Source: Cymodocea nodosa
Taxonomy: Eukaryota; Streptophyta; Magnoliopsida; Alismatales; Cymodoceaceae
Length of the DNA: 64,000 nucleotides
Reading direction: 5' to 3'
NCBI GenBank assembly: GCA_036874045.1
Contig: CM072340.1
Location: 3,983,001 to 4,047,000, forward strand
Shown here one piece after another: positions 1-64,000 of this stretch. Position 1 is the first letter of the stretch. Each line of letters begins with the position of its first letter. A model generated the notes under the pieces. That model was not told the origin of the DNA. It saw only the letters and a list, made by a program, of their open reading frames with translations, and did not search any database. The position numbers and the translations under genes are program-made.

Positions 1-1511
1 CTAAAACATCTAATAAAGAAAAAAGAAACTAAACCTAGATTGATCCGATGGATATTATTATTACAAGAATTTGATCTAGAAATTAAAGATAAAAAAGGTT
101 GTGAGAATGTAGTAGCAGATCATTTATCAAGATTACAAATAGAAAAATCAAATATTGAAATTAAGGATAATTTTCCTGATGAACAGTTAATGACCATCAA
201 CACAATGCCTTGGTATGCAGACATAGTTAATTACTTAGTTACTGGTTTAACACCTAAGGATTGGAATAGACAGGATAAGAAATTGTTTTACTCAGGAGTA
301 AAATATTACTATTGGGAAGACCCATACTTATTTAAGAAATGTCCTGATCTGGTTTTAAGGAGGTGTGTTCCAGAAACTGAATATCCGAGCATATTATCTT
401 TTTGTCATGACCAAGCTTGTGGAGGACATTTTGGTTCGGGGAAAACTGCTGCAAAAATTCTACAATGTGGGTTTTATTGGCCAACACTATTCAATGATGC
501 TCACAAATATTGCTTAAGTTGTTTAAGATGTCAAGAAATAGGAAGAATATCAAAGAGGAATATGATGCCTCTTAATCCTATTATTGAGGTTGAAATCTTT
601 GATGTGTGGGGAATAGATTTTATGGGTCCATTTCCTATGTCTAATCAATTTAATTACATATTGTTGGGGGTGGATTATGTCTCTAAATGGATAGAAGCTA
701 TTCCTACAAAAACTAATGACAACAAAGTGGTAATTCAATTTATAAGAACAAATATATTTGCTAGATTTGGAATACCTAAAGCTATTATCAGTGATAGAGG
801 AACTCATTTCTGTAGTAGAAGTTTTGAAGCCTTAATGAAGAAATATGGAGTAAACCACAAAATTGCAACATCATATCATCCACAAACAAGAGGACAAGTA
901 GAAAGTGTAAACAAACAAATTAAATTAATCTTGAAAAAAATAATAAATCCTACTAGGACAGATTGGGCTAATAGATTGGTAGATGCACTTTGGGCTTATA
1001 GAACTGCTTATAAAACAAGCTTAGGTATGTCACCTTTTAGGCTAGTATATGGAAAAAGTTGTCATTTACTTGCTGAAATAGAACATAAAGCTTATTAGGC
1101 ATTAAAAACTCTGAACACTAATTTAAATCAAGCTGCTGAAAATAGAAAAATGTAATTAATTGAATTAGAAGAATTTAGAAATGAAACTTATTCAAAGACT
1201 GTCAAAGAAAAAGAAAAAATTAATTGTGGCATGATAGAAAAATTATTCCTAAAAGCTTTGAAATAGGACAAGAAGTGTATCTCTATATGACTAGACTCCA
1301 TAACCATCCAAGAAAATTGAAATCTAGATGGGCAGGACCTTACATAGTTCAAAATGTTTATCCTTATAGAGCTATTGAAATTGAAAATCCTAAAAATCAG
1401 AATATATTTAAAGTAAATGGACAAAGACTTAAACCTATTCTGAAAACACCAAAAAGCTCATTTGGAATTATAGAAGAAGTCAGAGTAGAGGATTACTCGA
1501 GTTTTACTTAG
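1..1511 (+). pseudogene. Athila-type gypsy RNase H end and integrase, decayed
   Basis: The first ~150 bases encode the RNase H tail ([11 protein letters not shown], then ADHLSRLQ). Integrase follows: an H2C2 zinc-binding segment at about 400-530 ([28 protein letters not shown]), then the catalytic core with WGIDFMGP (first Asp), DRGTHFC (second Asp) and GQVES (Glu), then a C-terminal domain ([17 protein letters not shown]) ending at the TAG before 1512. The enzyme inserts element cDNA into chromosomes. This copy is dead: TAG at 1096-1098 replaces a Trp codon, TAA at 1153-1155 replaces a Gln codon, and the frame shifts near 1220. The window cuts its 5' side. It is closely similar to integrase at 19022-19836 and 49787-51130. 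Family assignment is firm; the Athila label rests on the RT and gag of sister copies. Confidence 0.93.
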
Positions 1512-1589
1512 TAAGAAATCAATTTTTATGTTTATATATAAAAAAAAAATTTTAAAAAAAAAAACATTAAAAATATATATAAAACATAA

Positions 1590-1800
1590 AAATCGTTGCG
1601 GTTCAACTGATTGGATCCATCGGTATGACCGGAACATAAAAAATATGAATATTAATGTTTAGAAAAAATTTTGGTTTTACTGAAATATAGTATCGATTCA
1701 ACCGAAAGAAAAAAATAAAAAATAAAAAAAATAAAAAAATATATATTTAGGTCTGACCGAAACATAGTATCGGTTAAATTGGTAACAAAATAGAAAAACT
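1590..1800 (+). repeat. Degenerate CCGAAACATAGTATCGGTT tandem units
   Basis: About three loosely spaced units share GGT(C/T)NGACCGAAACATAGTATCGGTT, separated by A-rich runs. Each unit has a short inverted pair (GGTC/GACC, CCGA/TCGG). The best-expanded version is at 28770-29190. Function unknown. Confidence 0.6.
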
Positions 1801-1846
1801 ATTCTCTGTAATATATTATTATTATATTTGCTTGTACGGGGGGGAG

Positions 1847-1946
1847 TCCGTTGAGTTACGTTTAACTCAACGAGCTTACTCCGTTGAGTCTTGAGTTAGT
1901 CAACGAATTTATTCCATTGAGTTAACTATAACTCAATGGAGTATTG
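1847..1946 (+). promoter_or_regulatory. Palindromic TCCGTTGAGTTA array upstream of ORF3
   Basis: Several copies of TCCGTTGAGTTA and its complement TAACTCAACGGA sit in hairpin pairs with 4-6 base loops. Each arm contains CCGTTG, which fits the plant MYB core CNGTTR. The array lies about 190-290 bases before the ORF3 start. Arrays of the same kind precede the other gypsy ORFs. Regulatory function is inferred from position and motif only. Confidence 0.4.
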
Positions 1947-2132
1947 TAGCTAAGATCGCAGATAAAATAGTAATAGTTGGTTCGGGAAATGACCCGATTA
2001 CCTGCCTAAACTTAGGGCTCATTTAAACTAAAACCTAGGGTTTTGGGGGCATTATCCGGCAAATCATTTAGAATCTAGAACATTAGAAATCAGAGCGATT
2101 TCATGATATTGTGTAACTCCACGTTGAGGAAG

Positions 2133-4343
2133 ATGACGCCTGAATTCTGGGAAAAGGCAGTGGACACCGCACAGTTTCTGAAGGAATCTGAAGAATGGCA
2201 CACGAGGTAGAAGATCAGAAATACAACGAGAGAGAAAGAGTTACAGAAGGTAGAATCAGAACTCTTTAACTTGAGAAAAATTTTGGTTGAATTAGAAATA
2301 TAGATACCACAGATAATGGAGACACGAATTAGAGTGGCAACTGAAATTGCATTAAGTAAAGAAAGAAAAATCTGGCCAAACAATGAAGTAGCCCTAGAGC
2401 TAGTTCAATGTAAAGCCAGATTGTGGTTTAAGAAACGTATTGTTGGTCGAGGAAGCTGGGAAATATGGCAGCATGAACAACAAGAGGCAACTGAAGGACA
2501 AGAAGAGCCGACTGCTGAAAGACCTGTTCTTGAGGAGCAGTAGTTAGGACCTTCAGTTCCACCATTTAAGCCGTTGGCACGAGCAGAAATGATGGGGCCT
2601 TCGACTGAAGAAGAAATAAGAGAATTTGCAGAACTGGTTCAAGTTGAGAAGAACTAAGGAGAATCAGAAGATTTGGCAGTGGCCAAAGCACACCTAGTGT
2701 TTGATGCACTTTACAAAAAGAGGGCTGTAGAAAAGTTGAAAGCCCAATATAAAATCAAATTGGAATAGCATCACGAAGCTATTGCCAGAACTGCTGCCAA
2801 ATCTGCTATAAAAGAAGCTGAAGCTAGTCCTTCGGGACCAGTAGTTATAAAAACAATTAAATAGGAAGAGCCAGTACCTGTGGCTTGAAGGCCTACAGAG
2901 CCTACTTTTGTAGATTTAATTTCAGAAGATGAAGAGGAAGAACAGGCACAACTAATCAGAAAAAAGAAAGGAAAAGAAAAAGTGCCTGAATTTGAGGAAA
3001 TTAAATTTGAAGTACCAATTTTTACAAGGCCTATGGAGCAGATTTTTATTAACCTGCTATCCGATTTTGAGGAGGAGCAGGAGGAGCAAAGAAAAGAGGA
3101 AAATCAGGCTGAAATTAGTCTACAGCTTGTACAAGAAGAAACAGAAATTAGGACAGAAACTGAATTGCCCGTGACTCCATCCCAATCTGTTACAGAATCA
3201 GAAAGAACAGTAATAGAATAGATTGGTAGTCAGGAGGAGCAAGAAAGTGAAGAAAATGAAGAGGCTGAAAGAAGCCATTTGGACAAATATAATTTCACAG
3301 ATTCCACTGAAGAACAAGAAACTCTTCAGCAATTTATGGAGAGAATTCAAGACAGAGTGGAGAGTTCTACCGGCTCACCACCACAGACAGAAGCAAAAGC
3401 AAAAATCCAGGAATCTAAAGAGAATGTCCAAATGCAGCTTATGCTAGAGAAATATCAAGGACAAACCCCTTAGGAGCAACAAAGTCACCTTCCTGACCCG
3501 ACTGAAACAACAATTTTGAATGAAGTACATTTTTGTAGTTAGGAAGCTTATACCAAATACCAAGAAATAAGGGGTTATAATATAATTTATAGTAGACTAG
3601 TAAATTGGGATGGAATGCAAGAAATCAAAGAATTATTTGAATTCCAAGGTCTACTGCAATTTATATCTCAAGAAAGAGGGCATGCAGTATATGAAAATTT
3701 AGTGCCCTATTTCTATGCAAATTTGAGAGAAAGAGAAGGAGGATTAATTTCAAATGTGGAGGAAGCTGATGTACAGATAACACTAGAGCTTCTCCACAAC
3801 ATATTTGGGTTAAAGAATGAAGGAACAAAAATTTTGGAAGATACAACTGCAGTTTAATGGACTGAACAGCAAATTAAGGATTGCTTAGCTATCAATCCTA
3901 GTGTGCCATTATTAAACAGATTGAAACATTTAAATGGTAAAGCACACATGGTAGCTAACATTCTGATTAAGAATGTCTATCAACGACAAGGCCATGACAT
4001 AGAATTAAGTCAATTTGTCAAATGGGCCACGTATGCAGTTGTAAATAAGATCCAAATAAATTGGTCTGTAGTTTTTATCTCCAAGCTGAAAACAGTGAAG
4101 AAGAAATTATTTTATGGAGATTTGATTCCACTGTTGATGGTGGATTGTATTGATTTCACTAAATGGACATCAAAAAGGATCAGATCTAGAACCATTTCAG
4201 TGAAAGAATACAGAAATTTTGTAGCTACAGAATTAGCTGTACCTTTTAGAGAAATTGCAGGAGCAGTAGAGAGGATAAATCAATTAGAGCAGCAATTAGA
4301 AAAACTCCAGAAGGAAGTAGATGAACTTAGGCATAAAGATTAA
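2133..4343 (+). pseudogene. Gypsy accessory ORF3 (plant transposon-type domain), decayed
   Basis: Reads MTPEFWEKAVDTAQFLKE at the start, then a basic region (RLWFKKRIVG), a long Glu-rich central part with repeated VEP(I/T)FVDLIS and ETELPVTPSQSVTES words, and a globular C-terminal part. The last part (from about 3615: ELFEFQGLLQFI, ENLVPYFYANL, then HMVANILIKNVYQRQGHDIE) resembles the domain often annotated as 'putative plant transposon protein' downstream of plant pol genes. It ends in a predicted coiled coil (RINQLEQQLEKLQKEVDEL). Many in-frame stops, several of them TAG where sister copies have CAG. The first ATG of sister copies is TTG here. Function unknown; position is that of the env-like third ORF of Athila and SIRE elements, but I see no signal peptide or membrane segment. 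Confidence 0.75.
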
Positions 4344-4912
4344 ATTGTATTGTTCGTCTACTTGTGTAAAATTGTATGAAATTGTATGGTGTACTTGTAA
4401 TGTAATTGATTCATATTAATGAATATAATTTTTCAGATGCAATTTTCATACGTATTTGGATGTGAAATGAATGGAATTTAGTGAATATTATGTAATTTGT
4501 GGAACTTTATGAATATGTAACAGATTTACAATTTGCTGAATGACAGGATAACTGCTTAAAAATTTCTGCATGTTATAAGGTAAAATGTAAATTCTGCATA
4601 ACATAAAATGACCTGCAAGTTAAATCTTTATATAATGTTCAGATTTAAATATATTTTAAGCAAAATGAGGCATTAATGACATAGATTTAACTTTATTACA
4701 GTTAGCAGAATGAAAAACAAAGAAAAAAAAATAGAATAGAAAAACTTACGAGAGTGAAACTTAGAAGTTGCCAAGTGTTAACTCAACAAAGTAAGTCCGT
4801 TGAGTTAACCGTAACTCCACGAGGTCAGTAATATAATATAAGGTCACTCCGTTGAGTTATCTGTAACTCAACGAAGTTAGTCCGTGGAGTTAGCAAAATT
4901 GTCCACTCTATC
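4344..4912 (+). other. Spacer downstream of ORF3
   Basis: Non-coding, rich in TGTAAT/GAAT words, homologous to 46400-46966 read on the other strand. It ends with a palindromic array (4776-4894). At about 4910 it joins abruptly to a second ORF3 N-terminus, which marks a rearrangement junction. Confidence 0.65.
4776..4894 (+). promoter_or_regulatory. Palindromic TCCGTTGAGTTA array
   Basis: Contains AACTCAACAAAG, GTCCGTTGAGTTA, GTAACTCCACGAGG, CTCCGTTGAGTTA and GTAACTCAACGAAG in succession. In intact order this array would lie before the small ORF and capsid ORF, which are missing here. Role inferred. Confidence 0.35.
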
Positions 4913-5938
4913 TTGAAGATCAGGAACATGACAAGAGAAAAAGAGCTACAGAAGGTAGAATCAGAACTCTTCAACTTGAGAAAATTTTTAGTTGATTTGG
5001 GTATACAAATACCCCAGATAGTAGAAACAAAAATCAAAGTAGCAACAGAAATTGCTTTAAGCAAAGAAAGAAAAATCAGGTCGAACAATGAAGTAGCCCT
5101 AGAGTTAATCCAGCGCAAAGCCAGATTATGGTTCAAAAAACGCATTGTTGGTTGTGCAAGGGGTGCAATAAGGTGGTAGCAACAAGCAGAGGAAGAATAG
5201 GAGGAGCCGACTATTGAAAGACCAATTCCTAAGGAACAGCAGCTAGGACCTTCAGTTCCACCATTCAGACCAATAATGTTGGGGCCTTCGACTGAAGAAG
5301 AATTAAAAGAATTTCAAGGACTGGTTCAAGTTGAGAAAAACCAAGGAGAACTAGAAGATTTAGTAGTAGCCAAAGTACATCTGGTGTTTGATGCACTACG
5401 TAAGAGGAGGGTTGCAGAAAAGTTGAAAGCCCAATATAAAATCAAAGTAGAACAGCATCAAGAAGCTACTGCCAGAACTGTTGTTAGATTTGTTGCAAGA
5501 GAAGCTGAAGTTGGTCCCTTGAGACCAGTAAATATTGAAAAAATTAAACAGGAAGAACCAGTACCGGTGGCTCAAAGGTGTGCAGAGCCTTTGTTTATAG
5601 ATTTAATCTTAGAAGAAGAAAAGGAAGACCAGACACAATTAATCACACGAAGGAAAGGAAAAAAGATAGTGCCTAAAGGTCAAGAGGAGATTAAATCTGA
5701 AATAACAATATCAAAAGGGCCTGTAGAGCCAATTTTTATAAACCTGCTATCTGATTCTAAGGAGGAGCAGGAGCAGCAGCAGCAAGAGCAAAGAGAAGAA
5801 GAAATCAGGCTGAAATTAGTCTGCAGCCTATACAAGAAGAAGAAATAGAAATTAGGGTAGAAACAGAATTGCCCGTGACTCCATCCTAATCTACCACAGA
5901 ATTAGAAAGAACAGTGACAGAGCAGATTGGTAGTCACT
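4913..5938 (+). pseudogene. Second ORF3 N-terminal fragment, cut by copia copy 1
   Basis: Begins inside the ORF3 N-terminus (RNMTREKELQKVESELFNLR) and continues through the basic RLWFKKRIVG segment and the Glu-rich middle (EEIKSEITISKGPVEPIF) to a copy of the ETELPVTPS word. It stops dead at the copia LTR (5939). It lies downstream of a complete ORF3 in the same orientation, so it is a partial duplication or a join between two elements. Stops at about 5177 and 5846 break it. Confidence 0.75.
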
Positions 5939-7549
5939 TGTAGTATCGTATGGCTACACAAGAGGGGGGTGAATTGTATATTTTTAATATTTTCTGAAAT
6001 ATAATTGAAACATTAAAACTCAAAAACAAGTTGAGACATTGTTTTCATAAAATCATTTTTATTCAAGGTTTCAATTACAATATACAATTCAATTCTCCTC
6101 AGAAATTGTAGATGCAATTATATTTTGATACCATGTATCATCTAAACAATTTCATAACTACAAATAGAGAAAACTAATTTACGGATTTTAAAACTTTTCT
6201 CCCTGTTTGAGATCTTTCTTCTTCTTCTTTTACTTCTTCAGCAATTCTTCAGTCACGAATATCTTGTCTTTTCATGCTTTACCGAATTTGCTTTCTTCTG
6301 ATACTTCAAATCTTCAGTGACGAAAATCTTACCTTTTTATGCTTCACTGAACTTTCTTCCACTTGAGGGATTTTCCCCGAGAAGGTGTTTTTGATCCCTG
6401 AAAAAGATTTTTCTTTTGGTGTGCAGGGATGGTTTGATCCATGAAAAGATTTTTCGTTTTGTGTGCAAGGATAAATTGATCAACGAGAATTCTATGCCTT
6501 TTATATTGTATCTTCATTTCATGCATATCCTTCACGTTTAACCACTACCAGTTTTCCACTTCTCCACGTCTTTTCTTTTTCCTTCATCGAAACACACGTT
6601 CTAACCCACGTTTATATTTCGAATTTCCTTTAATCTTTAGTCTTGGATCTCTAAAAAATTTCCTGCAAAATAAACTTTCTCGTCCAAAAGGTTTTCATCA
6701 GTGTAATAAGAAGTCGTTACTTTAATGTTAACTAAACGAGTAACACAAGTATATATATAACTTAACGTTTCTAACTTAACGAGTTCCTCATGTGCCATTT
6801 CACGTGACAAGTACTGTAGCTAACACAACGAACTAAGTCCATGGTGTTATGCTATCTCAACGAACCATCTCCGTTGTGTTATGATAACTCAACGAACCAT
6901 TTCCGTTGTGTTATGATAACTCAACGAACCAGTAATAAACAAATGTTTTTATAATAAGAATTTTACCACGTGCAAAACTAACAACTTAGGTTTATAACGC
7001 TAACCTAACGCGTTGCCTTAGTGTTCAATATAGCAACTCAACGTGTTTAGTTATGTTAACTTAACGAGTTAAACATGTGCACCTCACGTGATACAATACA
7101 ACATTCGTAACTTATAATTTCACCATGTGTATAACACTAACTTAATGAGTTCGTCTCTTGTTTTACTCACTAACTTAACAAGTTATCACGTGACCTATTT
7201 TAACTTTTAAGCCTCTAACTTAACGAGTTCTCACGTGACCTCTATACAAACAAAACTCTAACTTAACGAGTTGTCTAAACGTGCACTATTCATGATACAG
7301 AAGATATAACATTAAAGCATATCATGCTTTTCAATAAAAACACACGTTAACTTAACGTTTAGCTAAATGAGAAATTAATGCAACGAAACGACTAGATATT
7401 AACTTCAGATCCAATACAGACAAGTATTTATATCAATAAGCTTTTTCTGTATTAATTGATGATTTTAATTTCTTTTCACAAGCAATAGTAATTGAGCAAA
7501 TATGATTATTTTCATTCAGCACACATCATCAAAACAAAAATACTCAACA
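5939..7549 (-). repeat. Copia 3' LTR, subtype I
   Basis: About 1611 bases, TG...CA ended. Carries tandem AACGAACCAT(C/T)TCCGTTGTG units at 6840-6930, diagnostic of subtype I and shared with the LTR at 29543-31155. Also rich in TAACTTAACGAGTT words and G-boxes (TCACGTGA). Next to it the usual polypurine tract is absent; ORF3 sequence abuts the LTR directly, showing a deletion. Confidence 0.85.
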
Positions 7550-7554
7550 ACATT

Positions 7555-7819
7555 TCATTCTGTATTCTCTATCATATTTACTTCGAATACCCATGTATGT
7601 AATACTTGCATTAGTATGTTGAAGTTCTTATCTAACATCATCTAATATATCCTGAGAAAAGAAGTAATCTCTATAAAGTTCTTCTAACCTTTTGTCCACT
7701 CGAAATATTTTCTTGAACCAAGTACGTGGAACTTCATCATTCTCTATTTCTTTTCCTTTTGCATCACTTCTGCTTTTGCCTTTTCCTCTGCCACGACCTT
7801 TGTAGAACTTGGAGACCAT
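7555..7819 (-). pseudogene. Copia ORF3 N-terminal fragment
   Basis: Reads from ATG at 7819 as MVSKFYKGRGRGKGKSR, a basic Gly/Arg/Lys-rich start, then WFKKIFRVDKRLEELYRDYF. It matches the start of ORF3 at 36420-38687. The reading frame breaks near 7628 and the sequence runs straight into the LTR, so about 2 kb of ORF3 has been lost. Function unknown. Confidence 0.75.
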
Positions 7820-7843
7820 CGTCGCAGGTTGTAACAACAATAA

Positions 7844-9407
7844 GCGGGAATGATTTTCTTGACAAAGTTTACAAATAACCTAAGTCCCCGTGTAATAAGT
7901 GTTTAAATAGGGTTTTTAGGCGTATAACTCAACGTGAAGAGAAGTCAGGTTTAGAAATTAAATAAATATTGAATAAAGTTTATTCAATCAAGGTACCCGA
8001 AATATTCAAGTATAACTCGTTGAGTTAACTAACCTAACGAGTAAAACGCTGTCTAGAGGCAGTTTTACACGTTACCTTATCTAACATAACGTCTAGTTAG
8101 TACACTTAAAACAATTTTTGGATACTTCCAACTGAAACGTTCCGAAAACAACACACATGCTAAAACTTAACATTATCTTGAGAACATAGTAAACTATTTG
8201 AACATTTTGTCCTTTGAATCTAAAATAGTTTATTTGTCTGTTTAAATTATTTCATCAAGATTTTAAGAGGACATTAATTCAGATTAACTAAAATTTGTAT
8301 TTTAAATTATATTAATCTATTTTTGACGTTGTTAATGCTCCCCCTACAAATATACTTCAAATATATTCAATCAAAATACAAAATATACTTGTAGTGACAA
8401 TAGATGTTAAGTATAACTATACTTTTACATTTTCTTTTTAGAGACTTCCGTTATCCTGACATCATCAAAAATGATTTCCAGAATAAATTCCTACTGTATA
8501 TGAATCAAAACACAACTTTGAACTCAATTCGATTAATTCAAGGAGAATAAAAGAATGTATTTCAAATAAACGTTTTCAAAAGTACTAATGTTGATTCAAT
8601 AAATCAGTAGTCATATTGGTATAAACTATATGCGATTCAAAGATATCTGTAATTAATGAAACAACTTTTTCTTTTAAAATAGTAAATATTGATAATTTTC
8701 TTTAAAAGTTAGTTTGAAAAGCTTGAATCATACAAGAGCTTTCTAATGTACCCGTGTAATGAGCTTTCAGTCAACAATCCCAGATCTGATCAGGACCTTA
8801 GGTTGTCTAATTTAAAGAATCCTTTTTGAGGACAACAATCCTTACATACCTATCTACTCAAGTACAAAAGGCTCATGGTCAAACTGATCAATAAACTCTC
8901 AAAGATTTTTACTTTGTAAGCACTTTTCATTTTAAGCATAGTATATATGTATTCCATTAATATAGATGCAATAAAACACAAATCTCATACAATTTTTACT
9001 TCTATGATTACATTGAGAATATGAATCAGTTTCAATAAGCTTATACTTTTGATTAATAGTTTAAGATGAGTTACATATAACTTATTCTACAAGTTTAACC
9101 AATTAAGTCAAATTTATGCAAGATCATATGCATTTTCCTTGATTCAAAGAAAACATTTAATCAAAATTTCAGAATGTCAGAAGTATTTAATGTTTTTCAT
9201 TTACATTTCCACTTAAAATCGTAAAAACCATTAAAATTGATAAACTACTTAAAATCAATAAGATACTACTATGATTTTACAATAAATACATAGTATCTTA
9301 AGCAGTAGTTTAGATATTACTTTAGATATTTATAATAAGTATATAATATCTATGAGGTGAACAACATCATCAATAATATTTATCTTTTTATGTGGAGTTT
9401 AAGCATT
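7844..9407 (-). other. Copia spacer between RNase H and ORF3
   Basis: No open frame of note. The part from about 8480 to 9400 is visibly homologous to the non-coding DNA between the F-box gene and the polypurine tract of the gypsy elements (24080-25000 and 41840-42790). The most conserved stretch is about 8700-8910. Confidence 0.7.
8700..8912 (-). repeat. Conserved ~200-bp core shared with gypsy elements
   Basis: On the + strand it contains CTTGAATCATACAAGAGCTT, then TCTAATGTACCCGTGTAATG, CAACAATCCTTACATACC and AGTACAAAAGGCTC. The same words in the same order and spacing occur at 24330-24535 and 42090-42300 (gypsy) and, inverted, at 35303-35512 (copia copy 2). Function unknown. Confidence 0.75.
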
Positions 9408-12400
9408 TTACACATCCCATAGCCTACAAATACCTAAATTTAATCTAATGTAGCAGAATGTATTTTCGTCTAGAGGTTTTGTAAATATATCAGCTAATTG
9501 ATTTTTACTAGACACAAATTCTAATTTAATTTTTCTTTTAATTACGTTATCTCTTAGAAAATGATGTCTAACCTCTATATGCTTTGCTCTTGAATGTAAT
9601 ACGGGATTTTTGGAAAGATTTATTGCAGAACTACTATCACAATAAATCTTAGTTGTATCATAAGATAATCCAAAATCTTCTAAAGTTTGCCTTATCCATA
9701 GAATCTGAGTGCAACACAGTGCAACAGCAACATATTCAGCTTCTGTAGTAGAAAGTGCTACACAGTTTTGCTATTTACTAAACCATGACACCAAATTATT
9801 TCCCAATAATTGACATGTGCCACTGGTACTCTTTCTATCAGATTTAGATCCTACATAATCAGCATCAATATATCCTATAAGATCTATTGAACTATCCTTA
9901 GAATAATACAATCCGAAATTTTTAGTTCCTTGTATATATCTAAATATTCTTTTAACTGCAATTAAGTGTGATTCCTTAGGATTAGATTGAAATCTAGCAC
10001 AAACACACATAGCAAACATAATATCAGGTCTACTAGCACTCAAATAAAGTAAAGAACCAATCATACTTCTATATTTTCTTTGATCTATAGATTTTCCTAT
10101 GTCATCAATATCTAACTTTAAAGTAGTACTCATAGGAGTTCCTCGAATCCTTGTATCATTAAAATTAAATTTCTTAAGCATTTCATTTGCATATTTTTCC
10201 TGATTAAAAAATATACCTTTATCCATTTGCTTAATTTGAAGTCCTAGAAAATATGAAAGTTCTCCTATCATACTCATTTCAAACTGATTAGTCATCTCTT
10301 TAGAGAATATTTCTATCAACTTATCAGAGGTTGCTCCAAAGATTATATCATCCACCTATATTTGAACAACAATCTGATCTTTACCATCTCTCTTAATAAA
10401 TAGAGTATGATCCACTTTTCCCATGATCTAGGTGCTTGCTTCAAACTATATAAGGCTTTCTTCAATTTATACACAAAAGTCAGATTTTTAATATCTTCAA
10501 ATCCAGGTGGTTGTTTTACATAGACTTCTTCATTAATTAAACCATTTAGAAATGCACTCTTTACAACCATTTGATATAATTTAAAATCCATATAACAAGC
10601 ATAGGCCAATAATATTCTAATACTTTCTAACCTAGCCACAAGAGCAAATGTTTCATCATAATCAAATCCTTCGTCCTGTGTATACCCTTGTGCAACTAAT
10701 CTAGCTTTATTCCTTATAATTTGACCAGTTTCGTTAGTTTTGTTTCTAAAGATCCACTTTGTACCTATTATGGACTGATTTTCTGGTGGAGAAATTAATT
10801 CCCATACATCATTTCTGATGAATTGATTTAGTTCTTCTTGCATTGCCACTATCCAATTTTCATCAGATAATGCTTCTTGTATATTCCTTGGTTCCACCAT
10901 AGAAACAAACATACACATACTATTTAAATTTATTGAAGCTCTAGTTTTAACTCCCTCATTAATATTACCAATGACTTGAGTAATGGGATGTGATGAAGAA
11001 TAACGCCAATTTCTCTGATTTTCCTCAATATTCTCATCAACATCTAAAAGTCCATCACTTTCATCATTAGTTTGATCATTTAAGTTCATATTTTTGATTT
11101 TCTCAGATAAATCATCAATCTCTCTATTGATCTCTAACTCACTTGGAAAATTGATCATATCATCATTATCAGCTTTAGATTGAGATTCTCTAAGAGAATT
11201 TTCATTGAAGCTTACATGGAGGGTTTCTTCAATAGTCCTAGAGGTCTTGTTATATATTCTATAGGCTTTACTTCTAGTAGAGTAACCAACAAAAATTCCT
11301 TCATCCGATTTGGCTTCAAATTTATCCCTTTTATCCTTAGTATTAAGAATAAAACATTTGCAGCCAAATGGTTTCATATAGGAAATTTTTGGAACCCTAT
11401 TAAACATAATTTCAAAAGGAGTTTTATTAACATGAGGTCTTAAATGACTTCTGTTAATAACATAACAAGCTGTATTTACTGCTTCAGCCCAAAGATTTTG
11501 AGGTAACTTATGTTCATTCAACATAGTTCTGGCCATTTCTTGAAGTGATCTATTCTTTCTCTCAACAACACCATTTTGACACGGTGCTCTTGGAAAAAAA
11601 ATCTATGATCAATGCCTTGCTCATTACAATAGTTATCCATTTGATTATTATCAAATTCAGTTCCATGATCACTCCTAAGTTTTTGAATAGAGACACTTTG
11701 CTCATTTTGAACAAAATTGCAAAACATTTTAAATTTTTCAAAAACTTCTGCCTTAGATGCTAGAAAATATGCCCAAGTGTATCTAGAGAAGTCATCTACT
11801 AAAACAAATACATACCGTTTACCACCAAGACTCATGATTCTTGTTGGTCCAAATAGATCCATATGTATAAGTTCTAAGACTCTCTTGCTTGAAATATCAG
11901 TTTTTGATTTAAAAGAGTTTTTGTGAAGTTTACCTAACTCACATGCATCACATGTAAAGTTCTTTGAGTATTTAATCTTTGGTAAACCTCTCACTAAATG
12001 TTTTCTAGATAGTTTATGTAACAGTCTCATATTTATATGCCCAATCCTTCTATGCCATAGATATGCATCACTAGTTTCAGCTAGCAAACATGAATTTAAA
12101 TCAACTGCACCAGAAGGTAAAGATAAAATACATATAGAACCTTTTCTTTTAGCAATAAACTTAATTTCATCTGTATTTTTATCAATTATTTTGCATACAT
12201 TATCTTCAAACACTACATAATATCCATTTTCAGTTAGTTTTATGACACTCAGCAAATTATATCCTAGGTTTTCTACATATAGTACATTCGAAATAACACA
12301 AGTAGGAGTTATTTGAACATTGCCCATACCTATGATTTTATCTTTGCTTTTGTTTCCAAATGTTACACTTCCTTTCATGTTATTTGTAAAATTTTGTAAT

Positions 12401-12444
12401 AAACTTTTTTGTTCGGTCATGTGACTTGACGCTCCACTGTCCAA
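9408..12444 (-). pseudogene. Copia pol: protease, integrase, RT, RNase H, decayed
   Basis: From the right: aspartic protease site DSGASSHMT; integrase zinc region (LWHRRIGHIN, CDACELGKLHK) and core (HMDLFGP, RSDHGTEF); a frame break near 11590 where the catalytic Glu segment should be; integrase C-terminus (PFGCKCFI, EGIFVGYS); RT from about 10890 (KWIFRNKTNETG, ARLVAQGYTQ, AFLNGLINEEVYVKQPPGF); frame break near 10410; palm VDDIIFGAT; RNase H with DADYVGSKSDRKSTSG, ending at the stop at 9408-9410. The Tyr of YVDD is a TAG stop at 10356-10358. All domains are in the copia order PR-IN-RT-RH. It cannot yield active enzyme. Confidence 0.92.
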
Positions 12445-13602
12445 GATCTATTTTGATGTTGTTTCCTCCTGCAACACAAATTAAGAAAAACTTTTTCTTG
12501 GTACCCAATGTTGTTGAGGACCAAGTTCATTAAACGCATATTTCTTCTTTTTGTTTAAAAATTGTTTAACATTATCATTTATATTCTTATTAGTTGGAAG
12601 TATTATTGATTTATCATTAGCTTCATACTCACATATAGCATTATTGCTCTTATAATCATTCTTTTTATTTTCAGATGTAGTATAACCAATACCAAATTGA
12701 TTTTTTTCCGATTTTAATTTATTTTGGTCATGCTCATACATTTCAGTAAGTTCATACCAAGATTTTGTACTTATATTTGAATTTTCAGTGCATACAAAAT
12801 CTTTTTCTGCACACAAATTATCAAATTTATCACATGCAGAATGAGTAATTGGTCTAATACCAGTGTATTAAATTACATGCTCAGGTTTCTAAATTTTCAG
12901 TTTACTACAATTGTTTGAAATTTTAGAAACATTAGAAACTGAATTTCCAAAGCAAGAAACAAGATTTTTAGAAACATTTATAGTCATGTTAGAAGTACAA
13001 TTTGACAAATCACATTGATTTATATTATTACTGCATGATGCATCCCTTGAAGTACCTACTTCTACATATTTATTACCTTGTTTCATAATAAAAGGAATTT
13101 TTCTCACCAAATCCTTCTATTCAAAATTCTTTCCTAAGCATTTTAAAGAGTTTATGATATCAAGAAATCTGGAAAACATCTCAGAAATACTTTCGTCTTC
13201 ATGCATCTTAAAGAGTTCATATTTATGAATCAGCATGTTTATTTTAGTCTCTCTAACTTGAGAAGTACCTTCATGTGAAACTTCTAATGCATGCCACACC
13301 TCATAAGCAGATTTATATGCTGACACTTTACTGAACTGTTCATAACTCAATGCACAAAATAAAATATTTAAGCCCTTAGCATTCAGAGTTTCATTTTCTT
13401 TTTCAGTAATTGTCCAAGTATTATAAGGAGTAGTTAATGGAGTATATGGTTTAGAAATCATGTGTCACAACTTATGATCTATACTTTGAAGAAAAACAAT
13501 CATCCTATATTTCCAATATTCAAAATGTATTCCACCAAATAAAGGAGGACGATTAAGATTTTGGCCTTCATATAAAGAAAAATTACCATTTCCAGTAGTC
13601 AT
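12445..13602 (-). pseudogene. Copia gag, large internal deletion
   Basis: Starts at ATG 13602; an N-terminal capsid part of UBN2-like type follows (SKPYTPLTTPYNTWT, YEVWHALEVSHEGTSQ). A TAG interrupts it just after GKNFE, at the same place as in copia copy 2. After VRKI the sequence jumps to FIMKQGNKY, removing the zinc knuckle and the acidic part present at 31838-32900. The tail (WYELTEMYEHDQNK, GPQQHWVPRKSFS) leads into the protease. Confidence 0.85.
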
Positions 13603-13788
13603 CTTACCTTAGATTTTTCAACCTATTTGATTTTAAACAATCTAAAAACTTTAAAACAACTTGAGCCTTAAATCAAGAAAGTTAACCGTATGCTCAAATA
13701 TTAATTTCTGTTTAAAAACAAAAAAGGTAGAATAAGCAATGATATTAAATAAGTTGGTATCGATTTTATGTCAAAGATTATTAACAAA

Positions 13789-13800
13789 GCTTTGATACCA
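13789..13800 (-). other. Copia primer binding site
   Basis: On the minus strand reads TGGTATCAAAGC, two bases after the LTR end. It matches the usual initiator-Met tRNA primer site TGGTATCAGAGC except for one G-to-A change. Confidence 0.85.
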
Positions 13801-13802
13801 CT

Positions 13803-15640
13803 TGTAGGATCGTATGGCTACACAAGAAGGGGGTGAATTGTGTATTTTTTAATATTTTCTGAAATATAATTGAAACTTTAAAACACAAAAACAAGTCGAG
13901 ACATTATTTTCATAAAATCATTTTTATTCAAGGTTTCAATTACAATATACAATTCAATTCTCCTCAGAAATTGTAGATGCAATTATATCTCGATATCATG
14001 TATCATCTAAACAATTTCATAACAACAAATAGAAAAAACTAATTTGCGGAATTTAAAACATTTCTCCCTGTTTGAGATCTTTCTTCTTCTTCTTTTTCTT
14101 CTTTAGCAATTCTTTAGTGACGAATATCTTGTCTTTCTCTACTTCATCGAATTTGCTTTCTTCTGATACTTTAAATCTTCAGTGACATAAATAATATATG
14201 GTTCTACTTCACTGAAATTTCTTCCACTTGATACTTCAAATCTTCAGCGACATAAATTTGACCTTTTCTACTTCACTAAACTTTCTTCCACTTGAAACTT
14301 CAAATCTTCAGCAACATAAATTTGACCTTTTCTACTTCACTAAACTTTCTTCCACTTGAGAGATTTTCCCCGAGGAGGTGTTTTCGATCCTTGAAAAAGA
14401 TTTTTCTTTTGGTGTGCAGGGATAGTTTGATCACCGAAAATTCTATGCCTTTTATACTGTATCTTCATTCCATGCATATCCTTCACGTTTAATCACTACC
14501 AGTTTTCCACTTCTCCATGTCTTTTCTTTTTCCTTCATCGAAACACACACGTTTTGACCCACGTTTATATTTCGAATTTTCTTTAATCATTAGTCCTGGA
14601 TCTCTGAAAAATTTCCTGCAAAATAAACTTTCTCTTCCAAAATCTTTCATCAAGGATAATAAGAAGTTGTTACTTTAATGTTAACTAAATAAGTGACACA
14701 AGTATATAAATATAACTTAATGTTTCTAACTTAACGAGTTCCTCATGTGCCATTTCACATGACAAGTACTGTAGCTAACTCAACGAACTAAATTTGTGGT
14801 GTTACGCTAACTCAACAAACCAGCTTAACCTTTCTTTCGGAAGGTTAAACGATAACTCACCGAAAATAGTTTAAGTTTCAGATAGTTACGGTTGTAAGTC
14901 ACTGAAAAACTCTTTATACCATAAAACTAGTGAGACACTTGTCAAGACCTGAAAACATGACTTAAGTCACCTTTTGAATAGTTACGACTATAAGTTTCCG
15001 AATAACATTAACTCACCAATTCAGTAATAAACAAATGTTTTTATAATAAGAATTTTACCACGTGCAAAAATAACAACTTAAGTTTATAACGCTAACTTAA
15101 CGTGTTGCCTTAGTGTTCAATATAACAACTCAACACGTTTAGTTATGTTAACTTAACGAGTTAAACATGTGCACCTCACGTGATACAATACAACATTTGT
15201 AACTTATAATTTCACCACGTGTATAACACTAACTTAACGAGTTCGTCTCTTCTTTTACTCGCTAACTTAACGAGTTATCACGTGACCTATTTTAACCTTT
15301 AAGCCTCTAACTTAATGAGTTCTCACGTGACCTCTATACAAACAAAACTCTAACTTAACGAGTTGTCTAAACGTGCACTATTCATGATACAGAAGATATA
15401 ACTTTAAAACATATCATGCTTTTCAATAAAAACACATGTTAACTTAACGTTTAGTTAAATGAGAAATTAATGCAATGAAATGACTAGTTAATAACTTCAG
15501 ATCCAATACAGACAAGAATTTATGCCAGTAAGCTTTTTCTATATTAATTGATGATTTTAATTTCTTTTCACAAGCAATAGTAATTGAGCAAATATGATTA
15601 TTTTCATTCAGCACACATCATGAAAACAAAATACTCAATA
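13803..15640 (-). repeat. Copia 5' LTR, subtype II
   Basis: About 1838 bases. It differs from the left LTR of the same copy by repeated TTCTTCCACTTG...CTTCAAATCTTCAGC units (14150-14350) and by a ~190-base segment at 14820-15010 (CTCACCGAAAATAG, ACTTAAGTCACC). The only close match is the split LTR at 39179-39385 plus 57403-59032. The right boundary is CTCAATA followed by GTTAG (15641-15645). Confidence 0.85.
15060..15330 (-). promoter_or_regulatory. G-box and AACTCGTTAAGTTA cluster in copia LTR
   Basis: Five CACGTG cores in about 270 bases (CCACGTGC, TCACGTGA, CCACGTGT, TCACGTGA, TCACGTGA) alternate with TAACTTAACGAGTT. CACGTG is the plant G-box bound by bZIP/bHLH factors. The same cluster occurs in all four copia LTRs. 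An enhancer role is inferred. Confidence 0.45.
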
Positions 15641-16538
15641 GTTAGATGATGTGATTCAAGAAGAATTAAATAGGCAAATCAATTTTGAAACTTTAGAAAG
15701 TGAAAGCATAAATATAGACGGAGATCTGGAAGAAATTAATTTAGAAAATGATGATGTTCAATTAGGAGCTCTAGCTTCTGATGGACAACATTTAGAATTA
15801 AAACCTTTACCTCCTGAATTAACCTATATATTTCTGGAAGAGAAATGAACCTATCCAATCATTATTGCTTCAAATTTAAAAGAGGATAAAATAGCTAAAT
15901 TAAAAGATGTAGTGAAAAGTTATAAAGAAGCAATAGGATGGACTATGACTGATATAAAAGGGTTAAGTTCAACTTTATGCTATCACTACATATATTTAGA
16001 AGAGAATGCTAAACCTGTTAGAATTCCTGAGAGGAGATTAAATCCAAACCTTAAAGAAGTAGTCAGGAAGGAAATAGTGAAATGGTTAGATAATGACATA
16101 ATTTATCTGATTTCTGATAGCTCGTGGGTTAGCCCAATCCATGTAGTTCCCAAGAAATTAGGATTAACAGTTATTAGGAATGAAAGTCAAGACTTGATAC
16201 CTACTAGAATTCAATTAGGCTAGAGAGTATGTATAGACTATAGAAAGGTGAATGTTGTGACTAGGAAAGATCATTTTCCGATACCTTTTATAGATCAAAT
16301 GCTAGAAAGATTAGCAGGGCAAAAATATTTTTGTTTCCTAGACGGATATTCAGGTTATAATCAAATTCCAATAGCATTAGAGGATCAAGAGAAAACAACT
16401 TTCACCTGTCCTAATGGAACTTATGCTTTTAAGAGAATGCCATTTGGATTATGTAATGCGCCAACTACCTCTCAAAGGTGTATGTAGGGCATATTTACTA
16501 GAATGACTAAAGATTTCTTAGAAATATTTATGGATGAT
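15641..16538 (+). pseudogene. Gypsy protease-RT linker and RT fragment
   Basis: Starts at the copia junction (GTTAGATGATG) with VIQEELNRQINF, runs through LELKPLPPELTYIF, a TGA at 15846-15848, then RT: EAIGWTMTDIKG, PERRLNPNLKEVVRKEI, WVSPIHVVPKK, CIDYRKVNVVT, FLDGYSGYNQIPIA, RMPFGLCNAPTT, ending at the FMDD active site where an LTR begins (16539). TAG codons near 16220 and 16485 replace Trp and Gln of sister copies. The Athila assignment rests on FLDGYSGYNQI and FMDD. The left edge is complementary in position to the right edge of the NC-protease half at 59033. Confidence 0.9.
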
Positions 16539-18327
16539 TGTTTAGAATGAAAAAGTGCATATTATTAACGGTTAAATGATGGTTAATTGCATAATATTTA
16601 GCTTATCATATGAGAATTAAGCCATTATGTTATAATTGCACTATTATATGCTTTAATTGAAGAATCTGCTTAATTTTGGGGAATTAATGTTAATTTAGTA
16701 CATTTATGAACTGTCGGTAAGTTGTAGGCTGTGAAATTCTTAAGTATCCGAAAATGCATCTGAGCATCTGATAGTCATACCTGTAACTCTCCGAAATGTT
16801 ATTTTATGTTTAAATTGCTGCTGACACGTGTCGAGATCTTGTAGATTTACTTAAGTTTTAACTCGTTAAATTAGCATAACTACACGCGTTGAGTTACATG
16901 AATATACACTAAGGTAACACGTTAGGTTAGTGGCTTATTTCATTATTGCATGTATTTTATAGTTATTTTCTAAAATGCCACTATAGCGGTTGCAGTAACA
17001 GACAGTTGGAAGGAAAAACCACGTTTGCACGTATCACGCAGGAATTCAATCGCGCATGGACAAGGAAGCATCGCCATTGATCTGAAGGAAGGAAATCCAA
17101 TCGATCATTCAAGTAGAAGCAGTTACTACTGAAGAAATATAAAAGAAAAGAAGAAAAAAAGAAGAAGGTGTGATCGATGGATGGCCAGTGTATACAGAGG
17201 AGGAGCATCGAGCTTTCTACAGACACTATCGGCAATTCTCCGAAGTATCACACCAACCATCGTTATCACCACCATAATCACCAATCATCGGAGGTCTGTG
17301 AGGATACTTGCTTGATGTCGGGTCGATTCCGAGCCAAACATAGTGCCTAACAACCACTATGAGGAGTGATCGCATCGCAGGAAGGGAAGACATTTTCACC
17401 AAGCCCCGACTCATATTTCAGGAGATCATAAAGCTTTTAGCCTTGGCTTCAGGTTGATGCCTGTATGCTGAAGACGAGATCATCTTGCAATTTTGGTCTC
17501 GCGATTCTATAGGGAGAGGAGATAGAATTGTAAGTGGTTTAATTTTCAGAGGTGTAATCACGTTGCAAGTAGTGTCATAAGTATTTACTGTCAAGTGAAA
17601 TTACTTTACATTTCACCTTTCGCCCATTTCCATGTTCACATCAAAACAAAAATACCAAAAACAATTTATCTTTGTTTGTATGTTGTATTTGAGTGTTGTA
17701 TCGTGATTAATGTTATCTGTATCAGTTTTATGATTATTTTATGTTAGTTTTAATTTTATAGTTTACTGAAATTGGTTCATACAAAAAACTTAAAGATTTT
17801 AACGGTGACTGTTTGAATCATCTGAATGTTAGTATTGCTTAATGATAAATCCAATGTTAACTAGCATTAAAAAGCTTAATTGATGTTATTTACAATCTAT
17901 GGAATCGCCTAATCGTTGGCATAATTCCTTTGTAAATAGCAGTATTATAAAGAAGAGACAGGCTCGTGGAGTTAACTTAAGTCCACGAGGATAGTCCGTT
18001 GAGTTAGCTATAACTCAACGAATTTAGTCCGTTGAGTTAACTGTAACTCAACGGAGTGCTTATTGAATATAAATTTGAATTGTTCACAATCAAACATTTC
18101 TTAAATTCGTCAGTAATTCCCTGTGGGATCGACCTGTACTTGCACACTGATACAATAGACACTGTGCACTTGCAGTTAAAGTACAAATTGGAATTAATAT
18201 CTAAATTGTATTAAAGGTTGTTTATTTACTTCTAAAAGAAAGAATATGCATAAAGATAAATTAACTAAGTAAAAATAGAAGTAACAAATCCAAGTTTTTC
18301 TAGTGTAGTGCTGGGAAAACCCAAACA
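16539..18327 (+). repeat. Gypsy 5' LTR, subtype A
   Basis: 1789 bases, from TGTTTAGAATG to CCCAAACA. Contains a segment at about 16855-16930 (TAACTCGTTAAATTAGC, GCGTTGAGTTAC, AACACGTTAGGTTAG) that resembles the copia LTRs, and a perfect hairpin TCCGTTGAGTTA/TAACTCAACGGA at 18028-18055. Same terminal variant as the inverted LTR at 21958-23826. Confidence 0.88.
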
Positions 18328-18334
18328 AATTTTA

Positions 18335-18352
18335 TGGCGCCGTTGTTGGGGA
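18335..18352 (+). other. Gypsy primer binding site (tRNA-Asp-like)
   Basis: TGGCGCCGTTGTTGGGGA, seven bases after the LTR. It is one base off the complement of the plant tRNA-Asp(GTC) 3' end, the usual Athila primer. Confidence 0.85.
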
Positions 18353-18471
18353 TTTGAATTGAATTGAATTGAGTCGAAGTGAATTGAATTGAATTGAATT
18401 AATATAAGTAACTGTTAGAGCTATTTCGTTTTAATAACCAGAGTTGTGTGTTTTCTTCTATAATTGAGAAT

Positions 18472-19021
18472 ATGGCATATGCTTATGCTCAAAGATTTTT
18501 GAAACCTTTAATTAGCATATGTGAATTCTACAATTCTGAAGGACACGACATTTCTGATTGTTTGAAATTGAGACATTTACAGATTGTTAGATCCCATGAA
18601 CAACAAATGAATTATCCTCAATATAATAGAGCCGAGTATGAGAATCCTATAGTTTACCCAACTGATGGTCAGTATAGAATGTGTAATATGATGAGAGACA
18701 TTGAAGTTTGGGATAACTATGACAGACTAGAGCATAGCATAGAGCAAAATTTGGACAAACTGGAATACTTTGTGTGTCAACAATAAGAAGTCAACTGGTT
18801 AAACTATAAGGAGGCATATTCAGAACCTAAACAAGATATAATTTACAAAACTGAAAAAGCCATAAAGAAAATTGATCAAAAATTGAATGTAATGAAATTA
18901 GATGATTTGGAAACAAAATTAAAAGCATTAGACAAAAATGCAATAAAAATACAAGTTTTGCAACAGGACAATGAAAATTATAATGTTATAAACCTGCACA
19001 ACTTGCAAAATATACAACAAA
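18472..19021 (+). pseudogene. Nucleocapsid ORF directly after the primer site
   Basis: Starts MAYAYAQRFLKP about 120 bases after the primer site, then a CCHC-like knuckle reading C-x2-Y-x4-H-x4-C (second Cys of the sister motif CEFCNSEGHDISNC is Tyr here), then a basic/polar tail with EQQMNYPQYNRAEYENP. Stop at 18784. It continues as [18 protein letters not shown] text and joins integrase at about 19020. There is no capsid sequence between primer site and knuckle, unlike canonical Athila gag. Sister copies at 55044 and 60629 begin the same way. Confidence 0.8.
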
Positions 19022-19836
19022 CAATTCCTACAAAAACTAATGATAACATAGTGGTAATACAATTTATAAGAACAAATATATTTGCCAGATTTGGAATACC
19101 TAAAGCTATTATCAGTGATAGAGGAACTCATTTCTGTAATAGAAGTTTTGAAGCCTTAATGAAGAAATATGGAGTAAATCACAAAATTGCAACATCATAT
19201 CATCCGCAAACAAGTGGACAAGTAGAAAGTGCAAACAAACAAATTAAATTAATCTTGGAAAAAGTAGTAAATCCTACTAGAACAGATTGGGCTAATAGAT
19301 TGATAGATGCACTTTGGGCTTATAGAACTGCTTATAAAACGAGCTTAGGTATGTCACCTTTTAGGCTAGTATATGGAAAAAGTTGTCATTTACCTGCTGA
19401 AATAGGACATAAAGCTTATTGGGCATTAAAAACTCTGAACACTAATTTAAATCAAGCTGCTGAAAATAGGAAAATGCAACTAATTGAGTTAGAAGAATTT
19501 AGAAATGAAGCTTATTCGAATACTGTAAGTGAAAAAGAGAAAATTAAATTCTGGCATGATAGAAAAATTATTCCTAAAAGCTTTGAAATAGGACAAGAAG
19601 TATATCTTTATATGGCTAGACTCCATAACCATCTAGGAAAATTAAGATCTAGATGGGCAAGACCTTACATAGTTCGAAATGTTTATCCTTATGGAGCTAT
19701 TGAAATTGAAAATCCTAAAAATCAGAATATATTTAAAGTAAATGAACAAAGACTTAAACCTATTTTGAAAACACCAAAAATCTCCTTTGGAATTATAGAA
19801 GAAGTTAGAGTAGAGGACTACTCGAGCTTTACTTAG
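19022..19836 (+). pseudogene. Integrase core and C-terminus, fused to NC
   Basis: Begins [20 protein letters not shown], so the zinc domain and first catalytic Asp are missing. DRGTHFC and GQVES remain, followed by the C-terminal [16 protein letters not shown] domain and stop at 19834. The frame is open through the junction from about 18883, giving a 317-codon NC-integrase fusion frame. A functional product is unlikely without the first Asp. Confidence 0.88.
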
Positions 19837-20447
19837 TAAGAAATCAGTTTTTATGTTCATATATATATATATATATATATATAAACATTAAATATATATA
19901 TAAAACATAAAAATAGTTGCGGTTCAACCGATTGGATCCATCGGTATGACCGGAACATTAAAAAAATAAAAAAATAAAAAAATTGTATATTAATTTTCAA
20001 AAAAAAATATTGGTTTTACTGAAACATAGTATCGGTCCAACCGAAAGAAAAATAAAAAAAAATAAAAAATATTTAGGTCTGACCGAAGCATAGTATCAGT
20101 TAAATCGGTAAAAAAACAGAAAAACTATTCTCTGTAATATTTTTATTATTATATTTACTTGTACGAGGAGTCCGTTAAGTTACGCTTAACTCAACGAGCT
20201 TACTCCATTTAGTCTTGAGTTAGTCAACGAGCTTATTCCGTTGAGTTAACTGTAACTCAACGGAGTACTGTAGCTAAGACCGTGGATAAAATAGTAATAG
20301 TTGGTTCGGGAAATGACCCGATTACCCGCCTAAACTTAGGGCTTATTTAAACTAAAACCTAAGGTTTTGGGGGCATTATCCGACAAATCATTTAGGATCT
20401 AGAACAGTAGAAATCAGAGCAATTCCGTACTATTGTGTAACTCCACG
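19837..20447 (+). other. Integrase-ORF3 spacer
   Basis: Contains an (AT)n run at about 19859-19882, CCGAAACATAGTATCGGT-type units at 19915-20110 and a palindromic array at 20168-20265. No gene seen. Confidence 0.65.
20168..20265 (+). promoter_or_regulatory. Palindromic array before ORF3
   Basis: Includes a perfect 28-base hairpin at 20237-20264 with 12-base arms (TCCGTTGAGTTA / TAACTCAACGGA). It lies about 180-280 bases upstream of the ORF3 ATG. MYB-core content and conserved position suggest, but do not prove, a promoter function. Confidence 0.4.
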
Positions 20448-21957
20448 ATGAGGAAAATGACGCCTGAATTCTGGGAAGAGGTAGTGGACACCGCACAGTT
20501 CTTGAAGGAATCTGAAGAGTGGCACACGTGGCAAAAGATCTGAAATACAACAAGAGAGAAAGAGCTACAAAAGGTAGAATCAGAACTTTTCAATTTCAGA
20601 AGAGATTTAGTAGATTTGGGTATACAAATACCACAGATAATGGAGACACGAATTAGAGTGGCAACTGAAATAGCAGTAAGTAAAGAAAGAAAAATAAGGC
20701 CAAGTAATGAAGTTGCCCTAGAATTAATCCAACGTAAGTCCCGACTCTAGTTCAAAAGACGAATTTGTAGACGAGCTAAATGGGCGATCTAGGAGCAAGA
20801 AAGGAAAGAAAATGAAGAGGCAACTGAAGAACGGGAGGAACCAACTATTGAAAGACCTGTTCCTGAGGAACAGTAGTCAGTAAGTCAAGTTCAGCCAACA
20901 GAACCATTGCCACGAGTTGCATTTGCTTGGCCGAGAACTGAAGAAGAAGAGAAAGAATTTACTAGCCTGGTCAAGACAGCAAGAGACCAAGGAGATACTC
21001 AAGAAATAGCTACGGCTAAGGCACATTTTTTATATGATGCCATTAAGAGAAAAAGGGTCGAAGAAAGGATAAGGGCCCAATATAAAATTAAAGTGGAACA
21101 ACATCAAAAAGCTACTGCCAGAACTACTGTTAGATATGCTGCAAGAGAAGCTGAAGCTAGTCCTTCGAGACTAGCAATTATTGGAAGGATTAAATAGGAA
21201 GAGCCAGTACCTGTGGCTCGAAGGCCTGTAGAGCCTATTTTTGTAGATTTAATTTCAGAAGATGAAGAGGAAGAACAGACACAACTAATCAGAAAAAAGA
21301 AAGAAAAAGAAAAAGTTCCTGAATATGAAGAAATTAAATCTGAAGTACCAATTTTTACAGGGCCTGTGGAGCAGATTTTTATTAACCTGCTATCCGAATC
21401 TGAGGAGGAGTAGGAGCTGCAGCAGTAGGAGCAAAGACAAGAAGAAAATCAGGCTAAAATTAGTTTGAAGCCTGTACACGAAGAAACAGAAATTAGGGTA
21501 GAAACTGAATTGCCCGTGACTCCATCCCAATCTGTTACAGAATCAGAAAGAACAGTAACAGAACAGATTGGTAGTCAGGAGGAAGAAGAAAGAGTAGAAA
21601 ATGAAGAGGCTGAAAGAAGCCATTTGGACAAAAATAATTTCACAGATTCCACTGAAGAGCAAGAAACTCTTCAGCAAATTATGGAAAGAATTCAAGACAG
21701 AGTGGAGAGTTTTGCCAGCTCACCACCCTAGATAGAAGCAAAAGAAAAAATTCAGGAATCTGAAGAGAATGTCCAAATGTAGCCTATGCTAGAGGAAGAG
21801 CAAGAGCAAACCCCTCTAGAGCAACAAAGTCACCTTCCTGACCCGACTGAAACAACAATTTTGAATGAAGTACATTTTTGTAGTTAGGAAGCTTATACCA
21901 AATACCAAGAAATAAGGGGTTACAATATTATTTACAATAGACCAGTAAATTGGGATG
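20448..21957 (+). pseudogene. ORF3, truncated by inverted LTR
   Basis: ATG at 20448 gives MRKMTPEFWEE; the Glu-rich middle is present (EYEEIKSEVPIFTGPVE, ETELPVTPSQSVTES). The C-terminal plant-transposon domain is absent because an LTR begins at 21958. In-frame TAGs near 20878, 21412, 21425 and 21728 stand where sister copies read CAG. Confidence 0.78.
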
Positions 21958-23826
21958 TGTTTGGGTTTTCCCAACACTACACTAGAAAAACTTGGATTTG
22001 TTACTTCTATTTTTACTTAGTTAATTTATCTTTATGCCTATTCTTTCTTTTAGAAGTAAACAAACAACCTTTAATACAATTTAGATATTAATTCCAATTT
22101 GTACTTTAACTGCAAGTGCACAGTGTCTATTGTATCAGTGTGTAAGTACAGGTTGATCCCATAGGGAATTGCTGATGAATTTAAGAAATGTTTGATTGTG
22201 AACAATTCAAATTTATATTCAATAAGCACTCTGTTGAGTTATAGTTAAATCAACGGACTAAGTTCGTTGAGTTATGGCTAACTCAACGGACTATCCTCGT
22301 AGACTTAAGTGAACTCCATGAGCCTGTCTCTTCTTTATAATACACCTATTTACAGAGGAATTCGGCCAACCATTGGGCGATTCCACATATTGTAAATAAC
22401 ATCAATTAAGCTTTTTAATGCTAGTTAACATTGGATTTATCATTATGCAATACTAACATTCAGATGATTCAAATAGTAACCATTAAAATCTTTAAGTTGT
22501 TTTGTATGAATAAATTTCAGTAAACTGTAAAATTAAAACTAACATAAAACAATCATAAAACTGATACAGATAACATTAATCACGATACAACACAAATAAT
22601 ACAACACTCAAATACAACATACAAACAAAGATAAATTGTTTTTGGTATTTTTCTTTTTGATGTAATGGGCGAAAGGTGAAATGTAAAGTAATCTCACTTG
22701 ATAGTAAATACTTTCGACACTACTTGCAACGCGATTACACTAGTGAAAATTAAACCACTTACAATTTTGTCTCCTCTCCCTATAGAATCGTGAGTCCAGA
22801 ATTGCAAGATGATCTCCTCTTCAGCATACAGGCATCAACCCGAAGCCAAGGCTAAAAGCTTTATGATCTCCGGAAATATGAGTCGGCGCTTGGTGAAAAT
22901 GTCTTCCCTTCCCGCGACGCGATCACTCCTCACAGTGGTTGTCAGGCACTATGTTTGGCTCGGAATCAACCCAACATTAGGCAAGTATCCTCATAGACCT
23001 TCGATGATTAGTGATTATGGTGGTGATACGATGGTTGGTGTGGTACTTCGGAGAATCGCCGATATTGTCTGCAGAAAGTTTGGTTCTCCTCCTCTGTATA
23101 CACTGGCCGTCCATCGATCACACACACTTCTTCTTTTTTTCTTCTTTTCTTTTATATTTCTTCCGTAGTAACTGCTTTTGCTTGAATGGTCGGTTGGATT
23201 TCCTTCCTTCAGATCAACGGTGATGATTTCTTTCTCCCTGCGCGATTGAATTCCTACGTGATACGTGCAAACGTGGTTTTTCCTTCCAACTGTTTGTTCC
23301 TACAACCGCTACAATGGAATTTTAGAAAATATATATAGTCCGTGGAGTTACAGATAACTCAACGGACTTTCTTCGTTGATTTAATTATAAAACACGTGCA
23401 AAAAATAACAAGTTAAGTTTGTAACGCTAACCTAACACGTTACTTTAATGTTCAATATAGCAACTCAACGCGTACAGTTATGCTAACTTAACGAGTTATA
23501 ACTTAAGTAAATCTACCAGATCTCGACACGTGTACATCTCGAAATAATAAAATATTCTCTCTAAACATAACTTTTCAGCAATTTAAACATAACTATCTGA
23601 AATATCAGAAAATTCGGATACTTAAGAATTTCATAGCCTGCAACTTACCGACAGTTCATAAATGTACTAAATTAACATTAATTCCCCAAAATTAAGCAGA
23701 TTCTTCAACTAAAGTATATAACAGTGCAATTATAACATAAAGGCTTAATTCTCATATGATAAGCTAAATATTATGCAATTAACCATCATTTAACTGTTAA
23801 TAATATGCACTTTTTCATTCTAAACA
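21958..23826 (-). repeat. Gypsy 3' LTR, subtype A
   Basis: 1869 bases, ends TGTTTGGG...CTAAACA on the + strand. Includes a ~135-base stretch at 23398-23535 (GTAACGCTAACCTAACACG, CAATATAGCAACTCAACGCG) nearly matching copia LTR sequence at 15055-15190. Open frames within it are chance frames. Confidence 0.88.
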
Positions 23827-23850
23827 CTTCCCCCATACCTAAATTTTGCT
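23827..23850 (-). other. Polypurine tract
   Basis: On the minus strand reads TTTAGGTATGGGGGAAG immediately before the LTR start TGTTTAG. This is the plus-strand priming site of the element. An identical tract is at 41590-41613. Confidence 0.85.
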
Positions 23851-25120
23851 AGTCCCTTAGCAAACTAAGATCTAATTAATTGGTCTTTCAAAAAGTGCTA
23901 GAATTAATTCGTCCCCTTTTGTTTTTTTTTTTCTGTTTATCATAAACATATATTCTGTATGTTTCAGTAATCAACCTGCAAAGATATTTAGAATATATGT
24001 AAATTACATACAAAGTATATCATCTTCATATAGGTGTTAATTATATTATCGTTTGTTCTTCTTTTCATCATCTGTAATTTTGAATTTTCCAATAAGTTTT
24101 CTAGAAGAAATTTCAACAACATACGAATCAAAGTACAATCCAATTCAATCTGATTAAGACAAGTAGAATAAAGAATTGTATTTCCATTAAACAACTTCAA
24201 AAGTCAATTCCAGATTCATATTTCAGCAATTCTAGATAACAGAAAATATACTTGATTCATAAGATATCTGTATTTCACAAAACACTTGTATCTTTTCATA
24301 ACAGTATATGTTTTTTTTTTTTTTGTACTTTAAAAGTTAATTTGAGAAGCTTGAATCATACAAGAGCTTTCTAATGTACCCATGTAATGAGCTTTCAGTC
24401 AACAATCACAGATCTGATCAGGATCTTAGGTTGCCAGATTTTCAGAGTCCTTTTTCAGGTCAACAATCCTTACATACCTATCTACTCAGGTACAAAAGGC
24501 TCGTGATCAAACAAGTCAATAAACTCTCAAAGTTTTTTTTTTTTTTTTCTAAAAATAAATGCACACACAAAACAAATCATTAATCACATATTGTATATGC
24601 ACGTATTTCATTAATACAGATGCAGTAAAACACCAATCTCATATAATCCTGCTTCTATCATTTACTAAAAATATGAATCCATAACAATAAGCTCATACTT
24701 TATCTGTAGTTTAATAAGATCTACACATAAATCATTCTACAAGTTCAATCAGTCAAAGTAAATGTATCTTTCATCATATGTGTTTCATTTAATCTAGAAT
24801 TCACATCTCAGCTCCTTTAGGACTTCAGATAATTTTCTGATTAAGCATTAAATATTCTGATTTCATTTTAAAATCATGAAACTGTTAAACTCATGAAATT
24901 CAGAAAAATCATAAGATACTATATCTAGATTTACATAAATAATAAATTCTATAGCATCTTCTATAGCCTTCTAAATATAACATTCAAGTAGTTTATAAAA
25001 ATTTTACAGTCTCAATTATCGGATAGTTACAGCAAGTTCATAAAAATTTTCAATTTCCTCAAAACTTTGCAGTACCATTTTAATTCCTTTAATTAACAAA
25101 CTTGCATGGCTGTTACTTTA
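23851..25120 (-). other. Non-coding 3' region homologous to copia spacer
   Basis: No gene. About 24080-25000 aligns by eye with the copia RNase H-ORF3 spacer, with a conserved core at 24330-24535. It lies between two polypurine-like tracts. Confidence 0.7.
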
Positions 25121-25170
25121 ATTACCTCCCCCCCATACCTACATTTTGCATTGTCCTCAATGTAAAAGAT
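25121..25170 (-). other. Second, internal polypurine-like tract
   Basis: Minus strand: TTGAGGACAATGCAAAATG, TAGGTATGGGGGGGAGG. The GAGGACAATGCAAA...GGGGG form is the usual Athila 3' signature. It duplicates the LTR-adjacent tract 1.3 kb away. Confidence 0.6.
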
Positions 25171-25801
25171 TTGACAATAAGTACAGTAATTGTAGCAGGC
25201 ATGAATAAAGTTTTGTTTGATTTAAAATTCAAGATAAGTAATTGGTTACATACCTTGTTCCATTTGTATCTCTTTCTACATATTCTGATTTTTGATTCTG
25301 AAAAACTTTTCATTCCCAGAAAAACACAGAATATAAAACAAAATAACATTTAACAGATATTAATAAATCAGTGTCTTGTGTAGAACCCAGGCTTCTATGC
25401 CTTTGGTGGCTCACAAGCAAGCTAGTTGGTTTCCCAGAACAGATACCAACAAACTGGATTGATATTTTGTTTTGTTTGTTTTGTTTGTTTTTTTTATAAA
25501 ATGAACATGATAAACTTCAAAATTACTTTTTTTTTCTTTTTCTTTTTTTAAAAATAAATGCAGAATACACACGTTAAACACACAAAATCACAGCTTAAGA
25601 ACATGATTGAAAAGTAGAAACAAATGGAATAAATGTATCAGTCCAAGCAAACTTTTTAGGCATAGTTCTTCTTGCTATTAATTCTGTTTTAATGCAGTTC
25701 TTGTTCCTTTTTAATTTGTAAACATGCAATATTTTATAAATTCCAAATACGAGTGTATTACCATTAATGATATGTAATGTAGAAAGGGATACTTTTTGGT
25801 T
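25171..25801 (-). other. Region downstream of F-box gene
   Basis: A/T-rich with poly-T runs; nearly collinear with 42950-43553. Nothing recognisable as a gene. Confidence 0.55.
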
Positions 25802-26734
25802 CTAGGGTAATGTAGTAGTTTCTATTTCTACATCTATTTCAATATACTCCTCTTCCCACTTCCATTCATTCATGTCTTCCATAATCCATATTTGAAATTT
25901 CATCAGTTCATCCCACCATCTTATCAGACATAAAGTAGGATCATCTTCTTCATTATACCACATTCCTATTTGAATTTCATTAAATTTTTCAGATGGTGGT
26001 TTAGCTATTTCACTCGGTACAGGTAAAATTTCTATATAATCATCATAACTGTCTATGCTCACTATGTATAAATCAGATCTATATGCTATTGATATCTCCG
26101 TGACTAAATAGATATAACCATCAAGTATCACATGTGTTTGGTTAATTATTGATTTCTGTCCTAGATATATTATAATGTTTTCATTCCAAGATCTGTTTAG
26201 AAAATTATACACACTTAAGCGTAAATCTTCACCCCAATTTCCTGTAGGTCTCCAATAATATAATTTTTAAGGAATTGTAGAATTTTTATTAGAAAATATT
26301 AAAGCTGACCCACAATTTTAAGTTGGTGCTTCAAATATATTAGGTCTTCCTATATTACATTCTTCTCCTATTATAGGATTTCTTATCAAAATATCAGGTA
26401 ATGATAAACTTGCATACCTTGGTCTCGTCTTGTATATGATTAATCCTTCATCTATCCGCATAATATGGCTCATTCCTTCTAATGCATTGGGTGGAATTCC
26501 AGTAGTTTCTTCCACAGCCAGATATTCATGGGTATTTGAACTACGATTAAATGACCTCCATATGAATCCATCTCCAATCTTAGTCATTTTTGCAGCTTGT
26601 AGTCCCTGAAAATATTTTTCTTCAATACAGTATTTAATTTCCTTTGATACACAACACAACCTGCACAAATCTTTAGGTGACAAGTTACTTAGTATTTCCC
26701 TTTGTGCATCCAATGGTAATTGCATTAATTCCAT
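25802..26734 (-). pseudogene. Retrotransposon-borne F-box gene, two stops
   Basis: From ATG at 26734: MELMQLPLDAQREILSNLS, then PKDLCRLCCVSKEIKYCIEE, a clear N-terminal F-box (about residues 3-45) that in F-box proteins binds SKP1. It continues through an F-box-associated-type region (LPDILIRNPIIGEE, then LRLSVYNFLNRSW) and ends WKWEEEYIEIDVEIET. Same length (933 bases) as the intact copy at 43554-44486. TAA stops at about 26319 and 26267 replace sense codons of that copy. Directly upstream is an acceptor-like TTTTACAG at 26745. The gene lies in element sense between the capsid ORF and the PPT. Confidence 0.85.
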
Positions 26735-26743
26735 TTGTCGATT

Positions 26744-26898
26744 CTGTAAAATAAAAAACAAAAATTTAGTAGAGACAAAAATTAACATAACTACTGCACA
26801 CCCTCGTGGAGTTAAGGCATAACTCAACGGACTAAGTTCGTTGAGTTAAAAATTAACTCTACGATACTATTAACTTAAAATAAAACATATATACATAC
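26744..26898 (-). other. Candidate intron between capsid and F-box ORFs
   Basis: Minus strand: donor CT|GTATGT at 26898 and acceptor TTTATTTTACAG| ending at 26744, 155 bases, T-rich. The capsid frame stops 26 bases before the donor, so the intron would lie between two ORFs rather than fuse them. Splicing from the small-ORF donor to this acceptor is an alternative. Inferred from signals only. Confidence 0.4.
26803..26865 (-). promoter_or_regulatory. Palindromic array before F-box gene
   Basis: CTCGTGGAGTTA, TAACTCAACGGAC, GTTCGTTGAGTTA and TTAACTCTACGA in 60 bases, 70-130 bases upstream of the F-box ATG. Same motif class as the LTR and ORF3 arrays. Confidence 0.35.
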
Positions 26899-26923
26899 AG
26901 ATAGTTGCTTCAGATTTGCTGCT

Positions 26924-28194
26924 TCATTCAGCTACCCTCCCAAAAGAGGTATCAATTTCATTAACTGTTCTATTGACAGGATTAGGTATAGCTTGTATTG
27001 GCAATCCTCCAGTAGGTCTACTTTCCATTGGTTCATTCTGTCTAAGTGGTATATTTCTATTCTGATTTTGAATTGCAGCACTTCCAAATACAAAATCTAG
27101 ACGATTGTTTAATTGTTGGATTATCTTTTCTAATTTCTCTATTTTAAATCCTTGTTCCAGTAATGCTTCATAACTTATATTCTTCTCATTCATATTTTCT
27201 CCTCCCTGGAAATTTTGTTTCTCCAAGATAAATTCAAATGATTTCTCCAATTAGGATTATAAGAATTTCCCAAGTTATCTCTCTAGTTTCTAGCATAAAT
27301 AATATCTAAATCATTTATGTTTGCATTCTTTTCTACTAGCTTTTGATTTAATGATAACTCTTCTATTTTCTTTGTTAATTCATTTAATTTCACCTCAAGC
27401 ATAGTATTGGAATCTATTTCATGCATTCCTCTTGGCAATAATCTTTTATCTACAATAGCTTCAGCCGAATTTTCCCACTGTGTAGTTCTTTTTGCAAAAT
27501 TTTCTAAATATGCCCATGCTTCTTCACTACATAATTTTAAAAATCCATTTTGACAAGTAGATTCTAATAAAGATTTCATTGAAACATCTATGCCTTCATA
27601 AATTATGTCTATTAATTGTGCTTTACTCATTGCATGATGTGGACATTGAGTCAGTAAATCTTTAAATCTTTCAAAATATTTCCAAAATGATTCACCCTAT
27701 TTTTGGCTACACATTAATATTTCTTTCTTCTTTTTAATCGTTTGATGTGTTGGATAGTATTTTTCTAGAAAAACAGAGCAAAATTCAGTCCATGTAGAAA
27801 TTGAATCAGGCAACAGAGTATATAACCATCTCTTAGCTGTATCTTTTAAAGCAAAAGGGATATATCTAAGTTTAATAGCATCTATACTCATGTTCGGCAT
27901 TCTCATCATTTGACAAACTTCGTTAAATTCTCTAAGGAAATAATAGGCATCCTCTCTTTCTAATCCATGAAAATGTGGCAATTGACTAATATAATTAGAT
28001 TTCAGTTCAAACCTATCTCCCTCAAAGTTTGGCAATCGAATACATGAAGGTTCATCAATTAATTCAGGATACAGAATCTCTCCTAATGGTTTTTCTACTG
28101 GAGCAGCCATCTCTACGTTCTCTTTTAAAGAAAGGTTAGCTACACCCCAAAGAATTTCGTTAAAGTTCAATTCAGAAAATTTTTCAGTACTCCT
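26924..28194 (-). pseudogene. Capsid-like gag ORF located downstream of integrase
   Basis: Retrotransposon gag capsid domain of Athila type: LPNFEGDRFELKSNYISQLP, FHGLEREDAYYFLREF, ALKDTAKRWLYTL, WTEFCSVFLEKYYPTHQ, FKDLLTQCPHH, then RGMHEIDSNTMLEVKLNEL and NSYNPNW. In canonical Athila gag a zinc knuckle lies between the MHEID and NPxW segments; here it is missing. TAGs at about 27697 and 27285 stand for CAG of the sister copy, and the frame shifts near 27215-27250. It follows the integrase region in the same sense. Confidence 0.85.
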
Positions 28195-28234
28195 CTACAA
28201 TGAAAATTCCTAGGTAGGTGTTCTTACTAATTGT

Positions 28235-28540
28235 TTAGTGCTTAGAGAACGAGTCCATGTACTCATAAATAAATAGTAGAAGATTAATTACATACCAGTT
28301 TGAAGCTTTCCATTCTATAAATATTTGTTGTCGGATGAAGGTTGAATCAGCTGCTTCTCCTTCCAATTCCTCCAACGCTTTCTCCTTTCTTTTAAAAGTA
28401 CTGGTAACTCGTAAATAACATTCTATTTCATATATATACTGCGCATCCATAAAGTGAATAAATCTCATTGCAAGAACGTGGCTTGCAACGTGCATCGTAG
28501 TTCCTGTTTTTATGGGTACGTGTACCACTACTAATTTCAA
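28235..28540 (-). CDS. Small ORF upstream of capsid, possible first exon
   Basis: 101 codons if unspliced: MKLVVVHVPIKTGTTMHV, then RKEKALEELEGEAADS. No family recognised. A strong donor-like G|GTATGT follows CTTCAAACTG at 28296, and acceptor-like TTGTAG/AG sites at 28195/28193 precede the capsid frame; using the second AG would give an open join in this copy. The sister ORF at 46041-46292 has the same donor. It may be a leader exon of the capsid gene. Confidence 0.4.
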   Translation of the reverse strand: MKLVVVHVPIKTGTTMHVASHVLAMRFIHFMDAQYIYEIECYLRVTSTFKRKEKALEELEGEAADSTFIRQQIFIEWKASNWYVINLLLFIYEYMDSFSKH

Positions 28541-29269
28541 ATTTTGGTAACCGCTAAACCGACGAAGTTTCGTTTGTGGTTAAAAGAATAACCGTTCTGC
28601 TTAATCCACGAACTAACCTCGTTGAGTTACAGATTACTCAATGGAGTGACCTTATATTATATTACTGACCTCGTGGAGTTATAGTTAAATCAATGGACTT
28701 ACTTCGTTGAGTTAACACTTGGCAACATCTAAGTTTCACTCACGTAAGTTTTTTATTCTGTGTTTTTTTTTTTTTACAGGTTTAACCGATACTATGCTTC
28801 GATTAGTCCTAAATATTTTTTATTTTATTTTATTTTTTTCTTTCAGTTGAACCAATACTATGTTCCGGTAAAACCAATATTTTTTTCTAAAAATTAATAT
28901 ACAATTTTTTTTCCGGTTTAATCGATACTACGCTTCGGTCAGACCTAAATATTTTTTTTTTTTTAATAATTTTTTTTTTAATTTTCCAGTTTAACCGATG
29001 CTACGCTTCGATCATACTTAAATATTTTTTATTTTTTTATTTTTTTACTTTTCTATCGATAGGACCGATACTATGTTTCGGTCAAACCAATATTTTTTTT
29101 TCTGAAAATTAATATAAATTTTTTTTTAATGTTCCGGTCATATCGATGGATCCAATTGGTTGAACCGATACTATTTTTATGTTTTATATATATTTTTAAT
29201 GTTTTATATATATTTTTAATGTTTTATATATATATATATATATATATGAACATAAAAACTAATTTCTTA
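28541..29269 (-). other. Spacer with expanded tandem repeat, no ORF3
   Basis: Joins the integrase-ORF3 spacer to the ORF3-small-ORF spacer with all of ORF3 missing (compare 46293-49786). It holds a palindromic array at 28602-28716 and the tandem repeat below. Confidence 0.6.
28770..29190 (-). repeat. GGTTTAACCGATACTATGC tandem array
   Basis: Five to six units of about 60-80 bases, each with GGTTTAACCGATACTATGC or close variant, then TTCGGTCA and TAAATATTTTT. Each unit begins with the short palindrome GGTTTAACC. It is the longest version of the array seen at 1590-1800, 19915-20110 and 49540-49700. Confidence 0.75.
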
Positions 29270-29540
29270 CTAAGTAAAGCTCGAGTAGTCCTCTACTCTA
29301 ACTTCTTCTATAATTCCAAAGAAGCTTTTTGGTGTTTTCAGAATAGGTTTAAGTCTTTGTCCATTTACTTTAAATATATTCTGATTTTTAGGATTTTCAA
29401 TTTCAATAGCTCCATAAGGATAAACATTTCGAACTATGTAAGGTCCTGCCCATCTAGATCTTAATTTTCCTAGATGGTTATGGAGTCTAGCCATATAAAG
29501 ATATACTTCTTGTCCTATTTCAAAGCTTTTAGGAATAATT
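29270..29540 (-). pseudogene. Integrase C-terminal fragment
   Basis: Encodes the C-terminal integrase segment ([36 protein letters not shown]) with stop at 29270-29272. The rest of integrase is cut off by the copia LTR at 29543. Confidence 0.88.
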
Positions 29541-29542
29541 TA

Positions 29543-31155
29543 TGTTGAGTATTTTTGTTTTGATGATGTGTGCTGAATGAAAATAATCATATTTGCTCAA
29601 TTACTATTGCTTGTGAAAAGAAATTAAAATCATCAATTAATACAAAAAAAGCTTACTGATATAAATACTTGTCTGTATTGGATCTGAAGTTAATAACTAG
29701 TCATTTCGTTGCATTAATTTCTCATTTAGCTAAACGTTAAGTTAACGTGTGTTTTTATTGAAAAGCATGATATGTTTTAATGTTATATCTTCTGTATCAT
29801 GAACAGTGCACGTTTAGACAACTCATTAAGTTAGAGTTTTATTTGTATAGAGGTCACGTGAGAACTCGTTAAGTTAGAGGCTTAAAGGTTAAAATAGGTC
29901 ACGTGATAACTCGTTAAGTTAGTGAGTAAAAGAAGAGACGAACTCGTTAAGTTAGTGTTATACACGTGGTGAAATTATAAGTTACGAATGTTGTATTGTA
30001 TCACATGAGGTGCACAAGTTTAACTCGTTAAGTTAACATAACTAAACGCATTGAGTTGCTATATTGAACACTAAGGCAACGCGTTAGGTTAGCGTTATAA
30101 ACTTAAGTTGTTATTTTTGCACGTGGTAAAATTCTTATTATAAAAACATTTGTTTATTACTGGTTCGTTGAGATATCATAACACAACGGAAATGGTTCGT
30201 TGAGTTATCATAACACAACAGAGATGGTTCGTTGAGATAGCATAACACCACGAACTTAGTTCGTTGAGTTAGCTACAGTACTTGTCACGTGAAATGGCAC
30301 ATGAGGAACTCGTTAAGTTAGAAACGTTAAGTTATATATATACTTGTGTTACTCATTTAGTTAACATTAAAGTAACGACTTCTTATTACACTGATGAAAA
30401 CCTTTTGGACGAGAAAGTTTATTTTGCAAGAAATTTTTCAGAGATCCAAGACTGATGATTAAAGGAAATTCGAAATATAAACGTGGGTTAGAACGTGTGT
30501 GTTTCGATGAAGGAAAAAGAAAAGACGTGGAGAAGTGGAAAAATGGTAGTGGTTAAACGTGAAGGATATGCATGAAATGAAGATACAGTATAAAAGGCAT
30601 AGAATTCTCGTTGATCAATTTATCCTTGCACACAAAATGAAAAATCTATTCAAGGATCAAACCATCCCTGCACACCAAAAGAAAAATCTTTTTCAGGGAT
30701 CAAAAACACCTTCTTCGGGAAAATCTCTCAAGTGGAAGAAAGTTCAGTGAAGCATAAAAATGTAAGATTTTCGTCAATAAAGATTTGAAGTATCAGAAAA
30801 AAATCAAATTCGGTGAAGCATGAAAAGACAAGTTATTCGTCACTGAAGAATTGCTGAAGAAGAAAAAGAAGAAGAAAGATCTCAAACAAGGAGAAAAGTT
30901 TTAAATTCAGCAAATTAGTTTTCTCTATTTGTAGTTATGAAATTGTTTAAATGATACATGGTATCGACATATATAATTGCATCTACAATTTTTGAGGAGA
31001 ATTGAATTGCATATTGTAATTGAAATCTTAAATAAAAATGATTTTATGAAAACAATGTCTCGACTTGTTTTTGAGTATTAAAGTTTCAATTATATTTCAG
31101 AAAATATTAAAAATACACAATTCACCCCCCTCTTGTGTAGCCATACGATCCTACA
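29543..31155 (+). repeat. Copia 5' LTR, subtype I
   Basis: 1613 bases from TGTTGAGTATTTTTG to ATCCTACA. Contains the GGTTCGTTGAGATATCATAA-type tandem units at 30165-30260 that mark subtype I, and G-box/AACTCGTTAAGTTA clusters at 29840-30010. Confidence 0.87.
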
Positions 31156-31157
31156 AG

Positions 31158-31169
31158 TGGTATCAGAGC
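31158..31169 (+). other. Copia primer binding site
   Basis: TGGTATCAGAGC, two bases after the LTR: the standard initiator-Met tRNA primer site of copia elements. Confidence 0.92.
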
Positions 31170-31354
31170 ATTGTGAATAATCTTTGATATCAAAATCGAT
31201 ACCAACTTATTTAATATCATTGCTTATTCTACCTTCCTTGTTTTTAAATAGAAATTAACCTAAGCATACATTTAACTTTCTTGATTTAAGGCTGAAATTG
31301 TTTTAAAGTTTTTAGACTGTTTAAAATCAAATAGGTTGAAAAATCTAAGGTAAA

Positions 31355-33590
31355 ATGGCTACTGGAAATGGTAATTTTTCTTTATATGAAGGCCAAAATC
31401 TTAATCGTCCTCCTTTATTTGATGGAATACATTTTGAATATTGGAAATATAGGATGACTATTTTTCTTCAAAGTATAGATCATAAGTTGTGGTTCATGAT
31501 TTCTAAACCATATACTCCGTTAACTACTCCTTATAATACTTGGACAATTACTGAAAAAGAAAATGAAACTCTGAATGCTAAGGGCTTAAATATTTTATTC
31601 TATGCATTGAGTTATGAACAGTTCAGTAAAGTGTCGGCATATAAATCTGCTTATGAGGTGTGGCATGCATTAGAAGTTTCACATGAAGGTACTTCTCAAG
31701 TTAAAGAGACAAAAATAAACATGTTGATTCATAAGTATGAACTCTTTAAGATGCATGAAGACGAAAATATTTCCAGATTTCTTGATATCATAAACTCTTT
31801 AAAATGTTTAGGAAAGAATTTTGAATAGAAGGATTTAGTGAGGAAAATTCTCAGATCCCTAAGTTCTAAATGGTCTCAGAAAGTAACATCAATTGAGGAA
31901 TCACGAGATTTAAATGTTTATACTATGAATGAACTTATAGGAAATTTAACAGCTTATGAAGTTCAATTAAATGAATCACTGAGTCACAACAAACTAAAAA
32001 TGAAGAAAGAAATAGCCTTCGAAATTAATTCAGATTCTGATATATCTACTGATTCTGATGAGGATTTGATTTTGCTGACTAGGAAATTCAAGAAAGCATG
32101 GAAAGCTAGGAAACAGCAAAGGAACAAAAATGATAAACCCTCAACGTCAAAATCATTGAATGACAAGAATTCTTCATCTAGAAAGTATGTATGTTACAAC
32201 TGTAAAAGACATGGACATCTTTCTCCAGATTGTCCTATGAGGAAAAATGAAAAGCAAAGTAGGACAAATCAGAAGAAGATGGCTCAGAAAACTCAGAAAA
32301 TGTTTTACGAGAAAAAGGCTTTGAAGGTCACTTGGGATGACACGTCTGAAGAGTCTGAATCTAAGGAATCAGCATCAAAATCTTCACATTCAGAAGGAGA
32401 ACAAGAGTTAGAAGACGTTGCTCATGTGTGTTTCATGGCAGATGAGTCTGAGGTAATATCTGATCCTGAAAGTCATTCAGATTTCAACTTTGATGAATTA
32501 TTATGTGCTTATCATGCATTATTACAAAAACTTAAAGTATGTAAATTGGAAAATAAGTATATTAGAAAATCTTCATCCATTACGGAAGAAGAAAATTGTT
32601 TCCTGTCTACTACTTTAGAAAAGTTTAAATGTGATAATGAAAATCATGCTAGAGATTTGCAAAAATTTAGATTTAATGAATGTATCTTGCATGAACAAAT
32701 ACAGAATATAAATGCTGAAAAATTAAAGATAGAATCTGAAAATGAAATGTTGAGAAACAATATAAATGAACTTGAATTAGAGATAGAAAAATTAAAACTG
32801 AGAGAGCAAGATTTAAATTCTACCTTTGAGAAATGGAATTTAAGTCAAACTAACTAGTACCCCTGCGGTGTCTTATAAATTTGGCTTAGGATTTGATTAT
32901 CCTGAATATCCTAAATCTCAAGCCAATAAAGGATTTATTAGTTGCAGTTCAAGTAAATCTAAGACTGAAATTTCTTTTATTATGAAACAAGGTAATAAAT
33001 ATGTAGTAGGTACTTCAAGGGATGCATCATGCAGTAATAATATAAATCAATGTGATTTGTCAAATTGTACTTCTAACATGACTATAAATGTTTCTAAAAA
33101 TCTTATTTCTTGCTTTGGAAATTCAATTTCTAATGTTTCTAAAATTTCAAACAATTGTAGTAAATTGAAAATTTAGAAACCTGAGCATGTAATTCAATGC
33201 ATTGGTATTAGACCAATTACTCATTCTGCATGTGATAAATTTGAAAATTTGTGTGTAGAAAAAGATTTTGTATGCACTGAAAATTCAAATACAAGTACAA
33301 AATCTTGGTATGAACTTACTGAAATGTATGAGCATGACCAAAATAAATTAAAATTGGAAAAAAATCAATTTGGTATTGGTTATACTACATCTGAAAATAA
33401 AAAGAATGATTATAAGAGCAATAATGCTATATGTGAGTATGAAGCTAATGATAAATCAATAGTACTTCCAACTAATAAGAATATAAATGATAGTGTTAAA
33501 CAATTTTTAAACAAAAAGAAGAAATATATGTTTAATGAACTTGGTCCTCAACAATATTGGGTACCAAGAAAAGGTTTTTCTTAATTTGTG
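31355..33590 (+). pseudogene. Copia gag, nearly full length
   Basis: Starts MATGNGNFSLYEGQNLNRPP, SIRE/Maximus-type capsid (FDGIHFEYWKYRMTIFLQSI). TAG at 31826-31828 follows GKNFE, as in copy 1. Then TMNELIGNLTAYEVQLNE, an acidic stretch, and a CCHC zinc knuckle CYNCKRHGHLSPDC at about 32193-32235. A helical Glu/Lys-rich tail follows (KLKIESENEMLRNNINELEL). Stops at 32855 and 33174 break the C-terminal part, which ends GPQQYWVPRKGFS. The protein would package element RNA. The protease that should follow is deleted. Confidence 0.88.
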
Positions 33591-34795
33591 TTGGATGTAA
33601 AGAGTGCATTTCTAATGTGTTTAATTAATGAATAAGTCTATGTAAAACAACCACTTGGATTTGAAGATATTAAAAATCCTGACTTTGTGTATAAATTGAA
33701 GAAAGCCTTATATGGTTTGAAGCAAGCACCTAGATTATGGTATGAAAGATTGTCTACTTTTTTAATAGAAAAAGGCTATATCATGGGAAAATTTGATCAT
33801 ACTCTATTTATTAAGAGAGATGGTAAAGATTAGATTGTTGTTCGAATATACGTGGATGATATAATCTTTGGAGCAACCTCTGATAAGTTGATAGAAATAT
33901 TCTCTAAAAAGATGACTAATCAGTTTGAAATGAGTATGATAGGAGAACTTTCATATTTTCTAGGACTTCAAATTAAGCAAATGGATAAAGGTATATTTTT
34001 AAATCAGGAAAAATGTGTAGATGAAATGCTTAAGAAATTTAATTTTAATGATACAAGGATTCGAGGAACTCCTATGAGTACTTTTTTAAAGTTAGATATT
34101 GATGACATAGGAAAATCTATAGATCAAAGAAAATACAGAAGTATGATTGGTTCTTTACTTTATTTGACTGCTAGTAGACTTGATATTATGTTTGCTGTGT
34201 GTGTTTATACTAGATTTCAATCTAATCCTAAAGAATCACACTTAATTGCAGTTAAAAGAATATTTAGATATATACATGGAACTAAAAATTTCAGACTGTA
34301 TTATTCTAAGGATAGTTTAATAGATCTTATAGGATATACTGATGTTGATTATGCAGGGTCTACATCTGATAGAAAGAGTACCAGTGGCACATGTCAATTA
34401 TTGGGAAATAATTTGGTGTCATGGTTTAGTAAAAAGCAAAATTGTGTAGCACTTTCTACTACAGAAGCTGTATAGCTGCTGCACTATGTTGCACTTAGAT
34501 TCTATGGATAAGGCAAACTTTAGAAGATTTTGGATTATCTTATGATACAATTGAGATTTATTGTGACAGCAGTTCTGCAATAGATCTTTCCAAAAATCTT
34601 GTATTACATTCTAGAGCAAAGCATGTAGAGGTTAGACATCATTTTCTAAGAGATAATGTAATTAAAGGAAAAATTAAATTAGAATTTGTGTCTAGTAAAA
34701 ATCAATTAGCTGATATATTTACAAAAGCTCTAGACGAAAATACATTCTGCAACATTAGATTAAATTTAGGTATTTGTAGGCTATGTGATGTGTAA
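33591..34795 (+). pseudogene. Copia RT C-terminal part and RNase H
   Basis: The gag tail joins directly to RT at DVKSAF, so protease, integrase and the RT fingers are lost. Remaining: [34 protein letters not shown] (intact YVDD), RSMIGSLLYLTASR, then RNase H DVDYAGSTSDRKSTSG, ALSTTEA, and the HFLRDNV region, ending at TAA 34793-34795. Stops near 33634, 33832 and 34473. Confidence 0.9.
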
Positions 34796-36419
34796 AATGC
34801 TTAAACTACACATAAAAAGATAAATTTTATTGATGATGTTGTTCACCTCATAGATATTATATACTTATCATAAATATCTAAAGTAATATCTAAACTGCTG
34901 CTTAAGATACTATGTATTTATTGTAAAATCATAGTAGTATCTTATTGATTTTAAGTAGTTTATCAATTTTAATGGTTTTTACGATTTTAAGTGGAAGTGT
35001 AAATGAAAAACATTATATACTTCTGACATTCTGAAATTTTGATTAAATGTTTTCTTTGAATCAAGAAAAATGCATATGATCATGCATAAATTTGACTTAA
35101 TTGATTAAACTTGTAGAATAAGTTATATGTAACTAATCTTAAACTGTTAATCAAAAGTATAAGCTTATTGAAACTAATTCATATTCTTAGTACAATCATA
35201 GAAGTAAAAAAAATTGTCTGAGATTTGTGTTTTTATTGCATCTGTATTAATGGAATACATATATACTTTGCATAAAATGAAAAGTGCTTACAAAGTGAAA
35301 ATGTTTGAGAGTTTATTGATTAGTTTGATCACGAGCCTTTTGTACTTGAGCAGATAGGTATGTAAGGATTGTTGTCCTAAAAAAGGATTCTTTAAATCTA
35401 GCAACCTAAGGTCTTGATTAGATCTAGGATTGTTGACTGAAAGCTCATTACGCGGGTACATTAGAAAGCACTTGTATGATTCAAGCTTTTCAAACTAACT
35501 TTTAAAGAAAATTATCAATATTTACTATTTTGAAAAAAAAAAAAAATTTGCGCTTTAGTTTTTAGTACAAGCACAATTATTTCATTAATTACAGATATCT
35601 TTGAATCACATATAGTTTCTACTAATATGACTACTGATTTATTGAATCAACATTAATACCTTTGAAAACGTTTATTTGAGATACATTCTTTTATTCTCCT
35701 TGAATTAATCACATTGTGTTTAATGTTGTGTTTTGATTCATATACAGTAGGAATTGATTCTGGAAATCATTTTTGATGATGTCAGAATAACGAAAGTTTT
35801 TGAATAGAAAATTTAAAAGTATAGTTATACTTAACATCTATTGTCACTACAAGTATATTTCGTATTTTGATTGAATATATTTGAAGTATATTTGTAGGGA
35901 GAGGATTCACAATGTCAATAATAGATTAATATAATTCCAAATACAAATCTTGGTTAATCTGAATTAATGTCCTCTTAAAATCTTGATGACATAATTTAAA
36001 AAGACAAACAAACTATTTTAGATTCAAAGGACAAAAATGTTTGAATAGTTTAAAATGTTCTCAAGATAATGTTAAGTTTAGCATGTGTGTTGTTTTCAGA
36101 TAGTTTTAGTTCGAAGCATCCAAAACTTGTTTAAGTGTACTAACTAGACGTTATGTTAGATAAGGTAACGTGTAAAACTGCCTCTAGACAGTGTTTTACT
36201 CGTTAAATTAGTTAACTCAATGAGTTATACTTGAATATTTCGGGTACCTTGATTAAATAAACTTTATTCAATATTTATTTAATACCTAAACTTGACTTCT
36301 CTTCACGTTGAGTTATTCACCTAAAACCTATTTAAACACTTACTACACGGGCACTTAGGTTATTTGTAAACTTTGTCAAGAAATTTTTTTCCCGCTTGTT
36401 GCTGTTACAATCTGCGACG
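34796..36419 (+). other. Copia spacer between RNase H and ORF3
   Basis: No gene. About 34810-35760 is homologous to the gypsy 3' non-coding region; conserved core at 35303-35512. A polypurine-like AGGGAGAGG lies near 35900, and 36120-36400 resembles 7860-8110 of copy 1. Confidence 0.65.
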
Positions 36420-38687
36420 ATGGTCTCCAAGTTCTATAAAGGTCGTGGTAGAGGAAAAGGCAAAAGCAGAGGAGATGCAACAGGAAAAGAAATAGAGAAT
36501 AATGAAGTTCCACGCACTTGGTTAAAGAAAATATTTCGAGTGGACAAAAGGTTAGTAGAAATTTATAGTGAATATTTCTTTCCTGAAGGCATACTAAATG
36601 AAGTTAGACAAGAACTCCAAAATACTGATGCAAATGTTACATACATGGGTATTCGTAGTAAATTTGATAGAGAATACAGAATGAAATGTGCTGAGATTGC
36701 ATTTCTCGAGCAATATGCAAATTATTTGGAAAAAGGTGAAGGTTCTTCAACTAGAACTCCTAAAATACCAATAAATGATACTAGACTACATGCATTTTAG
36801 GAATAGCATGAATCAGCTATCCCTACCCCTTTATATTCAAAACAAGTAGAATCAAATATTGCTGTAGACAAAACAAAAGTTGATAGTCTTTGAAAGGTCG
36901 TAGCAATTGAGAGTGCCTTCGAAGAATTAAAGTAGAAAACTTTTATGGAGTAAGTTGAAAAGAAAACAGCAATACTTGAAGAGGAGAAACAGAAATGTTA
37001 TAGAAGAAGAAAAGTCAGAAAAATTAAGTCTAAGGAATCAAAGTCTATTGAAAAAGAAAAATTCAATGAAAATTTATTTCCAAGGGACAATGTATGTCTA
37101 GACATTGTACCTTATTGTGTATCTGATAAACTCATCAGTTCCGAACACACTGAAACTAATGAAGATAATGAGACTTTATTTTCCCTTGCTAGAAAGCTTG
37201 AGAAGAAATACAAGTCAAATATGAGCTCAAGTTTTTCCATTAGTACAAGTCCTGATGATATAGAAATTGACAAATCAGAGCATCAGACACCTGATATTGA
37301 ACAAGTTATTTTAGATATAATTGAAAATGTTGAGGTAGTAACTAGTTCACAGGCTGAATTGTCTGAAGTAGTAGATATTGAAAATGTTAAGACTCTAGAA
37401 GAGCTAAAAGTCAACAAGCCTTCTTCAGAATCTATAGACGCAGAGTTTGAGAATTCACAGCATGACTTAATGGAAATATCTGTTGAACAAAATGTACAAT
37501 TACAGACAAATACACCGGCTGTAGAATTTGTGGAAAAATTGAACTCTTAAGATTCTATAGAGACTGAATAGATGAATGTTGAGCATATTGAAGATGTTCC
37601 TAACACAGTTGAAGCTGAAGAATCAAGCTTACTTGAGCAGCTTCAAGATAATATTTTAGAAAAGGAACAACATGACATTCATTTTGAAGAAGAGGTTCCT
37701 AAAGATGAATTAAACTTTGAATCACGCCTTCAAGTATCACCTTCTTTGTGTATAGTATTACGAATTCAAGGTAATTCACTTCATTTTAGATCTGTAGAAG
37801 CATTGCAGAAATACTATAATCTGATTACATGTCAAATTTTGCATGCTCGTCCAATAAAGTTTAGAAGTTTGATGGTAATAAGAGATCTATTTGAGTTTCA
37901 AGGCCTCATTCAATTCTTGCTAGTAGGAAGAAAATGGAAGCAATACAAAGACCTTATTGCAACTTTTTATAGCAATCTGGTCAAGAATGGAAATTTTCTA
38001 AAAACTTAAATAAATCAACAGGAGTTTATATTGTCTCCTAAGTTAATTTTTGAAGTTTTGGGATTAAAGAATAAAGGTGTTGTTATGAATAGATTTGACA
38101 TGATTAGACAACTAGAATGGAACATTCAGTCTTTATCAAAAATTTCAGATGTATATTCTGAAATGAGATTAATGGAAAATCTAAATGCAGAGGCAAGGTT
38201 TATTGCAAATATATTACATGCAAATTTATTTCAGAGAGTTGGACACAATTTGGAAGTCAGCAGAAGCTGTTTATATGCAACTTATGGCCTGTTGAATAGA
38301 ATTCAAATCAATTGGTTTGATGTTTTTACTTCTCAACTACAACATATGAGTTCAAAGTTATTTTATGGTGATACTGTATGTAGAATCCTTACAAGCCAAT
38401 TGAATTTATCTGACCGGCTCTCTAAAACTAAAGGCATGAGAGCATTTAGTATTAAAGAATTGCAAAAATTCTAGGCCATGCATAAACCTCAACGACAGCA
38501 ACAATAACAACCTAATTGTACAAACCATATACAACAACAACAACAAAGTTATTCAGTTCAAGCGGAACAGTAAACCCAACTACCTCTTGACTTAGATGCA
38601 GTGCTTAACGACATCAGAAATGATATTAGGCATCTACGAGATAAAATATGTAATGCTATAAGTGATATACTTAGGAGGGGTCGATAA
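36420..38687 (+). pseudogene. Copia ORF3 with domain shared with gypsy ORF3
   Basis: Start chosen at ATG 36420 (MVSKFYKGRGRGKGKSRG); 36396 is possible. Basic start, WLKKIFRVDKRLVEIYSEYF, long acidic middle, then a globular domain from about 37860: DLFEFQGLIQFLL, DLIATFYSNL, FEVLGLKNKG, then ARFIANILHANLFQRVGHNL, YATYGLLNRIQINWFDVF, SKLFYGD. These match gypsy ORF3 (LFEFQGLLQFI, LVPYFYANL, GLKNEG, MVANILIKNVYQRQGHDI, IQINW, KKLFYGD) in order and spacing. About nine stops, several at CAG/CAA Gln positions. Ends with a Gln-rich tail. It occupies the env-like position; function unknown. Confidence 0.8.
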
Positions 38688-39178
38688 CTATTTTTGTTTG
38701 TTTCTGAATACAAAATGTAATGTTTGTATTACTTGTTTGATTCATTGAACAATACATTTTTTTTGTAAATGTGTTCAATTATTATTCTTGTTTACAGAAA
38801 GAGTTGTTGTAAATATATCTCTTATATATATATATATACTCTTTGTAATTATCTTTTTGATTAATGACAAAAAGGGGGAGAAATATTATAAAAAAGATGA
38901 TTATGATCTTAATTGCATATATTATAAAGGGTGATAATATTTAAATGGTTTCTGATAGATGATAATTAGAAAACTGATACATATATAATTATTGACATCT
39001 GAGAGATTTAGTTCTGAGAGGTAAAATTTACACAAACAATAGAAATAAGCTTAACTGAACTTAAGTCAACAAAAGGGTTTGTTGAATTAAAAGTTAACCC
39101 AATGAAGGTGCTTTGTTGAGTTAAACATATTTCATAATTGATTTAATATGGTTTTGTCATCATCAAAAAGGGGGAGAT
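38688..39178 (+). other. Copia 3' untranslated region and polypurine tract
   Basis: Holds AAAAAGGGGGAGAAAT at about 38868-38884 and the LTR-adjacent tract TCAAAAAGGGGGAGAT at 39163-39178, directly before TGTTGAG of the 3' LTR. Two tracts about 300 bases apart. No gene. Confidence 0.8.
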
Positions 39179-39385
39179 TGTTGAGTATTTTGTTTTGATG
39201 ATGTGTGTTGAATGAAAATAATCATATTTGCTCAATTACTATTGCTTGTGAAAAGAAATTAAAATCATCAATTAATACAGAAAAAGCTTACTGGCATAAA
39301 TACTTGTTTGTATTAGATCTGAAGTTATTAACTAGTCGTTTCATTGTATTAATTTCTCATTTAACTAAACGTTAAGTTAACGTGT
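39179..39385 (+). repeat. Copia 3' LTR, first part (split by G5)
   Basis: Begins TGTTGAGTATTTTG and stops at CGTGT (39381-39385), where G5 is inserted. Continues at 57403. Confidence 0.88.
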
Positions 39386-41589
39386 TGTTGGCTTGGCTAG
39401 CATGATACTAGAAAAACTTGTTTGGATCTCCGACAAAGTACTAGAAAAACTATGATTTGTTAACTTCTGTTTTTACTTAGTTAATTTATCTTTATGCCTA
39501 TTCTTTTTCTTTTAGAAGTAAACAAACAACCTTTAATACAATTTAGATATTAATTCCAATTTGTACTTTAACTACAAGTGCATAGTGTCTATTGTATCAG
39601 TGTGCAAGTACAGGTCGATCCCATAGGGAATTGCTTAAGAGTTTAGAACTGTCCGTTTGTTAACAATCAAATTTATATATTCAATAAGCTCTTTGTTGAA
39701 TTACGGTTAACTCAACGGACAAATTCGTTGAGTTATTGCTAACTCAACAGACTAACCTCATGGACTTAAGTTAACTCCACGAGCCTGTCTTTTCTTTTTA
39801 AATACTGCTATTTACAAAGGAATTCTACCAACCATTGGGCAGTTCCACAGATTGTAAATAACATCAATTAAGCTCTTTAATGTTAGTAAACACTGGATTT
39901 ATCATTAAGCAATACAAACATTCAGATAATTCAAATAGTAACCATTAAAATCTTTAAGTCTTTTGATCGAACCAATTTCAGTAAACTGTAAAACTAAAAC
40001 AAACATAAAGCAATCACAACATTGACAAAGATAACATTAATCACGATACAACACAAATAATACAATACTCAAATACAAAATACAATAGTAGATAAGTTGT
40101 TTTTGGTATTTTTGTTTTAATATGAACATGGAAATGGGTGAAAGGTGAAATGTAAAATAATCTCAATCGACAGTAAATACTTCCGTCACTACATACAACG
40201 CGATTACACTATTGAAAATTAAACCACTTACAATCCTGTCTCCTCTCCCTATAGAATCGTGAGTCCAGAATTGCAAGATAATGTCCTCTTCAACATATAG
40301 GCATCAACCCGAAGTCAAGGCTAGAAGCTTTACGATTTCCTGAAATATGAGTCGGCGCTTGGTGAAAATGGCTTCCCTTCTCGTGACGCAATCACTCCTC
40401 ATAGTGGTTGTTATGTACCGTGTTAGGCTCGAAATCGACTCGACATCTAGAAAGTATTCTCACAGACCTCCGATGGTTGGTGATTGTGGTGGTGATGGTG
40501 GTGATAACGATGGTTGGTATGATACTTTGGAGAATTGCCGATACTGCTTGCAGAAAGCTCGGTGCTCCTCCTTTATACACACTGGCCGTCCATCGATCAC
40601 ACCCTCTTCTTTTCCTCTTTTTGTACTTTTATATTTCTTCAATGGTAACTGTTTATGCTTGAATGGTTCGTTGGATTTCCTTCATTCATATCAACGACGA
40701 TGATTTCTTCTCCCTACGCAATACATGCAATCGTGGTTTTTCTTCCAACTGTCCTATTTCTGCAACCGCTATAGTGGCATATTAGAAAATAAATAGTCTG
40801 TGGAGTTACAGATAACACAACGGACTTACCTTGTTGATTTAACTATAAAACACATGCATAAATTTAACTATCCAATGCTTAGATGCATTTCGGATAGTTA
40901 CAAATAACTCACTAATATATAACTTAAGTAAATCTACCAGATCTCGACATGTGTCAGTAGTAGTTTTAATAATAAAATACACATTTCGGGGAGTTACAAG
41001 TCTAACTATCCGATGCTCAGATGCATTTCAGATAGTTATAGATAACTCACCGAAAATCCACTTAAGTCACTTTACCAGAACATGACATGTGTCCACAGCT
41101 ATTTAATAATAAAATACACATTTCGGAGAGTTACATGTCTAACTATCCGATACTCAGCTGCAATTTCAAATAGTTATAGACAACTCACCGAAAGTTCACT
41201 TAAGTCAAGCATTATGGTTTCGACACATGTCCTTCAGGAAATAATAAAATATTCTTTTAAAACATAACTCTTCGGCAATATAAACATAACTATCCAATAC
41301 ATGTTCGATCTGTTAAATATAATTGTCCGAAATATGTTCGGTATGCTAAACATAATTGTCCGAAATATCAGAAAATTTGGATACTTAACAATTTCACAGC
41401 CTGCAACTTACCGACAGTTCAGAAATGTACTAAATTGACATTAATTTCCCAAAATTAAGTAGATTCTTTAATTAAAGCATATAATAGTGCAATTATAACA
41501 TAATTGCTTAATTCTCATATGATAAGCTAAATATTATGCAATTAACCATCATTTAACCGTTAATAATATGCACTTTTTCATTCTAAACA
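39386..41589 (-). repeat. G5 3' LTR, subtype B
   Basis: 2204 bases. Subtype B carries repeated AACTATCCGATGCTCAGATG and CGGATAGTTA...AACTCACCGAAA units at about 40865-41200 where subtype A has a copia-like segment. Confidence 0.88.
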
Positions 41590-41613
41590 CTTCCCCCATA
41601 CCTAAATTTTGCT
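41590..41613 (-). other. G5 polypurine tract
   Basis: Minus strand TTTAGGTATGGGGGAAG directly before TGTTTAG; identical to 23827-23850. Confidence 0.87.
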
Positions 41614-42298
41614 AGTCCCTTAGCAAACTAAGATCTAATTAATTGGTCTTTCTAAAGGTGCTAGAATTAATTCCTCTTCTTCTTTTTTCTTCTGTTCAGC
41701 ATAAAAATATATATTCTGTATGTTTCAGTAATCAACCTGCAAATATACTTAGAATACATGTAAATTACATACAAAGTATATCATCATCATATAGGTGTTA
41801 ATTATATTATCGTTTGTTCTTCTTTTCATCATTTGTCATCCTGAATTTTCCAATAAGATTTCTAGAAGAAATTTCAACAACATACGAATCAAAGTACAAT
41901 TCAATTCAATATGATTAAGACAAGTAGAATAAAGAATTGTATCTCCATTAAAACAACTTCAAAAGTCAATTCCAAATTCATATTTCAGCAATTCTAGATA
42001 ACATAAAATATACTCGATTCATAAGATATCTATATTTCACAAAACACTTGTATCTTTTCAGAACAGTATATATATATATATATATTATACTTTAAAAGTT
42101 AATTTGACAAGCTTGAATCATACAAGAGCTTTCTAATGTACCTATGTAACAAGCTTTCAGTCAATAATCCCAGATTTGATCAGGATCTTAGGTTGCCAGA
42201 TTTCAAGAGTCCTTTTTTTTCCAGGGCAACAATCCTTACATACCTATCTGCTCAAGTACAAAAGGCTCGTGATCAAACAAGTCAATAAACTCTCAAAA

Positions 42299-42335
<37 letters not shown>

Positions 42336-42900
42336 CAATCAAAATACACACAAAACAAAGCATTAATCACATATTGTATATGTATGTATTTCATTAATAC
42401 AGATGCAGTAAAACACCAATCTCATATAGTCCTACTTTTATCATTTACTGAAAATATGAATCCATAACAATGAGCTCATACTTTTTCTGTAGTTTAATAA
42501 GATCTACATATAAATCATTCTACAAGTTCAATCAGTCAAATTAAATGTATTTTTAATCATATGTGTTTCATTTAATCTAGAATTTACATCTCAGCTCCTT
42601 CCGGACTTCAGATAATTTACTGATTTTTCATTAAGCATTCTGATTTCATTTTAAAATCGTGAAATTGTTAAAATCATGAAATTCAGAAAAAACATAAGAT
42701 ACTATATCTAGATTTGCATAAATAGTAAATTCTATAGCATCATATATAGCCTTCTAAATATAACATTCAAGCAGTTATAGATTATAAATTTTATAGTCTC
42801 AATTATTGGATAGTTACAGCAAGTTCATAAAAATTTTCAATTTTCACAAAACTTTGTAGTACAATTTTAATTCCTTTAATTAACAAACTTACATGGCTAT
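41614..42900 (-). other. G5 non-coding 3' region homologous to copia spacer
   Basis: Conserved core at 42090-42300, a 35-base T run at 42301-42335, no gene. Collinear with 23851-25120. Confidence 0.7.
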
Positions 42901-42950
42901 TACTTTAATTACCACCCCCCATACCTACATTTTGCATTGTCCTCAATGTA
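42901..42950 (-). other. G5 internal polypurine-like tract
   Basis: Minus strand TTGAGGACAATGCAAAATG then TAGGTATGGGGGGTGGTAA, 1.3 kb upstream of the LTR-adjacent tract. Confidence 0.6.
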
Positions 42951-43553
42951 AAAGATTTGACAGTAAATACAGTAATTGTAGCAGGTATGAATACAGTTTT
43001 GTTGATTTAAAATTCAGGATAAGTAATCAGTTACATACCTTATTTTGTTTGTATCTCCTTCTACATATTCCGATTTTTGATTCTGAAAACTTTTCATTCA
43101 CAAATAAAAGCAAAAAATATATAACAGAATAACATTTAACAGATATTGATAATTCAGTATCTTGTGTGGAACCCAAGCTCCTATGCCTTTGGTCGCTCAC
43201 AAGCAACCTAGTTGGTTTCCTAGAACAGATACCAACAAACTAGATTGATATTTTGTTTTTTTTTTCTTTTATAAAATAAAATGAAAACTATATTTTTTTT
43301 AAAAATAAACATAGAATACACAACATTAAACACACAAAATCGCAGCTTAAGAACATGATTGAAAAGTAGGAACAAATGGAATAAATGTATCAGTCGAAGC
43401 AAACTTTTTAGGCATAGTTCTTCTTGCTATTAATTCTGTTTTCATGCAGTTCTTGTTCCTTCTTAATTTGTAAACGTGTAATATATTATAAATTCCAAAT
43501 ACAAGTGTATTACCATTAATGATATGAAATGCAGAAAGGGATCATTTTTGGTT
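42951..43553 (-). other. Region downstream of intact F-box gene
   Basis: A/T-rich, no gene recognised; matches 25171-25801. Confidence 0.55.
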
Positions 43554-44486
43554 TCAGGGTAATGTAGCAGTTTCTATTTCTACATCTATTTCAATATACT
43601 CCTCTTCCCACTTCCATTCATTTATGTCTTCCATAATCCATATTTGAAATTTCATCAATTCATCCCACCATCTTATCAAACATAAAGTAGGATCATCTTC
43701 TTCATTATACCACATTCCTATTTGAATTTTATTAAATTCTGTAGATGGTGGTTTAGCTATATCACTCGGTATAGGTAAAATTTTTATATATTCATCATAA
43801 CTGTCTATGCTCACTATGTATAAATCAGATCTAAATGCTATTGATATATCTGTGACAAGATATACATATCCATCAAGTATGACATGTGTTTGGTTAATTA
43901 ATGATTTCTGTCCTAGATATATCATAATATTTTCATTCCAAGATCTATTCAGAAAATTATACACACTTAAGCGTAAATCTTCACCCCAATTTCCTGTAGG
44001 TCTCCAATAATATAATTTTTCAAGAATTGCAGAATTTTTATCAGAAAATATTAAAGCTGATTCACAATTTACAGTTGATACTTCAACTCTATTGGGTCTT
44101 CCTATATTCCATTCTTCTCCTGTTATAAGATTTCTTATCAAAATATCAGGTAATAATAAACTTGCATACATTGGTCTCATCTTGTATATGATTAATCCTT
44201 CATCTATCCCTATAATATGATTTATTCCTTCTAATGTATTGGGTGGAATTCTAGTAGTTTCTTCCATAGCAAGATATTCATGGTTAATTGAACTACGATT
44301 AAATGACCTCCATATGAATCCATCTCTAATCTTAGTCATTTTTGCAGCTTGTAGTCCCTGAAAATATTTTTCTTCAATACAGTCTTTAATTTCCTTTGAT
44401 ACACAACACAGCTTGCATAGATCTTTAGTTGACAAGTTACTCAGTACTTCCCTTAGTGCATCCAATGGTAATTGCATCAATTCCAT
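43554..44486 (-). CDS. Intact retrotransposon-borne F-box protein, 310 aa
   Basis: Open from ATG 44486 to the stop at 43554. N-terminal F-box about residues 3-45: LPLDALREVLSNLSTKDLCK, then CCVSKEIKDCIEEKYF; Leu/Pro start, Leu-x2-Leu-Ser, LCxLCxVSKE match the F-box consensus. The rest resembles plant F-box-associated regions (LITGEEWNIGRPN, SVYNFLNRSWNENI, IVSIDSYDEYI, LMKFQIWIMEDINEWKW). No signal peptide or membrane segment. F-box proteins act as substrate receptors of SCF ubiquitin ligases through SKP1; the target here is unknown. The gene lies in element sense inside a full-length retrotransposon whose other genes are broken. Upstream are an acceptor-like TTATACAG (44497-44504) and a palindromic array. 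It may be a captured host gene. Confidence 0.85.
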   Translation of the reverse strand: MELMQLPLDALREVLSNLSTKDLCKLCCVSKEIKDCIEEKYFQGLQAAKMTKIRDGFIWRSFNRSSINHEYLAMEETTRIPPNTLEGINHIIGIDEGLIIYKMRPMYASLLLPDILIRNLITGEEWNIGRPNRVEVSTVNCESALIFSDKNSAILEKLYYWRPTGNWGEDLRLSVYNFLNRSWNENIMIYLGQKSLINQTHVILDGYVYLVTDISIAFRSDLYIVSIDSYDEYIKILPIPSDIAKPPSTEFNKIQIGMWYNEEDDPTLCLIRWWDELMKFQIWIMEDINEWKWEEEYIEIDVEIETATLP

Positions 44487-44553
44487 TTGTTGATTCTGTA
44501 TAATACAAACAAAAATTTAGCAGAGACAAAAAATAAACATAACTACTGCACAC

Positions 44554-44615
44554 CCTCGTGGAGTTAAGGTATAACTCAACAGACTAAGTTCGTTGAGTTA
44601 AGGATTGACTCTACG
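44554..44615 (-). promoter_or_regulatory. Palindromic array before F-box gene
   Basis: CTCGTGGAGTTA, TAACTCAACAGAC and GTTCGTTGAGTTA within 62 bases, ending about 70 bases before the F-box ATG. The region between a donor-like GTGTAT (44651) and the acceptor at 44497 is a candidate intron containing this array. Confidence 0.35.
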
Positions 44616-44689
44616 ATACTATTAACTATAAATAAAAACATATATATACACTGATAGTTGCTTCAGATATGCTGCTTCATTCAACTATC

Positions 44690-45960
44690 CTACCAAAAGA
44701 GGTAGCAATTTCATTAATCGTTTTATTGACAGGATTATGTATTGCTTGTATTGGCAATCCTCCAATAGGTCTAACTTCCATTGGTTCCTTCTGTCTAAGT
44801 TGTATATTTCTATTCTGATTTTGAATTGCAGCATTTCCAAATACAAAATCCAAATGATTGTTTAATTGTTGGATTATCTTTTCTAATTTCTCTATTCTAG
44901 ATCCTTGTTCTAGTAATGCTTCATAACTTATATTCTTCTCATTTACATTTTCTCCTCCTTGGAAATTGTTGTTTCTCCAAGATAAATTCGGGTGATTTCT
45001 CTAATTAGGATTATAAGAATTTCTCAAGTTATCTCTCTGGTTTCTAGCATAAATAATATCTAAATCATTTATGTTTGCATTCTTTTCTGCTAGCTTTTGA
45101 TTTAATGATAACTCTTCTATTTTCTTTGTTAATTCAGTTAATTTCACCTCAAGCATAGTACTTGAATCTATTTCATGCATTCCTCTTGGCAATATTCTTT
45201 TATTTGCAATAGCTTCAACCGAGTTTTCCCATTATGCAGTTCTTTTTGCAAAGTTTTCTAAATATGCCCATGCTTCTTCACTACATAACTTTAAAAATCA
45301 TTTTGACAAGTAGATTCTAATAAAGATTTTGTTGAAACATCTATGCCTTCATAAATTATACCTATTAATTGTGCTTTACTCATTGCATGATGTGGACATT
45401 GAGTCAGTAAATCTTTAAATCTTTCAAAATATTTCCAAAATGATTCACCCTGATTTTGACTACACATTAATATTTCCTTTTTCTTTTTAATCGTTTGATG
45501 TGTTGGATAATATTTTTCCAAAAAAACAGAGCAAAATTCAGTCCATGTAGAAATTGAATTAGGCCACAGAGTATATAACCATCTCTTAGTTGTGTCTTTT
45601 AAAGAAAAATGGATATATCTAAGTTTAATAGCATCTATACTCATGTTCGACATTTTCATCATTTGACAAACTTCATTAAATTCTCTAAGGAAATAATAGG
45701 CATCCACTCTTTCTAATCCATGAAAATGTGGCAATTGACTAATATAATTAGATTTCAGTTTAAACCTATCTCCCTCAAAGTTTGGCAATCGAATACATGA
45801 AGGTTCATCAACTAATTCAGGATACAGAATTTCTCCTAATGGTTTTTCTACTGGAACAGCCATCTCTACGTTCTCTTTTAAAGAAAGGCTAGCTACACCT
45901 CATAGAATTTTGTTAAAGTACAGTTCAGAAAATTTTTCAGTACTTCTCTGCGATGAAAAT
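44690..45960 (-). pseudogene. G5 capsid-like gag ORF
   Basis: Same domain as 26924-28194: LPNFEGDRFKLKSNYISQLP, FHGLERVDAYYFLREF, WTEFCSVFLEKYYPTHQ, GESFWKYFERFKDLLTQCP, then RGMHEIDSSTMLEVKLTEL and NSYNPNW. Nearly open over 45291-45863, with a frame shift near 45298, a stop near 45230 and another near 45000. The zinc knuckle of canonical gag is missing between MHEID and NPNW. It lies about 3.8 kb downstream of the integrase stop and 10 kb from the NC ORF. Confidence 0.87.
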
Positions 45961-46040
45961 TCTTAGGTAGGTGTTCTTACTAATCATTTAGTGCTTAGAG
46001 AATGAGTCTATGTGCTCATAAATAAATAGTAGAAGATTAA

Positions 46041-46292
46041 TTACATACCAGTTTGAAGCTTTCCATTCAATAAATATTTGTTGTCGGATGAAGTCGAATT
46101 AGCTGCTTTGCCTTCCAGTTCCTCCAACGCTTTCCTTCTTACTTTTAAAAGTCTTGGTAACTCGTAAATAACATTCTGTTTATATATATAATGCACATCC
46201 ATAAAGTGAATAAATCTCGTTCCAAGAACGTGTCTTGCAACGTGCATCGTGGTTCCTATTTTTATGGGTATGTGTACCACTATTAATTTCAA
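46041..46292 (-). CDS. Small ORF upstream of G5 capsid
   Basis: 83 codons: MKLIVVHIPIKIGTTMHVAR, then RKALEELEGKAANSTSSD. Unknown family. A donor-like GTATGT follows AAACTG as in the sister ORF at 28235-28540. An acceptor-like CATCGCAG lies before the capsid frame, but a join in this copy would create a stop, so splicing is uncertain. Confidence 0.35.
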   Translation of the reverse strand: MKLIVVHIPIKIGTTMHVARHVLGTRFIHFMDVHYIYKQNVIYELPRLLKVRRKALEELEGKAANSTSSDNKYLLNGKLQTGM

Positions 46293-46966
46293 ATTTTGGT
46301 AACCGCTAAACTGGCGAAGTTTCGTTCGTGGTTAAAAGAATAACTGTTCTGCTTAATCCACGAACTAACCTCGTTGAGATACAGATAACTCAATGGAACA
46401 CAGTCGGTTACTATTGCTAACTCCACGAACTAACCTCGTTGAGTTATAGATAACTTAATGGAATGACCTTATATTATATTACTGACCTCGTGGAGTTAAG
46501 TTTAACTCAACGGAGTTACTTCGTTGTGTTAATAGTTGGCAACTTCTAAGTTTACTCTCGTAAGTACTTCTCTGTTTTTTTTTTTCTTTTTCATTCTGCT
46601 AGCTGAAATAAAGTTAAATCTATGCCATTAATGCATCATTCTAATCAAAATTCATTTAAATCTAAACATTATATAAAGATTTAACTTGCAAGTCATTGTA
46701 TGTTATGCAGAATTTACATTTTACCTTGCAACATGTAGAAATTTTTAAGCATTTATCTTGTCATTCAGCAAATTGTAAATCTGTTAAACATTCATTCATA
46801 AAGTTTCACAAATTATATAATATTCAATATATTCCATTAATTTCACATTCAAAACATGTATTAAAAGTACATCTAAAAATTTATATTCATTCATATGAAT
46901 CAATTTACATTACAATCAATTTAGATATTTTCATACAATTTTATACAAGTAGACGAACAATACAAT
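46293..46966 (-). other. G5 spacer between ORF3 and small ORF
   Basis: Non-coding. Palindromic array at 46356-46530; the rest is A/T-rich and homologous to 4344-4776. No LTR, primer site or PPT lies here, which argues against a hidden second element between integrase and capsid. Confidence 0.6.
46356..46530 (-). promoter_or_regulatory. Palindromic array before small ORF/capsid
   Basis: At least four pairs of CTCGTTGAG(A/T)TA and GATAACTCAATGGA-type words, about 65-240 bases upstream of the small-ORF ATG. Includes AACTCAACGGAG at 46504-46515. Confidence 0.38.
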
Positions 46967-49203
46967 TTAATCTCTATTCCTAAGTTCATCTACTTCCTTT
47001 TGGAGTTTTTCTAATTGAAGTTCTAATTGATTAATTCTCTCTACAGCTCCTGTAATTCCTCCAGAAAGTACAACAATCTCTGCAGCTACAAAATTTCTGT
47101 ATTCTTTCACTAAAATGGTTCTTGATCTGATCCTTTTTGATGTCCATTTCATGAAATCAATACAATCCGCCATCAGTAGTGGAATCAAATCTCCATAAAA
47201 TAATTTCTTCTTTACTGTTTTCAGCTTGGAGATAAAAACTACAAACCAATTTATTTGAATTCTATTTACAACTGCAAATGTGGCCCATTTGACAAATTGA
47301 CTCAGTTCTATGTCATGGCCTTATCGTTGATAGACATTCTTAATTAAAATGTTAGCTATCATGTGTGCTTTACCATTTAAATGTTTCAATCTGTTTAATA
47401 GAGGCACACCAAGATTGATAGCCAAACTGTCCTTGATTTCCTGTTTAGTCCATTCAACAGCAATTGTGTCTTCCAAAAATTTTAGTCATTCATTCTTCAA
47501 TCCAAAAATGTTGTGGAGAAGCTCTGGTGTTATTTGTACATCAGCTTCCTCCATGTTGGAAATTAATCCTCCTTCTCCTTCTCTTAAGTTTGCATAAAAG
47601 TAGGGCACTAAATTTTCATATACTGAATGCCCTCTTTCTTGAGAAATAAACTTCAGTAGACCTTGGAACTCAAATAAATCTTTGATTTCTTGCATTCCAT
47701 CTCAGTTTACTGGTCTATTGTAAATAATATCATAACCCTAATCTCTTGATATTTGACATAAGCTTCCTGACTCTAAAAATGTACTTCATTCAGAACTGTT
47801 GTTTTAGTCGGGTCAGGAATGTGACTTTGCTGTTCCAGAGGGGTTTGTTCTTGATATTCCTCTACTATAGGCTGCATCTAAACATTCTCTACAGATTCTT
47901 GAATTTCTGTTTCTGTTTCTGTCTATGGTGGTGAGCCGGCAGAACTCTCCACTCTGTCTTGAATTCTTTCCATAAATTGCTGAAGAGTTTCTTGCTCTTT
48001 AGTGGAATCTGTAAAATTATTTTTGTCTAAATGGCTTCTTTCAGCCTCTTCATTTTCTACTCTTTCTTCTTCCTCCTAGCTACCAATCTGCTCTGTTACT
48101 GTTCTTTCTGATTCTGTAACAGATTGGGATGGAGTCACGGGCAATTCAGTTTCAGCCCTAATTTCTGTTATTTCTTCTTGTACAGGCTGTAGATTAATTT
48201 CAACCTGATTTTCTTCTTGTCTTTGCTCATGCTGCTGTGGCTCCTGCTCCTCCTTAGAATCGGATAGCAAATTTATAAAAATTGGCTCCACAGGCCCTAT
48301 TGACATTGGTATCTCAGATTTAATCTCTTCTTGATAGTCAGGCACTATCTCTTTTCCTTTCCTTTTTTTGATTAATTGTGCTTGTTCTTCCTCTGCTTCT
48401 TTTGAAATTAAATCTACAAAAGTAGGCTCTACAGGCCTTCGAGCCACAGGTACTAGCTCTTCTTGTTTAACTTTCTCTATAATTATTGGTCTCGAAGGAC
48501 CAGCCTTAGCTGCTCTTGCAGCACTTGATTTAGCTGCTGCTTGATGCTGCTCAACCTTTATTCTGTATTGGGCCCTCAACTATTCTTCGACCCTTCTTCT
48601 CTTAATGGTATCATATAAAATATGTGCCTTAGCTGTAGCTATTTCTTGAGTATCACCTTGGTCTCTTGTTGTTTTAACCAAGCTAGTAAATTCTTTGTCT
48701 TCTTCATCAGTTCTCAGCTAAACAAATGCTAATCGTGGCAATGGCTCTGTTGGCTGAACTAGAGGTCTTGATTGTTGTTCCTTAGGAACAAGTCTTTCAG
48801 TAGTTGGTTTCGCCCGTTCTTTAGTTGCCTCTTCTTCATTTTCTTTCCTTTCTTGCTCCTAGATCGCCCATCTAGCTCATCTACAGATTCGTCTTTTGAA
48901 CCAGAGCCGGTACTTACGTTGGATTAATTCTAGGGCAACTTCGTTATTTGGCCTAATTTTTCTTTCTTTACTTACAGCAATTTTTGTAGCAACCTTTATT
49001 CTTGTTTCCATTATATGAGGTATTTGTATACCCAAATCTACTAAATCTCTTCTGAAATTGAAAAGTTCTGATTCTACCTTCTGTAGCTCTTTCTCTCTTG
49101 TCGTATTTCTGATCTTCTACCGCGTGTGCCATTCTTTTGATTCCTTTAGAAATTCTGATGTGTCAACAGCCACTTCCCAGAATTCAGGTGTCATCTTCCT
49201 CAT
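46967..49203 (-). pseudogene. G5 ORF3
   Basis: From ATG 49203 (MRKMTPEFWEVAVD) through EKELQKVESELFNFRR, the Glu-rich middle (EEIKSEIPMSIGPVEP), the plant-transposon domain (LFEFQGLLKFISQ, LVPYFYANL, FGLKNE), to the coiled-coil end (RINQLELQLEKLQKEVDEL). About eight in-frame stops, for example near 48075, 48582 and 47930. Domain and position are as in the + strand copies. Function unknown. Confidence 0.78.
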
Positions 49204-49786
49204 CGTGGAGTTACACAACAACACGGAATTGCTTTGATTTCTACTATTCTAGATTCTAAATGATTTGCCGGATAATGCCCCCAAAACCCTAGGTTTTAGA
49301 TAAAATATGCCCTAAGTTTAGGTGGGTAATCGAGTCATTTCCCGAACCAACTATTACTATCTCATCCGCAGTCTTAGCTATAGTACTCTGTTGAGTTACA
49401 ATTAACTCAACAAAATAAGCTCGTTGACTAACTCAAGACTCAACGAAGTAAGCTTGTTGAGTTAGGCGTAACTCAACGGACTTCCCATACAAACAGATAT
49501 AACAATAAAAGTACTACAGATAATAGTTTTTCTATTTTTTTACCAGTTTAATCGATACTATGTTTCGGTCAGACCTAATTTTTTTCTAATTGAACCGATA
49601 CTATGTTTCGGTAAAACTAACATTTTTTTCTTAAAATTAATATACATATTTTTTATGTTCTGGTCATATCGATGGATCTAGTCGGTTGACCCGTAACGAT
49701 TTTTATATTTTATATATATATATTTTTTTTAATGTGTTTTTTATTTTTTATTATTTTTATATATAAACATAAAAACTGATTTCTTA
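49204..49786 (-). other. G5 integrase-ORF3 spacer
   Basis: Palindromic array at 49384-49482 and about three ATCGATACTATGTTTCGGT units at 49540-49700. No gene. Confidence 0.65.
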
Positions 49787-51130
49787 CTACGTAAAGCTCG
49801 AATAGTCCTCTACTCTGACTTCTTCTATAATTCCAAAGGAGCTTTTTGGTGTTTTCAGAATAGGTCTAAGTCTTTGTCCATTTACTTTAAATATATTCTA
49901 ATTTTTAGGATTTTCAATTTCAATAGCTCTATAGGGATAAATATTTCGAACTATGTAAGGTCCTGCCCATCTAGATCTTAATTTTCCTGGATGGTTATAG
50001 AGTTTAGCCATATAAAGATATACTTCTTGTCCTATTTCAAAGCTTTTTGGAATAATTTTCCTATCATGCCAGAATTTCATTTTCTCTTTTTCTCTTACAC
50101 TCTTTGAATAAGCTTCATTTCTAAACTCTTCTAATTCAATTAGTTGCATTTTTCTATTTTCAGAAGCTTGATTTAAATTAGTGTTCAGAGTTTTTAATGC
50201 CCAATAAGCTTTATGTTCAATTTCAGTTGGTAAATGACAACTTTTTCCATATACTAGCCTAAAAGGTGACATACCTATGCTTGTCTTATAAGTAGTTCTA
50301 TAAGCCCAAAGTGCATCTATCAATCTATTAGCCCAATCTGTTCTAGTAGGATTTACTAATTTTTCTAAGATTAACTTAATTTGTTTGTTTGCACTTTCTA
50401 CTTGTCCACTTGTTTGTGGATGATATGATGTTGCAATTTTGTGGTTTACTCTATATTTCTTCATTAAAGCTTCAAAACTTCTATTATAGAAATGAGTTCC
50501 TCTATCTTTGATAATAGCTTTAGGTATTCCAAATTTGGCAAATATATTGGTTCTTATAATTTGTATTACCACTTTGTTGTCATTAGTTTTTGTAGGAATA
50601 GCTTCTATCCATTTAGATACATAATCCACCCCCAACAATATGTAATTAAATTGATTAGACATAGGAAATGGACCCATAAAATCTATTCCCCACACATCAA
50701 AGATTTCAACCTCAACAATAGGATTAAGAGGCATCATATTCCTCTTTGATATTCTTCCTATTTATTGATATCTTAAACAACTTAAGCAATATTTATGAGC
50801 ATCTTTGAATAGTGTTGGCCAATAAAACCCACATTGCAGAATTTTTGCAACAATTTTCCCTGAACTAAAATGCCCTCCACAAGCTTGATCATAACAGAAA
50901 GACAATAGCTCTAATATTCAGTTTCTGGAACACCTCCTTAAACCTAGATCAGGACATTTCTTAAATAAGTATGGATCTTCCCAATAGTAATATTTTACTC
51001 TTGAGAAAAATAATTTCTTATCCTGTCTATTCCAATCCTTAGGTGTTAAACCAGTTACTAAATAATTAACTATGTCTGCATACCAAGACATTGTGTTGAT
51101 GCTCATTAATTGTTCATCAAGAAAATTATC
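49787..51130 (-). pseudogene. G5 integrase
   Basis: N-terminal linker ([18 protein letters not shown]), a frame shift near 50920, H2C2 zinc region, a stop near 50762, then the core: [18 protein letters not shown] (Cys of sisters is Tyr), [26 protein letters not shown], and C-terminal [13 protein letters not shown]. Catalytic D, D and E are all readable. TAG near 49898 replaces CAG. Stop at 49787-49789. Confidence 0.9.
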
Positions 51131-52292
51131 CTTAATTTCAATATTTGATTTTTCTATTGTAATTTTGATAAATGATCTGCTATTACATTCTCACAACCTT
51201 TTTTATCTTTAATTTCTAAATCAAATTCTTGTAATAATAATATCCATCGGATCAATCTAGGTTTAGTCTCTTTTTTCTTTACTAGATGTTTTAAAGCTGA
51301 ATGATCCGTGTATACTATTACTTTAGCTCCAATTAGATATGATCTAAACTTTTCTAAGGCAAACACAACAGCTAATAATTCTTTTTCAGTAGTTGTGTAA
51401 TTAACTTGAGTATCATTTAAGGTTTTGTTTGCATAATGAATCACTATAGGAGATTTTTCTATCTTTTGTCTCAACACTGCTCCTACAGCAAAATCAGATG
51501 CATCGCACATTAATTCAAATGGATGGCTCCAATCAGGTGCTTGAATTATAGGAGTTGAAATTAAGTTAGTCTTAAGTCTGAAAAATGCTTCCTTGCAACT
51601 TTTTTCAAAGTTAAATGGGACATCTTTTAATAGATTAGTTAAAGGTCTAGCTATTTTGCTAAAGTTTTTAATAAATCTTCTATAAAAACCAGCATGTCCT
51701 AGAAATGATCTAATATCTTTTACTGATTTAGGTTCTGGTAGATTAGAAATTACTTCTATTTTAGCTTTATCTACTTCCAACCCTTTCTTAGAAACAACAT
51801 GCCCTAAGACTATTCCTTATTTAACCATGAAGTGACATTTCTCCCAATTTAAAACCAGACTTTTTTTCACACAACGTTTTAATATTAGGTCTAAATTTTT
51901 TAAACAGACTTCATATGACTTTCCATATACAGTAAAATCATCCATAAATATTTCTAAGAAATCTTCAGTCATTCTAGTAAATATGCCCTGCATACACCTT
52001 TGAAAGGTAGCTGACACATTGCATAATCTGAATGGCATTCTCTTAAAAGCATAAGTTCCATTAGGATAGGTGAAAGTTGTTTTCTCTTGATCCTCTAATG
52101 CTACTGGAATTTGATTATAACCTGAATACCCATCTAAGAAATAAAAATATTCTTGCCCTACTAATCTTTCCAACATTTCATCTATAAAAGGTAAGGGAAA
52201 ATGATCTTTCCTAGTCACAACATTCAGCTTTCTATAGTCTATACATACTCTCCAGCCTGATTGAATTCTAGTAGGTATCAAGTCTTGACTTT
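51131..52292 (-). pseudogene. G5 reverse transcriptase palm and RNase H
   Basis: RT: RVCIDYRKLNVVTRKDHFPL, FLDGYSGYNQIPVALEDQEK, FKRMPFRLCNVSATFQRC, FMDDFTVYG active site, LVLNWEKCHFM; a TAA near 51815; then the connection ([15 protein letters not shown]) and RNase H ([52 protein letters not shown]). Motifs are typical of Athila. The retroposon at 52293-52897 separates it from the RT N-terminus. Confidence 0.92.
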
Positions 52293-52910
52293 TCAGCATG
52301 CAATCAGTCTATACATGCTCGCCGCATGCAATCAGTCATCGGAAGAAATGCTGTCTAACAGATTTTTCTGACTCTTCTTTGTTCACATGGAAATGGCTAT
52401 TTTGATCGTACCATCCTTGTTTCGGTCTGACTATTTTTTCTACAGTTAGACCGAGTCTGCCCTGGTTGCACTGGAACTTAGACACGGTCACACCGATTTC
52501 TTCAGATTTTCTGAATTTTAGGTCTAACCGTCTTTCCCACGGTTTTTGTCGATCTTTTCAGCATTTCGGTTTGACCGCTCAGTCCACGGTTAAATCGGAC
52601 TATCTCTGGTCGGACCGATCACTACGCTCGGTCTCACCGACCAATCTTATCTTTCTACTCACTTTGGTTCAACCGTCAACTATTTGACAGTTCGACCGTT
52701 TTGGAAACTCGGTTTCACCGAATTTTTTCGGTTAAACCGGAATTTTTTTCCTGACACTTATTATATTTTCTTTTACTTAACAATATGTTGAGCCTTATAT
52801 TGCCCTTTATTGCAAAATTTTCTTTGGTTCTTACTTTATTAGCAGGACTATCCCTTGATGAATGTAAAGGATAGATATTATGAAAAAAAAAAAAAAAAAG
52901 TCTTGACTTT
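52280..52910 (+). mobile_element. Poly-A retroposon inserted in G5 RT
   Basis: An insert of about 605 bases (52293-52897) is flanked by AAGTCTTGACTTT at 52280-52292 and 52898-52910, a 13-bp target duplication, and ends in a 17-base A run. The uninterrupted site is seen at 16160-16210. This is the mark of LINE-driven retroposition: a SINE, a truncated LINE or a processed transcript. The body is rich in words like GGTCTGACC, GGTCTAACCG and GGTTAAACCGG. No coding frame of note and no clear pol III A/B boxes. Confidence 0.85.
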
Positions 52911-53240
52911 CATTCCTAATAACTGTTAATCCTGATTTCTTAGGAACTACATGGATTGGACTAACCCATGAGCTACCAGAAATCGAATAAATTATGTCAT
53001 TATCTAACCATTTCATTATTTCCTTCCTAACTACTTCTTTAAGATTTGGATTTAATATCCTCTTAGGAATTCTAACAAGTTTAGCATTCTCTTCTAAATA
53101 TATGTGGTGACAGCATAAAGTTGAACTTAACCCTTTTATATCAGTCATAGTCCATCCTATTGCTTCTTTATAACTTTTTACTACATCTTTTAATTTAGCT
53201 ATTTGATCCTCTTTTAAATCTGAAGCAATAATGATTAGAC
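52911..53240 (-). pseudogene. G5 RT N-terminal part
   Basis: EAIGWTMTDIKGLSSTLCCH, RILNPNLKEVVRKEIMKWL, SSWVSPIHVVPKKSG, then the retroposon target site. An in-frame TAA near 53243 separates it from the protease-side frame; the fragment at 15641-16538 has TGA at the same place. Confidence 0.85.
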
Positions 53241-55044
53241 AGGTTTATTTATCTTCCAGAAATATATATGTTAATTCAGAAGGTAAAGGTTTTAATTCTA
53301 AATGCTGCCCATTAGAAGCTAGAGCACCTAATTGAACATCATCATTTTCTAAATTATTTTCTTCTAGATCTCTTTCTATGTTTATGCTTTCACTTTCCTC
53401 TAAGGTTTTAGAATTGATTTGCCTATTTAATTCTTCTTGAATCACATCTTCTAACATATCTCCATCCTCTAAAAAGTCTATGGTATGCAAGGACATTTCT
53501 AACTCCTCAAGCCTTTCTAGTTTGAAAATATTTAATTGAGTATCCTCATTACCATATGCTAACTTCATTACTCCAGTTTTAATATTTATAACAGCTCCTA
53601 ATGTTGCTTAAAATGGCCTTCCCAAAATTAAAGATGTATCACTATTTTTATGTTTAATTTGTTGGGAATCCAAAATTACAATATCAATAGGATATATAAA
53701 GTTTTTGATTTTAATTAAGGCATCCTCTATTTTTCCTTTAGGGTGTCTTATACTTCTATCAGCTAATTGAATAACCGTACTAGTAGGAATTAAGCCTTCT
53801 AATCCTAAGGATGCAAATATATCACTTGGCATAACATTTATACCTACACCTAAGTCTATTAAGGTTATTTCTAGAATGGTATTTCCTATGGTGCATGATA
53901 TAACAGGGATTCTAGGATCAGATAACTTTTTAGGAATTTGTGGTAGAAATAGGGAACTATTTTGCTCAGCTAAAAAGACCTTTCTAAGAACTTTTCACTC
54001 TCTTTTCTTAGTACACCAATCCTTTAGAAATTTAGCATAAGGTGGCATTTTCTGTAATAGATCTAACAAAGGAATGTTAACTTGTACTTTTTCAAAAATT
54101 TCTCTGATTTTTTCTTGTTTTTCAGGTATTGTTTGTTGTAATCTTTCAAGATAGGGTGCTAAAAATTGTGATTTAAAAGATTCTTTTTCTTTTAGTTGAT
54201 TTGTTTGATCATTTTTAGCTTCATTAGCAGATTCAGATTGTTCTTCAGTGGTTTCTAGATTTTCTACTATTACATTTTCATTATCATTTTGATTTTTACT
54301 CTTATCCACCTTCATATTATTTTCATTTTGAGTTCTTGGTGGTATATCAGTTCAAGATCTTAATGTTACACAAACATCTTCCAAATTTTCGTTACTCTCA
54401 TGATGTTTTTATATATCATTTTTGTGATTATGATCTTCAATTGTTTTTAGTTTTAAAGTGCATTTTTTAAATTCTATTGCATTAGAATTTTCTGTTTGCT
54501 GTATATTTTGCAAATTATGTAGGTTTATAATATTATAATTTTCATTGTCCTGTTGCATAACTTGTATTTTCATTGTATATTCGTTCAATGCTTTTAGTTT
54601 TCTTTCCAGATCATTTAATCTCATTGCATTCAATTTTTGATCAATTTTCATTATAGTTTTTTCAGTTTCGTAAATTATATCCATTTTAGGTTTTGAATAT
54701 GCTCCCTTATAATTTAATTTGTTGACTTCTTGTTGCTAACACATAAAGTGTTCTAATTTGTCCAGGTTTTGCTCTATACTACGCTCCAGTCTGTTATACC
54801 TATCCCAAACTTCAGTGTCTGTCAACATATTACACATTCTATACTGACCATCAGTTGGGTAAACTATAGGATTCTCATACTCGGCTCTATTATATTGAGG
54901 ATAATTCATTTGTTGTTCATGGGATCTAACCATCTGCAAATGTCTCAGTTTCAAACAGTTAGAAATGTCATGTCCTTCAGAATTGCAGAATTCACATATG
55001 CTAACTACAGGTTTTAGAAATCTTTGAGCATAAGCATATGCCAT
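53241..55044 (-). pseudogene. G5 nucleocapsid-protease ORF, first ORF of the element
   Basis: From ATG 55044: MAYAYAQRFLKPVVSICEFC, zinc knuckle CEFCNSEGHDISNC (C-x2-C-x4-H-x4-C, about residues 17-30), coiled region (IDQKLNAMRLNDLERKLKAL), LRS...PPRTQNENN, then the protease with LIDLGVGINVMPSDIF and SLILGRPF. The active-site DLGA is DLGV here. It continues to LELKPLPSELTYIF at 53245. Stops near 54735, 54411, 54355 and 53610. The ATG is about 95 bases from the primer site, leaving no room for a capsid domain. Confidence 0.85.
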
Positions 55045-55136
55045 ATTCCTCAATTACAGAAGAAAACACACAATACTCTGGCTATTAAAACGAAACAGCT
55101 CTAACAGTTGCTTATATCAATTCAATTCAATTTAAT

Positions 55137-55154
55137 TCCCTGGCAGCAGTGCCA
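55137..55154 (-). other. G5 primer binding site, divergent
   Basis: Minus strand TGGCACTGCTGCCAGGGA, seven bases from the LTR, at the same place as TGGCGCCGTTGTTGGGGA of G3. Four differences from the tRNA-Asp complement, so priming may be weakened or this site has decayed. Confidence 0.7.
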
Positions 55155-55161
55155 TAAAACT

Positions 55162-57397
55162 TGTTCGCTTGGCTAGCATGATACCAGAAAAACTTATTTG
55201 GATCTTTAACAAAGCACCAGAAAAACTATGATTTATTAACTTCTATTTTTACTTAGTTAATTTATCTTTATGCCTATTCTTTTTCTTTTAGAAGTAAACA
55301 AACAACCTTTAATACAATTTAGATATTAATTCCAATTTGTACTTTAACTACAAGTGCACAGTGTCTATTGTATCAGTGTGCAAGTACAGGTCGATCTCAT
55401 AGGGAATTGCTTAAGAGTTTAGAACTATCCATTTATTAACAATCAAATTTATATATTCAATAAGCTCTCCGTTGAATTACAGTTAACTCAATGGACATAG
55501 TTCGTTGAGTTATAGCTAACTCAACGGACTAACCTCATGGACTTAAGTTAACTCTACGAGCCTGTCTTTTCTTTTTAAATACTACTATTTACAGAGGAAT
55601 TCGGCCAACCATTGGGCAGTTCCACAGATTGTAAATAACATCAATTAAGCTCTTTAATGTTAGTAAACACTGGATTTATCATTAAGCAATACTAACATTC
55701 AGATAATTCAAACAGTAACCATTAAAATCTTTAAGTCTTTTGATCGAACTAATTTTAGTAAACTGTAAAACATAAAACAATCACAACACTGACAAAGATA
55801 ACATTAATCACGATACAACACAAACAATACAACACTCAAATACAAAATACAATAGTAGATAAGTTGTTTTTGGTATTTTTGTTTTAATATGAACATGGAA
55901 ATGGGCGAAAGGTGAAATGTAAAGTAATCTCAATCGACAGTAAATACTTCTGTCACTACATACGACACGATTACACTATTGAAAATTAAACCACTTACAA
56001 TTCTATCTCCTCTCCCTATAGAATCGCGAGTCCAGAATTGCAAGATAATCTCCTCTTCAGCATACAGGCATCAACCCGAAGTCAAGGCTAAAAGCTCTAC
56101 GATCTCTTGAAATATGAGTCGGTGCTTGATGAAAATGGCTTCCTTTCTCGCGACGTAATCACTCCTCGTAGTGGTTGTTAGGCATCGTGTTTGGCTCGGA
56201 ATCAACCCGACATCTAGAAAGTATTCTCACAGACCTCTGATGGTTGGTGATTGTGGTGGTGATGGTGGTAATAATGATGGTTAGTATGGTACTTTGGAGA
56301 ATTGCCGATATTGCTTGCAGAAAGCTCGGTGCTCCTCCTTTGTACACATTAGCCGTCCATCGATCACACCCTCTTCTTTTCCTCTTTTTTTTCTTTTATA
56401 TTTCTTCAGTGGTAACTGCTTCTACTTGAATGGTCGGTTGGATTTCCTTCATTCATATTAACGATGATGATTTCTTCTCCCTACGCAATACATGCAATCG
56501 TGGTTTTTCTTCCAATTGTCCTGTTTCTGCAACCACTATAGTGGCATATTAGAAAATAAATAGTCCATGGAGTTACAGATAACTCAACGAACTTACCTCA
56601 TTGATTTAACTATAAAACACATGCATAAATTTAACTATCCGATGCTCAGGTGCATTTTGGATACTTATAAATTTAACTATCTGATGCTTAGATGCATTTC
56701 GGATAGTTACAAATAACTCACTGATATATAACTTAAGTAAATCTACCAGATCTTGACATGTGTCAGCAGTAGTTTTAATAATAAAATACACATTTCGGAG
56801 AGTTAAAGTCTAACTATTCGATGCTTAGATGCATTTCGGATAGTTATAGATAACTCACCGAAAATCCACTTAAGTCACTTTACTAGAACATAACACATGT
56901 CCACAGCTATTTAATAATAAAATATACATTTTGAAAAGTTATAGGTCTAACTATCCGATGCCTAGCTGCAATTTCGGATAGTTATAGACAACTCACCGAA
57001 GGTTCACTTAAGTCAAGCATTATGGTTTCGACACGTGTACTTCAGGAAATAATAAAATATTCTTTTAAAACATAACTGTTTAGCAATATAAACATAACTA
57101 TCCAATACATGTTCGGTCTATTAAACATAACTGTCTGAAATATGTTCGGTATGTTAAACATAATTGTCCGAAATATCAGAAAATTTGGATACTTAACAAT
57201 TTCATAGCCTGCAACTTATCGACAGTTCAGAAATATACTAAATTGACATTAATTCCCCAAAATTAAACAGATTCTTTAATTAAAGCATATAATAGTGCAA
57301 TTATAACATAATGGCTTAATTCTTATATGATAAGCTAAATATTATGCAATTAACCATCATTTAACCGTTAATAATATGCACTTTTTCATTCTAAACA
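55162..57397 (-). repeat. G5 5' LTR, subtype B
   Basis: 2236 bases, TGTTCGCTTGG to CTAAACA. Contains the subtype B CGGATAGTTA / AACTCACCGAAA units at 56630-57000. Right flank CCTGT pairs with CGTGT at 39381. Confidence 0.88.
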
Positions 57398-57402
57398 CCT
57401 GT

Positions 57403-59032
57403 GTTTTTATTGAAAAGCATGATATGTTTTAAAGTTATATCTTCTGTATCATGAACAGTGAACATTTAGACAACTCGTTAAATTAGAGTTTTGTTTGTGT
57501 AGAGGTCACGTGAGAACTTGTTAAGTTAGAGGCTTAAAGGTTAAAATAGGTCACGCGATAACTCGTTAAGTTAGTGAGTAAAAGAAGAGATGAACTCGTT
57601 AAGTTAGTATTATAAATGTGGTGAAATTATAAGTTACGAATGTTGTATTGTATCACGTGAGGTGCACATGTTTAACTCGTTAAGTTAACATAACTAAATG
57701 CGTTGAGTTGCTATATTGAACACTAAGGCAACACGTTAGGTTAGCGTTATAAACTTAAGTTGTTATTTTTGCACATGGTAAAATTCTTATTATAAAAACA
57801 TTTGTTTATTACTGAATCGATGAGTTAACCTTTTTCAGAGACTTATAGTCGTAACTATCCGAAAGGTAACTTAATTCATGTTTTCAGGTCTTGACACGTG
57901 TCTCACTAGTTTTATGGTATAAAGAGTTTTTCGATGACTTACAACCGTAATTATCTGAAACTTAAACTATTTTCGGTGAGTTATCGTTTAACTTTCTGAA
58001 AGAAAGGTTAAACTGGTTCGTTGAGTTAGCATAACACCATAGATTTAGTTCGTTGAGTTAGCTACAGTACTTGTCACGTGAAATGACATATGAGGAACTC
58101 GTTAAGTTAGAAACATTAAGTTATATTTATATACTTGTGTTACTCGTTTAGTTAACATTAAAGTAACGATTTCTTATTATGCTTGATGTAAGATTTTGGA
58201 AGAGAAAGTTTATTTGGCAAGAAATTTTTCAATGATCTAGGACTGATGATTAAAGAAAATTTGAAATATAAACGTGGGTCAGAACGTGTGTGTTTCGATG
58301 AAGGAAAAAGAAAAGACGTGGAGAAGGGGAAAACTAGTAGTGATTAAACGTGAAGGATATGCATGAAATGAAGATACAATATAAAAGACATAGAATTCTC
58401 GGTGATCAAACTATCCCTACACACCAAAAGAAAAATCTTTTTCAGGGATCAAAAACACCTCCTTGGGGAAAATCTCTCAAGTGGAAGAAAGTTTAGTGAA
58501 GCAGAAAGGTCAAATTTATGTCGCTGAAGATTTGAAGTCTCAAGTGGAAGAAAGTTCAGTGAAGCAGAAAATGTCAAATTTATGTCGCTGAAGATTTGAA
58601 GTATCAAGTGGAAGAAAATTCAGTGAAGTAGAACCAGGTATTATTTATGTCATTGAAGATTTAAAGTATCAGAAAAAAGTAAATTCAGTGAAGCAGAGAA
58701 AGAGAAGATATTCGTCACTAAAGAATTGCTAAAGAAGAAAAAGAAGAAGAAGAAATATCTCAAACAGGGAGAAATGTTTTAAATTCCGTAAATTAGTTTT
58801 CTCTGTTTGTAGTTATGAAATTGTTTAGATGATACATGGTATCGAGATATAATTGCATCTACAATTTCTAAGGAGAATTGAATTGTATATTGTAATTGAA
58901 ACCTTGAATAAAAATGATTTTATGAAAACAATGTCTCGACTTATTTTTGTGTTTTAAAGTTTCTATTATATTTCAGAAAATATTAAAAAATACACAATTC
59001 ACCCCCTTCTTGTGTAGCCATACAATCTTACA
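57403..59032 (+). repeat. Copia 3' LTR, second part, subtype II
   Basis: Resumes GTTTTTATTGAAAAGC and ends ATCTTACA at 59032. Together with 39179-39385 gives about 1837 bases. Shares with 13803-15640 the AACTATCCGAAAGGTAAC segment (57820-58020) and three TTCAGTGAAGCAGAAA...GAAGATTTGAAG units (58490-58640). Confidence 0.88.
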
Positions 59033-60629
59033 CTAACATATCTCCTTCATCTTCTAAAAAGTCTATGGTATGTAAGGACATTTCTAACTCCTCAAACCTT
59101 TCTAGTTTGAAAATATTTAATTGAGTATCCTCATTACCATATGCTAACTTCATTACTCCAGTTTTACAATTTATAATAGCCCCTAATGTTGCTAAAAATG
59201 GCCTTCCCAAAATTAAAGATGTATCACTATTTTTATGCTTAATTTGTTGGGAATCCAAAATTACAATATCAATAGGATATATAAAGTTTTTGATTTTAAT
59301 TAAGACATCTTCTATTTTTCCTCTAGGGTATCTTATACTTCTATCAGCTAATTGAATAACTGTACCAATAGGAGTTAAGCCTTCTAATCCTAAGGATGCA
59401 AATATATCACTTGGCATAACATTTATACCTGCACCTAAGTCTATTAAGGTTCTTTCTAGAATGGTATTTCCTATGGTGCATGATATAACAGGGATTCCAA
59501 GATCAGATAACTTTTTAGGAATTTGTGGTAGAAATAGGGAACTACTTTGCTCAGCTAAAAAGACCTTTCTAAGAACTTTTTGCTCTCTTTTCTTAGTACA
59601 CCAATCCTTCAAAAATTTAGCACAATGTGGCATTTTCTGCAATAGATCTAACAAAGGAATGTTAACTTGTACTTTTTCAAAAATTTCTCTGATTTTTTCT
59701 TGTTTTTCAAGTATTGTTTGTTGTAATCTTTTAGGATAGGGTGCTAAAGATTTTGATTTAAAAGATTCTTTTTCTTTCGTTTGATTTGTTTGATCATTTT
59801 TAGTCTCATTAGCAGATTTAGATTGTTCTTCATTGATTTCTAGATTTTCAACTATTACATTTTCATTATCGTTTTGATTTTTACTCTTATCCACCTTCAT
59901 ATTATTTTCATTTTGAGTTCTTGATGGTATATCAGTTCCAGATCTTAATGTTACACATACATCTTCCAGATTTTCGTTACTCTCATGATGTTTTTGTATA
60001 TCATTTTTGTGATTATGATCTTCAATTGTTTTTAGTTTTAAAGTGCATTCTTTAAATTCTATTGCATTAATATTTTCTTTTGGCTTTATATTTTGCAAAT
60101 TATGTAGATCTATAACATTATAATTTCCATTGTTCTATTGCATAACTTGTATTTTCATTGTATATTCGTCCAATGCTTTTAGTTTTCTTTCCAGATCATC
60201 TAATCTCATTGCATTTAATTTTTGATCAATTTTCATTATGGTTTTTTCTGTTTCGTAAATTATATCCATTTTAGGTTCTAAATATGCTTCCTTATAGTTT
60301 AATTGGTTGACTTCTTGTTGCTAACACATAAAGTATTCTAGTTTGTCCAGGTTTTGCTCTATACTACGCTCTAGTCTATCATACCTATCCCAAACTTCAG
60401 TGTCTCTCAACATATTGCACATTCTATACTGACTATCAGTTCGATAAACTATAGGATTCTCATACTCGGCTTTATCATATTGAGGATAATTCATTTGTTG
60501 TTCATGGTATCTAGCCATCTACAAACATCTCAGTTTCAAATAGTCAGAAATGTCGTGACCTTTAGAATTGCAGAATTCACATATGCTAACTACAGGTTTC
60601 AGAAATCTTTGAGCATAAGCATATGCCAT
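59033..60629 (-). pseudogene. Nucleocapsid-protease ORF
   Basis: From ATG 60629 MAYAYAQRFLKPVVSICEFC, then a knuckle; stops near 60519 and 60322; then a 350-codon open frame from 60098 holding EDVCVTLRSGTDIPSRTQ, QKVLRKVFLAEQSSSLFLPQ, the protease site LIDLGAGINVMPSDIF (intact DLGA) and SLILGRPFLATLGAIINC. Best-preserved protease in the window. No capsid between primer site and knuckle. Confidence 0.88.
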
Positions 60630-60706
60630 ATTCCTCAATTACAGAAGAAAACACACAACACTCTCGCTATTAAAACAAAACAACTCTAACAGTTGTTTAT
60701 ATTAAT

Positions 60707-60724
60707 TCCCCGGCAACGACGCCA
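60707..60724 (-). other. Gypsy primer binding site
   Basis: Minus strand TGGCGTCGTTGCCGGGGA, one change from the tRNA-Asp complement. Confidence 0.85.
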
Positions 60725-60731
60725 TAAAACT

Positions 60732-62734
60732 TGTTTGGTTACCTAGCACGACACTAGAAAACTTGTTTGGATCTCTAGCACGGCACCAGAAAAACTTGGA
60801 TTTGTTAACTTCTGTTTTTTCTTAGTTAATTTATCTTTATGCCTATTCCTTTTTAGAAGTAAACAAACAACCTTTTACCCAAATTAGATATTAATTCCAA
60901 TTTGTATTTTAACTGAAAGTGCACAGTGTCTATTGTATTAGTGTGCAAGTACAGGTTGATCCCACAGGGAATTGCTTAAGAATTAATAACTGTTCTGTTT
61001 TTAACAATCAAATTTATATATTCAATAAGCTCTCCGTTGAGTTAACTATAACTCAACGAACTAACCTTGTGGACTTAAGTTAACTTCATGAGCCTGCATT
61101 TCCTATTTAATATTGCTATTTACAAAGTAATTCGGCCAACCATTGGGCGGTTCCAAAGATTGTAAATAACATCAATTAAGCTCTTTAATGTTAGTAAACA
61201 TTGGATTTATCATCAGGCAATACTAACATTCAGATAATTCAAACAGTAACCATTAAAATCTTTTAGTCTTTTGAACGAACCAATTTTAGTAAACTGTAAA
61301 ACTAAAACAAACATAAAACAATCACAACACTGACAAAGATAACATTAATCACGATACAACACAAACAATACAAAATATAAACACAGATAAGTTGTTTTTG
61401 GTATTTTTGTTTTGATATGAACATGGAAATAGGCGAAAGGTGAAATGTAAAGTAATCTCAGTCAACAGTAAATACTTCCATCACTACATGCTACGCGATT
61501 ACACCACTGAAAATTAAACCACTTATAATTCTGTCTCCTCTCCCAATAGAATCGCGAGTCCAGAATTGCAAGATGATCTCCTCTTCAGCATACAGGCATC
61601 AACTCGAAACCAAGGCTAGAAGCTTTATGATCTCCTGAAATATGAGTCGATGCTTGGTGAAAATGACTTCCCTTCCTGCGACGTGATCACTCCTCATAGT
61701 GGTTGTCAGACACTGTGTTTGGCTCAAAATCGACCCGACATCAGGAAAGTATCCTCACAGACCTCTGTTGGTTGGTGATTATGGTGGTAGTGATAATGGT
61801 TGGTGTGGTACTTTAGAGAATTGCCGATGGTGATCCTCCTTTGTACACACTGGCTATACCCATCGATCACACACACTTTACTTCTTTTTCTTCTTTTCTT
61901 TTATATTTCTTCAGTGGTAACTACTTCTACTTGAATGGTCGGTTGGATTTCCTTCATTCATATCAACGACGATGATTTCTTCTCCCTGCGCAATACGTGC
62001 AATTGTGTTTTTTTCCTTACAACTGTCCTATTTCTACAACCGCTACAATGTCATATTAGAAAATAAATAGTTTGTGGAGTTACAGATAACTCAACGGACT
62101 TGCTTCGTTGATTTAACTATAAAACACGTGCATAAATTTAACTATCCGATGCTCAAGTGCATTTTGAATACTTACAGACTTAACTATCCGATGTTCAGAT
62201 GCATTTCGGATAGTTACAGATAACTCACCGATATATAACTTAAGTCAATTTTCCAGATCACGACACCTGTCATCAACAGTTTTATAATAAAAGAAACATT
62301 TCAGAGAGTTATAGGTCTAACTATCTAATGCCCAGCTGCAATTTCGGATAGTTAGAGATAACTCACCGAAAGTTCACTTAAGTCATGCATTATGGTTTCG
62401 ACACGTGTACTTCAGGAAATAATAAAATATTCTTTTAAAACATAACTATTCGACAATTTAAACATAACTGTCCGATACATGTTCGGTATGTTAAACATAA
62501 CTGTCCAAAATAATAGAAAATTCAGATACTTAAGAATTTCATAGCCTACAATTTACTAACAGTTCAGAAATGTACTAAATTAACATTAATTCCACGAAAT
62601 TAAGCAGATTCTTTAATTAAAGCTTATAACAGTGCAATTATAACATAATGGCTTAATTCTCATATGATAAGCTAAATATTATGCAATTAACCATCATTTA
62701 ACCGTTAATATTATGCACTTTTTCATTCTAAACA
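60732..62734 (-). repeat. Gypsy 5' LTR, subtype B
   Basis: 2003 bases from CTAAACA end to TGTTTGG; carries CGGATAGTTA/AACTCACCG units at 62140-62370. It abuts the capsid fragment of the divergent family at 62735 with no target duplication to 21958. Confidence 0.86.
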
Positions 62735-63028
62735 CCACCTTCTTGCTCCATCTCTCAAGGTGAAGTGAACAAATCTCAATAAGATGGAATCATCTATCAG
62801 ATTTTGTATCTTCATTAGATTGCATACATCTTCAAATTCTTCAAGGAAGCCATAAGCATCCTCATCATCATGTCCCATGAACTTTGGTACTTGGCTGATG
62901 TAGTGGGATTTCAACTAAAAGTGTGCTCCATTCTCATCTGGTAGTTGAATGCAAGTGATCCTACTTCTCTGTGTAGGATAGAACATGTCTTTGAGTACCA
63001 CCCTCCTCTCATTGTTGTTTGTTGCCAT
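62735..63028 (-). pseudogene. Capsid-like gag start of a divergent Athila-like family
   Basis: From ATG 63028: MATNNNERRVVLKDMFYPTQ, a TAG near 62914, then LKSHYISQVPKFMGHDDEDA, YGFLEEFEDVCNLMKIQ, RFVHFTLRDGARRW. It is the N-terminal capsid domain, distant from the other family. Cut by the LTR at 62734. It lies downstream of integrase in the same sense. Confidence 0.85.
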
Positions 63029-63403
63029 GTGTATTTCTTTTTGATTCTCGATGCGTATCAACCTGTTATCTGCACCTCTCTCCCATCTTTTCATGCACTA
63101 AGACATTCACATCAGTTATGTAATTCAAGAGTATATGCAAGAGTTATTTACATGGTGAAATATCATCAAAGTGTACAAGTATCATCATATATCATAAAAT
63201 TTCAGCATGAATGGTTCACCATATAAACTCAAGATGACATGAAACAAAGAGGATAGATGCATGATAATAAGCATATAAAATTTTGACGTGAACTTGCAAT
63301 AATCAATTTTATTGTTAACTACTAACACAATAATACATAGAATGAAAAATTACTAAAAATTAAGAGCAGAAAAACTACATCTTCAACTAAATACATATAA
63401 AAA
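63029..63403 (-). other. Spacer between integrase and capsid, divergent family
   Basis: 375 bases, no LTR, primer site or obvious polypurine tract. Contains splice-acceptor-like GGTGCAG upstream of the capsid ATG. No gene. Confidence 0.5.
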
Positions 63404-64000
63404 CTAATTATAATTGGGTTCCAACAACAAAGCACTCTCTCCATGATTGTATGTTTTTCCAGGATAATATTCTTTAAGTCTTTGACCATTCACTATAGTT
63501 TTAAATCCTGTCTTACAATTTTCTATAGCTATAGCTCCATGATTATATATATGTTTAAAGATGAATGGTCCTGTCCATCTAGTCTTAAATTTTCCAGGGA
63601 ACAAATGTAATCTAGAATTATATAATAAAACTTCTTGTCCCTCATGAAAGTCCTTTCTCAAAATTTTCTTGTCATGGAATGCTTTTGCTCATTCTTTTGC
63701 AATCTTTGCATTTTCATAAGCCTCTCTTCTTATTTCTTCCAGCTCATTGAGTTGATATTTTCTTGCTTTTCCTACATCATCAACACACATGTTAAATGTT
63801 CTAATAGCCCATTCAACTTTATGTTCTATTTCTATAGGTAAATGGCATGCTTTCCCATAAACTACTCTAAATGGTGACATTCCCAACACAATTTTATAGG
63901 CAATCTTATAACCCCAAAGTGCATCATTAAGCTTTTCTGCCCAATCCTTCTTACTTGGTTTGATTACTTTTTCGAGCATTTGCTTGATTTGTCTATTGGA
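63404..64000 (-). pseudogene. Integrase of the divergent Athila-like family
   Basis: Integrase end: VIKPSKKDWAEKLNDALWGY, LGMSPFRVVYGKACHLPIEI, a TGA near 63690, then EGQEVLLYNSRLHLFPGKF, KTRWTGPFIFKHIY, IVNGQRLKEYYPG, stop at 63404. It is clearly related to but diverged from the other integrases. The window cuts its 5' side. Confidence 0.9.

What the first reader, a model, noticed from the sequence alone, without database searches (positions are those of the whole stretch)
43554..44486. Open F-box gene carried inside an LTR retrotransposon
A 310-codon gene with a clear N-terminal F-box and a plant F-box-associated-like tail lies in element sense between capsid and PPT. It is the only long accessory ORF in G5 without a stop, while neighbours are broken. 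A second copy (25802-26734) has identical length and position, so it is a family trait, not a chance capture by one copy. Some plant viruses use F-box proteins to redirect SCF ligases against silencing factors; an analogous role here is speculation.
Basis: partly seen in the sequence, partly recalled or inferred. Interest (0 to 1): 0.88.

Follow-up and report, generated by a model that had tools for sequence, protein, structure and literature searches.

The report
Spliced F-box gene in plant retrotransposon
A very common plant jumping gene carries an F-box gene (an adaptor for protein destruction) that looks selected rather than junk; it sits behind an intron holding the jumping gene's own, oddly relocated coat-protein gene, and copies lacking that intron indicate that its RNA is spliced.

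Summary
The F-box ORF is real, on the minus strand (43554-44486), and is a family trait: 128 matches were scored out of 6482 candidates in the host genome. In 20 copies fetched with flanks it sits among pieces of one Athila-like Ty3/gypsy element: LTR, zinc knuckle-protease-RT-RNaseH-integrase, env-like region, capsid, F-box, LTR. New points: (1) the window ORF is cut short; in 22 copies read, the frame's end lies at codon 378-382. (2) Capsid lies 3' of integrase and is missing from all five 5' ends read. A second family in the window has the same order; the one copy of it read downstream has no F-box. (3) Capsid lies in a 1.55-kb GT-AG intron ending 10 bp before the F-box ATG; 7 of 42 copies lack the intron and are scattered on the tree. 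(4) Variants shared by copies show constraint (about 0.45 of the noncoding-based expectation; F-box domain 0.26; noncoding control 1.01-1.16). Best reading: a selected accessory gene, expressed by a splicing switch between capsid and F-box, probably an SCF substrate receptor. Target, expression and donor are untested.

The parts
55162..57398 (-). 5' LTR of the F-box element, 2237 bp
   Evidence: Self-alignment; ends TG..CA and TSD-like ACAGG/ACACG, 4 of 5 alike; K2P 0.065 to the 3' LTR
55137..55154 (-). Primer binding site, resembling the Athila tRNA-Asp type (motif recalled)
   Evidence: Sequence; L017 and L021 show the less decayed TGGCGCCGTTG form
53460..55160 (-). 5' internal region: zinc knuckle (gag C part) and protease, no capsid
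   Evidence: Placed by alignment; CX2CX4HX4C motif and protease in L021; capsid tblastn finds none here
49598..53459 (-). pol: RT, RNase H, integrase, broken by stops and an insertion at about 52293-52897
   Evidence: ORFs, Pfam, alignments
46398..49597 (-). R3 region with env-like ORF in other copies (weak PF20167, E=1.5e-4, below cut-off)
   Evidence: Alignment; Pfam on L014
44496..46048 (-). Spliceosomal GT-AG intron, 1553 bp, containing the capsid gene
   Evidence: Absent exactly in L020, L026, L027; coordinates
45291..45863 (-). Capsid ORF (Retrotrans_gag), 190 codons here
   Evidence: PF03732 E=6.6e-20; genome copies
43554..44486 (-). F-box ORF, 310 codons, truncated form
43347..43553 (-). 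Rest of the family's F-box frame, broken here
   Evidence: In-frame stop at codon 378-382 in all 22 copies read
41591..41605 (-). Polypurine tract before the 3' LTR
   Evidence: Sequence
39386..41590 (-). 3' LTR, 2205 bp
25802..26734 (-). Second F-box copy, with two internal stops
27541..28110 (-). Capsid of the second copy
   Evidence: tblastn 92%
62723..64000 (-). Second, divergent family: integrase end (63404-64000), then capsid (about 63028-62723) on the 3' side; continues 5' in L089

Best explanation
A high-copy Athila-like Ty3/gypsy family gained an F-box gene, most likely after its capsid gene had moved to the 3' side of integrase. Full-length element RNA carries a spliceosomal intron that holds the capsid gene and ends 10 bases before the F-box ATG. 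Unspliced RNA keeps the capsid ORF; splicing removes capsid and joins an upstream exon, with its own in-frame ATG in most copies read, to the F-box ORF. So capsid and F-box would be alternative products of one RNA. Spliced RNAs were reverse-transcribed and inserted several times. Selection during amplification kept the F-box frame, most strongly the SKP1-facing F-box domain. Most likely the protein is an SCF substrate receptor that removes a host factor limiting the element; a silencing or RNA-decay factor is the first guess. Shown by sequence: family trait, layout, intron, repeated intron-less copies, constraint. Inferred: translation, SKP1 binding, target, benefit.
For: 128 of 6482 candidates scored, 88% or more identical. 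Of 20 flanked copies (ranks 2-21), 18 have the R3 region 5' of the F-box, 16 have capsid, and 18 reach the 3' LTR in the same order. L020, L026 and L027 lack exactly CTG|GTATGT..TTATACAG|AATC; L093, L105, L106 show the same join and L101 a near-exact one: 7 of 42 copies, or 5 of 33 taken in rank order. On the tree 6 spliced of 41 labelled need 6 changes, 5 forced by supported branches; without the near-exact one, 5 of 40 need 5. An upstream in-frame ATG is seen in 15 of 18 rows. Context-matched N/S, variants in two or more copies: F-box 0.45 (0.31-0.68), capsid 0.48, integrase 0.37, env-like 0.46; noncoding control frames 1.01-1.16; F-box read in wrong frames 0.93 and 1.39. F-box domain 0.26 against 0.52 for the rest; raw shared N:S 11:19 against 96:45, P=0.0018.
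Against: Copies were chosen by F-box protein score; shared variants give 0.44, 0.45, 0.47 over three rank groups, which argues against but does not remove the bias. All 82 copies taken at once give a weaker 0.67 (frequency bins not matched to the control). Singletons reach 0.86 in ranks 22-51, as expected for decay after insertion. The tail beyond codon 311 is inconclusive (0.51, 0.21-1.46). 43 of 82 copies have a stop within codons 1-310. No RNA or protein data; no relative in protein or PDB searches. FBA match below cut-off.
Confidence: 0.72

Rival explanations
1. Neutral passenger: a host F-box gene piece was transduced once into a successful master element and amplified by hitchhiking, without function for the element.
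For: 43 of 82 copies have a stop within codons 1-310; singletons are closer to neutral (0.70-0.86 in lower ranks); captured host genes without known role are common in plants (PMC7264820, abstract and passages).
Against: Shared variants at about 0.45, like capsid and integrase, against 1.01-1.16 in the noncoding control; strongest constraint in the F-box domain; shared stops nearly absent in the 22-copy set (1 seen, 0.08 of expectation relative to synonymous). Part of this could be ascertainment by protein score.
Confidence: 0.15
2. Self-control: the F-box protein is selected but acts on the element's own products, for instance capsid turnover, rather than on host defence.
For: Capsid and F-box would be alternative products of the same RNA, a natural place for feedback.
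Against: Nothing tested; the second family keeps the permuted capsid without an F-box in the copy read.
Confidence: 0.2
3. The intron-less copies arose by ordinary deletion or by recombination from one deleted copy, not by splicing.
For: The copies were read for only 100 bases; template switching between packaged RNAs can scatter one deletion over a tree; deletions with short matches occur at other places (L017, L021).
Against: The same ends at canonical GTATGT and TTATACAG in three fully read copies and three more joins; 6 changes for 6 copies, 5 forced; the other deletions examined lack GT-AG ends.
Confidence: 0.07
4. The 3' capsid is not the family's rule: normal elements with a 5' capsid exist and the copies read are derived.
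For: Only five 5' ends were read; the capsid search (150 scored of 6151) gave places without surroundings.
Against: None of the five 5' ends (two in the window, L017, L021, L089) has a capsid between LTR and zinc knuckle. Two families 47% alike in capsid share the order, one with a 962-codon open PR-RT-RH-INT frame.
Confidence: 0.15

Closest known systems
Athila / Calypso lineage of plant Ty3/gypsy elements (recalled; Athila named in PMC7264820 passages)
   Same: PR-RT-RH-INT order, tRNA-Asp-like primer site (motif recalled), long LTRs, a sense ORF 3' of pol with weak PF20167 similarity.
   Different: Capsid 3' of integrase instead of a 5' gag; an F-box gene; an intron around capsid.
Barley Bagy2 and other env-class elements with spliced RNA (passages of PMC7264820)
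   Same: A 3' accessory ORF reached by splicing.
   Different: Here the intron carries the capsid gene and the product is an F-box protein, not env-like.
Viral F-box proteins such as polerovirus P0 (titles and abstract starts only)
   Same: A parasite-encoded F-box, possibly meeting SKP1.
   Different: A 379-codon plant-type F-box protein with FBA-like tail; no silencing role shown.
Host genes captured by LTR retrotransposons (abstract and passages of PMC7264820)
   Same: A host-like gene in element sense.
   Different: The captures described there occur in one or a few copies; this one is in a very large family and under constraint.
Spumaviruses, where Gag and Pol come from separate RNAs (recalled)
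   Same: Capsid and enzymes not made as one polyprotein.
   Different: There pol is the spliced product; here capsid is the 3' gene.

Membership tests
F-box proteins (PF00646) | N-terminal F-box domain above the curated cut-off | tested here: met
   40 bits, cut-off 20.5; 37.7-39.9 bits in four further copies
F-box proteins (PF00646) | Binding to SKP1 in an SCF complex | not testable with these tools
   Needs an interaction assay
FBA-type plant F-box proteins | FBA_1 or FBA_3 domain above cut-off | tested here: inconclusive
   FBA_1 14.4-15.6 bits against 21.1 where listed; not listed for L025
LTR retrotransposons, Ty3/gypsy type | Paired LTRs, primer site, polypurine tract, PR-RT-RH-INT order | tested here: met
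LTR retrotransposons, Ty3/gypsy type | gag between 5' LTR and pol | tested here: not met
   Capsid 3' of integrase, absent from five of five 5' ends read
Athila lineage | tRNA-Asp primer site (recalled) | tested here: met
   TGGCGCCGTTGCCGGGGA in L017, close forms in L021 and L089; motif recalled, not matched to a tRNA gene
Athila lineage | env-like ORF with PF20167 domain | tested here: inconclusive
   E=1.5e-4, 22.1 bits against 45
Athila lineage | Position in an RT tree | not tested
   No reference RT set on hand

The most novel reading that the evidence does not exclude
A lineage of plant Ty3/gypsy elements has a split, permuted gag (zinc knuckle 5', capsid 3' of integrase). One branch made the capsid gene the content of an intron and uses splicing to choose between capsid and a selected F-box protein: an SCF receptor encoded by an LTR retrotransposon and serving it against host control.
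Probability: 0.5. Interest if true: 0.92.

Novelty: new variant of a known kind. Interest (0 to 1): 0.82.

Why it matters
If right, a retrotransposon carries its own ubiquitin-ligase adaptor, which gives a direct way to ask how plant elements deal with host control. A permuted gag whose capsid sits in an intron would be an unusual way for a retroelement to set capsid against enzymes. Intron-less genomic copies give a record of splicing that needs no RNA data.

Tried and rejected
Protein search with the F-box protein: 489 candidates, none at E up to 0.001. PDB sequence search: none at E up to 5. Structure from one sequence: pLDDT 38.7, not used further. Host donor through FBA_1 in the own genome: no match, but nothing rang in the 14 control genomes either, so it says nothing; an F-box family scan did not complete. 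A first N/S test by variant frequency looked strong, but the noncoding control fell with frequency too, so I replaced it by a context-matched test. Part of the control of those calls overlapped the likely end of the capsid ORF; I repeated all of it without that part, with nearly the same numbers, and cite. Deletions in L021, L017 and L009 were looked at as further introns and rejected for lack of GT-AG ends. A chance nest of elements was rejected by the 20 copies. Literature: nine answered full-text searches of PMC CC papers; no listing showed a paper on an F-box gene as a family trait of an LTR retrotransposon or on capsid 3' of integrase. I opened three papers, by passages or abstract; 'F-box' occurs 0 times in the main text of PMC7264820 and PMC3726574. 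Subscription journals are missing, so this is weak evidence of absence.

Full report
Observation. The ORF at 43554-44486 is on the minus strand, starts with ATG and has 310 codons. Pfam F-box matches residues 4-41 with E=3e-10; the tail matches FBA_1 only below its cut-off. The second copy at 25802-26734 has two in-frame stops. A six-frame search of the host genome (374.6 Mb, 28 contigs, unnamed; a plant by its elements, which is my inference) scored 128 matches of 6482 first-look candidates, 88% or more identical. Only the best candidates are scored, so the family may be much larger.

True length. I read 82 F-box copies: 81 of the 128 listed places (ranks 1-81, the window copy being rank 1) and the window's second copy. 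78 of 82 keep the ATG; 39 of 82 have no stop in codons 1-310; codon 311 is a sense codon in 61 and a stop in 21. On the tree that stop needs 17 changes for 21 copies, so it arises again and again. In the 20 copies with flanks and the window's two, all 22 have an in-frame stop at codon 378-382, and 8 of the 20 are open up to it. The window ORF is a truncated form.

Layout. For ranks 2-21 I fetched about 10 kb each and placed the pieces of the window element on them. All 20 have the F-box with neighbouring pieces of the element; 18 have the R3 region 5' of it, 12 have some pol further 5', 16 have capsid, and 18 reach the 3' LTR. The rest have deletions, insertions or end too soon. At least four further places in the separate capsid and F-box lists lie 0.3-0.8 kb apart in the same order. 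The window element has LTRs of 2237 and 2205 bp, K2P 0.065, 2.5 to 4.6 million years at recalled rates of 1.3e-8 and 7e-9.

Capsid on the other side. The 5' ORF starts soon after the primer site with a CX2CX4HX4C zinc knuckle and goes on to protease (the knuckle is read by eye, no knuckle family was called). Of the 20 long loci, capsid is found in 16, each time between R3 and F-box; in the window it is found in the two F-box copies and in the second family. Five 5' ends were read (two in the window, L017, L021, L089); none has a capsid. The second family, at the window's right edge and L089, has a zinc knuckle, a 962-codon open frame from protease into integrase, and then capsid about 0.4 kb after the integrase stop. 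Its capsid is 47% identical to the first over 87 residues. A search scored 150 places, 69 of them at 78% or more, 11 of these in 454-codon open frames. In one copy the 1.6 kb between the capsid stop and the LTR hold no F-box-like ORF (L110). So the order seems older than the F-box, on the evidence of two families and one downstream copy.

The intron. L020, L026 and L027 lack exactly the stretch from CTG|GTATGT to TTATACAG|AATC, which ends 10 bases before the F-box ATG. In the window copy this is 44496-46048, 1553 bp, and it holds the capsid gene. 100 bases upstream of 20 more F-box copies showed the same join in L093, L105 and L106, and a near-exact one in L101. In all 7 of 42 copies (20 + 20 + the window's two). 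Of the second 20, thirteen were taken in rank order, four because frame length hinted at splicing and three as contrast, so the fairer figure is 5 of 33 in rank order. Three copies that the script marked '?' retain the intron's end by eye. On the tree 6 of 41 labelled copies are spliced and need 6 changes, 5 forced by supported branches; leaving out the near-exact one, 5 of 40 need 5. Repeated loss with the same GT and AG ends is best explained by splicing followed by reverse transcription, though template switching could spread one event. An upstream ATG in frame with the F-box once spliced is present in 15 of 18 rows; unspliced, the capsid frame has an ATG 29 bases into the intron.

Selection. 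Variant frequency alone misleads, since the noncoding control shows the same trend. I took rates by base context from the noncoding stretch 41600-43345 in 21 copies and compared observed with expected N and S (first form). Variants in two or more copies: F-box 0.45 (0.31-0.68; 22 copies), capsid 0.48 (0.27-0.88; 17), integrase 0.37 (0.19-0.77; 11), env-like 0.46 (0.35-0.60; 17); the control's own three frames 1.16, 1.01, 1.04; the F-box read in wrong frames 0.93 and 1.39. The control supplies the rates, so its values near 1 are partly by construction; the wrong frames are the freer check. The tail after codon 311 is inconclusive (0.51, 0.21-1.46). Because copies were chosen by F-box protein score, I compared rank groups with sets of 20: shared variants 0.44, 0.45, 0.47; singletons 0.51, 0.86, 0.70. 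The bias shows in singletons of the top copies, not in shared variants. All 82 at once give 0.67, with bins not matched to the control. The F-box domain gives 0.26 and the rest 0.52; raw counts of variants in three or more of 82 are 11 N:19 S against 96:45, P=0.0018. Intervals treat variants as independent.

How it most likely works. The simplest reading is a two-way RNA: unspliced RNA is genome and carries the capsid ORF, spliced RNA serves the F-box protein. A plant-type F-box with constraint concentrated in the SKP1-facing domain points to an SCF receptor; what it brings in is unknown. Plant viruses use F-box proteins in silencing suppression (titles and abstract starts), so a silencing factor is a fair first candidate, with the element's own capsid as rival.

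Compared with the known. Sense ORFs 3' of pol and spliced env-like RNAs are known in plants, and captured host genes are usually in one or a few copies (PMC7264820, abstract and passages; PMC11963269, passages). Nine full-text searches listed no account of an F-box family trait or of capsid 3' of integrase, which is weak evidence. I call it a new variant of a known kind: an Athila-like LTR retrotransposon that fails the usual gag-pol order, so I do not file it as a plain Athila member.

Noticed in passing
62723-64000 and L089 (C12:4047001-4056000): A second, divergent Athila-like family with zinc knuckle-PR-RT-RH-INT-capsid order and a 962-codon open frame; 69 capsid places at 78% or more, 11 with 454-codon open frames, which hints at recent activity.
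   Followed up: partly
52293-52897: About 0.6 kb present in the window element's pol but absent from L020, L026 and L027, flanked by a short repeat of about 13 bases; looks like a later insertion.
   Followed up: no
9771-12444 (minus) and 31355-34475 (plus): Copia-like pieces (by eye from the ORF translations), repeated in opposite orientation at about 95%.
   Followed up: no
40865-41208 and 56653-57016: Tandem repeats of about 138 bp inside the LTRs of the F-box element; LTR length differs between copies.
   Followed up: no
noncoding control 41600-43345 across 21 copies: C-to-T changes at CHG and CG sites dominate variants shared by copies (0.69 and 0.65 per site against 0.17 at CHH), as expected of methylated elements.
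   Followed up: partly
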